The notes under the pieces: generated by a model
The model's database searches: none
Seen by the model: the letters and a program-made list of their open reading frames with translations, nothing else
What the model was told of the DNA's origin: nothing
Made by a program: the position numbers and the translations under genes
DNA from: Diplonema papillatum
Lineage: Eukaryota; Euglenozoa; Diplonemea; Diplonemida; Diplonemidae
Direction of reading: 5' to 3'
Assembly (NCBI GenBank): GCA_030068145.1
Contig: JAPJBO010000736.1
Location: 50,880 to 114,879 of the forward strand
Length of the DNA stretch: 64,000 nt
Shown: positions 1 to 64,000 of the stretch, piece by piece
How positions within the stretch are numbered: position 1 is the first letter of the stretch
Layout: every line of letters begins with the position of its first letter

Positions 1-57
1 GAGGAGTCACAGGACCCGAAAGCAGCATCGAAACCCCAAGCCTAGTTCACGGGCTCA

Positions 58-1219
58 CTGGTGGCCGCATGCGGTCCGTGGCTGCAGCTGGCGCCGAGGC
101 CGCCCGGCCTGGAAGCCGCAGGCCTGCGCAGCCGGCTGGGCGAAGAGCCGGTCCTGCGTGGCGGCTGGTGACCGGGGTGCGGCAGTTCGTATCGGCGACA
201 GCCCGCTGCAAAGCGAGCCGAATACACCCAAACTACCGACAGACATCGACCGACATGGCTAGCTTTGGCTTTTTTTGTGCTTGTGCACACACCTCTCCAT
301 AGGCTTGTGTTCAGCACACGTCGAACTTCTGGGTCAACAAGAAACAGTAAAGGCGGGGATTGAAATGGGCAGGGGGGCGGGGCTCCGTACTGGTGACCGC
401 ATGCGGTTCGGTCCGTGGCTGCGGAATGGCTGCAGCTGGTGCCGAGGCCTGCAGCCGGCTAGGCGAAGTGCCGGTCTTGCGTGCAGCTGGTGGCCGGGCT
501 GCGGCAGTTCGTTCGACGGCAGCCCGCTGCAAAGCGAGCCGAATACACCCAAACTACCGACAGACATCGACCGACATGGCTAGCCTCGGGGTTTTTTGTG
601 CTTGTGCACACACCTCTCCATAGGAGCACACTTCCGGGTCAACAAGAAACCGCAAAGGTGGGGTTCAAAGGGCAGGGGGACGGGTGACCGCATGCGGTTC
701 CGATCCGCGGAATGGCTGCAGCTGGTGCCGAGGCCTGCAGCCGGCTAGGCGAAGGGCCGGTCTTGCGTGCAGCTGGTGGCCGGGCTGCGGCTGTTCGTTC
801 GAGCCCGCTGCAAAGCGAGCCGAATACACCCAAACTACCGACAGACATCGGCCGACATGGCTAGCCTCGGGGGGTTTTTATGGTAACAAGCTTGCTTGTC
901 TATATCAAAAAAAAAAAGTGTCGGATGGCAGCGTGCTGTGTTAAATCACTCAAAACAGGCTTTACACACGTACACACAAACAAAAAACATGCCGGCTGTG
1001 CCTACCCTAGAACAAATGGATCTACCGAACGTAGATTGGGATACCATCCCAGTCGTACTATATCCGGCAAGCCGCCCGGCTGCTGTGGGACGAAGACAAT
1101 GCGTTTTTTCCCGTGCACACACCTCTCCATAGGAGCACACTTCGAACTTCCGGGTCAACACGAAAACGCAAAGGTGGGGTTCAAAGGGCAGGGGGGCGGG
1201 GCTCCGTACTGGTGACCGC
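58..1219 (+). repeat. Tandem duplications of a gene 5' region (three truncated copies plus the functional one)
   Basis: A block containing the core GGTGACCGCATGCGG (variant in copy 1) starts near 60, 392, 684 and 1211. Each copy carries a GC-rich stretch matching the first ~55 codons of the gene starting at 1220. Copies 1-3 then switch at the sequence GCAGCCCGCTGC to a shared tail with ACCGACAGACATCG and the 'cacacctctccatag' segment, also seen at ~1115-1135. Only copy 4 continues into the open gene. Between copies 3 and 4, about 240 bp of unrelated sequence (roughly 870-1110, with an A11 tract) interrupts the unit. The duplicated unit therefore includes the presumed promoter and start codon. 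Confidence 0.75.
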
Positions 1220-3318
1220 ATGCGGTTCCGGTCCGTGGCTGCGGAATGGCTGCAGCTGGCACCGAGACCGCCCGGCCTGGAAGCCGCAGGCCTGCGCAGC
1301 CGGCTGGGCGAAGGGCCGGTCCTGCGGGGCAGCTGGTGGCCGAGCTGCGGCAGCTCGGCCGTGCGGCAGGTCGTCGACGGCAGCCCGCTGCGCCTTAAAA
1401 AGCTGGCCGGCGCCCCGTCGCAGCAAGTCCTGCGCTCGTACCCGCAGCCGGGCGCCGTGCACGCGACCGTTTGGCTGCAGGGACCCCTCGACTTCAGAGA
1501 AGCCGTCACCTTCCTCCGCAGGACCTTGCGCTTGCCAAACAGCGACGACCTCCAATACGACCCGGTGCTTGACATTCTAGGTATCGGCTCGTTTCTTTAG
1601 TTAACAAATGCACATCGTTGGTACTAGAAGTTGGAAATCCGCAGCGTACGTACACCATGAAACTTACCAAAGCAGGTACGTTCCGCTAGTGCGCACAAAC
1701 AAAAGGTACCCCTTGCTTGTTTGAAGCTTGCATCAAACAAGCATGAAAGGCTGAACTGCCTAAACATTTAACTAAGCTTTCCCCTTCGGCTCTACTCGTT
1801 CAAAGCGTGCAGAAGATACGTACCCAATAGGATGATAGGTGTAGGTGTGGTCCTCACAACCTTACAGAGTGTTCGTTCGTACCGGGTATCTGCGTACGTA
1901 TGCAAGGTACGAGCACTGATACCACACTATTTGAGAGTGCGCGGTATTGCCTGTCCCCCCATGTACAAGCAGTGGGGGCTCCAGTGTGCTGGTGGCAGCT
2001 GCAGACTCACCGCTCTCCCACAGGCCCGTCGCACAGTCTCCTCGACGGCTCGCGCTGCTTCCGCGTGACGGCGCGGAACCCATACGTGCAGGGCTTTTTC
2101 GACGTCAACAACCACGCCAGCAGCGCGTTGCCGGAGCACCACCCGCAGACTCCCGCCATGCGCATCGGCGACTTGGCCGTCGCCGGGGGCAGCCCGCGGG
2201 GCGCGGCAGGAGAGGCCGCCAAAGGGTTGGGGAAGGAGCACCTCCGCGCGGCAGCAGAGGAGCGGTATGAAAGCTCGTTTGTGCTGCACGACGTGCGCCT
2301 GCGGGAAGGAGACAGCGACCACGCGTCCATCGAGCGCACGCTGCACGACAGGGTCGACCTGCTGCGGGAGTACGGGTTCATCAACTACCACGCGGCGCTG
2401 CCGCTCGCTGCGGCCGCGGCGGCCGGCGGGCTCGCCGACTACGGCCGGGCAGCTGCCGACAAGGCGACGCGGGACGTCGATATCTTCTCGCTGCTGGCGC
2501 TCGGCGCGCAGGTGTCGCCAGCCCTCCGCGCCGCCTTCGTCTCGGCCGGCGGCGGGGAGGACGCCGCGGGCGAGGTGCTCGACTTGGTCGCGGGCAACGC
2601 GGACCGGTGCGAGTTTGCGGCGTCCCACGTCCCGCTGTCGGTCGTTCTCGCCGCCGTCGCGAAGGCTGCCGCGGCCGCGCCCGGCGGCGACGCCCCCCTG
2701 CAACTGCAGGTGCCGGAGGAAACCCGGCAGATCGTCCGCGAGTTCGGCTCGTCCTCGTTCCTGGCGAGTTCCCTCGTCGTGTCCCAGCTGCAGTGGAACA
2801 GCAGAGCTTTCCGGCGCCTCCAACTCCCGACGGATCACTGCGTGCCGCAGGATCACGTCATCACGCCCTCCGGCGAGATTCTCCCCCCTGGATCGTTCAA
2901 ACCGGAGGACTACACGGCTGCGGATGTCGTCATCTTCGACCCGGTGGCGGATTCGTACCGGAGGCTGGTGGTCGTCCCTGAAAACGTGGAGGTCCACTTC
3001 GAGCCGTCGCCGTACCTGCGGCTTGTGTCGGACCCCGAGCGCATCCACCACGACGTCGACGCGCCCGGCTGGCACGTGGCGGGGGACGGCGTGCGCCGCC
3101 TGAAGAAGTGGGCCTTCGAGAAGGATGCAGCGCCCATCGCCGCGTCGGGCTCGGCGCACGGCCCCGCCGAGCCGGCGAGCCTGACCCGCTGCGTCGCCGT
3201 CAAGATGACGCTGCCGGCCTCTTCCCACTTCATGAGCGCCGCCCACGCGATGTTCGAGCCTGTCATATGCCCCTGGTCCGCTGCTGCGAGAAACATCATC
3301 GACCTCAACCGGCTGTAG
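1220..3318 (+). CDS. Divergent TruD/PUS7-family pseudouridine synthase-like protein, active-site segment missing
   Basis: Two-exon model: 1220-1580 and 2024-3318, with a phase-1 intron (GTATCG...CCACAG) that joins the frames into ~551 residues. Matches to PUS7 as I remember it: the segment before the active site (HATVWLQGPLDFREAVTFL, residues ~81-99), the strand after it (DGSRCFRVTARNP, ~128-140), GFINY (~236-240), QLQWN before VPQDHV, YRRLVVVPENV (~431), and the C-terminal AVKMTLPASSHFMSAAHAMF (~512-531), equivalent to the PUS7 'ALKMDFSLPPSTYATMA' block. The catalytic GTKDKRA-type motif is absent, because the protein jumps from LQYDP to the following strand at the intron. The NYxGxQRFG motif reads NYHAALPLA. 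Known TruD/PUS7 enzymes isomerise uridine in tRNA and mRNA; this one is probably inactive or repurposed. The start is the first ATG of the only full-length copy in the tandem array. Family call is from memory, moderate confidence. Confidence 0.6.
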
Positions 3319-3673
3319 CTCCCTTTCGCCCATTCTTGGACACGGGGCACCACGTTACTGGCTCCTGCTCGATTTGCTGTCGTCTTTGAGACGGATGTCG
3401 TACAGTACTCCAAACGCCGTGCGCGAGAATACGGCGGTTCTGTTTGCCGGCATTGTCCTGCTCCCGTGTATTTGGGCAAACGGATGGTGTCCAGCTGATA
3501 AGCCATACCGACCTGTCGTCTAGTCAGACGGATTCTTCTCGCGCACCGCACGTCCTTCAATGCGAGCTCACCCGAGATGAAATCAGCGCATTGTATTCTC
3601 AGTCCAATGCCTCATAGCGCTTTCCACTCTCCCTCGTGTCAATACTGGCGACCGACTCAGCAGGCGTCGAAAG

Positions 3674-3815
3674 CAGCTGCCGGAAGATCCGTGCATCAAA
3701 AGCAACAGCAGCTGCCTAAACACCCGTGCGTCAAAAGTAACAGCAGCTGCCTAAATACCCGTGCGTCAAAAGTAACAGCAGCTGCCTAAATACCCGTGCG
3801 TCAAAAGCAACAAAC
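3674..3815. repeat. 35-bp minisatellite
   Basis: CAGCTGCC recurs at 3674, 3709, 3744 and 3779, an exact 35-bp period. The units contain CCGTGCGTCAAAAG (first copy diverged). The array sits about 65 bp upstream of the membrane-protein start codon. The rest of 3319-3878 shows no gene I can support. Confidence 0.9.
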
Positions 3816-3878
3816 ACCCAAGAGCAGGTATAGTCGACTTGCTGTCGTCAAGAAGGGGGGGCGGGGAGGAAAAAGGAA

Positions 3879-5306
3879 ATGGTGTCATGGGTAGGCACAG
3901 TGACCGCAATGCAGGTGCTGCTGGCGGTCGTCTTGGCACTGGCCGTTCCGACAGCGGTGATGTTCTTTGAGTACGTGGACAGCTGGGTCGTGATTACATG
4001 CGCGTGCGGCATCCCGGCGGCGATATCGTCCTCGGATCTGGTGCCAGGGGTTCTGAAGCGCAGAGGGTCGCAGCTGCTGTCCTTCTTCCACATGCTTTTC
4101 ATTGTGCCGATCGTTCCGCTGCTGATCTCCCTTTCGCTGAACATTCCCGTCGACGTCTTCCACTTCCTCGTAGAACCCATTCTGCGCGAAGGCAAAGTCG
4201 ACTCGACCGAAACCATCCTCCAGCTCGTAGCCCAGCTTCTGCTGCTGAGCTTCACGATGCTTCCTGTATACCACATCCTTCACACAACACTAGACCTCGT
4301 CGGCGACATGCTGCAACAATTCTTCTCGCAGGGAAGAGACATCAGCCCCGTGACCAAGGACCTCCTCACGAAGGTGCTGCCCGACGACCCTCTCCTGACC
4401 GTGTTCGCCATCGTGGCGCTGTACTTCTCGACGGTGTTGTTGCCGGTCTTGTTCTTGTATTCATCGCGAGACGTGCCGGACTACCAAACGGCCATGGCGA
4501 TCGTCAGCTGCGCCGAGTTGGGACTGCACGCGGCGTGCCTCCTTAAAAATATTTGCTCCGCGGAAAAAAAAGAACGCGCCGAGGCTCTCTCTAAGACCGC
4601 CCGCGAATCGCGTTTGTGCCAAGTCATTCTCTCCATCGTCGCTGCGCTGCTGCTGTGCTGGAGCGAGTCGCTTCACGTATCGCCGTTGTCCGCGGTTAGG
4701 CACTCGTTTGCGTATTTCCTCGGCACTGGCACTGTCCTCTGCTTCTCTCAGCTCACCCAGCTCGTCGTCCTTCGGTTTGCGGACTCAGTTCTCAACCCCC
4801 CGGACCTTTCGGGTAAGAAGCTGAGGCATTGGGTGGCGTCGGTTTTGTTCACGGCCTTCGCCTCCCTCCTCGCCGTGGCAAGCATGACCACGCGGCTGTT
4901 TGCGATGCAGGTCGTGGCAGGGACGACAGTCATGTGCCTGATCATGATCGTCCTGCCGCTGCCGTCAGGCGTCAAGCGCCTCGGCACAGTCATCTTCATG
5001 GCCGCAACGGTCGTCATCGCCTGCGAAGACAAGTTCGCGACGGAATTCGGACTCGCCATCCTCGTCCTGTCGACGCACATCCCCTTCGTCTCCGGCTCGC
5101 CGGCTTTTCTCTTCGGCCCCAGCGGCGCGAAGGACGCGAAAGAGCAGTTCCGACCACTTCTCGCATCGTTCCTGCGGTACCTCACGTACCCCATCAAATT
5201 CGCGTTCACCGCCGTCGTCATTCTGGCTATCCTATCGGCGTACCAGGAAACCAGCAGCTACAAAGACCACATGGTGTGCGACTTCTCTTTCTTGAAAGTA
5301 TGCTAA
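3879..5306 (+). CDS. Polytopic membrane protein of unknown family
   Basis: A single open frame of 475 codons from ATG 3879 to TAA. The protein is dominated by hydrophobic helices; I count roughly 11 to 13 segments, for example around residues 10-30, 66-92, 112-135, 170-193, 243-260, 271-300, 318-338, 342-365 and 440-460. Short charged loops (EKKERAEALSKTARES near 230) separate them. The number of helices suggests a transporter or channel-like fold, but I recognise no signature motif and assign no substrate. GC-rich codon use matches the neighbouring genes. The next gene is more than 2 kb away. I am confident it is coding; its function is unknown. Confidence 0.7.
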   Translation: MVSWVGTVTAMQVLLAVVLALAVPTAVMFFEYVDSWVVITCACGIPAAISSSDLVPGVLKRRGSQLLSFFHMLFIVPIVPLLISLSLNIPVDVFHFLVEPILREGKVDSTETILQLVAQLLLLSFTMLPVYHILHTTLDLVGDMLQQFFSQGRDISPVTKDLLTKVLPDDPLLTVFAIVALYFSTVLLPVLFLYSSRDVPDYQTAMAIVSCAELGLHAACLLKNICSAEKKERAEALSKTARESRLCQVILSIVAALLLCWSESLHVSPLSAVRHSFAYFLGTGTVLCFSQLTQLVVLRFADSVLNPPDLSGKKLRHWVASVLFTAFASLLAVASMTTRLFAMQVVAGTTVMCLIMIVLPLPSGVKRLGTVIFMAATVVIACEDKFATEFGLAILVLSTHIPFVSGSPAFLFGPSGAKDAKEQFRPLLASFLRYLTYPIKFAFTAVVILAILSAYQETSSYKDHMVCDFSFLKVC

Positions 5307-5738
5307 TACTGCAGGGAATACTTGACTAGACCTCTTGAGTTTGTGCGAACCACGATTTGGGGAGTCGGGAGAACCTACAAAGCTAAAAGCAGGACCGACC
5401 CCCCCATTCGTGAGAAAAAGCGAAGAATAAAAACACCTTCTTTTTTCCATCTATCTTTGCCAAGAGCTGCAGCTCAACTATTTCCGTGTTTTTTGTGGCC
5501 CTCGGTTAAACCTGGCGGCCCAGTCTTCCGTATGCGCAACGAGGGCAAATCGAGTGCAAACGAGCCGTGGAGTGGGACACGGCAGCACACCGACATGCCT
5601 TCTGCCGCCCTGTGTTAAAGCATTCTGCTTGTGACGAGCGCCTAGACCAGAGGATTCGTTGCAGGTTCAGACCGACGGTCTGAGTCTGCAAACCGGGGTC
5701 GGCCGGGGGAAAAACAATGTAGAAGAAAAATAGCCCTT

Positions 5739-5822
5739 TCTTGCTCTAAGAGAACCCATTCGTGAACGGTCACACGGAGACCCTAAAACCCTGGAATATC
5801 AAGCGAACTTTAACTCTAAAAA
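5739..5822 (+). repeat. Dispersed repeat, family 1 copy A
   Basis: This segment shares AAGAGAACCC, CGGCCACAC/CGGTCACAC, GAGACC and TCAAGCGAACTTTAA with 32172-32262 in the same order and spacing, but diverged at many positions. No coding potential or terminal repeats are visible. It could be a fragment of an inactive transposable element. Confidence 0.65.
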
Positions 5823-6169
5823 CGGAAACAACAGCGTTCGCAGGAAAGATGGGTGGGGGTGTAGAGAGCAGCGCACACTAAACGAAACAAAGCATATTCG
5901 TTCACATTTGTTAAGGGTCTCTGCTTTTAGATGCGAGGACAGCCGGGGAACCGGCCAGCTCTCCATGCGGCGCCTTCGGCGCACCTTGATAAATACCACA
6001 GCCCGAGCTCAAGCACCCCACCTACAAACACACAGGGATACTACGGCTTGGAGAGTGTGACCGGCAACTTCCCCGTTGACAACGGCAGCGGGTTCTCAGC
6101 ACCGCCCCGCGAACCGGCGGTATGCCTTGTGTTGCGGATTATGTGGGCCGCCTTGGATGCGTCTTACAA

Positions 6170-6490
6170 TGTTTTTTTTTTTTCTTCTTATCTGGCGGAC
6201 CAGGGAAAGCCTGCTACACGGGAGCCAAGCTTCACGTGTCGGCGGTACTGCAGAGCCACGGGCCTACGGGTCAAGTGGCTACCGATTTCCCAGACTAAAG
6301 CATCAAGGCTTGGCGCACCTTGGGGCTTGGCGCTCGCGCTGAACGCAAGCTCGTCGAGACGGTCAGCCGCAGGGCAGAGCGGACGGGGTTGTGGCACTGT
6401 GCTGCCTCCGACTCAAGCTTTGCAAGCTGTGGTTAACCGTCACGTTCCTGGACCAGGAGCGGCCTTTTTCTTCTTCTTATCTGGCGATAC
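6170..6490 (+). repeat. Dispersed repeat, family 2 copy A (SINE- or MITE-like)
   Basis: The segment begins with a T-run followed by CTTCTTATCTGGCG (~6183) and ends with a second copy of the same words (~6470-6486), so it is flanked by imperfect direct repeats. Its body (GCCTGCTAC, GGGAGCCAAGCTTCACGTG, GGTCAAGTGGCTACCGATTT, ACTAAAGCA, AAGCTTTGCAAGCTGTG) reappears inverted at ~18885-19075, where about 95 internal bases are absent. I see no clear tRNA A/B boxes and no open frame. Confidence 0.6.
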
Positions 6491-7648
6491 CAGTACCTGC
6501 CTCCTTAGAGAGCACATTTGCTCGGTATCAACGAACGTTGACAGCAGTTTAACCTGAACGCACATACAGGTCAAAATCCCTCAAATAGTACACCCTGTTG
6601 CCACATCAAAAAGCGTGCGAGCAATTTGACACGTAAACATGCGCAAGGATGATGTCACTGTCATTGTACAAGCCTCCCTACCGATTGGCTGTGGGCCGTT
6701 GCAGATCTACTCGGCAAACCTTTAAGAAGATGCTCCTCAGCACAGGAAAATAAAGCTACACCCGAATACGGAGTGCGAGTAAGTACCAACCTAATGACAA
6801 CAGATATGCAGTGGCAAAGTCGAGCCTGACGCCAGCGGAAATCCGCGCATCTCAGGGAAGGGCCGAAACATTTGGGGACGTGTTCGGCAGAAGTTGACAC
6901 AGCAAAAGGACGGCATCACCGGCGCGGCCGCATCAGCGGCGTTTGCTGCCCACGACACCCTCAAGGTATCCCATATCTTTTTCTTCTTCTTGCCAGCAGA
7001 AGCAAGGCGGCATTCCTCCGCAAGGCGAAGTCACGCGCCGGCCAGAGCGCCCCGGCGGCTCCTACTTCGGCGTCATCACCCACCGCAGCAGAACCGCAAC
7101 GCGCCTCCGAAATGACTTACGCCCACCGACTCTGTACGAGGCGACGAGAAACACCCCGGAGAGATGGTCCCTGCACTCGAACTCGTTTCTATCGGGAAAG
7201 GTCAGCACGGTAGCGATGACCACGAGAACCACATACAGGTGGGTGGAGAGAGGCCCTGGGACTGCTCAGGCGTGACTACCCGTTTCACATCTTCCCCAGG
7301 CCAAAGGAGCGCTCTATCACTAGGGGTCAAGTGGCTACGAGTTCCTAAAACAAACCATTAAGACGAGGCGTACAAGACGATCAACCACACCGGGTACGCC
7401 AAGTACCCAAGACACGGTCGAGTCTCTGTCTTTCGCTCACAAGCGAAAGGTAAGCTATAATGAACACATGTTCCGGATTCGTGCTTACCACGAAGTCACG
7501 GCAAGAAGCTCATGTGGAGAAAACCGTCCTATTCTAGCACCCGGCAACCAAGCCATGTGGCACCCGAAAAAGTGAGCGTTCCCTTGTCAAACTCTTGCCT
7601 CCACCACAGAAACATCTGTCAAGCGATGCGAAAGAGTTCACAAGCGCG

Positions 7649-8869
7649 ATGGGCGATGGTGATTGCTACCCACTCTGCGACCAACGATGGCATGGGCTCG
7701 ACATCATGGACCTCACCATTGCTGCGTCAATGTCATATGTGAACGTTACAAATGACGCCCCCGGCAACCAAGTTCTCGACGTACTTAACAACCCAGCGGC
7801 ACGTGATGTCGAGTTGGACGGAAAAGGGGATTGGGTAATTCGATACACGAATGTCCACAGCCCTGAATGGGTTGCATTCATCGACATACACTCGCCCTCG
7901 CGCAACGTGAGTATCATTGCAGTGCGAGGCTCATCCCAGCGGTTTATCGACTGGCTCGAGGACATGTCGCTGTTCGGGGAATCGTGCATCTTCGACCTGC
8001 TTTCCATTATTGTGCCAGGCCTCGGCTTTTGGCCGCCTGGCTTTTTCAGGGCATTCCTCGACGCGTACATGGGCACAATCGGCGCGTACTTCGGCACGAC
8101 CGAAAACTTCTACACGCCCGTGGTGGAGTATGTGCGGCGCAGCCTCGCAGGGTCGCCACGGAAGGTTGTCTTTGTCGGGCACTCGCTCGGCGGTGCTGTG
8201 GCAAAAATTGCGGGTTGCCTGGTGTCGCAGCCTGTGGTGGCTATCAGCTCACCGGGCATCGTCAACTCCCGGAAGAAGTTCTGGCACAACAACCAGGTTG
8301 TCCGCTCGTACAACATCCGGAAGTTCGTCACGAACGTCTACAGCGAGGGCGACTATGTGCCGGTATGCGTTTTACGCACCTTTTTTGACGGGGGCGCAAG
8401 CACACTTCCGGCTTTTAGTGCGACAGCTGCCAGCGTGCATGCAGGTGATGTTGGACAAGTGAGCACGACAAGTTATTTGATAGCAAGACTTCTTTCCCGT
8501 TACAGTTCTTTACCGACCCTCTCCACGGAAGCGAAGTGCAAGCATGCGGATTGCTAGACACTCTTGAACCCACTGATATCCGACAGCCAGGGGCTACAAC
8601 TGTTGACCATCTCCAGAGTGCCGAAGCCGACGGCGATGGATCTGGTAGGAAACGAACCACACCCCATTTTTCTTTGTCAGACCAATCCACGTTCTCAAAC
8701 CACACAGTCGGCTTCCGGGAAGCTCGGTGGCGCTGTTCATGAGCTGTACTGCTCCGCGGGCGCGGCGTGCCACTCTTTGCCGATGACTATGTGCGAGCTT
8801 TGGCACAAATGTCCAGCAGGTGCGACGGGCAGACAGTTGGTTGGCAGCAAGAGGCACATGCTGTGCTAA
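7649..8869 (+). CDS. Class 3 (fungal/plant-type) lipase
   Basis: Alpha/beta-hydrolase predicted to cleave acyl esters of glycerolipids. Exon 1 (7649-8362) carries the substrate-recognition region, a VRGSSQ strand (oxyanion side) and the nucleophile elbow GHSLGG with Ser at residue ~179, then SEGDYVP, the usual site of the catalytic Asp region. The intron (8363-8557, GTATGC...GCTAG, phase 0) joins to exon 2 (8558-8869), which supplies SDSQGLQLL and a Cys-rich tail with ACHSLPMTMCEL, like the 'CHS..TxCEL' end seen in some protist and plant class 3 lipases. Total ~341 residues. The first ATG in frame is 7649; an additional upstream exon is possible because a CCACAG acceptor-like site precedes it. 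A hydrophobic stretch near residues 115-135 may be a lid or membrane contact. Confidence 0.8.
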
Positions 8870-10040
8870 CCAAAGCGAACCCGAAAAGTTCAGCCAACCA
8901 CACTACGAAAGTACAATCGAATGCTCGTAGTTCTCAGACAATACCGACATTGGCAAACCTATTGCTCGCAGAGCCGAGATGTATTTTGCACTCTCGTCCA
9001 CGGAGCTTTGCCAGTCGGAAGGCAGTTTTGCTCGACGCCTGTTCATCCCACCCAGCTCTTGGCTGAGATCGTAGATCAATTGACAAACGTATCGTCTGCA
9101 TCTGAGCGCCGTGGTTCAGCTGGCACAGTTGGCACGAAGCCGATTGTTGCCCACCGCTTGATAAAAACCTACCAAAACCTACCCGATACCTTGACCTGAA
9201 GCTACAATTGTAAACAGGCCCAACTCCTAACGTCGTTTCGAGCTTGTAAACCCACAAAAGCCTGGGCGTGGTTTGACAGCAGCGTGCAGATGTTTACCCC
9301 CTGGTCGCCGCTAGCCCCGCGCGCTCCCGCGGTTGCGCTTCAGCAACTGTCGACGACCTCCTGTCGTGTGCAGACGAGCCCTGTCCTACACGTGCTCGCA
9401 GCGTGCCCGTCCTCCTTTTTCTTCTTCGCGTGCAGAATCGCAGACAACTAAGCCGCGACGATGCAATGCGTCGTGAATCGACAAGAAGGGACCTTCTAAA
9501 GATACGCTGGATAGAACGCCAAAGCTGAGAAGGATCTTCTAAAGATACGCTGGATAGAACGCCAAAGCTGACGACTTATTTCGGAATGCCCTCCTTCGTT
9601 GCGGCCCCCCTGCAGGCCCAGCGAAAGAAAGAACCTTGGGGGTTGAATGATTCCTGCTGCAAAGTTGCTGTTTGAAACCTGTGTTCTCATTAGAAAGTCC
9701 CATCGAGAACAAGGTATCCATCTTGTAACTTCGCAGACGGGAAGATCGAGGCCGTGTAGGCTACGGGTGTAGGCTACGGGTCCAGACGTTGGAATAGTTT
9801 CTGTTAGCCACCACAAGCGTCTCGTTCTGTCCTCCTGTTTAAGGGAAACGGCTTTATTGTTCCCCGTTCACGGTGGGGTCTTCGTGCTTGGTTTTTTGGG
9901 GAGCATTGGGACGCGAGCCGTCAGACGAGGCGGCCACATACGCGGCGTTCTGCGCGCTGCTACGTTTGGCAAACTGCTTGCTGGTTTGTGTCGATTGCGA
10001 AACCCGCGAAGGCTTTGGTCGGATTTAACTGATATTAAGC

Positions 10041-10235
10041 ATTTATTCGGCAAGATAATTCCCGTTTATTTTGCCGAGGTGTCGGTTTTAGTCCCGAGGG
10101 AGGCCCGAGGGGGGGTTTGCAACCCCGAGCCACGAGCGGAGCGAGTGGCGAGGGGTTGCAAACCCCCCCGAGGGCCTCCCGAGGGACTAAAACCGACACC
10201 GAGGCAAAATTGGCGGAAATTATTGCCGAATAAAT
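10041..10235. mobile_element. Foldback (MITE-like) palindrome of ~195 bp
   Basis: Ends ATTTATTCGGCAA (10041) and TTGCCGAATAAAT (to 10235) are inverted repeats. The inner arms, from GAGGTGTCGGTTTTAGTCCC to GGGACTAAAACCGACACC, are nearly perfect complements through a G/C-rich stretch, and the centre is GCCACGAGCGGAGCGAGTGGC-like. Both strands therefore show the same pseudo-frame. There is no open gene; it looks like a non-autonomous hairpin element. Confidence 0.75.
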
Positions 10236-10308
10236 GATTTTATTGGGAAAACTAAATTCCCGAGGATGGAAAGAAAACCACACTGCTTTGCAGTTATGTT
10301 GGTGTCTA

Positions 10309-10456
10309 GCAGAACGTTGCGTAGCAAATGTGCACGGCAGAACGTTGTGTAAGACGTTGAGCATATTGCTTTGCAGTTACGTTGGTGTTTAGCAGAACGT
10401 TGCGTAGCAGAACGTTGTGTGTCTGAGACATTGCGTAGCAGAACGTTGTGTAGGAG
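10309..10456. repeat. Short degenerate tandem repeat
   Basis: AGCAGAACGTTG(C/T)GTAG-type words recur about six times, interleaved with a duplicated TTTGCAGTTAYGTTGGTGT segment. No coding sense is seen. Confidence 0.6.
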
Positions 10457-10794
10457 TGGAGTTGTTGTAAGTGACGGGTCACAGATCAATGTGCCTGGTT
10501 GTTCTGCTGCAACTGGGGGAGTCCCGGCAGGTTGACGTTGTAGTTCACAACATACGATGCTGCTTGCATGGGCGCTTGCATGAAGGACTGCACAGGTGCT
10601 GTCGTGCTGGGTAGGACTGTTGGATGAGCGCTGCTGACAAGTGCTGCGGTTTTCTTTCTGCGAGGTCTTGATATGGATCAGAAAGGATGAATTAGACTCA
10701 AAACGAGCTCAAAACACGCGATTTCACTCACCACAGGGAGAAAAAATTTTTGCGAGGGGTCTCCCCTACAGATTTCTGCCTACGACCTTATTCT

Positions 10795-10893
10795 GCGCCG
10801 CCAGCTATTTTCAGTCGGAAAAATAAACGAATTTATTTCCCTAGGGACAATAAATTTCATTTATTTGTTTCGACTGAAAATAGCTGGCAGCGC
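10795..10893. mobile_element. Second foldback palindrome
   Basis: The left arm GCCAGCTATTTTCAGTCG (~10799-10816) is matched by the right arm CGACTGAAAATAGCTGGC (~10871-10888), and flanking GCGC words extend the match. The ~55-bp loop is itself palindromic around CCCTAGGG with AATAAA/TTTATT words. It may be a MITE or cruciform-forming element. Confidence 0.65.
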
Positions 10894-11251
10894 AAAATAA
10901 ATTCCGAGATCGGAAAAAATAAATTCGTTTATTTGTCCGGCGTGTGTAAACACAACGGAATCCTGTCAAAAAATAAACGAAATTTATCGTCACGCTCCTC
11001 AAGCCATTTCCACCAGAGGGAATTTATTTTTCCCAATAAAAACTCCAGTTTTCCCCCTGAACACATAATTACGATTTTCCCCCGGCCTCAGAGATAAGAT
11101 TCTTGAACACGAATATAAGATTTCCTCCCCCCCCCTTCATCAAACACATGAGAGGCAAGTAGCGCCTGAACACGAAACTAAGATTTTCCCCCCCCCAGCA
11201 TAGTACGTGGGGGGTAGATCGAAGGAGAGAGCAACAAAGGAACGCCGCACA

Positions 11252-13829
11252 ATGAAAAAGCGCGTGCAGCCGACGACGGTGGTAGACAACGAGTTGTCGT
11301 CGCTGCTGCAGCACAATGACCGGCCGACGTGGAGGCCGCAAAGCACGCAACAAAGGAAGATGATGGCACACCTGACGAAGCAGCGCGCGGAGAAGAGAAG
11401 AGGAAGGCAGCTCACGGCTGCATCAAGAGGCGGCAGCGCCGTCGGCCGCAGCCGAGGAGCGTCAGGCGTGGGTTCCCCGGAGGCTTCGGTGGCCGCGTCG
11501 ATCGTGAGCGACGCCCCGTTCTCGTCGTTGGGACTCAACGGGCAACCACCGCCGTGGCTCAACGAGCAACCGACGGGTCACCACCCACGTCACCCTCCGG
11601 CACCTCCTACCAAGACTTTGTCAAGCCCGCAGTGCGAAGGCAACCACGAGCTTCAAAGGAGAACTGGGATACCGGACACGTACACACCGCACGTTGGGTT
11701 CAGCATCGCGTGCGACAACTGCGGAAAGAAGGAGCTGCACCATGAGCCGTTTTTCTACCACTGCCCCCTGTGCAAGTTCGACTGCTGCAGCACGTGCATG
11801 ATTGGCAAGCGGAATATCGCAGCGGCGAAGAGGTACGACATGCAGCAGAAGTTCTACAATAACGCCGCGTCGGAGTCGCAGGTGTCGGGGCTCGACAGCG
11901 CCCGCCCGCACCACAACAAGGTCAAGCCGCCGTTGGACGGCAACAACCACAAGACGAACTGGATGCGGATGGACGATCCCGCGTCGAACGACCCCCGCTG
12001 GCGCATGCGCGGCGCCTTCAACCAGTCCGCCGCCAACGTTTCGAAGAACGCGGCCCGGGCTGCTCCGCACGTCGAAGACGCAGACGGCGGAGCCGCGGGC
12101 TCGCTGCGCCAGAAAATCAGCATCGGCGACGAAGTCGAGCTGTCGCCGCCGCGCGACCGCGACGACGCTGACGACGACGCCGCACTGGGCGTGCGCGGGG
12201 TCGTGACAGGCTTCAACAGGGGCCGCATCGGCGTCAGCATCCCCGGCCGGAAGGAGGAGCAGGCGAAGGGAGTCCTGCCGGACCGCATCACCCGCCCGGG
12301 CTCCGCCACGAAGGTGTCGGCGCTGCACCCCGGCCAGTACCCGAAGGGCGCCGTGGTCGAGGTGTGCAACACGCACACCCCCGCCGACGGCCGCCGCGGC
12401 ATCGTCGTCGACAGCCTCCACAACCGACCCGTCTGCAACCCGTTTTCGCCGACCCCGCGCTCCGCGGCATCGGACACCGGCTCGTCGTTCTCCCCGCGCC
12501 CGCCGACGACCGTCGAGATCGACCTGTTCCCCGACGCGCAGTCATTCGCCCAGAGGCGCGGTGCCCAGCGGTACCGGCTGCCGATGGAAAACCTCACGCT
12601 GCCCGTCGGCGTGCACGTCAGGCTCGTCAACACAGGCAGCGAGAAGCTCGAAAACAGAGTCGGAACCATCACCGGATACAACAGAGGCAGGGTTGGTGTC
12701 CGTCTGCGGGCAACGGGCGAGATGGTGGGTGCCCTTCCGGATTGGATCAAGCCGGCCTCGGCTGATGAAGCTGATCGTCCGCAGCAGGAGCGGCAGCCCG
12801 AAGCGTCGCGTGCGCCGGCGCCGGCGCCTCGGAAAGAGAAGCCCGCCCCTTCGCCGTCGGCGGTGAAGCACCTTTTGAACACCATCCGCTCGGCGCTGCT
12901 GCACGCCGGCGGCGCGCTGGCGTTCGTCAACCTTCGGCGCTCGCTGGCCATCTTCCCGCCGACGATCCTCGGCCTGACGCAGGTGTTCGCCCGCGTCGGG
13001 TTGCACGACGTGGCGCAGGACCCGGCCACAGTCGAAACCATCTTCAACGTCTTTTCCAGCAGCGGCAGCCTCGACACGGCGGCCCTCGCCTCGTCCCTGC
13101 GCAGGCGTATCCCCGACAAAAGGGAGAGATGGCTCACGAAGCTCTTCTCAGAGCTCGACAGAGACGGTTCGGGCGTCGTGCCCACCGGCTACCTCAAGAA
13201 GTTCTACATCCCAACCAACGGCCCGCTGTCGCCCGACCACCTCCTCGAAAACATGCGCGTGGAGCAGTCCGAGTTCATGAACTTTTACAGAGACCTCAGG
13301 TGTGCAGTCGGAAATCCTCCCCGCCCCCTCCCGATTGTGAGCCTGCGTTCGTGGTGTCGGTCGCAGGAGTCTTTTTTGGCTAGCCAAAGTGAGAAAATAG
13401 TGCGTACGGTAGTGAGTAGAGAAGAGAACGAGCGTAAAAGAACGGAGGTAGCACTACCGGACCAGCGGAGGCCACCGCAAAAATATTTCTGACCCGTGCA
13501 CATCACAGGATCGACACAAGCGTGTCTCCCCAAAATCCCAAACCCTCTGAACTGCGTTTTTCCTCTGATGGACAGCCCAATTGTTTCTCTTGATGTTCTT
13601 CCTTTGCAAATGCTAAAATGCGCGGAAATAAAAATATCTTTCCTCATCCCTCAAAACCAGCATCAATAACAACGACCTTCCGATGATGAGCCTGCTGGCT
13701 TCACGTCAACAAGTTCCGCAAATACTGTTTTTCCACGGGACCTACCCTGTAGCAGCAACATCATGCTGGTGCACGTGCAAAAGTCCCAGATTAAGGCGAA
13801 CAAAACGGTTGCGCAGACTTTGCACCTGA
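11252..13829 (+). CDS. Zinc-finger, duplicated SH3/KOW-like and EF-hand protein
   Basis: Exon 1 (11252-13299) starts at the first ATG, MKKRVQPTT. The N-terminus is basic and low-complexity. A cross-brace-like zinc finger follows (C154, C157, H170, C171, C174, C179, C182), like a ZZ/C1-type fold. Two similar beta-rich repeats (GVVTGFNRGRIGVSI ~318 and GTITGYNRGRVGVRL ~470) look like small SH3/KOW-type barrels. The C-terminal ~140 residues resemble calcyphosine EF-hands, with one good loop (DRDGSG ~636) and the ending EFMNFYRDL. A phase-2 intron 13300-13660 (GTGTGC...ACCAG) joins to exon 2, giving SINNNDLPMMSLL as in the calcyphosine tail; stop at 13829 (~738 residues). Without splicing the frame ends at 13492. 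It is probably a calcium-responsive scaffold; a molecular role cannot be read from sequence. Confidence 0.65.
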
Positions 13830-16800
13830 CCACAGCTTAGATCCACTTCAATACCCACACCCTCAGCGCGGCGATCTCATCCGACAACCACTTCCACACG
13901 ATTCTGACGACAACGTGGAGGGTGCCGTTGTGAGGCAGTTTACGAAGTAGACAACGTTTGTAGTCCGAACAGCTGGTAGATTTGATACTACCGCGGTGTA
14001 TGTGTACTTGGCGAGAGGAAGTGGGAAGCTTCGGGGGTGTTCATTCTTATCGTCAGACCTGCCGACGAAAAATATCTCGAATGCTGAGCTAAAGCATATT
14101 CGTGTTTGTAAATGCCAACCTGCTGACATTTACGCCTTGCGCCCTTTAAGACGGACCTAGTTGTTCACAGCCTTCCTCTAGGGCACGAAGGTCTCCGCTA
14201 GTTGCGGCCTCCGGTCTTTGGTTCTCGAGCCGAGGAATGATGGGGAGATTGTATTCTGACCTTGCACGCGCTCAGCTTCCGACGACTGATGTGGTGACAG
14301 AGGCGCGGCAACAGACCCGCTTTCTGTCGTCAAAGCTGACACACCGGCCTGCCAATGACGGTGTCCTTCCCTGGTTGTGAAAGCCCGCAACTCAGCGTAC
14401 CTGCCCCAACCGAGTCAGGATCGGCCACTTTCAGAGTCGGCTGGACGTTTACAAAATTGTAGAAGCATACAGCATTAGCGATATCTGGAGCCTTCCAGGA
14501 CGCAGCTTGCGAGACCAGCAAAATAATGTGCGTATAGTTCGAATTTTTACAGCGTTGCGACGCGGAACCCTCGGCGGCGCGAAGATTCCTGTTCCGGAGA
14601 AAAAAAAAACGCATCAGGGCACTTCGTCTGCATCTGTTCTGACCACGGCGCAGATTTGAGTTTCTCTTTTTTTCTTCCCGCTTCGTTATTGCACATACAG
14701 TGCCCTACCCACTGCCCTGTTCACTACTGATGTTTTCTCCTCGGTGCCCCCTCATCGCAAAACAACCACCCCGACGAGGGTTCTTTTTGAGCCACGGAGT
14801 TACCAGCACAGTAAAGCTGAAGACAAAAAGAAGAGCCGAACTTGTTTGCACAAGGTGAGCAGTCCAGGGTTTGCAGGTCCTGAACGGAAAAAGGCGAGGG
14901 AGGGAAAAAAAGAGAAACTAAAATAATCTCGGCGCCACCAGTTTTCTTCACGCAAACAAGCTGCTCCCTGAAGGAACCGACGGTAGCTACCCAGCAGCCA
15001 CCCATTTACTACTCGACTTGCATCACGACCTTCTCTCATCGAGTCACCGTCTCCCACCCTCCGTTTGTCATTGGCATGGCAGGCAGTGTGTTGCCTCTTC
15101 TTCGCTTCGACAAAAATTCTCCCCACCTCCCGTCGTCTTTGTTGTTCGAAGGGTGGTCGAAGTCACCAAGATGAGCCCGCGGTCAAGAAAGCGCTCCCCT
15201 GCGCCTGACTCGCCCGCCCAGCCAGAACGTCGCCTCCACAGCTGCGCCAGCATCGGCGCCGCCCCACACTATCACGGGGCCATAGCCCTCACGCCCCGCC
15301 TAAATAGTACATGAGATGGCCCCCCGTTAGCGACACTTCCGATCAGCGCCTTTTGTGCGACCGGTACCTCCACGGGCATATTACGAGTCACTACGAGGCT
15401 GACATTGTAGCGGACGTCTATTAGAGCAGAAGCCTCCTTTGTCGCGACACGCGAACTCTGAGCCAATTCACCTACCCCCCCCCCTGAAAGCGACCTGAGC
15501 TCGATTACACGGCGATGCAGATTACCGCCACAGATTATTTGCATGTTAACCCAAACTACAAGGCTCCACAACATTCGACCGAGCAGGGGGGTGATTTGGC
15601 TCAAACACTCAGATGGCGTTTTGCATTTGTTTTCCAATTATATTCACCTCAATCTTGTCCATTCACCTGTTGCCCCCGTCGTAGTAGTACGACAAATAAG
15701 TTAGGAGACCGGGAACTTCCCGGAGAGATGGTTCCTGCACCCTCTTCGATTGGGGCTGTCAACGATGCACCACCGCACTGAAGGAAACAACCCGAACGAA
15801 AAAACGGTGGGAATACTACTGAGAGTCGCATGCTTCACTGCGTGCAGATACGAAAACTCGGTCACGTGTAGGGGAAAGCAATGGCCATGAGCTGTTCACA
15901 CCAACCGGTGCGGCCGACGTATTTCTAGGCCGTGCGGAAGATGCTGTTCAGTTGTGTGATGCGTTCGCAGGTGTATCCAGCTGTTGCATGGAGCCAATCT
16001 GCTGCTGCTGGCGGGTATACCGTGTAGTGCCGGTGAAGTGGAGGCAGCGGCCCACCGCTGTTGTTTGCTCATCTTGAGGTACCCCAGCAAGTGTATTGAT
16101 ACGTCTCTGCTACCCAACACCATACCAGGTGTATGGATACTTCCTGATACGTCTATCCGTCATATCGCGATACTTATCGGTGTACGTGATGTGTACACTT
16201 TACCCAGGCGGAGGACACGTTGTCAACTTTGTTACTTTCACGTTGTATTGGGAGCCTGCGGAACAGACCGGCGATGTTCAGCGGCAGTTCCTATGGAAGG
16301 CCACTGAAACGTGGCAATGCTTCGTTGGCGACCTGGAAACGGCCGCCAGAGAGCACAACCAAGGTGATGCCAACCTATCGACGCAACCGCCTTTTTCCTT
16401 CGTTTACGCCCCGGGTTTCCCGCCTTCCCTTCACCTGCCTTCCCCCTTCTTCTTTTTAGTTCCACTCCCTCCTCCTGTGGCCAGCTTTAGTTCATTGTAC
16501 ATTCTTGCTGGTGTTGCGAGTCCCCCGCTTTTCCTCATTTTTGTACCCCCTCTTCCTGCCCAACAGAGGCAGCAATGCCTCCTTTCTCTCCTTAAACATC
16601 ACGTGAAGGGTCGAGTTTGCAGGGTTGTTCGTCACTTGCTGACACAGCTCTGGAGCTTCTTTGCGGGGGAAGGCGAACCACCCTTTGCTGGTCGTGAATT
16701 CATCACACACAGACCGCGCAAGGTTTCACAAGCTCACGTGCTCCCAGGCACACAACAAGAGAGTAGCAAAACAGCGGTATTTCGTGACAAAGGCCCATCC

Positions 16801-17965
16801 GAGGCAAAGCCGCCCGTGAGCTCCCCCGGTAAATGCACAAAGGCGATGGACCTTGTCATTGCCGCTCCCGCTTCTCCACGCTTCCGCTCGACCTTCTTAC
16901 GTACCTTCACGTGCTGTTTTGCTAGCGAGTTATTGGTTTTCTCTTCGTTGCCTATCTCGGCCGGTGTTTACTGCCGACAGTATTGTGTGTGTACTCCTCT
17001 CATAGCCTTCCCCCCCCCGCCGATACGTCAAACAAATAGTGAAAAAGAGAATCGAAAGAGAGGAAAACAAACTGCAGAAGCGAGCCCGCCGCTGAACCAG
17101 TAGAAACAAAGATGATAAACGAACCGAAATAAACCGAAGGTTGTCAAGTACGGAAGAAAAGCGCCACGCGCAAGGCAGCATCGCGTTCGCACGAGCTCGT
17201 CCGATCAAAAGAAAAGAAGGAAAAGAATACGAAAAAAATCTCCCCGTGTCGATTTTGACTTCCACCCGCTCGTTTCGTTTCCTTTCCACGCAAGTCTCAA
17301 CGGCTCTCAACGGCTATTCCACTGGAAACGATCATCTGAACCGCACACACCGTAATTGGATTAATGTTGAACGAGTAAAACCTGGGACATCCCCCAAAAT
17401 GAAGCTGGGTGTCCCAGGGTTACCCGGTTCGGCATTTTTTTTCGCGACTTTGCGTGCTTTGCAGAATACCACGACCCTGGTGCTTGCCGGCGCCAGCGGG
17501 CGCTCAATACTCAGCTCGACCCCTAGATGCCGCTGTCATAGGAGGCTGCAGGCTGTATTCACGCAGGTGACTACCTGGGACACCCCCCCAGGTGTCCCAC
17601 GGTCTGTCATTTACCCGTTCCAGCTTTAGTCCAGTTCAACATTATTCAAATTACGAAACACTGTTTTCGTGTGATGTTACCTTACAACAGCTAGCTCTAT
17701 ACTGACAGCGCACATTACCGCAAGTCGCAAGAGTCGGACCGCTGTCTGCCATCTGCCTGTCCGCATCCACTTAAGAACTGACGAAACAGCGAATGACCGA
17801 CGGCATTCTGGCTCGTGTCAACTCATTGCCAACCTACAGTCTGTAGACCCGGGTGGGGAGGAGTGTGATGAACCCGCAAATCTGCCTCTGAGACAGGCAC
17901 ACAACAGAGAATAGAAAAACAGCGGTATTTCACGACAAGCCCAACCGAGGGGAGGTGGGGGTAGA
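13830..17965. other. Long spacer, no recognised gene
   Basis: Several open frames exist (one of 335 codons at 16096-17103), but they are low-complexity or pyrimidine-rich and match no family I know. A 47-codon frame at 15171 (MSPRSRKRSPAPDSP) is the most gene-like fragment. A MITE-like element lies at 17362-17644. Confidence 0.5.
17362..17644. mobile_element. MITE-like element with 11-bp terminal inverted repeats
   Basis: TAATGTTGAAC (17362-17372) and GTTCAACATTA (17634-17644) are exact inverse complements. Inside each end is a hairpin built from CTGGGACAYCCCCC and GGTGTCCCA (near 17380-17420 and 17575-17600), followed by TTACCCGTTC-like words. Length is 283 bp with no open frame. A target duplication was not identified. 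Confidence 0.5.
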
Positions 17966-20064
17966 ATGGCCGAGCTCTCGGCGTCCGAAGTTTCGGTGCC
18001 CGACCGCGACGCGCAGTTTTTCCAATGGCGGCTGCGGGTCGAAGAAGCGCGGACGCGAACACTGCTGCCCGAGACAGGCTTCGACGCCGCTACCAGCAGC
18101 AGCAGCGCAAAGGCGAACAAAGACGGGGCCCCGCGGCACCAGCCGGCACGGCGAGAGAGAGTCACAGTCTCGCGGTTCATGATGCGCATCGCAGAGACAA
18201 TCTTCGGGGGGCACGTGCACCGTGTGTGCTTCCTGCACGACTACATCGCTAGTCACTTGGTCAAGGCAAAAATGGACCCAGAAGCGTTGTGGAGTGACGC
18301 TAACGATGCGGAACCCCTTGTAGACGCTACGGCTGCTCTGTGTCTGTCCCTCGAGAAGACCCTCGAAGAACTGCATCACAGCGGTGACCCCGCTACCGCA
18401 CCAACAGAAGCCGTACAAGCTTTCATGGCTTTCGGTGGCTCGATCGACACGACAGGCGAGGTCGAAGTTGGCGCTTTGCAAAGGTTTGCTGGGGGTTCGG
18501 TCAGTGCAACGCATCCATCACCGGTGCGCACAACTGGAGTTCGTGGAATCTTCGCTGACCTGTTTCATCCCGTGAAAGATTTCACTCTGGAGGCGCAGTG
18601 TCCGAATTCGGGCTCGGGTCATTTTCAGGTTCGGAATCCCAACCAAACCAACAAAACCCGCTGCCTATCTCTTTTCACTCTGCCCAGCACATTGTAAGAC
18701 AATCCCGCAAGATTGTCAGTACTAAAAAAGAACGCTGATCTCGACGTAGTCTGACTAGGAAGCTCGGCTTCGGAATAGCCGATATGAGAGTGGCACATCG
18801 ATAGTTTTATCTTTGTGAGCGGGACACCAAGAGGGCGATCGTTTGAAGTTTCCTTCAGAGACGGCGCGAAGAAAAAAGAAAGAAGAAAATAAAAAGAAAA
18901 AGGCCCCTTCTGGTTCAGGAACGCGATGGTCAAGCACAGCTTGCAAAGCTTGACAAGGTGCGCATGCTTTAGTTTGCGAAATCGGTAGCCACTTGACCCG
19001 TAGACCACGTGAAGCTTGGCTCCCGCGTAGCAGGCTTGCTCCGGTACCCTGGTTTAGAGACAGCGAAATAAAATAAAATACGGCCCCACAGCTCGCTGTC
19101 GCGCCACTTCGGCGTCGAGCTCTCGAGCGCGCTGAACGCCCGCGACGTGCGGCACGCGTTCTCCGGCCAAGACAAGCGAATGATGAAGTTTCCACAGTTC
19201 GAGGCCCTGTTCCATGCGGAGGCCGCGGGCGACCACAAAACGGACGCCCACGACGCCGCCGCCGACGACGCCGGGTCGCCGACGGCGGCGGACGACAAGC
19301 AGCGTGACGCGGCCCAAAAGGCCCACGACGGAAGCAGCAGCAAAAAGCGGTTCGGCAACCCGTTCAGCGTCATGTCCCACCTGCTCGCATCCACCGCCGA
19401 AGCAACCGCGCTGTCGAAACAGTTCGGCAGCCCGAAAACAAACAAATCAGCAGATGGCTCATCGCCAGCGTCGTCTCAGCGCAGCGATGCCGTTAACTTG
19501 TACAGCAACCACAAGCTGCAGCTGGAACATGCTTTGAGAGAGATTGAGTCGCATCCGCCGGATCGTTCGGTGAAGCTGCGGTCGTTGCGACGGGAGGAGT
19601 CTCGGGCCAAAAAAGCGGCCGCCACCCGATGGCAAAGAACGCTTGCACCGGAGTGGGCCGATAAAGTCCTATCAGACATGTCCGTCCGATCTCAAGTTGC
19701 AATGTACCACGCGATGGGCCGGCTTCCGCCACCTGAGTTGCTGCCTCTGCGCCACCAGCCGGCACGTGCTGCCCCTCGTTGCAAGCCTGTCAACCATGCC
19801 AAGCAGAAGAACCGGTTACCGTATCACTCGCACTCGGCACCGCGGTCTCGATTTTCGACAGCGCGGGACCCGTGCTGGGATCCTGCTGCGGCAACCGGCG
19901 AAAGTCAGGTGATGGCGAAATGGACGACCTGCAAGCGCGAAGGCCGCCTGCACAAGTCTCGCCTGCTGCTGCCGGTGGTCGAGGACGGACCGCCCGATCG
20001 CGCTGAGAGGCTGCACTTCTATCTGTTCGCACCGTCGCATTTGAGGCTTTATCAGCCGGCCTGA
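17966..20064 (+). CDS. Hypothetical protein with degenerate EF-hand-like region
   Basis: Exon 1 17966-18483 and exon 2 19092-20064 are joined across a phase-2 intron (GTTTGC...CCACAG) into ~496 residues. Across the junction the protein reads FMAFGGSIDTTGEVEVGALQ then SSLSRHFGVELSSALNARD, which has EF-hand helix-loop-helix rhythm but lacks most Asp ligands, so calcium binding is doubtful. The middle (residues ~210-300) is Ala/Asp/Lys-rich and probably disordered. The C-terminal part has a basic stretch (RSLRREESRAKKAA). I recognise no enzyme motif. The intron carries an inverted dispersed repeat (family 2). It may be related in architecture to the EF-hand protein encoded upstream at 11252. The 3' part (19780-20064) could be alternatively spliced. 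Confidence 0.5.
18885..19075 (-). repeat. Dispersed repeat, family 2 copy B inside an intron
   Basis: Read on the minus strand this matches the repeat at ~6170-6490 (GCCTGCTACGCGGGAGCC, AAGCTTCACGTGG, GGTCAAGTGGCTACCGATTT, ACTAAAGCATG), with an A/T-rich tract at both ends and about 95 bp of the copy-A interior missing. It lies wholly within the 18484-19091 intron. Confidence 0.65.
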
Positions 20065-21061
20065 CTGCACCCTAGCGCGGTGTTGCTCGCCTTCCCAGAT
20101 GGGTTTGGAACGCCTCAGCTCGGCGGAAAGATCCGCGTCGTGTACTCAAGCGGAATGCGTCCGGTATCTTCGCGAGTCGCGCCACCTTCCTGCACAGTTG
20201 TCTGTTTGACATCCTCACACATTCGACACCTGCTTCATCGTGTCACCGAGGGTCTCACTTCAAACGAATTCCAGCGCCGTTGTACCCGTCTTGAACTAAA
20301 ACCTTTAGGGTTGTCACCGGCTTTCACAAGTAACGGTACCACCGATCGCGTCACTATCTTTCCATGCAAGACAGCTAATTGTGCAGCAACTGTGACCATT
20401 GTGCTTCGTCGGCACATTCATCTTTCATTATCCAGCATTCACGTGGCTTGAGCAGTTTGCGAACGACGATGCCCGCCGCATGTTCCTGCTTTCCGAGTGA
20501 GTGCCAGCTCCCCTCTTGCCGCTTGCCGTCACCAGCCATTGCCATGGCTTCAGTTCACTGGAAAGCAGAGAGTAATCGAACTTGTTTTTCCACCACATGC
20601 CTTCAGACCATCGACAATCGAGTTTCCAACCCCCCTGTCAGACGAAAGCGAAACCCCCTAGAGGTTGCAAAGTTGATAGCGATGCCCCGTCGCCTGCTGC
20701 ACGAATGAGGATGCACGTACCGCACTAACTCTCAGGGGTTATCGTACTCACTTGACCAAGGTAAAATGGTCAAAATACCCGGGGACGATTCTTCTTCCGA
20801 AGTGCGGGGTTTGGGAGGGGTTTCGGGAAATTGGGCCCAATTTCCTCAACCCCACTGTCCAACTACAGAGGCTATCTCATCAGGACGACAGGGGCCACCC
20901 GTCCCTGCAGTGAGTGGTGCAATCAAGCACATACTTCGTACGGTCTCTGCGACAAGTAGCTGATTTCTCCCGTGTTAAATTATTCTTCCAAGAGTCAATC
21001 GCGAAGCAAATGGACGTGCGGCGCGTTTGTGAGGGTAGTCGAAGCTGCAGAGCAACTCTGC
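20065..21061. other. Spacer, no gene seen
   Basis: Only short, unconvincing frames are present. The last part is the upstream region of the calcium-sensor gene. Confidence 0.5.
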
Positions 21062-21069
21062 TATATATA
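21062..21069 (+). promoter_or_regulatory. TATA box of the calcium-sensor gene
   Basis: TATATATA lies 65 bp upstream of ATG 21134, so a transcription start about 30 bp downstream would give a short 5' leader. It is the clearest TATA element I noticed in the window. Confidence 0.5.
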
Positions 21070-21133
21070 CCCAAATCGAGCTTCATTGGCGCGAAGAGAC
21101 AAAAATTAAAGTGCACACAAGGACAACGGGTCA

Positions 21134-21733
21134 ATGGGGGCTCGGAACTCAACGCACAATGGCCCTGTGCAAGTGCAACCACTGCGCGACGATGAATGCT
21201 ACAACCTGTCAAATTCAACGCATTATACAGTGAGCGAGGTGCAGCAGCTGTACCGGCAGTTCATGAACGAAGTGCCATCAGGCTTCATCCCGAAGCCCGA
21301 ATTTGGGACTCTTTGCCAGGTGATGGGCATCCGGGAAGGTGCTATCCGAGAGCTCGTCTTCAGCGCTTTTGACCTTAATGGCGACGGCTACATCTCATTC
21401 TCGGAGTTCATCCGCGCAATGTCGACGATGACACGAGGCTCCGCAGACGAGAAGCTGAACTTCGCTTTCCATTTGTACGACACCGGTGGCGACGGGGGCA
21501 GGCCACGCGGGTACCTGACGAAGTCAGACCTTCTCCGCGTGGTCAACTCGCTACGTTCGATGCTCGGCGATCTTCTCATGCTCAACGGAACCACATACAA
21601 CACCCCGGATGCTTTGGTCGACGCGATCTTTCTCGAGATGGATCTCAACCGCGACGGCAAGATCACCGAGGAAGAATACCGCGTCGGTGCCAAACGGGAC
21701 CAGGCCATCGTCCAGGGCCTCGCGCTGTTTTAG
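21134..21733 (+). CDS. Neuronal calcium sensor (frequenin/NCS-1-like) EF-hand protein
   Basis: A 199-residue single-exon gene. It starts MGARNS, a Gly2/Ser6 N-myristoylation signal, so the protein is expected to associate with membranes. Four EF-hand positions are present. EF1 is degenerate (~51-65). EF2 (D80-E91, DLNGDGYISFSE) and EF4 (D170-E181, DLNRDGKITEEE) are canonical. EF3 (~116-133) is interrupted by extra residues, TGGDGGRPRGYL, so its loop is not standard. The MTRGSADEKLNFAFHLYD segment and the tail KRDQAIVQGLALF parallel NCS-1 (RGTLDEKL... and DPSIVQALSLY). NCS proteins regulate membrane-bound partners such as PI4-kinase or channels in a calcium-dependent way; the partner here is unknown. 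The calcineurin-B-like family is the main alternative. Confidence 0.85.
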   Translation: MGARNSTHNGPVQVQPLRDDECYNLSNSTHYTVSEVQQLYRQFMNEVPSGFIPKPEFGTLCQVMGIREGAIRELVFSAFDLNGDGYISFSEFIRAMSTMTRGSADEKLNFAFHLYDTGGDGGRPRGYLTKSDLLRVVNSLRSMLGDLLMLNGTTYNTPDALVDAIFLEMDLNRDGKITEEEYRVGAKRDQAIVQGLALF

Positions 21734-21990
21734 CTGCGGGCAATGCCGCTGTCAGTAGGATAGCCCACCACCGCATCCTCGCTGTCTTCCCTGGTGACAG
21801 CACACGCTACGGGGAAGAATGCCGCATCGCCCAACTGGGCCAAGCAATCGTCCAGGGCCTCGCTGTTTTAACTGCGGGCAATGCCGTTGCCAGTAGATTA
21901 TAGCGCACCCCCGCAATCCCCGCAAACTTCGCTGGCGAGAGCACACTTTGCGAGGAAGTACGCCGCATCGGCGTACGCCAAATTATCGTA
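21668..21990 (+). repeat. Tandem triplication of the calcium-sensor gene 3' end
   Basis: The last ~20 codons plus 3' flank recur with a period of about 139-143 bp. ATCGTCCAGGGCCTCGC is at 21707 and 21846, CTGCGGGCAATGCCG follows both, and a GAAGAATRCCGC-type word occurs at ~21672 and ~21813, with a diverged GAAGTACGCCGC relative at ~21955. The third copy is partial and diverged. The extra copies lie after the stop codon and are not translated as part of the gene. Confidence 0.75.
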
Positions 21991-23256
21991 TAGAATCCGG
22001 CTCAAAGAGAGCCACATGTATGGTAGAGATCGTCTTTGAATCCACTTTGAAGGACAGCCAATGTCCATAGCCAGCAAACGTAAACTAGAACAGGCAGTTC
22101 TCATTTCGTTTGAAGGGACGAGAAGAAGAAATGCAATCAACAACAAGATAGACCAATTCGAAAACAACTGGCTTCTTGTGCAGACATAAGGAAAGAAGGA
22201 ACCCGACGTGACATGTGTAGAAAATGGGCCGGGGGGCAAGATCTTCCAATGACTTTGTGTGGGCAAGGTTTGGCACTCTTTTGCGTGTCGACCAAAGAAC
22301 CTTGTCGCCCCTTGTCAGCTGTGTATGGCAGAAGTGAGATCACCACCTTCCTGAGCGATTCAGCAAATGTCCAGACTTTTGTTCCCATCGAGAATCTGAG
22401 GGCACACCCCCACCAGTACGCCAAGGTACCAGGCGTCAGGATGGCTTCTTAGGTTCGGGCGGCGCCGAAGCTTTACCAGCTTCGGCTGGCACCATGCGCA
22501 CTGAACCATGGTTAAGAAGACGACTGAAAGCACAGGCACAAATATAGCTCAAAGCATTTGCAAAATAGCACGAAAAGCCTCTATGCAAACCCCCGTTTTC
22601 ACAGTTCTTCTAGATGGGAATCACACATATTCCCTGTCAACGGGAAGTGTGTAGATTCCCAGAGGGCCTTCGCTGGTTACTCTGCCACTACCCTCACGCA
22701 TACTTGAGACCCGCAAGTTTCGTTTCGATTCTTTCCCCGCAGAGTTGTCCGGACCGAGATGCCGGCGTGTGTAGTTGCTTTGCGCTTTCGTTCTGCTGAA
22801 CTATTCAAATGCTTTCGAAGACAGGTTAGCCTGCCGGGCTCCTGTGGTTCAGTGGGTTCCAACAGGTCACTGTTGTAGCTTTCTTGACACTGCTTTGTAG
22901 GCAAGCATTCAAGGGACTTGCGTGAAATACTAAAGACGCGGCCAGGTACCAGGATCTGGCTCGACGCACTGTCCTGATCCCCGATGATCTCCGCATTCGA
23001 TCCTACAAAAAGTGGACGCCCAAAGCCATGGGCAAAGCGATGTGAGACATTGCAAATGATGGAGATGAGGTGCCTAGTTTGGAGTCGATCGCTCCGGCAA
23101 ATAACGCACCCGCCATTCCTCACGTCCGACCGACCACAAAGCATACACGCTGACCCTCACCTTCATCAAAGGTCGAAAGGCACCAACCCTTCCGCCATAC
23201 GGGATCGTAGGAAACACAAAGCAAAGCGAGTTGTGAATCAATTAGCTCGTAACACT
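21991..23256. other. Spacer before the OMA1 gene
   Basis: No supported gene is seen. A perfect 9-bp hairpin (GCCGAAGCT, loop TTACC, AGCTTCGGC) lies at 22464-22486. From 22984 the OMA1 frame is already open, so the true protein start could be up to 91 codons upstream of 23257. Confidence 0.45.
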
Positions 23257-24477
23257 ATGCGGCGAATAGCCCCCGCGCGCGGAGCCATCAATGGCCGCAA
23301 TATTGGCATGCTGGTGCTGCCCACGGGATTCGTGCCGGTTTGGAGAGCCGTGCGACGCTTCCGAACCTACGACTACGACCCCCACCCAAAGAACCAGCAT
23401 TATTACAGAGAGAATCGCATCGATCTGCGCATGTATGGAATCTCGATGTCGACTTACACGAGACTTTTCTCGTCGCGCATCACCCAAAAACGGTACATAT
23501 TTCTGTTCGCCCTCGTCGTGTTATACACAGCCCACTTGTGGTTCTTCGGAAAGAAGGTGCCATACATAAATAGGAAGCAGTCGGTCTTCATCCCTTACGA
23601 GATGGACAACGACGTGGGCGAGTGGGCCTTTGAGTTAATAAACGGCAAGGTGCTGCCGAAGTATCACCCGTACAGTGTTGAAGTGACGGCGATTGCCAAC
23701 AAATTGCTGAGGGCGATGGAGCGGGACCAGGACCGAGAACCGTTGCTGGAGGAGTGTTTGCAATGGGAGTGGAAGATCTGCGTCGTCGAAAACGACGAAA
23801 TCAACGCTTACTGCCTGCCCGGGGGCAAGGTTGTAGTGCATTCGGGGTTGTTGAAGGCTGCCAGCGACTCGACGCAGCTTGCTTTCGTTATTGCTCACGA
23901 GATAGGTCATGCCTTGGCTCGTCATGGCATCGAGAAGCGAATATCCTTTACGTTGCTAAGTATAGCGTCCTACTTATATGGGCAGGACCTATGGTCTACC
24001 TTGTTCGTCGAGCTTCCCAGCAGCAGACGCAAGGAGTTAGAAGCGGATATCATAGGCCTTCACTTGACCTGTGCCGCTGGGTACACTGTGTCGTGCGATT
24101 CTATCGAGGATTTCTTCAGCATGCTCCCCAGCGCGGATTCGAGTGACGGTGGACAAACGTACTGGTGGAGCAATATTTTGAGCACGCACCCGTCGCACAA
24201 GGAGCGCATTCGAAAGCTCATAAACCATCTCCCCGAGTGCGCGGAGCTAAAAGCACAGCGTAAGACCGAGCAGGGTGCAGAGCCAGGCTTTTTGGTCTCG
24301 ATGACCCCCCGTTGGACCATTCTGTCCAAACCGTCATCCAACGCACCACATGCGACATACACTTACCCTCCAAATTGCGAAGTCGTTGACCACCAGCCGT
24401 GGAGCCATCGCGTAGGCGTGAGTCTGTGTACACTGATGCTGCTGCTTACAATCAGCACCAGGAGCGACTTCTTCTAA
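23257..24477 (+). CDS. OMA1: OMA1-type mitochondrial M48 metalloprotease
   Basis: A zinc metallopeptidase of the inner mitochondrial membrane. In animals OMA1 cleaves stress substrates such as the dynamin OPA1; in yeast it degrades misfolded membrane proteins. From ATG 23257 (MRRIAPARGAINGR, an Arg-rich presequence-like start) the protein has ~406 residues. One transmembrane segment lies at ~79-96. The conserved NAYCLPGGKVVVHSGLL block follows, then the HEIGH zinc motif (His214, Glu215, His218), and the third ligand Glu ~262 is in KELEAD. THPSHKERI near the end is the family's C-terminal signature. A hydrophobic C-terminus (LCTLMLLLTI) may be a second membrane contact. The frame is open from ATG 22984, so a longer N-terminus is possible. 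No intron is needed. Confidence 0.88.
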   Translation: MRRIAPARGAINGRNIGMLVLPTGFVPVWRAVRRFRTYDYDPHPKNQHYYRENRIDLRMYGISMSTYTRLFSSRITQKRYIFLFALVVLYTAHLWFFGKKVPYINRKQSVFIPYEMDNDVGEWAFELINGKVLPKYHPYSVEVTAIANKLLRAMERDQDREPLLEECLQWEWKICVVENDEINAYCLPGGKVVVHSGLLKAASDSTQLAFVIAHEIGHALARHGIEKRISFTLLSIASYLYGQDLWSTLFVELPSSRRKELEADIIGLHLTCAAGYTVSCDSIEDFFSMLPSADSSDGGQTYWWSNILSTHPSHKERIRKLINHLPECAELKAQRKTEQGAEPGFLVSMTPRWTILSKPSSNAPHATYTYPPNCEVVDHQPWSHRVGVSLCTLMLLLTISTRSDFF

Positions 24478-25226
24478 GTGAACTGTGTCGAGAGCAGACT
24501 GTTACTCGGTGCTTTCATAGCTAGCTCGAGCCGACTAACGCATTGGCGCAATTCCGCAATTGCTTGTCTCGACTTCTGTGCGTGCTTCGGCAACAACGTC
24601 GGTCTTGTGCCTTCGATGCCTCGTCATAAGTGGTGACAGCTGACTGAGGATCCTCGGTATTTGTTTGTTTGTGCACATTATTCCCTGCATTCGCTTCTAG
24701 CTCGCCTCGGATACTCGGATTTTTTCTTTGAACCAACCACACCCTGAAGGTTGTTTGAAGTTCTCTTATCGACTTTCGTGGTGCACAAGAAAACTGTGAG
24801 AGTTCAGTTTGCTGGCGGGATCTGCACTTGCGTGTCGATCCATCTCCACAGGCGGAAGAAGCCTCTATGCCCTGCTCTTGCACAGGGCTTCCCCGCACTT
24901 TGGTCGTGTTATCACAGAGTGGCGTCAGGGCGTGAGTAAAAACCAGTGTGCTTCGTAAACAAAACGAAGCTGCGTTGGCGATTTTCTGCGAGCATTTGTT
25001 CTCCCGCTGCCTTGCCAGAGAGTGGCTGTGCACAGCACACTCGTTTGCCCGCCAAACGGGCGCATCTTCCCAACTGACTCCTCCGAAAACCGGCAGACTT
25101 AGTTGTGGGGGCAATGGTAAGTTACGAATCGAACGTTGCCAAAGCAGTTGCCAACTGGCCGCCTGCCAGACAGAAGCCCCAAATAATGCGGCAGGGACAA
25201 AAAAAGTATTCCCACCAAGCACAACA
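24478..25226. other. Spacer between OMA1 and SCO1
   Basis: The SCO1 frame is open from 24948, but no ATG occurs before 25227 and the encoded sequence there is not conserved. Nothing else is recognised. Confidence 0.5.
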
Positions 25227-26144
25227 ATGATGCTGGGACAACGAACATGGAAGCTGCTGCGGCAGGCCCGTGTGCAGAGGGTGCACGGAGGAAGCTGCGC
25301 CACGACGTGCAGCTTTCGTGAAGCGTCGGTGCAGCAGAGGAGGGGGAAGAAAACTGCGGGGTTCGGCGCTCCCGACAGCGGCTCCTCATCCGCGAAGACT
25401 GAGTCTCCGCCGCAGGCAAAGGGCGGGAAAGGTGCCCCAGCGAGTGAACTCGAACAGTACGAAATGGAGCAGAATGCCAAGCACGAGAAGGAAGAGCAAG
25501 CAGCGGACCGTGAGTTGGTGTTGAAGTGGCTGCAGCTCGGCCTCATCGGGCTGCTGGCGCCTTTGGCGGCATGGTACACGTTCAGTCAGCAGATGGCGAA
25601 GCGCGAGGCGGGGTTCAAGGTTTCCGAGTTCAAAACGGTCGGAAAAGCAGCAGTCGGCGGAAACTGGACCCTCGTTGACATGGACGGAGTGCCGAGAACG
25701 CGCGCTGACTTTTATGGCAAGTGGCCGGTGATGTACTTTGGCTTCACCCACTGCCCGGAGATCTGTCCGGTGGAGCTGCACCGCCTCGGAGTCGTCCTCG
25801 ACGAGCTCAGAAAGCGGTTTCCGAGCCGCGACCTGACACCGTTGTTCGTCAGCTGCGACCCGCTTCGGGACTCAGGCCGCGAGGTGCGATCTTATCTTAG
25901 CGAGTTCCACAAAGACTTTGTCGGCCTTGTCGGCACCCCGGAACAAGTTGCTGACATTTGCAAGTCTCACCGCATTTACTACTCCAAGCCGACTAACCTC
26001 GAAGCTCAAGAAGGCGACTACCTCATAGATCACTCAATTGCCATCTACTTCTTCGATGACCAGTTCGAATTCGTGGAAGCGTTCGGCCCCCGTTGGAACG
26101 CCGACGAGATTATTGACAAAATGACTCGTATCTTCAATGAGTAA
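25227..26144 (+). CDS. SCO1: SCO1/SenC copper chaperone for cytochrome c oxidase
   Basis: A thioredoxin-fold protein that delivers copper to the CuA site of COX2 in the mitochondrial intermembrane space. The start MMLGQRTWKLLRQARVQR is a typical amphipathic presequence. A charged, low-complexity region is followed by one transmembrane helix (~98-118, LQLGLIGLLAPLAAW). The SCO domain then contains TLVDMDG, YFGFTHCPEICPVEL with copper ligands Cys176 and Cys180, FVSCDPLRDS, and DYLIDHSIAIYFF with the third ligand His269. Length ~305 residues, normal for the family. It is single-exon. The two ATG codons (25227, 25230) are adjacent. Together with COX11 further right, it is the second cytochrome oxidase copper-assembly gene in this window. 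Confidence 0.95.
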   Translation: MMLGQRTWKLLRQARVQRVHGGSCATTCSFREASVQQRRGKKTAGFGAPDSGSSSAKTESPPQAKGGKGAPASELEQYEMEQNAKHEKEEQAADRELVLKWLQLGLIGLLAPLAAWYTFSQQMAKREAGFKVSEFKTVGKAAVGGNWTLVDMDGVPRTRADFYGKWPVMYFGFTHCPEICPVELHRLGVVLDELRKRFPSRDLTPLFVSCDPLRDSGREVRSYLSEFHKDFVGLVGTPEQVADICKSHRIYYSKPTNLEAQEGDYLIDHSIAIYFFDDQFEFVEAFGPRWNADEIIDKMTRIFNE

Positions 26145-26823
26145 CTTTACGAACGCAAAACTTCGTTCTCGCACGGAGTCGTGGCCATTGCGATCGCAGC
26201 TTGGCGAACTTGCTTTCAATGGCTTCCACGCACCTCTCCCACTGTGATAGCATGCTCTGTCCCTATCGGAAATTGAATTGCCTGGCTGAGTTGCCACGTG
26301 GATTAACCATGCAATCTACATGCTTGCAAGCCATTTGCCAAGTTTTACCCTCTAGCACGTGCCTGCTTGCTTCGGCCTAGTACCGTGAAGGTGATCCTTC
26401 AGTCGTTGTGTTCCTCTTTTCTTCCTATCTTCAACTCAAGCCGGGAACAGCAACCCGAGGCTGCCGATGCGTCCATTAAGGAGTCGCTGCGCAGGAAATT
26501 CATACTGATCATGTCGTTCACGGGATTTGTCCAATGGCAATAATGAACTGCGACGGAAACACTGCATGGGCATGGTGCAGCCCAGGCGTTGCATGTGTCT
26601 GCTGGCCTTTTGGTCTCTCGGAAAACCTTCTAATCCACAAATAACGCTGGAAAAAATCCTGGGGCTCACAGGAGCGAGGGATCCGACACACAAGTTGGTT
26701 TGACGAAACCAACCTAGCCACGTTCCCTCTTAGGCCCGGAAATCTTCCTGCCACGACTCGCAGTCAGTAACCGATATTGCTTTCTTGCCAAACAGCGAGG
26801 GGGTTTGCGGAATTGTGCTGACC
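26145..26823. other. Spacer, no gene seen
   Basis: Only short frames without recognisable sequence are present between SCO1 and the patatin-like gene. Confidence 0.5.
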
Positions 26824-28343
26824 ATGGCGTACCATTTCCCAAGCTTCCCGAAGCCGCACCCATCTCGTGTGAACGCGTTTCGCGAGAAGAAAAAGGTGGC
26901 CGTGCTGAGCATAGACGGTGGCGGCATACGGGGGCTCATCCCGGCTCTCATCATGGACTTCATGGAGAAGCAAACAGGTCGCCGCATCTGCGAATTGTTC
27001 GACCTCGTCGCAGGGACCAGCACAGGGGGTATTCTCTCAATCCTAAGCGCGCTACCTGAAGAGGCTGGGGTATGTAATCTTTTCCCCCCCACACCCAGCT
27101 TTGCCCAACACACGCCCAGAGTTGTTCCTGTTGCCGTACGAGCTAACACAAGCAGTTTCAGCTCTGCAAGTCAGTTAAAGCCTGCCACCCAGTGATCGCG
27201 GGTCTGTACATGCCAAACGGGCGAATCAGAAAAGGGGGGAGTGTGAAGTATCCCACCCTCTGGTCCCACTTTTCGGTCCCACACTCCGGGAGAATCCTAA
27301 TTTCGATAGAGAGAAGCGTGTGGAATGCAGCTGAGAGTAGCGCCGTACTATCATTCAAAAAACGGCAGTCTACAACACCGTCATCACGAACCACCGGCGA
27401 GGAGCTAATAAAGCTGTACAAGGAACGAGGGGCCGAAATCTTCCCTCAGCAAGACGATGAAGGGACGGACATGAAGTCGTTCCTCTCAAAGGTGAAATCC
27501 ACAGTTGGTGACGTGAAAGACACGATGAACACGATGGCTAGCGCCTTATCGAAGCCCAAGTACACAGCTGCCGGCCTCGAGAAGGTTGTCCACGACTACA
27601 CCGTGGACAAGCACGGGAAGCCATTGACATTGGCGGACACAGTTATTCCTGTTTACGTGTCGGCCGTTGAAATGGAGCAACCTTGGGGCCCTATTTTCTT
27701 TTCATCCCTCGATGCGCGAGCAGATGGAGGTGCAAACGGCTGTAACTACTTGGTCAGCGACGTTGCGAGAGCCACTTCTGCAGCTCCAACGTTCCTTCCC
27801 CCGAAAAAAATGAGCAACGTGGTTAAAGAGACAGCTATGTCAACGCCAACCCCCGGCCACGTCTCTCTCACTTGTGTCGACGGTGGCATATGCTGCAACA
27901 ACCCTTCACTTGCTGTCCTGAACTATGTCCGTGGTCTCGTCGACCCCGACACCGAAATCACGATCATCTCCCTCGGCACTGGACGTGTCGCGGAGGCGTA
28001 CGACTGCAAAGCGATGCAGGGCTGGGGCGCTGCTAAATGGATTGAACCCCTCATTAGCACGATGATGCAAGGCTCTTCGAAGCTGATGCATGACCAGATC
28101 GAGACCATCGCCGCGGCAGACAGCCGGATTAAGTACCACAGATTCCAGATGATGATCCCAGAGGAGTACACTTCCAAAACTACGAACAAAGAGTGGCAGC
28201 AGAGCAAAGTCGGATGCGAGCGGATGGACAACATTCGGAAGAAGAACCTTGACATTATGACCGAGCTTGTCGTCTCCTCGTTTCTGCCGGAGATCGAAAA
28301 TGCACTGGGCAAGGCGCTCCAGCAGATGATCTACGACAAATGA
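26824..28343 (+). CDS. Patatin-like phospholipase
   Basis: Ser-Asp dyad acyl hydrolase. Exon 1 26824-27069 and exon 2 27369-28343 are joined by a phase-0 intron (GTATGT...CGGCAG, 299 bp), giving ~406 residues. The oxyanion motif DGGGIRG is at 31-37, the nucleophile elbow GTSTG at 64-68 (Ser66), and the catalytic Asp253 is in VDGGICCNNPS. The family landmarks LVAGTSTGGIL, EELIKLYKERG and DVARATSAAPTFLPP are all present in order. The C-terminal region has the SLGTGR strand and a helical tail. No signal peptide or membrane segment is visible, so it is likely a cytosolic enzyme acting on membrane lipids. The intron's 3' half happens to be open in frame with exon 2 (from 27192), so intron retention would not immediately terminate that frame. 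Confidence 0.88.
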
Positions 28344-29771
28344 GCCGTTACCGCTGCACCAATGCTGCTGTTTACCAGTTGCTTCTGGCTGGTCTGTCAC
28401 CATGCTTCACTGCTACAACAACATGAACTCTGGCACCCCTCCTGTGTAGTCAGTCAGGCACAGAACACTGACCACCGAAGCAAACGGAGAAAACATGCAA
28501 TCAAAAGAAAGGTTCACCCGGACAACCGACAAGCGTTCATCGCCAACAGCACAAACACATCTGGGGACAACCAAAGCAGGGCTGCATTGTCGTGTTGGGC
28601 ATACAACGGCTGGCCAACCTCATCCGCACCGGGAATAGACGGTCGGGATTGCTGGGGTCGGGCCCGTGAGTGCAAGAGAAAAAAAGAAAAGCAAACCTTG
28701 TCCCTGCCGCTGTCTCCACAAAACGTCCGATCATACTCTGCAAAGAACGGGGTCGAACGCGTTTGCTGCGTGCGGCAAGATATAATTGGCACAGGATCTT
28801 CTCGTCTTCTGCTCGATCGGTCGGGTTTCAGTGAATGCTGTAGCACAACGCGCATCGCATCGTTTCCTCTCTTTACTAGAGACGACTGAGGAAATCTTAC
28901 CGCGTGGATCCAACCAGGATCACAAAGGAAATCGTAATCCTGTCGTGGTTCAAAAGCTTGCCGTTTTTACAGTAGGGGGAAAAACCCGGCACCTGCCTGA
29001 TAATGTCTTCAAACGGAACCGAGCCTAATCATTAAAAGAGCAAATCCCGCGAGAACAGCGAGGGGGCACCCACATCTCATGAGTGTCCGCGGAAAGCGGA
29101 AGTGCAATACGACCAACGTACCTCGGGCACCTTACAAGTGCTGGCATGAGCAGTACACCCTACTCTTACTTGTTCACAGTGCCGAAGTTTCAGACAGCAT
29201 TCGGATCCGCAGCGTTGATTGTGTAGAAAAGCAGTTTAACAACAGGGACTTTTATTCCACTCGACGTCAGCGGTGCGAACGTCAGTTTGCATGAATGTCT
29301 TTTTTAGGCTGCACATAGCCTGCGAAAGGATTGGTTGAGCGATTATGTTCTACTCACTCACCACCGATAGTCTTCTCCGAAACAGTTCTCTTTCGAGTTG
29401 CAGTTCTTGAGAAAACTACGAAAACTGCCAGGCGTGCTGGCAGAATTCTTGCGGTGCAGCAAAGCAGTACTGAAGAGCGCATGAGGGTACGAGTGCAAGA
29501 GAGATAGCAAGGCCGCCGAACGGACAGAATGGCTGAGAAGCGAATTACTTACACTGTGAGTGAGCTTGCTCTTGGTAAGGGGTTCTTCATCCTAAGACTG
29601 AGGCGTGCCATTCTTTGATGATAGAAAGCCGCAGGACAAGTTGAACCCCAACATAAAAATGCAGCACTGCTCTCGTACCGAGAAAAAACCCGACTAGGAT
29701 TGTATTTAAAATTAGAAAGGAAGTACACTGCCGACTGCGAATCGCAGGCGAGTTGGGTGTGGGTCGGCAAG
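28344..29771. other. Spacer, no gene seen
   Basis: No recognised coding region. The tepsin frame is open from 29700, but the first ATG with a conserved product is 29772. Confidence 0.5.
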
Positions 29772-32700
29772 ATGGACAAGAAGCTCGTCAACAAAGCGAC
29801 AACGAATACACCGGATCCGACGATGGGACACATGTATCGCGACATTGCGAACCTGACCCACTCTGACGGTAAGATCTGCCTCAAACTCTGCACGTACGTC
29901 ATGGACAGGCTGACAGGCTCGAAGGGAACGTGGCAAATAATCAAGACGTTGAAAGTGATTAAGTACTGTGCAGCCAACGGGCATCCGGATTTCCAGAAGG
30001 CTATGCAGAAGCGATGTGACGAGCTGCGAACATATTCGAGCTACCGAGGGGCGGAAGATCCGGTTCATGGTACTGCTCTAAACGAGCAAGTGAAGGCGAG
30101 TGCAAGGGAGGCGATCGAGGCTTGCTTCCAAGAGCAGGTGGCGTCCAAAGTTGCGGGCACGATAAACGGAATGGGCGGCGGAAGCGTCCAAAAGGATAAG
30201 AAGGACGACCCCTTCAAAGATTCGCAGCTGTCGCACGGCGAGTTCGGCAGCCTCGGGTTGGCCCCAAGCATGAGCGGGATGGGCAACACAGGGGCCCCGG
30301 TACAGGCCCCCAGCAAGTTTAAGGAAGAGTGGAAGAAACACAACGTCCCGAAAGAATCGCCCGGTCTCACAGGCTTCGCCTCGTCAACGTTGAATTCGAT
30401 GACGAAACCTAATACATACATGGGACAGTTTGCGCAGGCGGCCACCTCCGGTTTCGGGTTCCTGGGTAATTCAAACCACGACGCGATGATGAAGCAGTAC
30501 GAAGACGAGGACACCGGCAGCCAATTGGTCATGGACCCAACCATCATGGCATCCATCCACGCATCGGAACAGCAGCCGGCATTCGGCGGCGGCGGCGGCG
30601 GCGGCGGCGGGTTTAAGTTCTTGACAGAGGGCCAGTCTGCTGGGCCCACGGCCTCAGTGTCGCGACTCGACGACTCGACAGTGGCGCTCAACCGTGGCCA
30701 GCAGATTGTTGATGGAGCGGTTGCGTTGAAGACCATTGGCCGATCCGAGATTTCGCGCTTCACGCGCGAGGTGAAGCAGGCGATGGAGGACGGCCACAGC
30801 GACGACGTCACGCAGCGCCTGGACGAAAAGATCAACGCGAAGGCCCCGTGGCAGCAGCGACTGAACGCTTTAACCCTCATCGAGGGCCTCGCCCGCGCCG
30901 AGATCGCCGATGTTCTCGAGTATTTCACGGAGAATCCCGAGGACATCTACAAAAACCTCGACGTTGTGCAAACATCGCTGAAGGAGAAAGCGAGAAAATG
31001 CCTGCAGTCGCTCGGACTCCCCCCCAAACGAGGGGCGAGAGCAGCGCCCTTCGATGACGGCGAAGGCACACCTGCGGCCAGCAACTTGCTGATCGGAGAG
31101 CAGCAGCCGCAGGCAGCCGTCGAGGATCCGCGGGGCGGGAGGAAGGCGAAAAGCTCGGCGGGCATCAAAAAGCGGACTTCGAAGAAGAACGCCGCGCTCG
31201 AAGCCCCCAGCCAAGGCAGCGACCTGTTCAACTCGCTCTCCAGCATGATGCCGCCGACGGCCGCCGACCCCGCCTCGGCGTTCGGGCTGTCGAAAACAGC
31301 ATCCGCGCCCGCGCCCATGCCAGCCTCCGTGCCCACACCTGCTCCGCAGCCGGTTCCCTCGGATGCGCAGGGCATGTCGGGCTTCACGTTCCCGGCCGCC
31401 AACGCCCACGTCGCCGCCCCCCAGCTGGCCAACCCGCCCGCGCCAGACGCTGCCGCTGCCGCGGCCTTCTCGGGGCCGGTCGCGTCCCTCTTCGACTTCG
31501 AGCAGCCCAAGCCGGCGGCGCCGCCGCAGCCCGCCGCCGCCGCCGCCCGCAGCAACAACGGCGGCGGCAACGCCTTCGGCAACGGCAACGACCTCGACTT
31601 CCTCTTCGGCCCGCCTTCCAGCGCAGCACCCCCGTCCCAGCCGCAAGCTGTGCAGCCGGCTCCCTCTTCTGCTGCTGCCGACCCGCTGGGTTCCTTTCTA
31701 TCAGCCTCTCCGCCGAAGGTACACCCTTTTCAACCTATACTCTTGCTCTTGTTATTCGGGCTCTGTTGTTGTGCGTCGGCGGAATTGTTACTAGAGTGAT
31801 CGAACCGGTACTTTTTGTCACTCGCCTAGCAGTTTCAGTCGAGCCGTGCTTATTACATACATTCTTGCTGGTCGCTGACGAGGCGCTCCACCGGACACTC
31901 AAGCAGGTTTCGCACTAGAAGGAAGCCGTTGGCATGCTGGTGAGTTCCACGCTGTTGTGCTTTTGTACGGCACGGCTGCTGAGGAAAACTACAAGCAACA
32001 GTCATGGACCGCAAACTACATGCGGCCCAAAACTACGAAGACTGCATGCACACAGAACAGCGGCAAGCACTCACGCGCGTTACCCGGGTTGACGTCTCCG
32101 AGGCAATCAACCCTCCCCGTTTGACACAACTGTGTCCTCGTCGCGAAACAACCCGTAATCAGACAGCCCTTGTTTGCTTTAAGAGAACCCTTTCATCAAC
32201 GGCCACACAGAGACCAACGCCCCCGGAATTTCAAGCGAACTTTAAATCTAAAAACAAACAATTCAACAGGCATCGAATCCAGCATCGGCAACCAGCGTTT
32301 CGCAAGACCCGTTCGCAGCGCTTATGGGATTCCCTCCGAAGACAGCCACTCCTCCGAAACCCGCTCAACAGCCTTCCAACATGGTATTTGCACAGTTTAC
32401 AGAGTGAGTTGATCCTTGAAAGCAAGGGAGCAACCGGAGTTCAAAATCACGGAGCGAAAGCACAAAGCCTGCACAATGATCACCTGTTTGCGAATTTCTT
32501 TTACGGAAGCTTCAGCTCGGTACTCCGAAGTTCTGCGTTTGCCATCTGTTCACTCTAAACTCGCATTTACACAGGACGTTAACAACCTGAGCCAGCAGCT
32601 TGCTAGTCTAGATTCGGACAGCCAAATGAAGCTACTGGCAGAGCAGCAAGCACTGCTCGCTCAGCAAATCGCGGCGCTCCAAATGCAGGTTGGGCAGTAG
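29772..32700 (+). CDS. TEPSIN: Tepsin/MTV1-like ENTH-domain protein (AP-4 accessory)
   Basis: Three exons in phase 0: 29772-31718, 32270-32383 and 32575-32700 (introns GTACAC...CAACAG and GTATTT...ACACAG); ~728 residues. The N-terminal ENTH-like domain (~1-125) begins MDKKLVNKATTNTPDP and has the tepsin-type AEDPVHGTALNEQVKASA helix, matching tepsin's 'PDPLHGNSLYQKVRAAA'. A Gly9 run lies near 273. The second VHS/ENTH-like helical domain (~296-416, LNRGQQIVDGAVALKT ... VVQTSLKEKARKCLQSLG) is also seen in tepsin. The tail is Pro/Ala-rich with SLFDFE, DPF and LDFLFG, adaptor-binding-type motifs, and ends in a short coiled coil (LSQQLASLDSD...). Tepsin binds the AP-4 adaptor at the trans-Golgi; the plant homologue MTV1 acts in vacuolar trafficking. 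The first intron includes a dispersed repeat ending ~7 bp before its acceptor. Confidence 0.85.
32172..32262 (+). repeat. Dispersed repeat, family 1 copy B at an intron end
   Basis: Homologous to 5739-5822 (shared AAGAGAACCC, TCAAGCGAACTTTAA, TCTAAAAAC). It ends just before the CAATTCAACAG acceptor of the tepsin gene, so part of the acceptor tract may derive from the repeat. Confidence 0.65.
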
Positions 32701-34917
32701 ACCATTGCAGTCGAGGCTGCTTGCACATGTGCCGGCGGACCTAGTGCTCTCACTGGTTGCTCACACAACATCAGTGATCGACCCGAAGATGCGTTCTGTA
32801 CGTGTGGGCGCTTTCATCCCGACGACGAGGCGTTGCAAGGCGCCTTCAAAGATCACAGGTCTCGATGGGACGTCTGACAATTGAACGTAGTACGAGTACC
32901 GTTGATAAAATCATCGAAACCCATCTCATGCAACTGATCAGCGCCGGCGCAGTTAGAGCCGAAGTGCAATGCATGTGCCACTGCATGTGCAGGTCCCAGG
33001 ACCGAGACAGTACGTGTTTGGCGAATCTCCGAGCAGCGTGTACCTTGTTTCAAGTCTGCTCCAAATAGCTCTCGTTATCGGACAATCGTTGATTGTGCTG
33101 GCATTTCTCAAAATCCAGAACTCATCATGAGAGCAAACAATAGAGAAAATCTTGGCTTCTGTTTCTTTCTTATTCTTGTTTTCACCTTGTGTTTCATTGC
33201 GTCTTTCCCGAGTATTGCTTCTTTGCGTCTCGCGCAAAGAATATGTACCAAACTTCACTTCCGCAGTTCTTTAGCGCATTGCATCACGCAAGGCAATGAG
33301 AGGGCTTGTGCCAAGTCTGCAAAGTACCCAATGCAGCCAGTTGGTTGACACAGAAGAACCTTCTGAAAACCTTCTGGCCGGTATAGCTGGGGTTTCTTAT
33401 GAGGAGCCAGAACCAGTTCTCCGTTTTCGTTCCGCTTTCACCTTTCCTCTGTTGCCGTCCCTTTTTTGTTCCCCTTTTTCATTTTGTTGCCACTCGGCGT
33501 GTGCAGGGGGAATTTGTGCTTGCTTTCGCGTATGCAGTTTGCTTTTCGTTTTCGCTTCTCTCGCCCGGTCCTCCTCTCTTGTGTCGGTTTCCCGGAACAC
33601 AACCGTTCTTTCCCTTTCGGAAGAGTGCCAAAACGAAGCTATGCCCAGCTAAGAACCACCTTGGCTTGGACCTTTGGGAAACCCGTACACCGGCAACCCA
33701 GCAATGCGATCACCCGAGATTCAGTCACACGATTCCGTGGGGGCGTGTCTACTTGCGTTTCGTTTTGTGTACTGCGTCGGTTTATCAAAATCAAAACGAT
33801 AAGCTGTTAATGGCGATCCACTTCGCCGCCTTCAATAATTCACTGTGTCACCGTGGCAATTAGCGTGACGGATTTAGGGGAGCCTTAAGCCTCACATGGA
33901 CACTTTCCTTGTTAGGGAAATCTTTTGAGGACTCTCCTATACAATCCGTGCTGATTTGAAGATGAGACGCAACTTCTGGGTTGTCGGCTTAGAGGGGACG
34001 AAGATGAGGGCCAGGGGGAGACCACAGGTGGCAAGGGTTTGAATCCACTTCTCCTTACTCCTTCGTGAAGATGGAAGCCGTATTAAGAGGGGACCTTGAT
34101 TGCGTCACCCTTTCGTGACATCAGTGCAGTAGTAAGAGTGTCTTCGAGAGATGACAGATAAGGGCATGTGATTGTAAGAGAGCATAGCCGAAACACTCCA
34201 AATGCCAGCACCAGGGAACCCAAACGAGAAGGAAAGATGCAGGCAGTCCGTCGCCGAAGAGGTGTATGACCACCTATGATCTCATGAAAAGTTATGCCCT
34301 GGCCTTTGTGGTACCCAAAGGACCCTCCCGAAATGGGGTGGATTGGCGTAATACCTTATTATAATCCACGTTGTCGTTTTCCCTACCAATAACGGGCTGA
34401 AACTGTACTATCGGCCGCAGGCATGAAGAAACTGGGATTTCGGTACCCAATGGTGACCCCACTTTCGAAGGCATTGCCGTGTCTTTTCGCTACTGTGGGG
34501 CGAGCGATTTTCTTGCAAGGTCTCGCACCAAATAAAGTCTTGATGATGTGCAATAGCTGGAGCAGGAACGAACCTGCGGCACTGTAATAATACCGGCTGG
34601 AGATATGGCTGTTGCTTTGCTTTTTGTGGAACGCTTAGAATACCCAGTCAAATTCCTTTGCTTTTTGTTGCAACATTTGCCCCTCCCGGGTTACAGAATC
34701 TGCAACAAATGCAACTGTTTAAACAAAAATTGTACCCAAAATTTGTACCCAAATTTGCACCTGCCCTATAATCTCGGTTCAAAACAAATTTTGTTTTGGC
34801 CGGGATATAAGGGCATTACACCTTACAAATCATATGATTCATGCATCGAGTATCGGTTATTGGTGTACATGATGACTGCCCCCAGGTTGGCTTTATTCGT
34901 GAATATTCTATAGTTCT
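32701..34917. other. Spacer, no gene identified
   Basis: 33.1-33.8 kb is pyrimidine-rich with low-complexity frames. 33.88-34.60 kb has a different texture, with several small hairpins such as GGTGTATGACCACC and a GGGTTTGAATCC word, but does not fold into a tRNA I can draw. No function is assigned. Confidence 0.4.
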
Positions 34918-37107
34918 ATGCGCCCCTTTATCATCTTGGCGTGGTTGGTTGCTATTGATACCAGTTGGGCGGGAGCATCTGAAATCCAACCAAAAAAAGG
35001 GGGTCTGAGACTCTGTTCCCGAAGAATCAACAATGCGCAGGGAACAAATACACAAATGACCGAGCTACACCAGAAGGTCCTGCGTGTTCTCTTCAAAAGA
35101 GGCTCACTGGAATCAGTTGTAAGATCAGCTATGTCACTGCTCTCTGATGCCGAACGAAGAGGCGAGCGTTTGATCACAACTGATGTATCTCTAACTATCC
35201 AGTGGGACAGTTTGCTCGTTGTGCAAGACGACCCGATTGTAGGCCATTTGCTCCTGCAAGACTACACGCTCATTCAACAGCTGGTCAGTCAAGTTGTCAC
35301 AAACTTTTTGGGCACGTACTTTTCGTTCCCCGCATGGATGGGCCGAACGTTGATAGTCATCACGCGGCTTCCAGCACACCGTGTCTGCACACCTCGAGAG
35401 GCTATGTTTTGTTTGACTTCCTCAAGCCAACATATCCTCTTCTATCAATCTCGCAAGGAGCGCTACCACCAGCCAATGCAACTGGCCCACTTCGAAGGAC
35501 GAATAGACAGCATCGCATTTACGACGGCCATCAGAAGTCACAGCTCAGTCACAGCAGAGGCATGTTCTAAAATAGTCTTGTCGCTACAGTCGACACGGCA
35601 GGCATTTGGCCGAAGTGCAGAAGCGACTGTCAACGTGCTTCTCCGAATACCATCTCTGATCGAAAGGATTGCGGGCAAGGAGAAGTCGCTTGCAGTTGGG
35701 GGCCTTGCTGGCTGCGGGTCAAGGTGTTTGCAGGAGAAGAGTTCTCGTTGGAAACACTCGCGAGACGACCGTCTCATGGTTGGGGATGAGGTTTTTGTGA
35801 TTGGGCGGCTGAACGTCTCATCCGAGGAAGACAACGATTCCGTTTGCATTGAAGGATTATGCATAGCAAGGAAAGTGGTACCCAGCTGGCCGCTGCTCTC
35901 TATTCCCCCGATCGAAATCCGCACCCAAACACTCAAGAACGGATGGGAAGAGTTCATGCGAGTCGCAGACAGACTTGCGCCTTGGTGCCATGCATCTATC
36001 CTTACCCGCTGCACTTTGTTGCTGTCAGCGGCTTCGACTCTCGTCGAGCCTATTCACACGATGTTCCTATACTCAACCCGCGACACTGAGCGCGTATTAG
36101 ACGGCCTTCTCGACTACTTAGTATCTCATACTACAAGAATAGCAAAGCTAGCTGCCGGTGTACAGGCACCGCTCGCTCCAAGTGTCACGAAAACCATTAG
36201 GAAGCAGCCTTCGTCCACCACAACAATTTCAACTACCACATTACACGGAAACAAGCTTGCAGCATGTCACGGTGGGTTCCTGGTGATCGCATCTGTGACT
36301 GATTCACTTGCAACCGAAAAGTCAACGACTTTGAGCACACTGCTTGCCATGATGAGTGACAGCAGCCAGGTGTTTGTCAAAGTCCCTTCGGGCGCACCGT
36401 CTGATGCAGAACGCAACGCATTTGCGGTGCCATGCAAATCAACGTCAGTATTAGCATGCCAGCGCCTATCACACAATATTTCTGATCCTGCAGTTGCAAA
36501 GGAGGCATGCGATGGCCTTCCTGATCAGAGGTGGCTTCCAGACCAGTGTTGTGGAAAGCTACCACACGCTTTTCTGGAAATGGTTGATACAGTTATTCCC
36601 GTGCAGCTGCAAGCAAGGGAAGGAACAGGAGACACGGCTAAGGAGGTGAATGATGCTGACTTGTCTCATATAGTGGAAGCACTGAACAAGGGTGACCCTG
36701 ACTATGTCCAAGCACTTCACGCCCCTCCTTTTCCGGTACTAAACACATTACTGCACAGCAAGGTAAATGATTCTCCTCAGCTGTCAGACGCGGCCACAAT
36801 GATCCTGCAAGAGTTTTACCTCGCTATGCGCAAGCACCATCCGCACAGTGTTTTCGTATCAGTGACACTGCTGACATCACTAGTGAAGGTTGGCACAGCT
36901 ATTGCTATACTCTTGGGATCTGACCAAGTCTCAGCAATCCATGCCCTTGGCGCGGTTGCGCTCATCAGCGTTTCCTTATCGTACAAAACTGGCGTTTCTT
37001 TGATTGCAACAGATGTATTTGCCAGCACCGAGCCCGAGGCAATAATTTCCTTCTACGAAGAATTTCTTAGCCTTATTGGGCAACCAAAGGACCCCCACCA
37101 TCTTTAA
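34918..37107 (+). CDS. MCMDC2: MCMDC2-like (MCM domain-containing 2) protein
   Basis: A single exon of up to 729 residues. Landmarks follow human MCMDC2 in order: an OB-like region with VGDEVFVIGRLNV and SVCIEGLCIARKVVPS (~297-330; human IGNEYKIIG... AVCIEANSI), LVEPIHTMFLYSTRDTERVLDGLL (human LVQTTD...DILIITSDTLLIDRLL), GGFLVIASV and STTLSTLL followed by VFVKVPSG (human GGICFIGDL...YIPG), and a C-terminal helical block ending SYKTGVSLIATDVF (human LKYGATVFCVAPNAVF). No Walker A or other ATPase motif is seen, as in MCMDC2. In animals the protein promotes meiotic recombination. The first 46 codons include a hydrophobic stretch and may be untranslated; MTELHQKVL at 35056 is an alternative start. 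Flanks are AT-richer than the genes left of 30 kb. Confidence 0.72.
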   Translation: MRPFIILAWLVAIDTSWAGASEIQPKKGGLRLCSRRINNAQGTNTQMTELHQKVLRVLFKRGSLESVVRSAMSLLSDAERRGERLITTDVSLTIQWDSLLVVQDDPIVGHLLLQDYTLIQQLVSQVVTNFLGTYFSFPAWMGRTLIVITRLPAHRVCTPREAMFCLTSSSQHILFYQSRKERYHQPMQLAHFEGRIDSIAFTTAIRSHSSVTAEACSKIVLSLQSTRQAFGRSAEATVNVLLRIPSLIERIAGKEKSLAVGGLAGCGSRCLQEKSSRWKHSRDDRLMVGDEVFVIGRLNVSSEEDNDSVCIEGLCIARKVVPSWPLLSIPPIEIRTQTLKNGWEEFMRVADRLAPWCHASILTRCTLLLSAASTLVEPIHTMFLYSTRDTERVLDGLLDYLVSHTTRIAKLAAGVQAPLAPSVTKTIRKQPSSTTTISTTTLHGNKLAACHGGFLVIASVTDSLATEKSTTLSTLLAMMSDSSQVFVKVPSGAPSDAERNAFAVPCKSTSVLACQRLSHNISDPAVAKEACDGLPDQRWLPDQCCGKLPHAFLEMVDTVIPVQLQAREGTGDTAKEVNDADLSHIVEALNKGDPDYVQALHAPPFPVLNTLLHSKVNDSPQLSDAATMILQEFYLAMRKHHPHSVFVSVTLLTSLVKVGTAIAILLGSDQVSAIHALGAVALISVSLSYKTGVSLIATDVFASTEPEAIISFYEEFLSLIGQPKDPHHL

Positions 37108-37508
37108 ACGTGATGCACATGTCGGCTTTTGCCACTGCGCAATCACCCATCGCACATATTGTTCCTATCCTAAACTACATTCGGAACCCTTCGTTTGTCA
37201 CGTTAGCCGCTGTGCGTGCAAAAGCTGAATGTCTTACACAGGCGCCACATCTCATGCGAAAGTACGAGACTATTGGTGCTGCAGGTGCCAAGCGTTCTGT
37301 TTTTAGGAGCCAGAAAGAGCTCGGGAGGTGAATTGAAATGGCGCAATCTTGCTTGACTTCTACTCGACCTTAACGTGCACCTCCGCAGGTTATCACACAC
37401 CCCTTGCAAACAAGAGAGTGTGCAGCCTTAGAAAGGAAAGACACCTCGTTTACTCTTCGGTAACACTGCGAAGAAGGAAAGGTCCGCCAAGGATTTGAAG
37501 GAACGACA

Positions 37509-38149
37509 ATGTCGATGCAGCGCAGCGTCCCAACTTACAACCTTGCGGCAATGCTGCAGCAAGTCAAAGGGCAGAGCGATGGCCGCCCACTATCAAGCGG
37601 CGGAGTCTCGGCCGATGCCGGGGCACAGCAAGCAAGAGACCCTTTTGTCGCGCCTGTGGTAGCTATGCCCGGCCTGCGGAACAGATTTAAGGCGACCGAC
37701 TACGGTGCCAAGCTACCAGAATCTGCGGTTTCCGAAACTCGCGGGGCATCACTGTCACGGGAAGCAACCGACCTACCACATGCCGAACAGCTTCGGCCCC
37801 ACAGCGAGGTGCCCCCTGAGCTTCAAGATTGGGTCACCGTATTTGGTGTCGAATGCGAGACTATCGGTGCTGTTCGTGCTGCTTTATCCGAACGTTTCGG
37901 GCACGTGGTTGATTGCCGTGTACCAGCCACACGTTGCAATGGAGCACACTACAAGTTTCAAAGTACACACTGTGCACTCATGGCTATCCAAGAAGGTAGG
38001 CTACTTGTTGACGGCTTTGAGGTTTTTACCACACAATGCCGTGAAATGGTCTGTTCTTTTTTTTCTGTTAGGCACCTTATGTCACTCGTTTGTTTGTAAA
38101 GATTGCTCCGTTCTTCCCTGACTTGTTCCCGGATTACTACAACGGTTAG
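37509..38149 (+). CDS. NUP35: NUP35/NUP53-type nucleoporin with MPPN (RRM-like) domain
   Basis: Structural subunit of the nuclear pore inner ring. Exon 1 (37509-38048) encodes a disordered N-terminus with a DPFVAPVVAMPGLRNRF motif, then the MPPN domain (~105-178): LQDWVTVFGV, RFGHVVDCRV, HYKFQSTHCALMAIQ and GRLLVDGFEVF, matching the 'DTWVTVFGF...GNILKH...MHIRYQSKLQARKAL' pattern of NUP35. Without splicing the frame stops at 38099. A 23-nt GT-AG segment (38049-38071, T8 tract) can be removed in phase 0 to give the C-terminus APYVTRLFVKIAPFFPDLF and stop at 38149, ~205 residues. I prefer this because the tail is amphipathic, as expected for the membrane-binding end of the family, but such a short intron is unusual. 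Further downstream exons are possible. Confidence 0.7.
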
Positions 38150-39971
38150 GCACACAGGGCTTTTGTCGAATTTGTTTGAGAGTGAGAGTGAATTTCGCGG
38201 AGCTGGAGTAGATGTACGCGAACCGCAAGGACAAATACAGCACCTGCAAAGCTTGTTTTGAAGGTCACAGCCACTTAACGTCTGTACAGGCAGGCTTCTG
38301 AGCTAATTGCCGAGGTCGGACATGGCGAGGTCACTTTGTTGCTATCCGACAGGGGTTGTAATTTTGTTGCTTTATTGTGTGGCATGGTTGATGCCTCTTG
38401 CGTTGCTCCCTCGAGGTTCCTGGCTCATGCCAAAGCGCCGCCGCCCGGGTTAAGGGGTTGCGGCATCCGGTTTGGGCAAGGGCCAGGGGAGGCTTTTCGG
38501 AGGGGTCACCCACCGAAATTTGTTGCATTTGTGTGTTTGTCAGGCCCTCGACCCGAACAGCGCACAGCCAGGGGTTGTTACGAAGTTGTTCCTATCACAC
38601 CCTGTTCTGTACAAGAAGCTGCTCCAGCACCGCCACCAACTTATCACAGGAAATAATTGCGGTTTCTAGCAATTACCTTCAACTCGACACGTGCTCGGCA
38701 CCACTCCCAAGTGTAGAATACTTTTCTCCACCAGTCATTCTGCCGAAGGGCTTTCTGGCAGATGTCCGGGAAATAGTACCACTCTATACCCTCTTCGTAT
38801 GACTTTCTTTCCCGTTTTCACATTTCTTCTGCGGCTAGCCTCCTCTCAAAGAAACAGTCTAGAAACAGAGGGCCCTACTTCTCGGTTGCAGCTGCCAGTC
38901 ACTTAAAGTCGATACCAGGTCATTTCAGCACTAGCAAAACCTGCACGCAATTGCTATCATGTATGAAGAGGGCCCGCAGCGTTACAAGGCGGTGCTCCCC
39001 CGCAAGACGGGCTCACCTGCCAGCCAGAACGCCCCAGCTGTGCCACCGTCGACGCTGTCACCCTCGGGACAGGACCGCTGCCCACACCGCGCGTCCGACG
39101 GAACAACCTACCCGCCTTCAGCAGAAGACTTGCCCAGAATAGCCAGGACACCAACCGAGGCAGCCAACATGGCCCTAGGCACCAATCCAGGACAGCAGTC
39201 ATTGTCAACCTTTGTTTTCGTCAGAGTCAACACACAACCAACAGGTTAAGCATTATTGGCAGTTCATCTTGTTCGTTGTTGTCATGTACTTGTTCTTATT
39301 TAGCTTTCCGAGCACTCCAAGCAAAGTCAGTTGAGAGTTGGTTGCCCATTCATTGGCAGCACCTGGTCGGTTGTTTGACTAGCCTTTTTTTCCAGCTAGA
39401 GCAGTAGACTGCCATTTCTTCTCACCCTCTTTTTGAACGAACCTGACACAATACCCGCAGATATGCGGAGTCTTGCGGCGGGGTTGCTTCAGACTGGTTG
39501 TGGATAGAGCTTACGAGATCCTTAGTTCCCTGCACTCTTTACAAGGTCATATCAACCATTCAACAAGAATGGTTCTCAGCCAGAGGAAGTAAAGTAGCAT
39601 TGTTGTTCGGCAGTAGAGCAGTGTCAGTACCTACACTGTGTTGTTGCCCTCGGGCTTTGTCAAAATCTTCTTGATCAGCAGTATGAATTCCATCACGAGT
39701 GCCACACGAGACTCCCTGGGGGATGCGACAATCCTGTGTGATCATGTCCACAGGGAACCAAGGGGATACGTCCCTGTTGAAGAAAAGGGGTTCACAAGTG
39801 CGAAGCAGTGAGAAGGTGCAGTTCGAGGCTGTGTCTCTCCAGCAGACACAGCGACAATCCTGTGTGACCCGATACCCAGGAAGCACCTCAAGAAACTTGT
39901 GTTAACAAACTTGTGACGAGCTAAAACTGGGGGCAATAGGTCTGGTTGGTGCACACTTGTTCATTTTTTAG
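38150..39971. other. Spacer with two exon-like fragments
   Basis: 38544-38669 follows a TTTGTCAG acceptor and reads ALDPNSAQPGVVTKLFLSHP to a stop; it may be a terminal exon of NUP35 or of a gene I cannot assemble. 38959-39249 is a GC-rich 96-codon frame starting MYEEGPQRYKAVLPRKTG with no recognised domain. The remaining bases show nothing. Confidence 0.35.
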
Positions 39972-40748
39972 ATGTCGACAAATCTACCAGCTGTCGGCGC
40001 AGTACCTATTGTAGAGCTTGCCAAAAGCCTCACAGAGGCAATGCAGTCTATTCAAGGCGCAGCAGCATCTGCACACTCGCTTTCATGTAAGGAAGCTCAG
40101 TTGTTAATGGATCTTGTTGACGAAGTCAGGGAGCGCCTTGAAGAACTCGCAAGAATAGAAGACATGACTTCAGACGAAAGACGAGCGGTTCGTGCTGTGC
40201 AGAGGAGCAGCCCAGCTTTGGCCGTATGGCGGAAAAAGTTGGCAGCCAAGAAGGTGGACACTTTGGCAGCCGAAGAGGAAGAACGGCATTTACACACCAA
40301 AGTGCAAGAGCATCTCCAGATAATGCAAGTCGACGACTCTTTGATGGCCGCTGAGCGTGCAGCTACTGTGCGGCAAATTGCCGAGGACACTGAGATTCTT
40401 GCGGAAATACAGCGTGAACAAGCATTGCGAATAGCAGCCGACGGTGCTGCCCTCGATGAAGCTGAGGCAAAGGTTTCTGCCTGTGTGGAAGATACAAACC
40501 AGGGGGTACGAGAGCTTCAAGGAGCTGTCAAGCATTCTTACAGCTCTCTGGGATACACACTTGGACTCACAGGAGCTATTCTTGTGGGGGGTGTTGCTGC
40601 TGTTGGTGGTGCTGCTGCGGCGCCTGCTCTTGGGGCAGGCATAGTAGGTGCAGCTGGTTTCCGATATGTTGGTCGAAAAATTGCGAAGCAAGCAGTGAAG
40701 AACGCCAACAAAGGCATTGACGAGCACCTTGCTGACACCCCTATGTAG
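39972..40748 (+). CDS. STX17: Syntaxin-17-like SNARE with hairpin membrane anchor
   Basis: 258 residues, single exon. The N-terminal ~110 residues form charged helices, as in syntaxin Habc regions. Residues ~125-190 are a long amphipathic helix ending AKVSACVEDTNQGVRELQGA, which I align with syntaxin-17 'HVNSAAVNVEEGTKNLGKA'. A Gly/Ala-rich double hydrophobic segment (~191-235, LTGAILVGGVAAVGG ... ALGAGIVGAAG) and a basic tail (GRKIAKQAVK) follow. This hairpin anchor is the hallmark of syntaxin-17, the Qa-SNARE for autophagosome-lysosome fusion. At the ionic zero layer, where syntaxins have Gln, my alignment puts Asp157 (ADGAALDEAE against SQGEMIDRIE). An unrelated coiled-coil membrane protein is the alternative. 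Confidence 0.5.
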   Translation: MSTNLPAVGAVPIVELAKSLTEAMQSIQGAAASAHSLSCKEAQLLMDLVDEVRERLEELARIEDMTSDERRAVRAVQRSSPALAVWRKKLAAKKVDTLAAEEEERHLHTKVQEHLQIMQVDDSLMAAERAATVRQIAEDTEILAEIQREQALRIAADGAALDEAEAKVSACVEDTNQGVRELQGAVKHSYSSLGYTLGLTGAILVGGVAAVGGAAAAPALGAGIVGAAGFRYVGRKIAKQAVKNANKGIDEHLADTPM

Positions 40749-42000
40749 CTATGAAGTAACTGTAGTGCCCGTCTCCAGTGTGTGCTATATATCCTTCGAC
40801 TGCACTCATCTGAATGCGTTCTTGCCTCCTTGCCTCCTTGCCTTTCGTTCAAGCTTCCGAGAAGGGAATTTCCATAATTCAGCTAGCAGAAGGCCCTTCC
40901 TTGTGTTCATTCGTTCTCTTCTCTACATCTCTGTGCACTAGCCTCAACTACATCTTTTAGTTTGATGAGCTTTTCTTCAAGCTACGAGCTGTGCAAAGGA
41001 ATGGATCGGAAGGGAAAGGCACACAGGCGGTCGCTTGCATAGACAAAAGTGATTAAGAACAAGAACAGTCAGCCAAGCATAGGTCAGTGGCACCCCTAGC
41101 TGTTGCTGCCTTCAGCTCACAGGATTACTTCCACGCGCTCTTTTGCCAGTGGTACTTCAACAAGTGGCAACCCCATGACCACTGTGCTCTGCGGAGTTTA
41201 CATCACAGTTTGCCACTGTAAAAGAAGACAAGTCGATGCATGCTAGCATCACTCACAAGTAGGGCGGAAGCTCTGAGCTTTTTCACTGTTTCCTCAGCTC
41301 CTGAGACGGATTTTCCTGCTCTCGCAGCATGGGTGGTCCTAGCCGTGACGAGCTTCGAACTTGTCGACAGGGCCCAGGCACCTGTCTGCCCTACCTGGCT
41401 TCTTTTCTTTTAACAAAGTTGGTCAGCCCAAATCTCAAAAAAGAAATCGTTAATCTCCCCCAGCAGCGAGATTCTTGATACACCTGTTCCTGACGAACTT
41501 GCGAAAGCAGCTGAGTTCTACATGGAAGCGAAGCCGGCTCAACAACTGTGTCCCGAATTCACCAGCCCACACACCTGCAAGAGGTTGTTCTCAAAAATGC
41601 GGCTGGTCTCGACTGTATTACACTGTCTGCTCGACTCTTCGCTTTCGCAGCTGCTATTTTTAGGTGTTGAAGCAGAATGGGATGATGGTGGGACCCCCCC
41701 CGGACACTTTGCCGAGCTTACATTGAAGAGTTCAACAAGTCACCTGCACATTGGACTACACAACCTGGATATGTACCTAACATGCAAAGGGGATGCCACT
41801 CACCGGAATGCTCCGGAGTCACACCAAGTTTTTAGCGGCTTAGATACCATCTCTACTTGCCAGGGGTGACTATTTACCCACACTAGGGCTATGTGCCACA
41901 CATTGTAAACATTTGCCCCAGCCCTGCCTCCAAGTTGCAGTTTTTTTCAAAATATCCGCACCTGTACAGGTTGGGCTTCTTGTCCAATAGTCCCCAGAGT
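40749..42000. other. Spacer with possible unassembled exons
   Basis: After a CCCCAG acceptor near 41465 an open stretch reads SEILDTPVPDELAKAAEFYM (41466-~41598). After a TTTTTAG near 41663 another reads VLKQNGMMVGPPPDTLP to a stop. ATG 41330 (MGGPSRDELRTC) could be the first exon. No family is recognised and the splice junctions are not certain. Confidence 0.3.
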
Positions 42001-42987
42001 ATGCTCTGGAGTAGAGTCATGGTTGGGCAGGCAGCTCGATGCAAGGCAGGGGCGTGCTTATTCCCACGACGTAGGTGGTGCTCAAATCACTCTGGACGAA
42101 AGAGCCTACAAGATGAACTCAACTCCCAATTCGAAGCTAAGACAACTAGTGATGCCTCAGACCAAAGGTTGAAATCAGGGGTTCGAGTCGCCCGCAAGAC
42201 ATATCAAGAAAACTTCGAGGCACAAGCACAGGAGCTCTTTCGTTCAGGCGAAAAAGATGTTGACCCAAGTCAAAGTGGGTCCAAAGAAGAAATGAAACGT
42301 ATTGCTGCTATTTGCGTTTCAGTTGGATTCTTTGTGCTGGGTGGTACCTTTCTTGCAGTACCCCTCTACAAGATGTACTGTACATCGGCACCTCAGGTCG
42401 GAGGAGGAGTAAATAAATACGTTGACAACATTTTTGAAGAAGCATCCAACAAGCCAAGTATCGCATCAGTCATTCAAGTAATCTTCCGAAGCGCCGTTGG
42501 GACAAAGAATTCGCCTCTCATGTTTGTGCCTCTGCAGAACTCGATTGAGGCTCTTGTTGGCGAACCTACACTTGCATTCTTCAATGTCTACAACCGGTCT
42601 GACAAAACGCTCATTGGCATTTCCACATACAATGTTGCCCCAGTTGAAGTATGTACCTAACCTGTTTCAAACACCGTTAGTGCCAGTTCTTTTTTTATAT
42701 TTTTTTAAATTGAATTCCCTCTTACCCATTACAGCCACAGTAGTCCACCACACTGCTGTCAAAAGCTGATAGGGCAGACATAACCTGTTTCAAACACGCA
42801 GTACATGCCAGTTCTTGGTTTGACATAAGGTGGGACCACTTCAAAAGCTCAGGCCAATATTCACCCTACACAGGCAGCTCAGTATTTCAACAAGATACAA
42901 TGTTTCTGCTTCGAAGAACAGCGCATCAAGCCTCACGAGCTGATCGAAATGCCTGTCTTTTTCTTTGTCGATAAAGAATACCTCGAT
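42001..42987 (+). CDS. COX11: COX11 cytochrome c oxidase copper chaperone (3' end not found)
   Basis: An inner-membrane protein that inserts copper at the CuB site of COX1. Exon 1 42001-42648 starts MLWSRVMVGQAARCKAG, a mitochondrial presequence type, and includes the transmembrane segment (~101-127) leading to VPLYKMYC, then VGEPTLAFFNVYNRSDK and GISTYNVAPVE. A phase-0 intron (GTATGT...ACACAG, 42649-42873) leads to exon 2, 42874-42987, with YFNKIQCFCFEEQ (CFCFE copper motif ~226-230) and EMPVFFFVDKEYLD. At GAT|GTATGC another phase-0 donor follows. The usual last ~20 residues ('...ITLSYTFF') must be in a third exon, which I could not find before or after the piggyBac element inserted 108 bp downstream. 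Reading through the donor stops after ~15 unrelated codons. The gene is either interrupted by a large intron or truncated. Confidence 0.88.
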
Positions 42988-43095
42988 GTATGCTATTTCT
43001 CTTTCGTTGTCAAGGCCATGCGGTATCAGTACTGAGCAAAGCGAACTGAGCGGCTCAAGAAAAACTCGCTTCAGCAAGTTGCCACTGTATTTTTT

Positions 43096-46000
43096 TTAAC
43101 CCAACTCCGACCAAGCACCTACAGGTTAATTTCCACCTTTTCCTATTTTTCATTTTTATAGAGTGCCTTCGCTCTTTTGGGCATTCTGGGGCTGGAATTT
43201 TGCGATTTCGAAGCATATCTTTCCATTGCCGCCCTTGGAAGGCGAAATTTTGACATGATGTTGCACTAGTCTGTCATCGTCTTCTCGCTTATGACCGTCT
43301 CTAATTCGTCGACAACGTTTCACCGCAACCTTGACAATATTTTGTTTTCTCGCGTGGTTTAGATTTCCTTCCTAGGTTGGGCTTGAGCAAAAGAGAAGAA
43401 GAAAGGCGGCAGACGTCATTTTGCGTGCGTTCCGGGGGTAGGGGGTTGGAGTGATGGCGAGATAACGGGCAAGACGCAGGAAATTGAGGTACGGGGCAGG
43501 TGGGCAGTTCACGCAACTACTGGCCACTGCAGTCACTTTCATCAGTAGACTCGGTATACGTCAGACGCACTCCTTTGAGTGTGGGAGGGCGCCCCTGCTT
43601 GCAAGGGCGGCCGCCTCGTTTCTTCAAGCGCTGGGTCCCAGGAGTTTCCGGCTCGTAGTAATGGTGGTTCTTGAGGGTGTGAAACCGGGTAAAACACGGA
43701 GCGGGACACAGAGCCACGCCACATGTTTTGCAGACATATTTCGTCTTGACCAAACGAACATGGCATTTGCACGCAACGCGGGTGTCTGTTTCCAGAATGG
43801 CATGGAACTTGCCATCCAGGCGCGACGGGTGGTCGCTAGCCCGAGGTGTGCGCGTTCCGGGGCTGAAGTCCTCAGTACTGCGGTTGTCAGCAAGTAACCC
43901 GCGGATGAGCTCTTTTCTGAAGTCCTTGAAGGGTAAGGACCCGCGATTCTTACCAAGACGCTTGTACAAGATAAAACTGTTCAACGCAGACACTTCGAGC
44001 AAATAAAAGAAGACTTTCATATACCATCGTTTGCCCTGCATGAATCGTGTCGCCCGGGCAAGGTACTGGTCGCAGCGATCTACCCCCCCCATGTGTTTGT
44101 TGTAAGCAACCACGATGTCTGGCTTACTGACCTTCAACCGCTTTCCCCCCTTGCAGCGACGCTCAAGCTCGGTCATTGTTGTTCCAATGGGGAGTGTTGA
44201 CAACATGCGGACTTCACGCTTGTCAACCCACTCCAAGAACGTGATCGGCGAACTTTGGCGATACTGGCAATGGCCGCGTTTCGGGGCCGCAGCCTTATCC
44301 GCTTGGGATGGGCGGCCGCGCTTCTTTTGGGACTTGCTAAAAAGTGGGATCCCGTTCCGATTTTTGCGGACAGTTCCGGCCGCGTGGAATCCCAAGGTGT
44401 ATAATTTTAGCATGAGGGGAATGCTTGTGTAGTAGTTGTCCATGTACATGTGCCTTCCTGAGTATGCATACAGAGCCGCAGCTGCAAGAAGTTCACGCTC
44501 ACCAACGTTCACGGGGCCAGGGTTAGTATCCGTGTCAATCTTACCGGTATACACTGACGATACCAATGTGTAACCAGTCTGTGACTCAGCCAGAACAAAA
44601 CACTTCAAACCGAATCGATGCCGTTTCATGGGCATGTATTGCTTGAAGCTGACACGACCTTTGTACTTGATGATCGACTCATCAAAGCTAAGTTCTTTAT
44701 CGGGAGCATAGACATCCCGCCATTGGAGAGACACAAGCTGGAAAATATCTCTTATCTTGATGAGTCGGTCCGGGTGTTCCTTCTTTCCACTGAGGGGGTC
44801 TGTGAAGTGCAGCGTCCTGTGAATATCGTGCCACCTTTTCCTGGACATGGTTTCAGAAAAAAACGCGCATTGTTCGATAGGGTCCACGGACCAGTACGAG
44901 TAGAGATCCTGTTTCACGGACAACCCCATCGCGTATGTGACAGCACACCAGCGAAGAAATTCCGCAATATCGGGTGCTTCGTACGAGATACCCTCTTTCC
45001 CTGCAGCATACACACTCATGTGCCCAATGATCTGGGTGACCACCAGGTCGGTGAACATGCATCTGAAGATGTCAGTGGGGGAGGAATCCTCATCAAGGTC
45101 GTAGGACGGATTCGGTCCGGTCTTCTTGGCGTTGAAAGGGAATTCGAGGTTGGGCTCGACTTTGCTGCTCCACGACAAGGACTTGATCGCTGCACCTGCT
45201 GCCTTGACCGCAGCGCTCTCAGTATTCGGTGGGCGGCCTCGCGGTGCTGGGTTTGCGGGGGGCTTCTGTGCCGGTCCTTTTCGTGGTCGGCCGGGGCGCT
45301 TCGGTGCAGGCTTTGCGGAGGGCTTCGGCGCCTGTTCTTTTGGTGGCCGGCCGGGGCGCTTCGGTGCAGGCTTTGCGGAGGACTTCGGCGCCTGTTCTTT
45401 TGGTGGCTCGCCAAAAAAAATGTTCATAAAGTGGCCGAGATCACCGCTCTGAACCCGCGGGTTGGCCAGGAACACGACGTTGGCCGGGTGGGGTCGGTCT
45501 TCGCCTCGCTCGACTGAGCCGGTTCCTCTCAGCACGGCCCAGTTGTACAGCGCTGTGTACACTGTCTCCGGATTGGGCTGGAATCCGATACCGTGTTGGA
45601 GGCAGAAGCTCGATACCTGATAAGTGTCCAGCTCCGGTAAGCGTGCCACACTCCTGCAACGCACGTCGAAATGTTCGCGGGCGAAGCTGAGAATGTTCAA
45701 TGCCGATGGCATCGCAAAACTTCCCTCCATCGCTCGCATGAGTGCGATGTACCCGCACTCCACCCCGCTCTGCTCGTCACGCAGCTGCAGTGTCACACCC
45801 CGGATACCGCCGAACTCACGTCGCGACCGTTGCCTGTCCCAGTTCCCGCAAGAGTCGACCACTGTCACCCGCCCAAGCGCGGTGGCGTCGAGATGATGCA
45901 CTTGTTCGCGCACTGTCCTTCCCGACCTGTTGTTGTCGTCATCGTCATCCTCTTCCTCTTCTTCATCCTCTTCTTCTTCCTCGTCCTCTTCCTCTTCCAC

Positions 46001-46356
46001 CTCTTCTGCTTCCTCGTTGTCCTCTTCTTCTGTCGACCCCACACACTCTATATCCGTGGCCGCCCGCTTCCTTCCAGACATTTTGTACTTTTCACTGCCC
46101 AAGTTCCTGGATTGTTTCGACTGTTGATGACAAGGCATTGAAAAAGCCGGTTTTCCGGGGGTTTCCCCAATCTCGCCACTTGGTTTCAATCGTCATTGCT
46201 GACGAATTTTTGATATTCGAGGGCGGCAATGAAAAGATTTGCTCGAAATGGGTGAATTCCATATTTTTGGGAATTTTTTGGCGCCTCCTGAGCACCCCTA
46301 CAGAAAAATCCAGATTAAACCGGACATATATGTCCGGTTGGTCGGAGTTGGGTTAA
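43096..46356 (-). mobile_element. Complete piggyBac-family DNA transposon
   Basis: Target duplication TTAA is at 43096-43099 and 46353-46356. Perfect 15-bp terminal inverted repeats CCCAACTCCGACCAA (43100-43114) and TTGGTCGGAGTTGGG (46338-46352) bound a 3,253-bp element. An 18-bp palindrome, CCGGACATATATGTCCGG, abuts the right terminal repeat (46320-46337). The single gene is on the minus strand with an uninterrupted frame. TTAA specificity is diagnostic of piggyBac. Intact ends and frame imply recent insertion. Confidence 0.95.
43517..46138 (-). CDS. piggyBac transposase with AT-hooks
   Basis: ~873 residues from ATG 46138 (MPCHQQSKQ); MSGRKRAATD at 46081 is an alternative start. An acidic Glu/Asp-rich N-terminus is followed by Lys/Pro/Ala-rich repeats at ~255-305 with three AT-hook cores (KRPGRPPK, KRPGRPRK, PRGRPP), two of them on an exact 60-bp DNA duplication (45301 and 45361). 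The DDE domain shows the three catalytic Asp: FDESIIKYKG (D486), MYMDNYYTS (D567) and GGVDRCDQYL (D687), with family spacing. The C-terminus is a cysteine/histidine-rich domain (CKCHVRLVKTKYVCKTCG, ~789-826), as in piggyBac end-binding domains. It is longer than the moth enzyme (~594) because of the N-terminal extension. No stop or frameshift is present, so it looks active. The whole gene lies on the strand opposite to its host neighbours. Confidence 0.95.
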   Translation of the reverse strand: MPCHQQSKQSRNLGSEKYKMSGRKRAATDIECVGSTEEEDNEEAEEVEEEEDEEEEEDEEEEEDDDDDNNRSGRTVREQVHHLDATALGRVTVVDSCGNWDRQRSRREFGGIRGVTLQLRDEQSGVECGYIALMRAMEGSFAMPSALNILSFAREHFDVRCRSVARLPELDTYQVSSFCLQHGIGFQPNPETVYTALYNWAVLRGTGSVERGEDRPHPANVVFLANPRVQSGDLGHFMNIFFGEPPKEQAPKSSAKPAPKRPGRPPKEQAPKPSAKPAPKRPGRPRKGPAQKPPANPAPRGRPPNTESAAVKAAGAAIKSLSWSSKVEPNLEFPFNAKKTGPNPSYDLDEDSSPTDIFRCMFTDLVVTQIIGHMSVYAAGKEGISYEAPDIAEFLRWCAVTYAMGLSVKQDLYSYWSVDPIEQCAFFSETMSRKRWHDIHRTLHFTDPLSGKKEHPDRLIKIRDIFQLVSLQWRDVYAPDKELSFDESIIKYKGRVSFKQYMPMKRHRFGLKCFVLAESQTGYTLVSSVYTGKIDTDTNPGPVNVGERELLAAAALYAYSGRHMYMDNYYTSIPLMLKLYTLGFHAAGTVRKNRNGIPLFSKSQKKRGRPSQADKAAAPKRGHCQYRQSSPITFLEWVDKREVRMLSTLPIGTTMTELERRCKGGKRLKVSKPDIVVAYNKHMGGVDRCDQYLARATRFMQGKRWYMKVFFYLLEVSALNSFILYKRLGKNRGSLPFKDFRKELIRGLLADNRSTEDFSPGTRTPRASDHPSRLDGKFHAILETDTRVACKCHVRLVKTKYVCKTCGVALCPAPCFTRFHTLKNHHYYEPETPGTQRLKKRGGRPCKQGRPPTLKGVRLTYTESTDESDCSGQ

Positions 46357-47340
46357 GAGTGTTTTGTGTGTTTTGAAAGAAGTCCATCATCCACAACCCC
46401 TGCCAATCTGGCAGAGTAATACACTTCCTGCCAGAGTCTCACACACTTCTATCATCATAGGAAAATCAGAACATGCCAAATACAACAGGACCCCGGCACA
46501 GCTGCTATCAGCTCAATTCTTCTGAATTACACACTTTTTGTTGTCTAGAGGAGGCACAGGCTCTGAACAACAGGTATCTTCTCGGTCTTGCACAACACCG
46601 GGTACATGAGTGATTATTGCAGATTGATGGGGAGGATTTGGCCGGAATAATCAGGCAAACTACGATGTCGCTGGATCTAATCTGGAGTGGGTGTCTCACC
46701 TGTCTGGTACACATTTTCAGTTTTGGTTGCAGCATATCCTGGATCGGCCCTCTTCGATCGTGCCAAGTTATTTTAACTGGTTGCTCAGACACAGTTGTAG
46801 GGGCTTCCTCCCTGTGACAGATTCGCCTGTGCTCTGGTATATCCATTCCAAGCATGTTCTTGCAACACCCTCTATCTGTGATTGTCTAATCAGTGCTGTC
46901 AAAATGGGCCTGAGTCACACTCGAAATGCGGCTGTCACAAGTTTTCTGAGTTAGCTCCAACTTCTGCAGCTGGACTCCACCATGTATGCATACTCTCACC
47001 CAGTGGACTTCCGGCTGTACTGAGCCGACTTTCTCCATCTGCAGAAGCTGCTTTCTCAGCAGCAGGCATCTATACAGAAAACTTGACACCCTGCTGATTG
47101 CAAGGCAGTATCTGCACAAAGTCTTTCAAATCAGACTGGAACACAGACCAAGTCCTACCTCTCTGATTGTACAACTATCTTGGTTGCCTTTGGCTATTCT
47201 TCAGCAGGCACCTCATGTGCCCTTCTAGCTACATGTTCATCTCTTGAACTCAAGCCGTACTCGGCTGCCAATCACACATATCTTTTGTTTCGAAGCATAT
47301 CTCCCCGGCAAATGCACAGAGTAACACCATGCTTTGGAGT
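46357..47340. other. Spacer right of piggyBac
   Basis: No gene or COX11 terminal exon found. The sequence then passes into degenerate repeats. Confidence 0.4.
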
Positions 47341-48010
47341 CCAGCTGGGCACTGCCGGGTTCCAGCCAAATCGAGCATCTAACCACTTCTGGATTTCCGG
47401 ATGTATCACGCCAGTTTGGCGACACGATTTTGCGAGCGTTATACAACACAATCATTTTCCAAAGTGAAATATCATTGTTTTGTTATCGGGGTCAACTCTC
47501 TAGAACGGCAGGATGAGCTTACGTGACCGCTCATCTCCGATGGGTAACTCGATTGTCGGATCTGATGGAAAACACATTCTGCAGCCATTCTTTCAGCCCA
47601 AACGAGCGTCTGACCACTTTTCCCGCCGTTTCGGAGCATTTTATGAGCACCTGAGTGGTAGGTTTCGAGTTTTGGATTTCTGGTGACACCCCGCCTGGGT
47701 TTTCTGATGTTTTCCTTAAGGAATTGCCTTGTGGGAGGTGATTCTGTCTTGTTTTTGCGTTCTGCAGCCATTATTTCAGCCTAAACGAGCATCCGACCAG
47801 TTATTTTGAATTTCCCGAGCATTTTAGGACCACCCAAGTGGTAGGATCCTGGTTTTGAGCTGCTGGGGGCCCCCCTTTTTTCCGAAAAACAGGGTCTTTC
47901 AGGGTCCTTTCAGGGTCCTTTCAGGGTCCCGGCGGTTTGGCGACACATTTTGCAGGCGTTTTATGAACCCACACCGGTGTGGATCAAACTTTCCTGGGGT
48001 TTCCGATTGT
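47340..48010 (+). repeat. Degenerate tandem repeats upstream of the LINE
   Basis: CAGCC(C/T/A)AAAYGAGC words recur at 47362, 47594 and 47777, each followed by an ACCA motif; ATTTTRYGAGC-type words lie downstream. The units are 183-232 bp and strongly diverged. An 11-bp unit, TTTCAGGGTCC, repeats three times near 47890-47930. They could be the 5' untranslated repeats of the LINE that follows. Confidence 0.5.
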
Positions 48011-48099
48011 TTTTGGGTTCTGTTTGCGGTTGTGTCCTAGTTGGGCTGCTTTTTGTGGCTGCAGTTTGGGTTTTTGATGATTTAAGGTGGTTCGGCCCA

Positions 48100-51000
48100 A
48101 AAAAAAAAACGCGCTGGATCGGCGGCCGAAGCGCAGGAGGGGAAGCGAGGGGTGATCACAATCCCGAGCGGGGAAGGGGCCACTCAAGCGAGCAACTCAT
48201 GCCGGTCGCGTCTGGGCAACGCGTCCGGTTTGAGGGGGACTGGGGGTGCAGGAGGAGCCGCCACCCCCACTGTGAGCTTGAGGGGCCCCCGACCTGTGAA
48301 GGTGACTGTGAGTCCTGAGCCCACCCGAGGGCGTCAAGCAGCGGATCCTGGCAGCCAGTCAGCCAGGGCAGGGCGGTGCAGAGGGTGGTAGACCCCAAGA
48401 AAGTGAAAGAGGGCCAGGACGGACGGAACGGCCAAGGAGTCAGCGGCACAAGATGCCAACAAGGACCCCCCCTTGCCGGGGGAGGGAAACCAGGAGCGAG
48501 CGGGAGGTCAGGCAACCCCAAGTCACAGGAACAAATCAAGGGGGACAAAATCTGACTTGCCACCTCCTCGCGGTGTCCCCTGGAAACGTGTTTTTCGAAA
48601 CGCGGCCAAGGCAAGCAGTACCTTTGCTGTGGGTGAAAGCCCCTTACTTCGTATCTGGCGTCCGAGCTGCGCACCTACCCTTCCTGGGCGTAAAAGATCC
48701 TGCCCCAAGCTGCCCAGCAGGAACGGGGGGGGCGGTGCAAAGAGGCACCTTCCAGGTGAGCCTTGCCAAGTTTGACTCCCTTGTGGCTTGACAAACCGTT
48801 TCCTTACCCGAAGGCAGGTTCTGCCCCCTTGTGGCGGAGAGGTTGAAAATCGAAGGCTCGAAGGCAGAAGCGGCTTGACAAACCGTTTCCGTTTCCAGAA
48901 GGCTGGACTCCCCAGTGGGTCTTTCTTGCTGCGAAGGCGAGGTTGCTTTGGTGCTTGGCTTTTCTTGCGGGGCCAAAGTTGTGAAATTTCCTCTGTCTGT
49001 GCAAGAAAGGGTTGCTTGTGGCGAAGCGGCGGCCTTTCCAGGCTCCCAGCCGAACCCCCAGAAAGTGAAAAGAAGGGGTTCCCCAGTGCCGTGTGGCAGG
49101 CGCCGGTTCAATGTGAACCGGTGCGGTCAAAAAAACCGCGCCTGTCAGTGATGTGGTTGTGCCATTTGCTGTTTGTGTTAAAAAGAATTCGAAACACGGG
49201 GAACACCGGCCAGGCACCAGGTACACGTCTGGAAACAGTACGGCGGTGCATTTTTATTCCCAGGAGACTTGCTCCCAAGAGACTTTCCTTCACTCCAAGC
49301 GCCGATTCGCAAAATGACATGGCCGCTTGGTGAAGGAACTTCTCTTTGGGTGTAAGATCTTCCCCGCGGGTGGACGCGGAGGAAGAGGGTTCTTCTCGTA
49401 TCCCACGAGAAAATTGAAAAGGAACTAGCCCAACACACCCCTAGCCCCATTTGTTTCCCGTACGATACTCCCAGTTGAAAAAAAAAACTGATCAAAAAAA
49501 AAAAAACTCTCCCAGGAGTACGAGGCCCAGAAGGCGCAGATGACGCGCGAGGGGAGGGAGCGAGAGGGAATCACCCTCGAAGAGGCGAGGCAGTGGCCTC
49601 GCAGATCCCTGCAACTGCAGGTCGGGGAGAGGGAGGGGAGGAGGGACGTCGCCTTCTTGGAGGCGGCGGAGGCCACAGAGGCCCTCGCCCAAATGAAAGA
49701 GGACAAGGAGCGCCGCCTCGCCCTCGCCCTCGCCGCCCTCGCCATCAAAAAAGATCCCCCCGGACCCCCGGGCTGCGACGTCCTCATGGGGTCGCAGCGG
49801 CCAGAGGCCGACCCCCCCCAACCCGGCGAACACAAGGACCCGGGGAGCGACGCGCCCATGGGGGAGGCCCAGGGGCCGGGCCCTGGTGCCGAGAACCCCG
49901 CCAAGCGGCTGAAGACCTCAGGCGGCTGAGCGGGCTCGGCCGCTCGGCGGCGAGCGCGGCACCCCCAGAATGGACACCCAACAGGAAGGGGAAGGGGGGA
50001 CACACACACAGGTCCGCAACGAGATCGCTGGGGCGCGGTGGGGACGACCTCACCGTGGATGGTTGCGTCGAGCCGCACCCGGGGCCCGCCGCGCCCCCCC
50101 CACCGGCCCCAGCCGCCCCGCCGCAGGTCTGCCTCTGCCCAAGGCGCTACAGCTGGCGGCCACGGGGAGCGTAACCGGGTGGCTCCGGTTACACTCCTTT
50201 GCCACCCTCGTCCTCTTCAAACCGCGCAGAGGGGGGAGGAAGAAGGTGGCGGCCGCCCTGAGGAGTCGCTGCCACCTTTGGGCGCACGGCAGGTTCGGCG
50301 AGCTCTGGACGGAGGCGCAGGAAGTGGCGGCAGGCAGGAGGCAGGCGGGCGTGCCCCTGGTCCGGTTCCTCGTGATGGACGAGGACGACAACCAGATCGG
50401 GCGGTTCGTCGGGCTGGCGACAGACGTGGAGGACGCCGACCAGCTGGATGCGAAGACCGTCCAGCAGGTCATTCGCAGGACGAAGGCCCGATGGTTCGGG
50501 AAGGCGGTGGCCGCGCTCTCGGCGGCGAAGGTGGCCCCAGTGAACGAGGAGACACTGGGGGTCATGCGGGAAAAACACCCACAGGCGCCAGAACCCCCCC
50601 TCCCCCCAATACCACCACAGGCGAACGCGGAGATCGACGTCTCTTGGGGGATCGTCATTAAGACGCTGAGGGCGCTCCCCCGAGGGACGGCACCAGGGCC
50701 GTCAGGGCTGTCGGCGCAGCACCTGCTGGACCTGGTGAGCCCGGGCTCGCCGATAAGGGCCCCTCTGGTGGCGGTGATCGCGCGGATCGCCACCGGGAGC
50801 CTCCCGGACGAGGCCCGGCCGCACGGGTTTGGGGCCAGGCTAGTGGCCCTCGAGAAGAAGGACGGGGGTCTCCGGCCCATCGCCTGTGGAGAGGTCCTGA
50901 GGAGGATGGCGGCCAAGATCTTGGCCAGGGACAAGTCCGTGGTGCAGGCGGTCAAGCCCATCCTGGAGAGGTGCGGCCAGACCGGGGTCGGGATGAAGTC

Positions 51001-51418
51001 CGGCGCCGACGCCATGGTCTGCGCGATGCGGTGCGTGGGAGAGGCGTACCGGCGCGACGGCCAAGGGCGGGGGATCCTGAAGGTGGACCTGCAGAACGCC
51101 TTTAACAAGGTGAGCAGGGAGGCCATCTTGCAGGCAGTGGCCGAGAGCGCCCCAGGCCTCCTGCCATACGCGATAGCGGCGTACGGGCGCAGGTCACGGC
51201 TTTCCTTCGGGGAGGAAGTGGTCTGGTCCGAGTGCGGAGTGCAACAGGGGGACCCACTCGGGCCGTTGTTCTTCTGTCTCGTGTTGGAGAAGGTCCTGCG
51301 GAGAGTGGACTTGTCCCTGGCCGAGCGGCTGCCACCCTTGGGGGCCGATGATATTCCGCAGGGGGCCCTGGCCCCGGCCCAGCCCCAACAACAACAACAA
51401 CAACAACAACAACCACAG
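48100..51418 (+). mobile_element. Non-LTR retrotransposon (LINE), 3' part replaced by satellite
   Basis: A GC-rich block with LINE-like organisation on the + strand: a degenerate basic/Pro-rich frame with several stops (48152-48775), a short charged ORF (49540-49929) and a reverse-transcriptase ORF (from 49970). There are no long terminal repeats. The left boundary is uncertain. At its right end the coding sequence passes through (CAA)9 (51386-51412) into the octamer satellite, so the usual 3' end (rest of RT, any nuclease, 3' UTR) is missing. Confidence 0.7.
49540..49929 (+). CDS. LINE ORF1-like charged protein
   Basis: A 129-codon frame rich in Arg, Glu, Ala and Pro. Its first part (QVGEREGRRDVAFLEAAEAT) has coiled-coil character, followed by a Pro/Gly-rich tail. 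It ends 40 bp before the reverse-transcriptase ORF. No zinc knuckle is visible. Its placement suggests the end of an ORF1; function not shown. Confidence 0.4.
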   Translation: MTREGREREGITLEEARQWPRRSLQLQVGEREGRRDVAFLEAAEATEALAQMKEDKERRLALALAALAIKKDPPGPPGCDVLMGSQRPEADPPQPGEHKDPGSDAPMGEAQGPGPGAENPAKRLKTSGG

Positions 51419-51613
51419 ACCCGCAAACCCGCAAACCCGCAAACCCGCAAACCCGCAAACCCGCAAACCCGCAAACCCGCAAACCCGCAAACCCGCAAAC
51501 CCGCAAACCCGCAAACCCGCAAACCCGCAAACCCGCAAACCCGCAAACCCGCAAACCCGCAAACCCGCAAACCCGCAAACCCGCAAACCCGCAAACCCGC
51601 AAACCCGCACTAG
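49970..51613 (+). CDS. Non-LTR reverse transcriptase fused to satellite-encoded tail
   Basis: 547 codons, of which the last ~65 (after ~51418) are satellite translation (repeating RKPANPQT). N-terminal ~200 residues have no endonuclease motif I recognise. The RT core contains RGTAPGPSGLSAQHL (~240), ARLVALEKKDGGLRPIACGE (motifs 1-2), the motif A segment LKVDLQNAFNKVSR with the catalytic Asp ~373, and the motif B segment GVQQGDPLGPLFF (~425). About 33 residues later GADD (~458-461) falls where motif C, usually (F/Y)xDD, is expected; the aromatic residue is replaced by Gly. Immediately afterwards the frame becomes Gln9 and then satellite, so thumb and downstream domains are absent. The copy is therefore non-autonomous. 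Confidence 0.75.
   Translation: MDTQQEGEGGTHTQVRNEIAGARWGRPHRGWLRRAAPGARRAPPTGPSRPAAGLPLPKALQLAATGSVTGWLRLHSFATLVLFKPRRGGRKKVAAALRSRCHLWAHGRFGELWTEAQEVAAGRRQAGVPLVRFLVMDEDDNQIGRFVGLATDVEDADQLDAKTVQQVIRRTKARWFGKAVAALSAAKVAPVNEETLGVMREKHPQAPEPPLPPIPPQANAEIDVSWGIVIKTLRALPRGTAPGPSGLSAQHLLDLVSPGSPIRAPLVAVIARIATGSLPDEARPHGFGARLVALEKKDGGLRPIACGEVLRRMAAKILARDKSVVQAVKPILERCGQTGVGMKSGADAMVCAMRCVGEAYRRDGQGRGILKVDLQNAFNKVSREAILQAVAESAPGLLPYAIAAYGRRSRLSFGEEVVWSECGVQQGDPLGPLFFCLVLEKVLRRVDLSLAERLPPLGADDIPQGALAPAQPQQQQQQQQQPQTRKPANPQTRKPANPQTRKPANPQTRKPANPQTRKPANPQTRKPANPQTRKPANPQTRKPANPH
51419..51610. repeat. Octamer satellite array 1, (CCCGCAAA)n
   Basis: About 24 nearly perfect 8-bp units, C-rich strand on +. 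It starts directly after (CAA)9 of the LINE and ends at CCGCACTAGAAATGAGC. Confidence 0.95.
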
Positions 51614-53640
51614 AAATGAGCACATGGTCGAAGCACGTTAGGAGAGTTGGGTTTGGTGTGGTTTCCGTAAACACGGACATATTCTGAGCACGTGCCGAGG
51701 ACCTCCAAGACCAAGAATCGCTGGACACTGTGCCGTAGAACATTTTTACCACTATATGAATCATAGACTCTCCGAAACCAGGCGCCGACACCTGATTCGG
51801 GTCCATACGTCAGGTCTGGGCTCACTGGGTATGTGGGTTCCTGTTTAGAGACCAAGGAACGCGCTTGGGTTCCCCAAAGGAAGGTTCTAAGGACCCCCAA
51901 GGCATGAATCACTGTACCCTGTGCTGTGGGACGTTTGAATAACTATACAAGCCGTAGACTTTCCAAATACAGAGAACCACACTTGATCCGGGTCCAGATG
52001 TCAAATCCGGACTCATTTGGTGTGTGGGTTTCTGTGAATAGCCCAACGAATGCGTGTGGGTTTCTCCAAAGAAGGTTCCAAGGGCCCCAAGGCCATGAAT
52101 CACTGTACCGTGTGCTGTGGGACGTCTGAATCACTATACGGGTCTTCGACTGTCCAAATGCGGAAACCCACACCTGATCTGGATCCAGATGTCAAATCCG
52201 GACTCATTTGGTATGTGGGTTTCTGTGTATAGCCAAAGCAACGCGTGCGGGTTTCTCGAAAGAAGGTTCCAAGGATCCCAAGCCCGCAAACCCATTCTCG
52301 ATTCGGCCCATGATTGATAATAAATCCCCTCTCAGAATTCCTGGTGAAAATTGCTGAGGGAAGGAATGTTGAAGCATTCTCTTGGCCAGAAAACTGTCAA
52401 ATATTTTACCCCACAGACGAGTTGCAATCAGAGCGCAAATCTGGGTTCATTGGTGGTATAATTATTGAATTTTGGACAGAATTCTAAGAAGAATATTACC
52501 CTACCTAGAGCCAAGGTTGGGGATGATTCAACCCGTGAATGAAAATGAATTATTCCTGGTGAAAATGGCTGGGGGTGGAAATGTTGAAGCATTCTGTTGG
52601 CCAGAAAACTGTCAAAACTTTTACCCCACGGACGAGTTGCAATCAGAGCGCAAATCTGGGTTCATTGGTGGTATAATTCTTGAATTTTGGACAGAATTTC
52701 AAAAAGAATATTACCCTACCAAAAGCCAAGGTTGGGGATGATTCAACCCATGAATGAAAATGAATCATTCCTGGTGAAAATGGCTGGGGGTGGAAATGTT
52801 GAAGCATTCTGTGGGACAGAAAACTGTCAAAACTTTTACCCCACGGACGAGTTGCAATCAGAGCGCAAATCTGGGTTCATTGGTGGTATAATTCTTGAAT
52901 TTTGGACAGAATTTCAAAAAGAATATTACCCTACCAAAAGCCAAGGTTGGGGATGATTCAACCCATGAATGAAAATGAATCATTCCTGGTGAAAATGGCT
53001 GGGGGTGGAAATGTTGAAGCATTCTGTGGGACAGAAAACTGTCAAAACTTTTACCCCACGGACGAGTTGCAATCAGAGCGCAAATCTGGGTTCATTGGTG
53101 GTATAATTCTTGAATTTTGGACAGAATTTTAAAAAGAATATTACCCTACCAAAAGCCAAGGTTGGGGATGATTCAACCCATGAATGAAAATGAATCATTC
53201 CTGGTGAAAATGGCTGGGGGTGGAAATGTTGAAGCATTCTGGGGGACAGAAAACTTTCAAAACTTTTACCCCACATATGGGATGAATCAGGATCGAAAAT
53301 CTGGGTTCATGAGTGGCATAACTTTTTGGGTTTGGAAGGTTTTTAAAATAATTAAGACGTGGTACCAAAAAAGTCCGCCCAAAGGTAGGGGGTGAGGTTG
53401 ATTCAACCAAGGATTGATAATGAATCCCCTCCCAAAATTCCTGGTGAAAATGGCTTGGGGAAGGAATGTTGAAGCATTCTGTGGGCCGAAAAACTGTCAA
53501 AACCTTTACCCCACATATGGGATGAATCAGGATCGAAAATCTGGGTTCATTGGTGGCATAATTTTCCGAATTTGGAAGGTTTATAAAATAACTAAGACGT
53601 GGTACCAAAATTACCCGCAATTCCGCAAACTGTAGGGAGT
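51611..53640. repeat. Higher-order satellite block 1 (leader type A)
   Basis: Leader ACTAGAAATGAGCACATGG, then GTGTGGTTTCCG (type A), about three ~192-bp units keyed on AATCACTG (~51906, ~52098), then five to six units of a second repeat. That second family has ATTCAACCC at 52526, 52741, 52956 and 53171, an exact 215-bp period. The block ends near CCGCAATTCCGCAAACTGTAGGGAG. Confidence 0.9.
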
Positions 53641-53752
53641 AACCCGCAAACCCGCAAACCCGCAAACCCGCAAACCCGCAAACCCGCAAACCCGCAAACC
53701 CGCAAACCCGCAAACCCGCAAACCCGCAAACCCGCAAACCCGCAAACCCGCA
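53641..53752. repeat. Octamer satellite array 2
   Basis: 14 perfect CCCGCAAA units, bounded by GTAGGGAGT on the left and CACTAGAAATGAGC on the right. Confidence 0.95.
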
Positions 53753-55676
53753 CTAGAAATGAGCACATGGTCGAAGCACGTTAGGAGAGTTGGGTTTGGT
53801 TTTGGTTCTGTTTATACAGACATATTCTAAGCACATGCCGAGGACCTTCAAAACCCAGAATCACTGTGAACTGTGCTGTGGGACATTTGAATCCCTATGC
53901 GAGCCATAGACTGTCCGAAAAAAGAGGCCCACACCTGATTCGCATCCAGATGTCAAATATGGACTCATTCGCTATGTGGGTGTCTGTTTATAGCCCGGGA
54001 AATACGTGCGGGTTCCTCCAGAGAAGGTGCCAAAGACCCCCAAGACCGAGAATCACTGTGAACTGTGCTGTGGGACATTTGAACATTGATATGAAACACA
54101 GGCTTGCCAAACCCAGAAACCAACACCTGATCTGGATCCAGATGTCAAATCCGGACTCATTCGGTATGTGGTTCTCTATGTACAGCCCAAGGAACGCGTG
54201 TAAGTTTCCCAAAGGAAGGTTCCAAGGACCCCCAAGGCCATGAATCACTGTACCCTATGCTGTGGGGCGTTTGAATCACTATACGAGCCGTAGACTGTCC
54301 AAATCCAGAAACCCTTACCTGATATGGATCCAGATGTCACATCCGGACCCATTTGGTATGTGGGTTCCTATGTAGAGACCAAGGAACGCGTTTGGGTTCC
54401 CCAAAGGAAGGTTCTAAGGACCCCCAAGGCATGAATCACTGTACCCTGTGCTGTGGGACATTTGAATCACTATACAAGCCGTAGACTGTCCAAATCCGGA
54501 AACCCACACTTGATCCGGAACCAGATGCCAAACCCGGACTCATTTGGTATGCGGGTTTCTGTGTATAGCCCAGGGAACGCGTGTGGGTTTCTCAAAACAA
54601 GGTTCCAAGGGCCCCAAGTCCATGAATCACTGTACCCTGTGCTGTGGGACGTTTGAATCATTATACGGGCCATCGACTGTCTGAATCTGGAAACACACAC
54701 CTAATCTGGATCCAGATGTCAAATCCGGACTCATTTGGTATGTGGGTTTCTGTGTATAGCCCAGGGAATGCGTGCGGGTTTCTCCAAAGAAGGTGCCAAG
54801 GACCCCTGAGACCCAGAATCACTGTGAACTGTGCTGTGGGACACCTGAATCACTACGCGACCCATAGACTGTCCGAATCCAGAAACCCACACCTGATTCG
54901 GATCCAGATGTCGAATCCGGACTCATTTGGTATGTGGGTCTCTGTGTATAGCCCAAGGAATGCGTGCGGGTTTCTCCTAAGAAGGTGTCAAGGAACCCCA
55001 AGACCCAGAATCACTGTGAACTGTGCTGTGGGACACCTGAATCACTACGCGACCCATAGACTGTCCAAATTCAGAAACCCACACCTGATTTGGATCCAGA
55101 TGTCGAATCCGGACTCAATTTGGTATGTGGGTTTCTGTGTATAGCCCAAAGAACGCGTGTGGGTTTCTCAAAACAAGGTTCCAAGGAACCCAAGCCCACA
55201 AACCCATTCTTGATTCGGCCTGTGATTGATAATGAATCCCCTCTGAGAATTCCTGGTGAAAATGGCTGGGGGGGGGATTGTTTTCGCATTTTGTCAGTCA
55301 GAAAACTGTCAAATCTTTTACCCCACAGACACATTTAATTTAGAGCGAAAATCTGGGTTCATTGGTGGTATAATTTCCTGGTTTTGGGAATATTTCCCAA
55401 AAATATAAGACCCTACTGGGGATGAGGTTGGGGTTGATTCAATCCTATGATTGATAATGAATCCCCTCCAAAATTCCTGGTGAAAATGGCTGGGGGAAGG
55501 ATTGTTTTTGCATTCTGAAGGTCAGAAAACTGTCAAACCTTTGACCCCACAGACGCGTTTAAATCAGAGCGAAAATCTGGGTTCATTGGTGGTATAATTT
55601 TCTGATTTTGGAAATTTTTTAAAATAATTAAAGCCTGAACAAAAAATTACCCGCAATTCCGCAAAAGGTAGGGAGT
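53753..55676. repeat. Higher-order satellite block 2 (leader type B)
   Basis: The leader continues GTTTTGGTTCTG (type B). AATCACTG marks are at 53859, 54051, 54243, 54434, 54624, 54817 and 55009, so the period is 190-193 bp. Two longer A/T-rich repeats (GATTGATAATGAATCCCCTC) follow before the array-entry motif. The first ~1 kb matches block 3 at an offset of 2,130-2,131 bp. Confidence 0.9.
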
Positions 55677-55883
55677 AACCCGCAAACCCGCAAACCCGCA
55701 AACCCGCAAACCCGCAAACCCGCAAACCCGCAAACCCGCAAACCCGCAAACCCGAAACCCGCAAACCCGCAAACCCGCAAACCCGCAAACCCGCAAACCC
55801 GCAAACCCGCAAACCCGCAAACCCGCAAACCCGCAAACCCGCAAACCCGCAAACCCGCAAACCCGCAAACCCGCAAACCCGCA
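55677..55883. repeat. Octamer satellite array 3
   Basis: About 26 CCCGCAAA units with one truncated unit near 55753. The same left (GTAGGGAGTAA) and right (CACTAGAAATG) boundaries as the other arrays. Confidence 0.95.
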
Positions 55884-57855
55884 CTAGAAATGAGCACATG
55901 GTCGAAGCACGTTAGGAGAGTTGGGTTTGGTTTTGGTTCTGTTTATACAGACATATTCTAAGCACATGCCGAGGACCTTGAAAACCCAGAATCACTGTGA
56001 ACTGTGCTGTGAGACATTTGAATCCCTATGCGAGCCATAGACTGTCCGAAAAAAGAGGCCCACACCTGATTCGCATCCAGATGTCAAATATGGACTCATT
56101 CGCTATGTGGGTGTCTGTTTATAGCCCGGGAGTACGTGCGGGTTCCTCCAGAGAAGGTGCCAAAGACCCCCAAGACCGAGAATCACTGTGAACTGTGCTG
56201 TGGGACATTTGAACATTGATATGAAACACAGGCTTGCCAAACCCAGAAACCAACACCTGATCTGGATCCAGATGTCGAATCCGGACTCATTCGGTATGTG
56301 GTTCTCTATGTACAGCCCAAGGAACGCGTGTAAGTTTCCCAAAGGAAGGTTCCAAGGACCCCCAAGGCGATGAATCACTGTACCCTATGCTGTGGGGCGT
56401 TTGAATCACTATACGAGCCGTAGACTGTCCAAATCCAGAAACCCTTACCTGATATGGATCCAGATGTCGCATCCGGACTCATTTGGTATGTGGGTTCCTA
56501 TGTGGAGACCAAGGAACGCGTTTGGGTTCCCCAAAGGAAGGTTCTAAGGACCCCCAAGGCATGAATCACTGTACCCTGTGCTGTGGGACATTTGAATCAC
56601 TATACAAGCCGTAGACTGTCCAAATCCGGAAACCCACACTTGATCCGGAACCAGATGCCAAACCCGGACTCATTTGGTATGCGGGTTTCTGTGTATAGCC
56701 CAGGGAACGCGTGTGGGTTTCTCAAAACAAGGTTCCAAGGGCCCCAAGTCCATGAATCACTGTACCCTGTGCTGTGGGACGTTTGAATCATTATACGGGC
56801 CATCGACTGTCTGAATCTGGAAACACACACCTAATCTGGATCCAGATGTCAAATCCGGACTCATTTGGTATGTGGGTTTCTGTGTATAGCCCAAGGAATG
56901 CGTGCGGGTTTCTCCTAAGAAGGTGTCAAGGACCCCCAAGACCCAGAATCACTGTGAACTGTGCTGTGGGACACCTGAATCACTACGCGGCCCATAGACT
57001 GTCCAAATTCAGAAACCCACACCTGATTCAGATCCAGATGTCGAATCCGGACTCATTTGGTATGTGGGTTTCTGTGTATAGTCCAGGAAACGCGAGTGGG
57101 TTTCTCAAAACAAGGTTCCAAGGATCCCAAGCCCACAAACCCATTCTTGATTCGGCCTGTGATTGATAATGAATCCCCTCTGAGAATTCCTGGTGAAAAT
57201 GGCTGGGGGGAGGATTGTTTTCGCATTTTGTCAGTCAGAAAACTGTCAAATCTTTTACCCCACAGACACATTTAATTCAGAGCGAAAATCTGGGTTCATT
57301 GGTGGTATAATTTCCTGGTTTTGGAAAGTTTTTAAAATAATTAAAGCCTGTGACAAAAATTCTGGGGATCAAGGTTGGGGTTGATTCAACCTATGATTGA
57401 TAATGAATCCCCTCCAAAATTCCTGGTGAAAATGGCTGGGGGAAGGACTGCTTTTGCATTCTGAAGGTCAGAAAACTGTCAAACCTTTGACCCCACAGAC
57501 GCGTTTAAATCAGAGCGAAAATCTGGGTTCATTGGTGGTATAATTTTCTGATTTTGGAAAGTTTTTAAAATAATTAAAGCCTGTGACAAAAATTCTGGGG
57601 ATCAAGGTTGGGGTTGATTCAACCTATGATTGATAATGAATCCCCTCCAAAATTCCTGGTGAAAATGGCTGGGGGAAGGACTGCTTTTGCATTCTGAAGG
57701 TCAGAAAACTGTCAAACCTTTGACCCCACAGACGCGTTTAAATCAGAGCGAAAATCTGGGTTCATTGGTGGTATAATTTTCTGATTTTGGAAAGTTTTTA
57801 AAATAATTAAAGCCTGTGACAAAAATTACCCGCAATTCCGCAAAAGGTAGGGAGT
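55884..57855. repeat. Higher-order satellite block 3 (leader type B)
   Basis: Leader B, six ~192-bp units and three ~233-bp units (ATTCAACCTATG at 57384 and 57617). Nearly identical to 61509-63480 with a constant offset of 5,625 bp; I noticed only a couple of substitutions (for example near 56585 and 57444). Confidence 0.92.
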
Positions 57856-58172
57856 AACCCGCAAACCCGCAAACCCGCAAACCCGCAAACCCGCAAACCC
57901 GCAAACCCGCAAACCCGCAAACCCGCAAACCCGCAAACCCGCAAACCCGCAAACCCGCAAACCCGCAAACCGCAAACCCGCAAACCCCCAAACCGCAAAC
58001 CCGCAAACCCGCAAACCCGCAAACCCGCAAACCCGCAAACCCGCAAACCCGCAAACCCGCAAACCCGCAAACCCGCAAACCCGCAAACCCGCAAACCGCA
58101 AACCCGCAAACCCGCAAACCCGCAAACCCGCAAACCCGCAAACCCGCAAACCCGCAAACCCGCAAACCCGCA
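57856..58172. repeat. Octamer satellite array 4
   Basis: About 40 CCCGCAAA units, a few with lost bases (near 57970-57995 and 58095). Confidence 0.95.
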
Positions 58173-60848
58173 CTAGAAATGAGCACATGGTCGAAGCACG
58201 TTAGGAGAGTTGGGTTTGGTGTGGTTTCCGTAAACACGGACATATTCTGAGCACGTGCCGAGGACCTCCAAGACCAAGAATCGCTGGACACTGTGCCGTA
58301 GAACATTTTTACCACTATATGAATCATAGACTCTCCGAAACCAGGCGCCGACACCTGATTCGGGTCCATACGTCAGGTCTGGGCTCACTGGGTATGTTGG
58401 TTTCTGTGTATAGCTCAGGGAATGCGTGTGGGTTTCTTCAAAGAAGGTGCCAAGGACCCCCAAGACCCAGAATCACTGTGGCCTGTGCTGTGGGACACCT
58501 GAATCACTATGCGACCCATAGACTGTTCAAATCCAGAAACTCACACCTGATTCAGATCCGGATGTCAAATCCGGACTCATTTGGTATGTGGGCTTCTGTA
58601 TATAGCCCAAGGAATGCGTGCGGGTTTCTCCAAAGAAGGTGCCAAGGACCCCCGAGACCCAGAATCACTGTGAACTGTGCTGTGGGACACCTGAATCACT
58701 ACGCGACCCATAGACTGTCCAAATCCAGAAACCCACACCTGATTCGGATCCAGATGTCCAATCTAGACTCATTTGGTATGTGGGTTTCTGTGTATAGCCC
58801 AAGGAATGCGTGCGGGTTTCTCCAAAGAAGGTGCCAAGGACCCCCGAGACCCAGAATCACTGTGAACTGTGCTGTGGGACACCTGAATCACTATGCGACC
58901 CATAGACTGTCCAAATCCAGAAACCCACACCTGATTCGGATCCAGATGTCGAATCCGGACTCATTTGGTATGTGGGTTTCTGTGTATAGCCCAAGGAATG
59001 CGTGTGGGTTTCTCCAAAGAAGGTGCCAAGGACCCCCAAGACCCAGAATCACTGTGAACTGTGCTGTGGGACTTTTGAATCACCTTACGAGCCATGAACT
59101 GTCCAAATCCAGAAACCCACACCTGATCTGAATCCAGATGTCAAATCTGGACTCATTGGGTATGTGGGTTTCTGTGTATGAACCGAGGACTGGGTGTGGG
59201 TTTTTCCAGAGAAGGTGCCAAGGACCCCCAAGACCCAGAATCACTGTGAACTGTGCTGTGGGACTTTTGAATCATTTACGAGCCATAGACTGTCCAAATC
59301 CAAAAGCCCACACCTGATTTGAATCCAAATGTCGAATCTGGACTCATTGGGTATGTGGGTTTCTGTGTATAGCCCAGGGAATGCGTGTGGGTTTTTCCAG
59401 AGAAGGTGCCAAGGACCCCCAAGACCCAGAATCACTGTGAACTGTGCTGTGGGACTTTTGAATCACCTACGAGCCATGGACTGTCCAAATCCAGAAACCC
59501 ACACCTGATTTGAATCCAGATGTCAAATCCGGACTCATTTGGTATGTGGGTTTCTGTGTATAGCCCAAGGAACGCGTGTGGGCTTCTCAGAACAAGGTTC
59601 GAAGGACCCCCAAGGCCATGAATCACTGTACCCTGTGCTATGGGACGTTTGAATCACTATACGAGCCGTATACTGTCAAAATCCAGAAGCCCACACCTGA
59701 TTCGGATCCAGATGTCAAATCCGGACTCATTTGGTATGTGGGTTTTTGTGTGTAGCCCAACGAATGCGTGTGGGTTTCTCCAAAAAAGTTTCCAAAGACC
59801 CCCAAGACCCAGAATCACTGTGAACTGTGCTGTGGGACTTTTGAATCACCTTACGAGCCATGCACTGTCCAAAAACAGAAACCCACGCCTGATCTGAATC
59901 CAGATGTCAAATCCGGACTCATTCGGTATGTGGGTTTCTGTGTATAGCCTAGGGAATGCGTGTGGGTTTTTCCAAAGAAGGTGCCAAGGACCCCCAAGAC
60001 CCAGAATCACTGTGAACTGTGCTGTGGGACTTTTGAATCACCTTACGAGCCACGGACTGTCCAAATCCAGAAACCCACACCTGATTTGAATCCAGATGTC
60101 AAATCTGGACTCATTGGGTATGTGGGTTTCTGTGTATAGCCCAAGGAACACACGTGGGTCTCTCAAAACAAGGTTCGAAGGACCCCCAAGGCCATGAATC
60201 ACTGTACCGTGTGCTGTGGGACGTTTGAATCATTATACCGGCTGTCGACGGTCCAAATCCAAAAACCCACACCTGATTCGGATCCAGATGCCAGATCTGG
60301 AATCATTTGGTATGTGGGTTTCTGTGTATAGCCCAAGGTTTCCAAGGACCCCAAGCCAGCAAATCCATTCTTGATTCGACCTGTGATTGATAAGGAATCC
60401 CCAAATTCCTGGTGAAAATGGCTTGGGGAAGGAATGTTGAAGCATTCTGGAGGCCAAGAAACTGTCAAAACGTTAAACCCACATATGGGATGAATCAGGA
60501 TCGAAAATCTGGCTTCATTAGTGGCATAATTTTCTGGGTTTGGAAGGTTTTTTAAATAATTAAGACGTGGTACCAAAAGAGTCCGCCAAAAGGTAGGGGG
60601 TGGGGTTGATTCAACGAAGGATTGATAATGAATCCCCTCCCAAAATTCCTGGTGAAAATGGCTTGGGGAAGGAATGTTGAAGCATTCTGTGGGCCGAAAG
60701 ACTGTCAAAACGTTAAACCCACATATGGGATGAATCAGGATCGAAAATCTGGGTTCATTGGTGGCATAATTTCCTGAATTTGGAAGGTTTATAAAATAAC
60801 TAAGACGTGGTAACAAAAATACCCGCAATTCCGCAAAAGGTAGGGAGT
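58173..60848. repeat. Higher-order satellite block 4 (leader type A)
   Basis: Leader A matches that of block 1 for about 220 bp. Ten ~192-bp units follow, with AATCACTG at 58471, 58663, 58855, 59047, 59239, 59430, 59621, 59813, 60005 and 60197, then two longer repeats with ACATATGGGATGAATCAGG. It is the longest block. Confidence 0.92.
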
Positions 60849-61508
60849 AACCCGCAAACCCGCAAACCCGCAAACCCGCAAACCCGCAAACCCGCAAACC
60901 CGCAAACCCGCAAACCCGCAAACCCGCAAACCCGCAAACCCGCAAACCCGCAAACCCGCAAACCCGCAAACCCGCAAACCCGCAAACCCGCAAACCCGCA
61001 AACCCGCAACCCGCAAACCCGCAAACCCGCAAACCGCAAACCCGCAACCCGCAAACCCGCAAACCCGCAAACCCGCAAACCCGCAAACCCGCAAACCCGC
61101 AAACCCGCAAACCCGCAAACCCGCAAACCCGCAAACCGCAAACCGCAAACCCGCAAACCGCAAAACCCGCAAACCCGCAAACCCGCAAACCCGCAAACCC
61201 GCAAACCCGCAAACCCGCAAACCCGCAAACCCGCAAACCCGCAAACCCGCAAACCCGCAAAACCGCAAACCCGCAAACCCGCAAACCCGCAAACCCGCAA
61301 ACCCGCAACCCGCCAACCCGCAAACCCGCAAACCCGAAAACCCGCAAACCCGCAAACCCGCAAACCCGCAAACCCGCAAACCCGCAAACCCGCAAACCCG
61401 CAAAACAGCAAAACCGCAAAACAGAAACCCGCAAACCCGCAAACCCGCAAACCCGCATAATATCCGCAAACCCGCAAACCCGCAAACCCGCAAACCCGCA
61501 AACCCGCA
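60849..61508. repeat. Octamer satellite array 5 (long, degenerate)
   Basis: About 82 units, with many single-base losses or gains (CGCAACC, CGCAAAACC, CGAAAACC) and an interruption, CATAATAT, near 61456. More diverged than arrays 1-3. Confidence 0.95.
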
Positions 61509-63480
61509 CTAGAAATGAGCACATGGTCGAAGCACGTTAGGAGAGTTGGGTTTGGTTTTGGTTCTGTTTATACAGACATATTCTAAGCACATGCCGAGGA
61601 CCTTGAAAACCCAGAATCACTGTGAACTGTGCTGTGAGACATTTGAATCCCTATGCGAGCCATAGACTGTCCGAAAAAAGAGGCCCACACCTGATTCGCA
61701 TCCAGATGTCAAATATGGACTCATTCGCTATGTGGGTGTCTGTTTATAGCCCGGGAGTACGTGCGGGTTCCTCCAGAGAAGGTGCCAAAGACCCCCAAGA
61801 CCGAGAATCACTGTGAACTGTGCTGTGGGACATTTGAACATTGATATGAAACACAGGCTTGCCAAACCCAGAAACCAACACCTGATCTGGATCCAGATGT
61901 CGAATCCGGACTCATTCGGTATGTGGTTCTCTATGTACAGCCCAAGGAACGCGTGTAAGTTTCCCAAAGGAAGGTTCCAAGGACCCCCAAGGCGATGAAT
62001 CACTGTACCCTATGCTGTGGGGCGTTTGAATCACTATACGAGCCGTAGACTGTCCAAATCCAGAAACCCTTACCTGATATGGATCCAGATGTCGCATCCG
62101 GACTCATTTGGTATGTGGGTTCCTATGTGGAGACCAAGGAACGCGTTTGGGTTCCCCAAAGGAAGGTTCTAAGGACCCCCAAGGCATGAATCACTGTACC
62201 CTGTGCTGTTGGACATTTGAATCACTATACAAGCCGTAGACTGTCCAAATCCGGAAACCCACACTTGATCCGGAACCAGATGCCAAACCCGGACTCATTT
62301 GGTATGCGGGTTTCTGTGTATAGCCCAGGGAACGCGTGTGGGTTTCTCAAAACAAGGTTCCAAGGGCCCCAAGTCCATGAATCACTGTACCCTGTGCTGT
62401 GGGACGTTTGAATCATTATACGGGCCATCGACTGTCTGAATCTGGAAACACACACCTAATCTGGATCCAGATGTCAAATCCGGACTCATTTGGTATGTGG
62501 GTTTCTGTGTATAGCCCAAGGAATGCGTGCGGGTTTCTCCTAAGAAGGTGTCAAGGACCCCCAAGACCCAGAATCACTGTGAACTGTGCTGTGGGACACC
62601 TGAATCACTACGCGGCCCATAGACTGTCCAAATTCAGAAACCCACACCTGATTCAGATCCAGATGTCGAATCCGGACTCATTTGGTATGTGGGTTTCTGT
62701 GTATAGTCCAGGAAACGCGAGTGGGTTTCTCAAAACAAGGTTCCAAGGATCCCAAGCCCACAAACCCATTCTTGATTCGGCCTGTGATTGATAATGAATC
62801 CCCTCTGAGAATTCCTGGTGAAAATGGCTGGGGGGAGGATTGTTTTCGCATTTTGTCAGTCAGAAAACTGTCAAATCTTTTACCCCACAGACACATTTAA
62901 TTCAGAGCGAAAATCTGGGTTCATTGGTGGTATAATTTCCTGGTTTTGGAAAGTTTTTAAAATAATTAAAGCCTGTGACAAAAATTCTGGGGATCAAGGT
63001 TGGGGTTGATTCAACCTATGATTGATAATGAATCCCCTCCAAAATTCCTGGTGAAAATGGCTGGGGGAAGGATTGCTTTTGCATTCTGAAGGTCAGAAAA
63101 CTGTCAAACCTTTGACCCCACAGACGCGTTTAAATCAGAGCGAAAATCTGGGTTCATTGGTGGTATAATTTTCTGATTTTGGAAAGTTTTTAAAATAATT
63201 AAAGCCTGTGACAAAAATTCTGGGGATCAAGGTTGGGGTTGATTCAACCTATGATTGATAATGAATCCCCTCCAAAATTCCTGGTGAAAATGGCTGGGGG
63301 AAGGACTGCTTTTGCATTCTGAAGGTCAGAAAACTGTCAAACCTTTGACCCCACAGACGCGTTTAAATCAGAGCGAAAATCTGGGTTCATTGGTGGTATA
63401 ATTTTCTGATTTTGGAAAGTTTTTAAAATAATTAAAGCCTGTGACAAAAATTACCCGCAATTCCGCAAAAGGTAGGGAGT
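61509..63480. repeat. Higher-order satellite block 5 (leader type B)
   Basis: A near-identical duplicate of block 3 (offset 5,625 bp, same unit number and order). Confidence 0.92.
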
Positions 63481-64000
63481 AACCCGCAAACCCGCAAACC
63501 CGAACCCGCAAACCCGCAAACCCGCAAACCCGCAAACCCGCAAACCCGCAAACCCGCAAACCCGCAAACCCGCAAACCCGCAAACCCGCAAACCCGCAAA
63601 CCCGCAACCGCAAACCCGCAAACCCGCAAACCCGCAAACCCGCAAACCCGCAAACCCGCAAACCCGCAACCCGCAAACCCGCAACCCCAAACCCGCAAAC
63701 CGCAAACCCGCAAACCCGGAAAACCGCAAACCCGCAAACCCGCAAACCCCCAAACCCGCAAACCCGCAAACCCGCAAACCCGCAAACCCGCAAACCGCAA
63801 ACCCGCAAACCCGAAAACCCGCAACCCGCAAACCCGCAAACCCGCAAAACCGCAAACCCGCAAACCCGCAAACCCGCAAACCCGCAAACCCGCAAACCCG
63901 CAAACCCGCAAACCCGCAAACCGCAAACCCGCAAACCCGCAAACCCGCAACCCGCAAACCCGCAAACCCGCAAACCCGCCAACCCGCAAACCCGCAAACC
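63481..64000. repeat. Octamer satellite array 6, runs off the window
   Basis: At least 65 CCCGCAAA units, the most degenerate array (CCGAACCCG, CAACCCCAAA, CGGAAAACC variants). The window ends inside it, so its length is unknown. Confidence 0.95.

Follow-up and report, generated by a model that had tools for sequence, protein, structure and literature searches.

The window, a 64,000-nucleotide stretch of Diplonema papillatum DNA that stops where its contig (C736, 114,879 bp) ends, contains six (CCCGCAAA)n octamer arrays alternating with five blocks of 1,899–2,651 bp, measured from leader to entry. We favour, at a probability of roughly 60%, the reading that the window is an outer contig end, probably near a chromosome end, and that its blocks are non-autonomous Helitron-derived elements standing head to tail and in one orientation within (CCCGCAAA)n. 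The anatomy of the arrays, a junction phase common to several element families, a Rep/helicase gene behind the leader in other contigs, and outward polarity near contig ends were all observed. Together they suggest that Helitron-derived elements form arrays running in a single direction at chromosome ends; any part for these arrays in telomere maintenance would be hypothetical.

A first-pass annotation of the sequence had recognized the six arrays, their two-level order with the blocks, and the octamer itself with its C-rich strand on +, all of which were borne out by TRF, exact unit counts and a motif count (Table 1). The longest exact period-8 run spans 183 bases; when the window was shuffled base by base 20 times, no such run exceeded 10. 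The measured lengths place the shortest block a little below the ∼2–2.7 kb that had been estimated. The leader, CTAGAAATGAGCACATGGTCGAAGC, directly follows each of the five arrays that do not reach the contig end, and the entry, CCGCAATTCCGCAAA, directly precedes arrays 2–6 (the last five of the six). Previously taken as fixed, the entry motif is exact at four of five sites; the first reads ...AAACTGTAGGGAG, and array 1, which abuts a LINE fragment and (CAA)n, has none. Repeat periods within the blocks are 191/192 and 215/233 bp (TRF), and blocks 3 and 5 are 99.9% identical. The octamer is not the tail of the adjacent LINE, which is truncated ahead of the array, and the idea that the leader has a conserved RNA fold was also rejected (z-score 0.36; 121 of 200 shuffles fold equally well).

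Table 1. Repeat arrays, blocks and flanking features in the window (positions counted from its first nucleotide).
Feature	Position	Strand	Basis
LINE fragment with reverse transcriptase domain, truncated ahead of array; inner flank, outside unit	49913–51379	+	PF00078, E 3.3e-9 on open frame
(CAA)n, LINE fragment to octamer array 1	51386–51417	+	TRF
Octamer array 1; 23.9 copies, 23 exact units; abuts broken LINE sequence	51419–51609	+	TRF, exact count
Leader 1; about 58 bp, common to units of differing content	51610–51667	+	Sequence
Block 1, 192-bp repeat run; limits approximate	51690–52282	+	TRF (51788–52282), sequence
Block 1, 215-bp repeat run (TRF 52337–53321), then two diverged copies; end approximate	52337–53614	+	TRF, sequence
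Entry 1, distal end of block 1	53615–53640	+	Sequence
Octamer array 2; 14 copies, 13 exact units	53641–53752	+	TRF, exact count
Block 2: leader, 192-bp run (TRF 53841–55198), 233-type repeats	53753–55650	+	TRF, sequence
Entry 2	55651–55676	+	Sequence
Octamer array 3; 26 copies, 24 exact units	55677–55883	+	TRF, exact count
Block 3: leader, 192-bp run (TRF 55989–57135), 233-bp run (57147–57827)	55884–57829	+	TRF
Entry 3	57830–57855	+	Sequence
Octamer array 4; 40 copies, 35 exact units	57856–58172	+	TRF, exact count
Block 4: leader, 192-bp run (TRF 58255–60338), 215/233-type repeats	58173–60822	+	TRF, sequence
Entry 4	60823–60848	+	Sequence
Octamer array 5; 83 copies, 67 exact units	60849–61508	+	TRF, exact count
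Block 5: leader, 192-bp run (TRF 61614–62760), 233-bp run (62772–63452)	61509–63454	+	TRF
Entry 5	63455–63480	+	Sequence
Octamer array 6, cut at the C736 contig end; 66.5 copies, 49 exact units	63481–64000	+	TRF, exact count

Genome-wide searches of the diplonemid assembly (271 Mb) found longer units that are bounded by the same leader and entry ends and carry either a Helitron-type Rep/helicase gene or SL RNA–5S–U2 genes. The first annotation's view of three repeat families, unrelated but kept in a fixed order, is not supported; the leader, 192-bp repeats, 215–233-bp repeats and entry behave as one mobile unit whose ends frame these larger units and whose terminal 60 bases match a copy within the 215–233-bp run in four of the five window blocks. 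Both a Helitron Rep (HUH) and a PIF1-type helicase are present in the autonomous members: locus L011 (7440–9998) matches PF14214 (1.1e-30), and L057 (3–3953) matches PIF1 (PF05970, 9e-52) and PF14214 (5e-9). Relatives of this Rep/helicase stand at 48%, those in plants at 31–33%. On contig C9 (L011), leader A lies ahead of the Rep/helicase gene, three contigs (C93, C761 and C552) end in this same sequence at 98.6–99.4%, and C907 has a C9-type leader at 71361 followed by 192-bp repeats (80312–80704) and an entry at 81956. The Rep gene runs in the direction of the leader in seven contigs and against it in C1879. No Rep gene lies within the window's own five blocks, and the few units examined showed no reverse transcriptase. 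Tandem units can be very regular, with two on C1804 identical over 4,177 bp and nine leaders on C1782 spaced 2.1–2.7 kb apart. The placing of SL RNA, 5S and U2 genes in units with common ends would explain the spread and homogeneity of these essential gene arrays.

A single phase, CCCGCA^AA, is shared by the octamer junctions of three leader families and several entries; from the sequence, it looks as if units had been inserted between A's without target duplication. At the fetched loci, arrays end in CCCGCA immediately before leader A in 31 of 32 cases and before leader B in all four, leader D on C317 shows the same phase, and every one of 18 entries is followed directly by AACCCGC. The octamer is present at all leaders A, B and D. 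Helitrons insert between two bases (A|T or T|T) with no duplication of the target. The junctions here agree with this in that CCCGCA and AA, put back together, restore an intact octamer, a comparison valid provided that the octamer is the target. Canonical Helitrons begin with 5′ TC and end with 3′ CTRR, the latter preceded at a distance of about 10 bases by a hairpin. These termini were not found: the sense strand of family A starts CTAG and ends GAGT, and neither leader A nor entry A contains a hairpin longer than 5 bp. Helentron/HINE elements flank their satellite-like repeats with subterminal inverted repeats and end in a 3′ palindrome. The blocks have satellite-like repeats but not this combination: no 8-base inverted word is shared between leader and entry in families A or B, and palindromes occur in families B and D only, family D having a 14-bp hairpin at the extreme leader end. 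The reverse strand of family A ends CTAG, followed by T. Entry B was dropped as an end marker and is uninformative on chain ends because it recurs about every 170–226 bp within a run of tandem copies; of its 745 places, 119 are followed by octamer.

We propose that the leader would be one terminus of the element and the entry the other, with the 192-bp and 215–233-bp repeats as satellite-like cargo, the latter probably duplicated in part from the element's terminal region, and the Rep/helicase and SL RNA–5S–U2 genes carried by larger relatives with the same ends. The octamer would be the target and not part of the element, tracts of it being laid on broken ends first and elements, presumably transposing by rolling circle, entering later and joining it at CCCGCA^AA. 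Seventeen octamer arrays have leader A or B on one side and, on the other, sequence that is unrelated or broken; at these joints the octamer starts exactly at CCC in nine cases, with 3–6 matching bases in seven. Such varied inner joints also suit a HeT-A- or Zepp-like retro-array, in which (TTTGCGGG)n would be the 3′ tail of an RNA reverse-transcribed onto chromosome ends, with the tail centromere-ward and the 5′ end outward; the single orientation, head-to-tail chains and variable-length tail on the inner side fit as well. This explanation was demoted from first choice to rival because Rep/helicase sequence turned up beyond the leader, the coding found in the few units examined being of that kind, with no reverse transcriptase among it. 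We now consider it improbable, as the 6+2 phase, exact at either end, suits insertion better and the window's LINE lies outside array 1.

Polarity was scored for 48 of 128 leader A places, the first 100 of 616 leader B places and 27 of 61 leader D places, a leader being near-end if within 60 kb of a contig end, with the lengths of most contigs interpolated by rank. A leader marks one end only, and one-leader contigs would look outward if the assembly merely breaks inside elements; as the polarity of leader A alone would then be biased, the count was extended to leaders B and D and to contigs with several leaders. Near-end leaders point outward in 148 of 155 cases. Among 80 larger contigs with near-end leaders, 74 have outward leaders only, four inward only (C69, C150, C717 and C790) and two both (C4 and C28), so that the uniform orientation expected of HeT-A-type arrays holds for 74 of 80, with contig ends as a proxy for chromosome ends, which they may represent but need not. 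At least two near-end leaders occur on 36 contigs, all outward on 33. Of 175 leaders, 20 lie farther than 60 kb from a contig end, and interior copies occur on C8, C91, C105, C173 and C447. On C27 and C71, octamer tracts near the right ends have opposite polarity. This outward, end-biased distribution means that the octamer is not evenly spread, whereas an even spread across chromosome arms is what the first-pass annotation had named as fatal to its reading. The reversed scaffold that it had entertained is disfavoured because left and right contig ends both show the C-rich strand outward. Its term telomere-like thus holds for location and polarity, while the identity of the octamer as a telomere repeat is neither demonstrated nor excluded. 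An interior satellite, for example a centromeric one, would share the tandem higher-order repeats and the interior copies, but is scarcely credible given the uniform outward polarity.

Three contigs (C736, C22 and C790) terminate in octamer. At the left end of C790, three samples spread across about 10 kb all consist of octamer, with no minus-strand leader among those listed. When chains were followed from 83 entries, a leader came within 1.5 kb after 71, a contig end after six, another element after one and more chain after three, two being unresolved; no entry joined to non-octamer DNA was seen among the 83, the two unresolved cases included in that number. These data bear on the possibility that the octamer is the elements' own terminal microsatellite, that unequal exchange or rolling-circle concatenation produced the tandem units at loci scattered over the genome, and that they lie at contig ends because long identical repeats halt assembly. 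The presence of octamer on all leaders A, B and D, the exact CCC start of nine of the 17 tracts on other sequence, the exact unit periods (blocks 3 and 5; the C1804 units), the interior copies and the 3–8-base microsatellites that Helentron-type elements may hold, according to the available part of PMC7492417, are in its favour. Broken interior chains would, however, be expected to leave equal numbers of inward- and outward-facing contigs, and multi-leader contigs are outward in 33 cases against three; entries beside non-octamer DNA are absent as described, and C790 has a long octamer tract with no leader seen. We therefore regard this possibility as unlikely.

Helitron-derived arrays at chromosome ends would have both parallels and differences among known systems. 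The retrotransposons SART/TRAS, GilM/GilT, Zepp and MoTeR1 stand in short telomere-type repeats in the same orientation, as the Diplonema elements do, but all are retrotransposons with canonical strand polarity, unlike the Diplonema arrays. They are named as telomere-invading elements in the part of PMC10088271 available, which also describes Drosophila HeT-A/TART/TAHRE as head-to-tail, singly oriented arrays at chromosome ends; those, however, are retrotransposons with poly(A) centromere-ward and no telomerase, whereas Diplonema has Rep/helicase elements and octamer. Bdelloid rotifer Terminons, as far as the accessible text of PMC6431247 goes, are giant composite telomere elements, head to tail with short telomeric stretches and some with Rep genes, but are based on Penelope-like reverse transcriptase, of which none was seen in the Diplonema units examined. 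Non-autonomous oyster Cg_HINE/Helentron elements, in the sections of PMC7492417 at hand, likewise place two flanking modules around satellite-like repeats in one or exceptionally two consecutive clusters and prefer TT for insertion without target duplication, with a microsatellite mostly of 4 and up to 8 bases. Cg_HINE is dispersed, with the microsatellite within its left flank, whereas the Diplonema octamer lies outside leader and entry, the Diplonema units form one-way chains close to contig ends, and family A lacks a terminal palindrome and subterminal inverted repeats. In D. papillatum itself, a dispersed repeat of ∼20 kb, made up of roughly eight tandem motifs of 2.5 kb each, is described in PMC10161547, and by unit size and number it probably corresponds to chains such as that on C1782; the available portion of that description mentions no octamer, Helitron origin or end polarity. 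The sequence CCCGCAAACCCGCAAA was not found in the literature searched, and no title among the Helitron and telomere literature covered describes such arrays.

The C-rich strand runs outward, so the arrays do not show the outward G-rich strand of a telomerase-type repeat; to our knowledge, this is the reverse of known telomeres. No TTAGGG-type three-unit repeat was found in the assembly, the four matches all being AGGGTTG units; a looser telomere pattern gave 175 matches against 83 in the control, the matches being short, with no TTAGGG-type array among the 100 listed. Viral contigs contain no octamer. That CCCGCAAA is an ordinary telomerase repeat flanked by ordinary subtelomeric satellites would agree with this absence, with the near-end location and uniform polarity, with the ∼10 kb of octamer at one contig end and with the healing-like joints, but it is very unlikely in view of the C-rich outward 3′ strand and the Rep/helicase-bearing relatives of the units. 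Chromosome-end arrays of elements are already known for retrotransposons, and a version built from a rolling-circle DNA transposon, in repeats of reversed strand polarity, would be a second route. It would also allow the old question of how ends persist in the absence of a G-rich telomerase product to be put to the test in Paradiplonema; tagged and transgenic lines of this organism are reported in PMC11633173. We give low odds to the bolder proposal of a diplonemid without a G-rich telomerase telomere, whose ends would be (CCCGCAAA)n with a C-rich 3′ strand extended by rolling-circle copying of octamer-bearing Helitron circles, a DNA transposon thereby maintaining the ends and SL RNA, 5S and U2 genes riding on the end units. 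The strand that such extension would lengthen is the Rep-coding strand in seven of eight contigs. A candidate telomerase RNA template for the octamer would read, for example, UUUGCGGGUUU or CCCGCAAACCC.

In the loci read, CCCGCA is the exact end of the octamer tract in 31 of the 32 arrays that precede leader A (an extra C breaks up the remaining one) and in all four that precede leader B; the phase at leader D of contig C317 is identical to that at leaders A and B. After the entry, the tract opens exactly with AA in 18 of 18 cases (15 of type A and three of two other types). Since these six and two bases make up one whole octamer, the simplest reading of the junction sequences is that the units would have inserted at CCCGCA^AA (between T and T on the other strand) with no target duplication. 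Where octamer tracts meet unrelated or broken sequence the phase is variable: nine of 17 such tracts, which are not all independent because two occur in a single context and some are flanked by broken repeats, begin at CCC, one has 1 base in common with the unit and seven have 3-6. These joints resemble repeat addition to broken ends. Leader C tracts are out of the common phase and lie in the interior of contigs C1, C7 and C12. Mixed CCCGCATA and CCCTAA units occur within leader C tracts, and beside leader C the interior tracts of the three contigs (stretches L014, L013 and L016, respectively) mix CCCGCAAA, CCCGCATA, CCCGAA and CCCTAA units; these tracts may be end repeats that are old or have diverged.

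The six octamer arrays and five blocks described for the window in the first-pass annotation were recovered by repeat and sequence analysis. Identity reaches 99.9% between blocks 3 and 5 (1,947 bp) and 97% between blocks 2 and 3 (1,258 bp). In four of the five blocks the last 60 bases match a copy within the preceding 215-233-bp run (scores of 27-32 versus at most 13-16 in 100 shuffles), the match running through the entry motif in two blocks and covering the first 32 bases in the other two; for the block ahead of the array at 55679, no match to the terminal 60 bases was found inside its 215-233-bp run against 100 shuffles. In part at least, then, the second repeat run has been duplicated from the terminus of the element itself.

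Units with the same termini elsewhere in the assembly carry protein-coding frames. On C9, an open frame beyond leader A has a Helitron Rep domain (PF14214, 1.1e-30), and in a unit on C1879 a 1,317-codon open frame encodes the end of the Rep domain together with a PIF1 helicase (9e-52). The Rep/helicase frame has 837 protein matches at E <= 0.001; among the 120 of these listed, the best are at 48% identity and come from eukaryotic contigs, and plant Helitron proteins are at 31-33%. The C9 stretch matches the ends of C93, C761 and C552 at 98.6-99.4%, versus 71% for C907, and the C1879 gene matches C372 and C391 at 77-81%. The gene points outward, as does the leader, on all seven of C9, C93, C761, C552, C907, C372 and C391, and is opposite to the leader on C1879. 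On C907 a C9-type leader is followed by an entry 10.6 kb on with 192-bp repeats between, judged by the positions of these parts. The window blocks therefore resemble members of a Helitron-derived family that have lost or lack the gene. Speaking against membership, neither a terminal hairpin nor subterminal inverted repeats were found in the leader and entry of family A, and canonical TC/CTRR ends were not seen on the coding strand. An open frame immediately inside a leader B tract (stretch L017) encodes a 2OG-Fe(II) oxygenase domain (8e-12) and is perhaps part of a LINE.

According to PMC10161547, the genome of Diplonema (Paradiplonema) papillatum measures about 280 Mb and is divided among hundreds of chromosomes, with PFGE bands at 1.1-1.8 Mb. 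The assembly comprises 271,365,524 bases in 2,910 contigs; the window covers bases 50,880-114,879 of contig C736, and its right end is the end of that contig. Leader A has 131 places in the assembly, B 616 and D 61, the B and D counts covering only octamer-joined copies because their search patterns span the octamer edge. Polarity was scored for 175 leaders (48 of 128 compiled A places, on contigs of at least 92 kb, the first 100 B and 27 D), with most contig sizes interpolated from the 59 that were known. Of these leaders, 155 are no more than 60 kb from a contig end, 148 pointing outward and seven inward relative to that end. Per contig, the near-end leaders are outward on 74, inward on four (C69, C150, C717 and C790) and mixed on two (C4 and C28). 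Assembly breaks could bias contigs with a single leader, since a leader marks one unit end only; the 36 contigs that have at least two leaders near an end should be free of this bias, and on 33 of them all such leaders are outward. The 20 leaders farther in are on C8, C82, C91, C105, C173, C294 and C447, on C32, C140 and C180, where they form the inner end of long chains, and, in one case, on C65. Close to their right ends, C27 and C71 each have a short octamer tract of reversed polarity.

A telomere-type repeat was absent from both ends of each of the 20 longest contigs (40 ends), and no three-unit TTAGGG, TTTAGGG or TTTTAGGG repeats occur in the assembly. C9 ends in 192/215-bp repeats and C22 in octamer, and the C-rich strand runs outward on C736, C22 and C790. 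At the left end of C790, octamer is joined to a broken 233-bp repeat, and no minus-strand leader is among the places listed. Three stretches from this end (L040, L041 and L132) have about 10 kb of octamer outermost and, next to it, two broken units in inverted orientation, an arrangement suggestive of breakage, fusion and the addition of repeats.

Of 83 entries (77 from one listing and six from another), 71 have a leader at most 1.5 kb outward. Six of the other 12 sit 0.05-0.83 kb from a contig end (C736, C514, C1555, C1782, C1862 and C2771); after the C317 entry comes an element that has a terminal hairpin of 14 bp, and after the C2852 entry come 192-bp repeats, while for the C907 entry and one on C514 the next leader is 1.7-2.6 kb away. 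Among the 83, with the C2036 and C1607 entries set aside, no chain was seen to end in other sequence; chains thus start on other sequence and none is seen to end in it. Three C514 leaders follow one another at two intervals that both measure exactly 7,154 bp, a recent duplication or an assembly repeat.

We propose that each octamer tract most likely marks either a chromosome end or a healed break, and that the tracts would have served as a landing site for rolling-circle elements inserted in one orientation. Candidate sources of the octamer are telomerase, the elements themselves and copying from circles. The inserted elements would then most likely amplify via unequal exchange or rolling-circle concatenation, satellite-like cargo building up in gene-less copies. 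Satellite-carrying Helentron derivatives (PMC7492417) are close to the units in anatomy, and telomeric retrotransposon arrays (PMC10088271, PMC6431247) are close to the unit chains in arrangement. No earlier description of chromosome-end Helitron arrays turned up in a limited literature search.

Locations of features in the window and on other contigs
Feature	Location	Strand	Remarks
Class 3 lipase, M48 peptidase, SCO1, ENTH and Cox11 frames	window 7538-42657		ordinary gene-rich stretch
Transposase-type frame, intact, 891 aa	window 43520-46192	minus	DDE_Tnp_1_7, 3.8e-66
2OG-Fe(II) oxygenase frame	L017:1246-3228		
Short octamer tract	C27:599756-599787		
Short octamer tract	C71:458220-458259		
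Octamer, C790 left end	C790:1-500, 5501-5548, about 9137-10096		
Stretches L040/L041/L132	C790:1-13903		
Leaders	C514:134049, 141203, 148357		

A 39-base spliced-leader exon known from Diplonema is present in loci that were read. In a protein search, the first matches of the SCO1-type protein of the window, apart from itself, were six EukProt transcripts and three ENA proteins; trypanosomatids and other kinetoplastids came next. One of the EukProt transcripts is labelled Rhum_, which we take to be the diplonemid Rhynchopus humris. The transposase-type frame of the window we regard as piggyBac-like.
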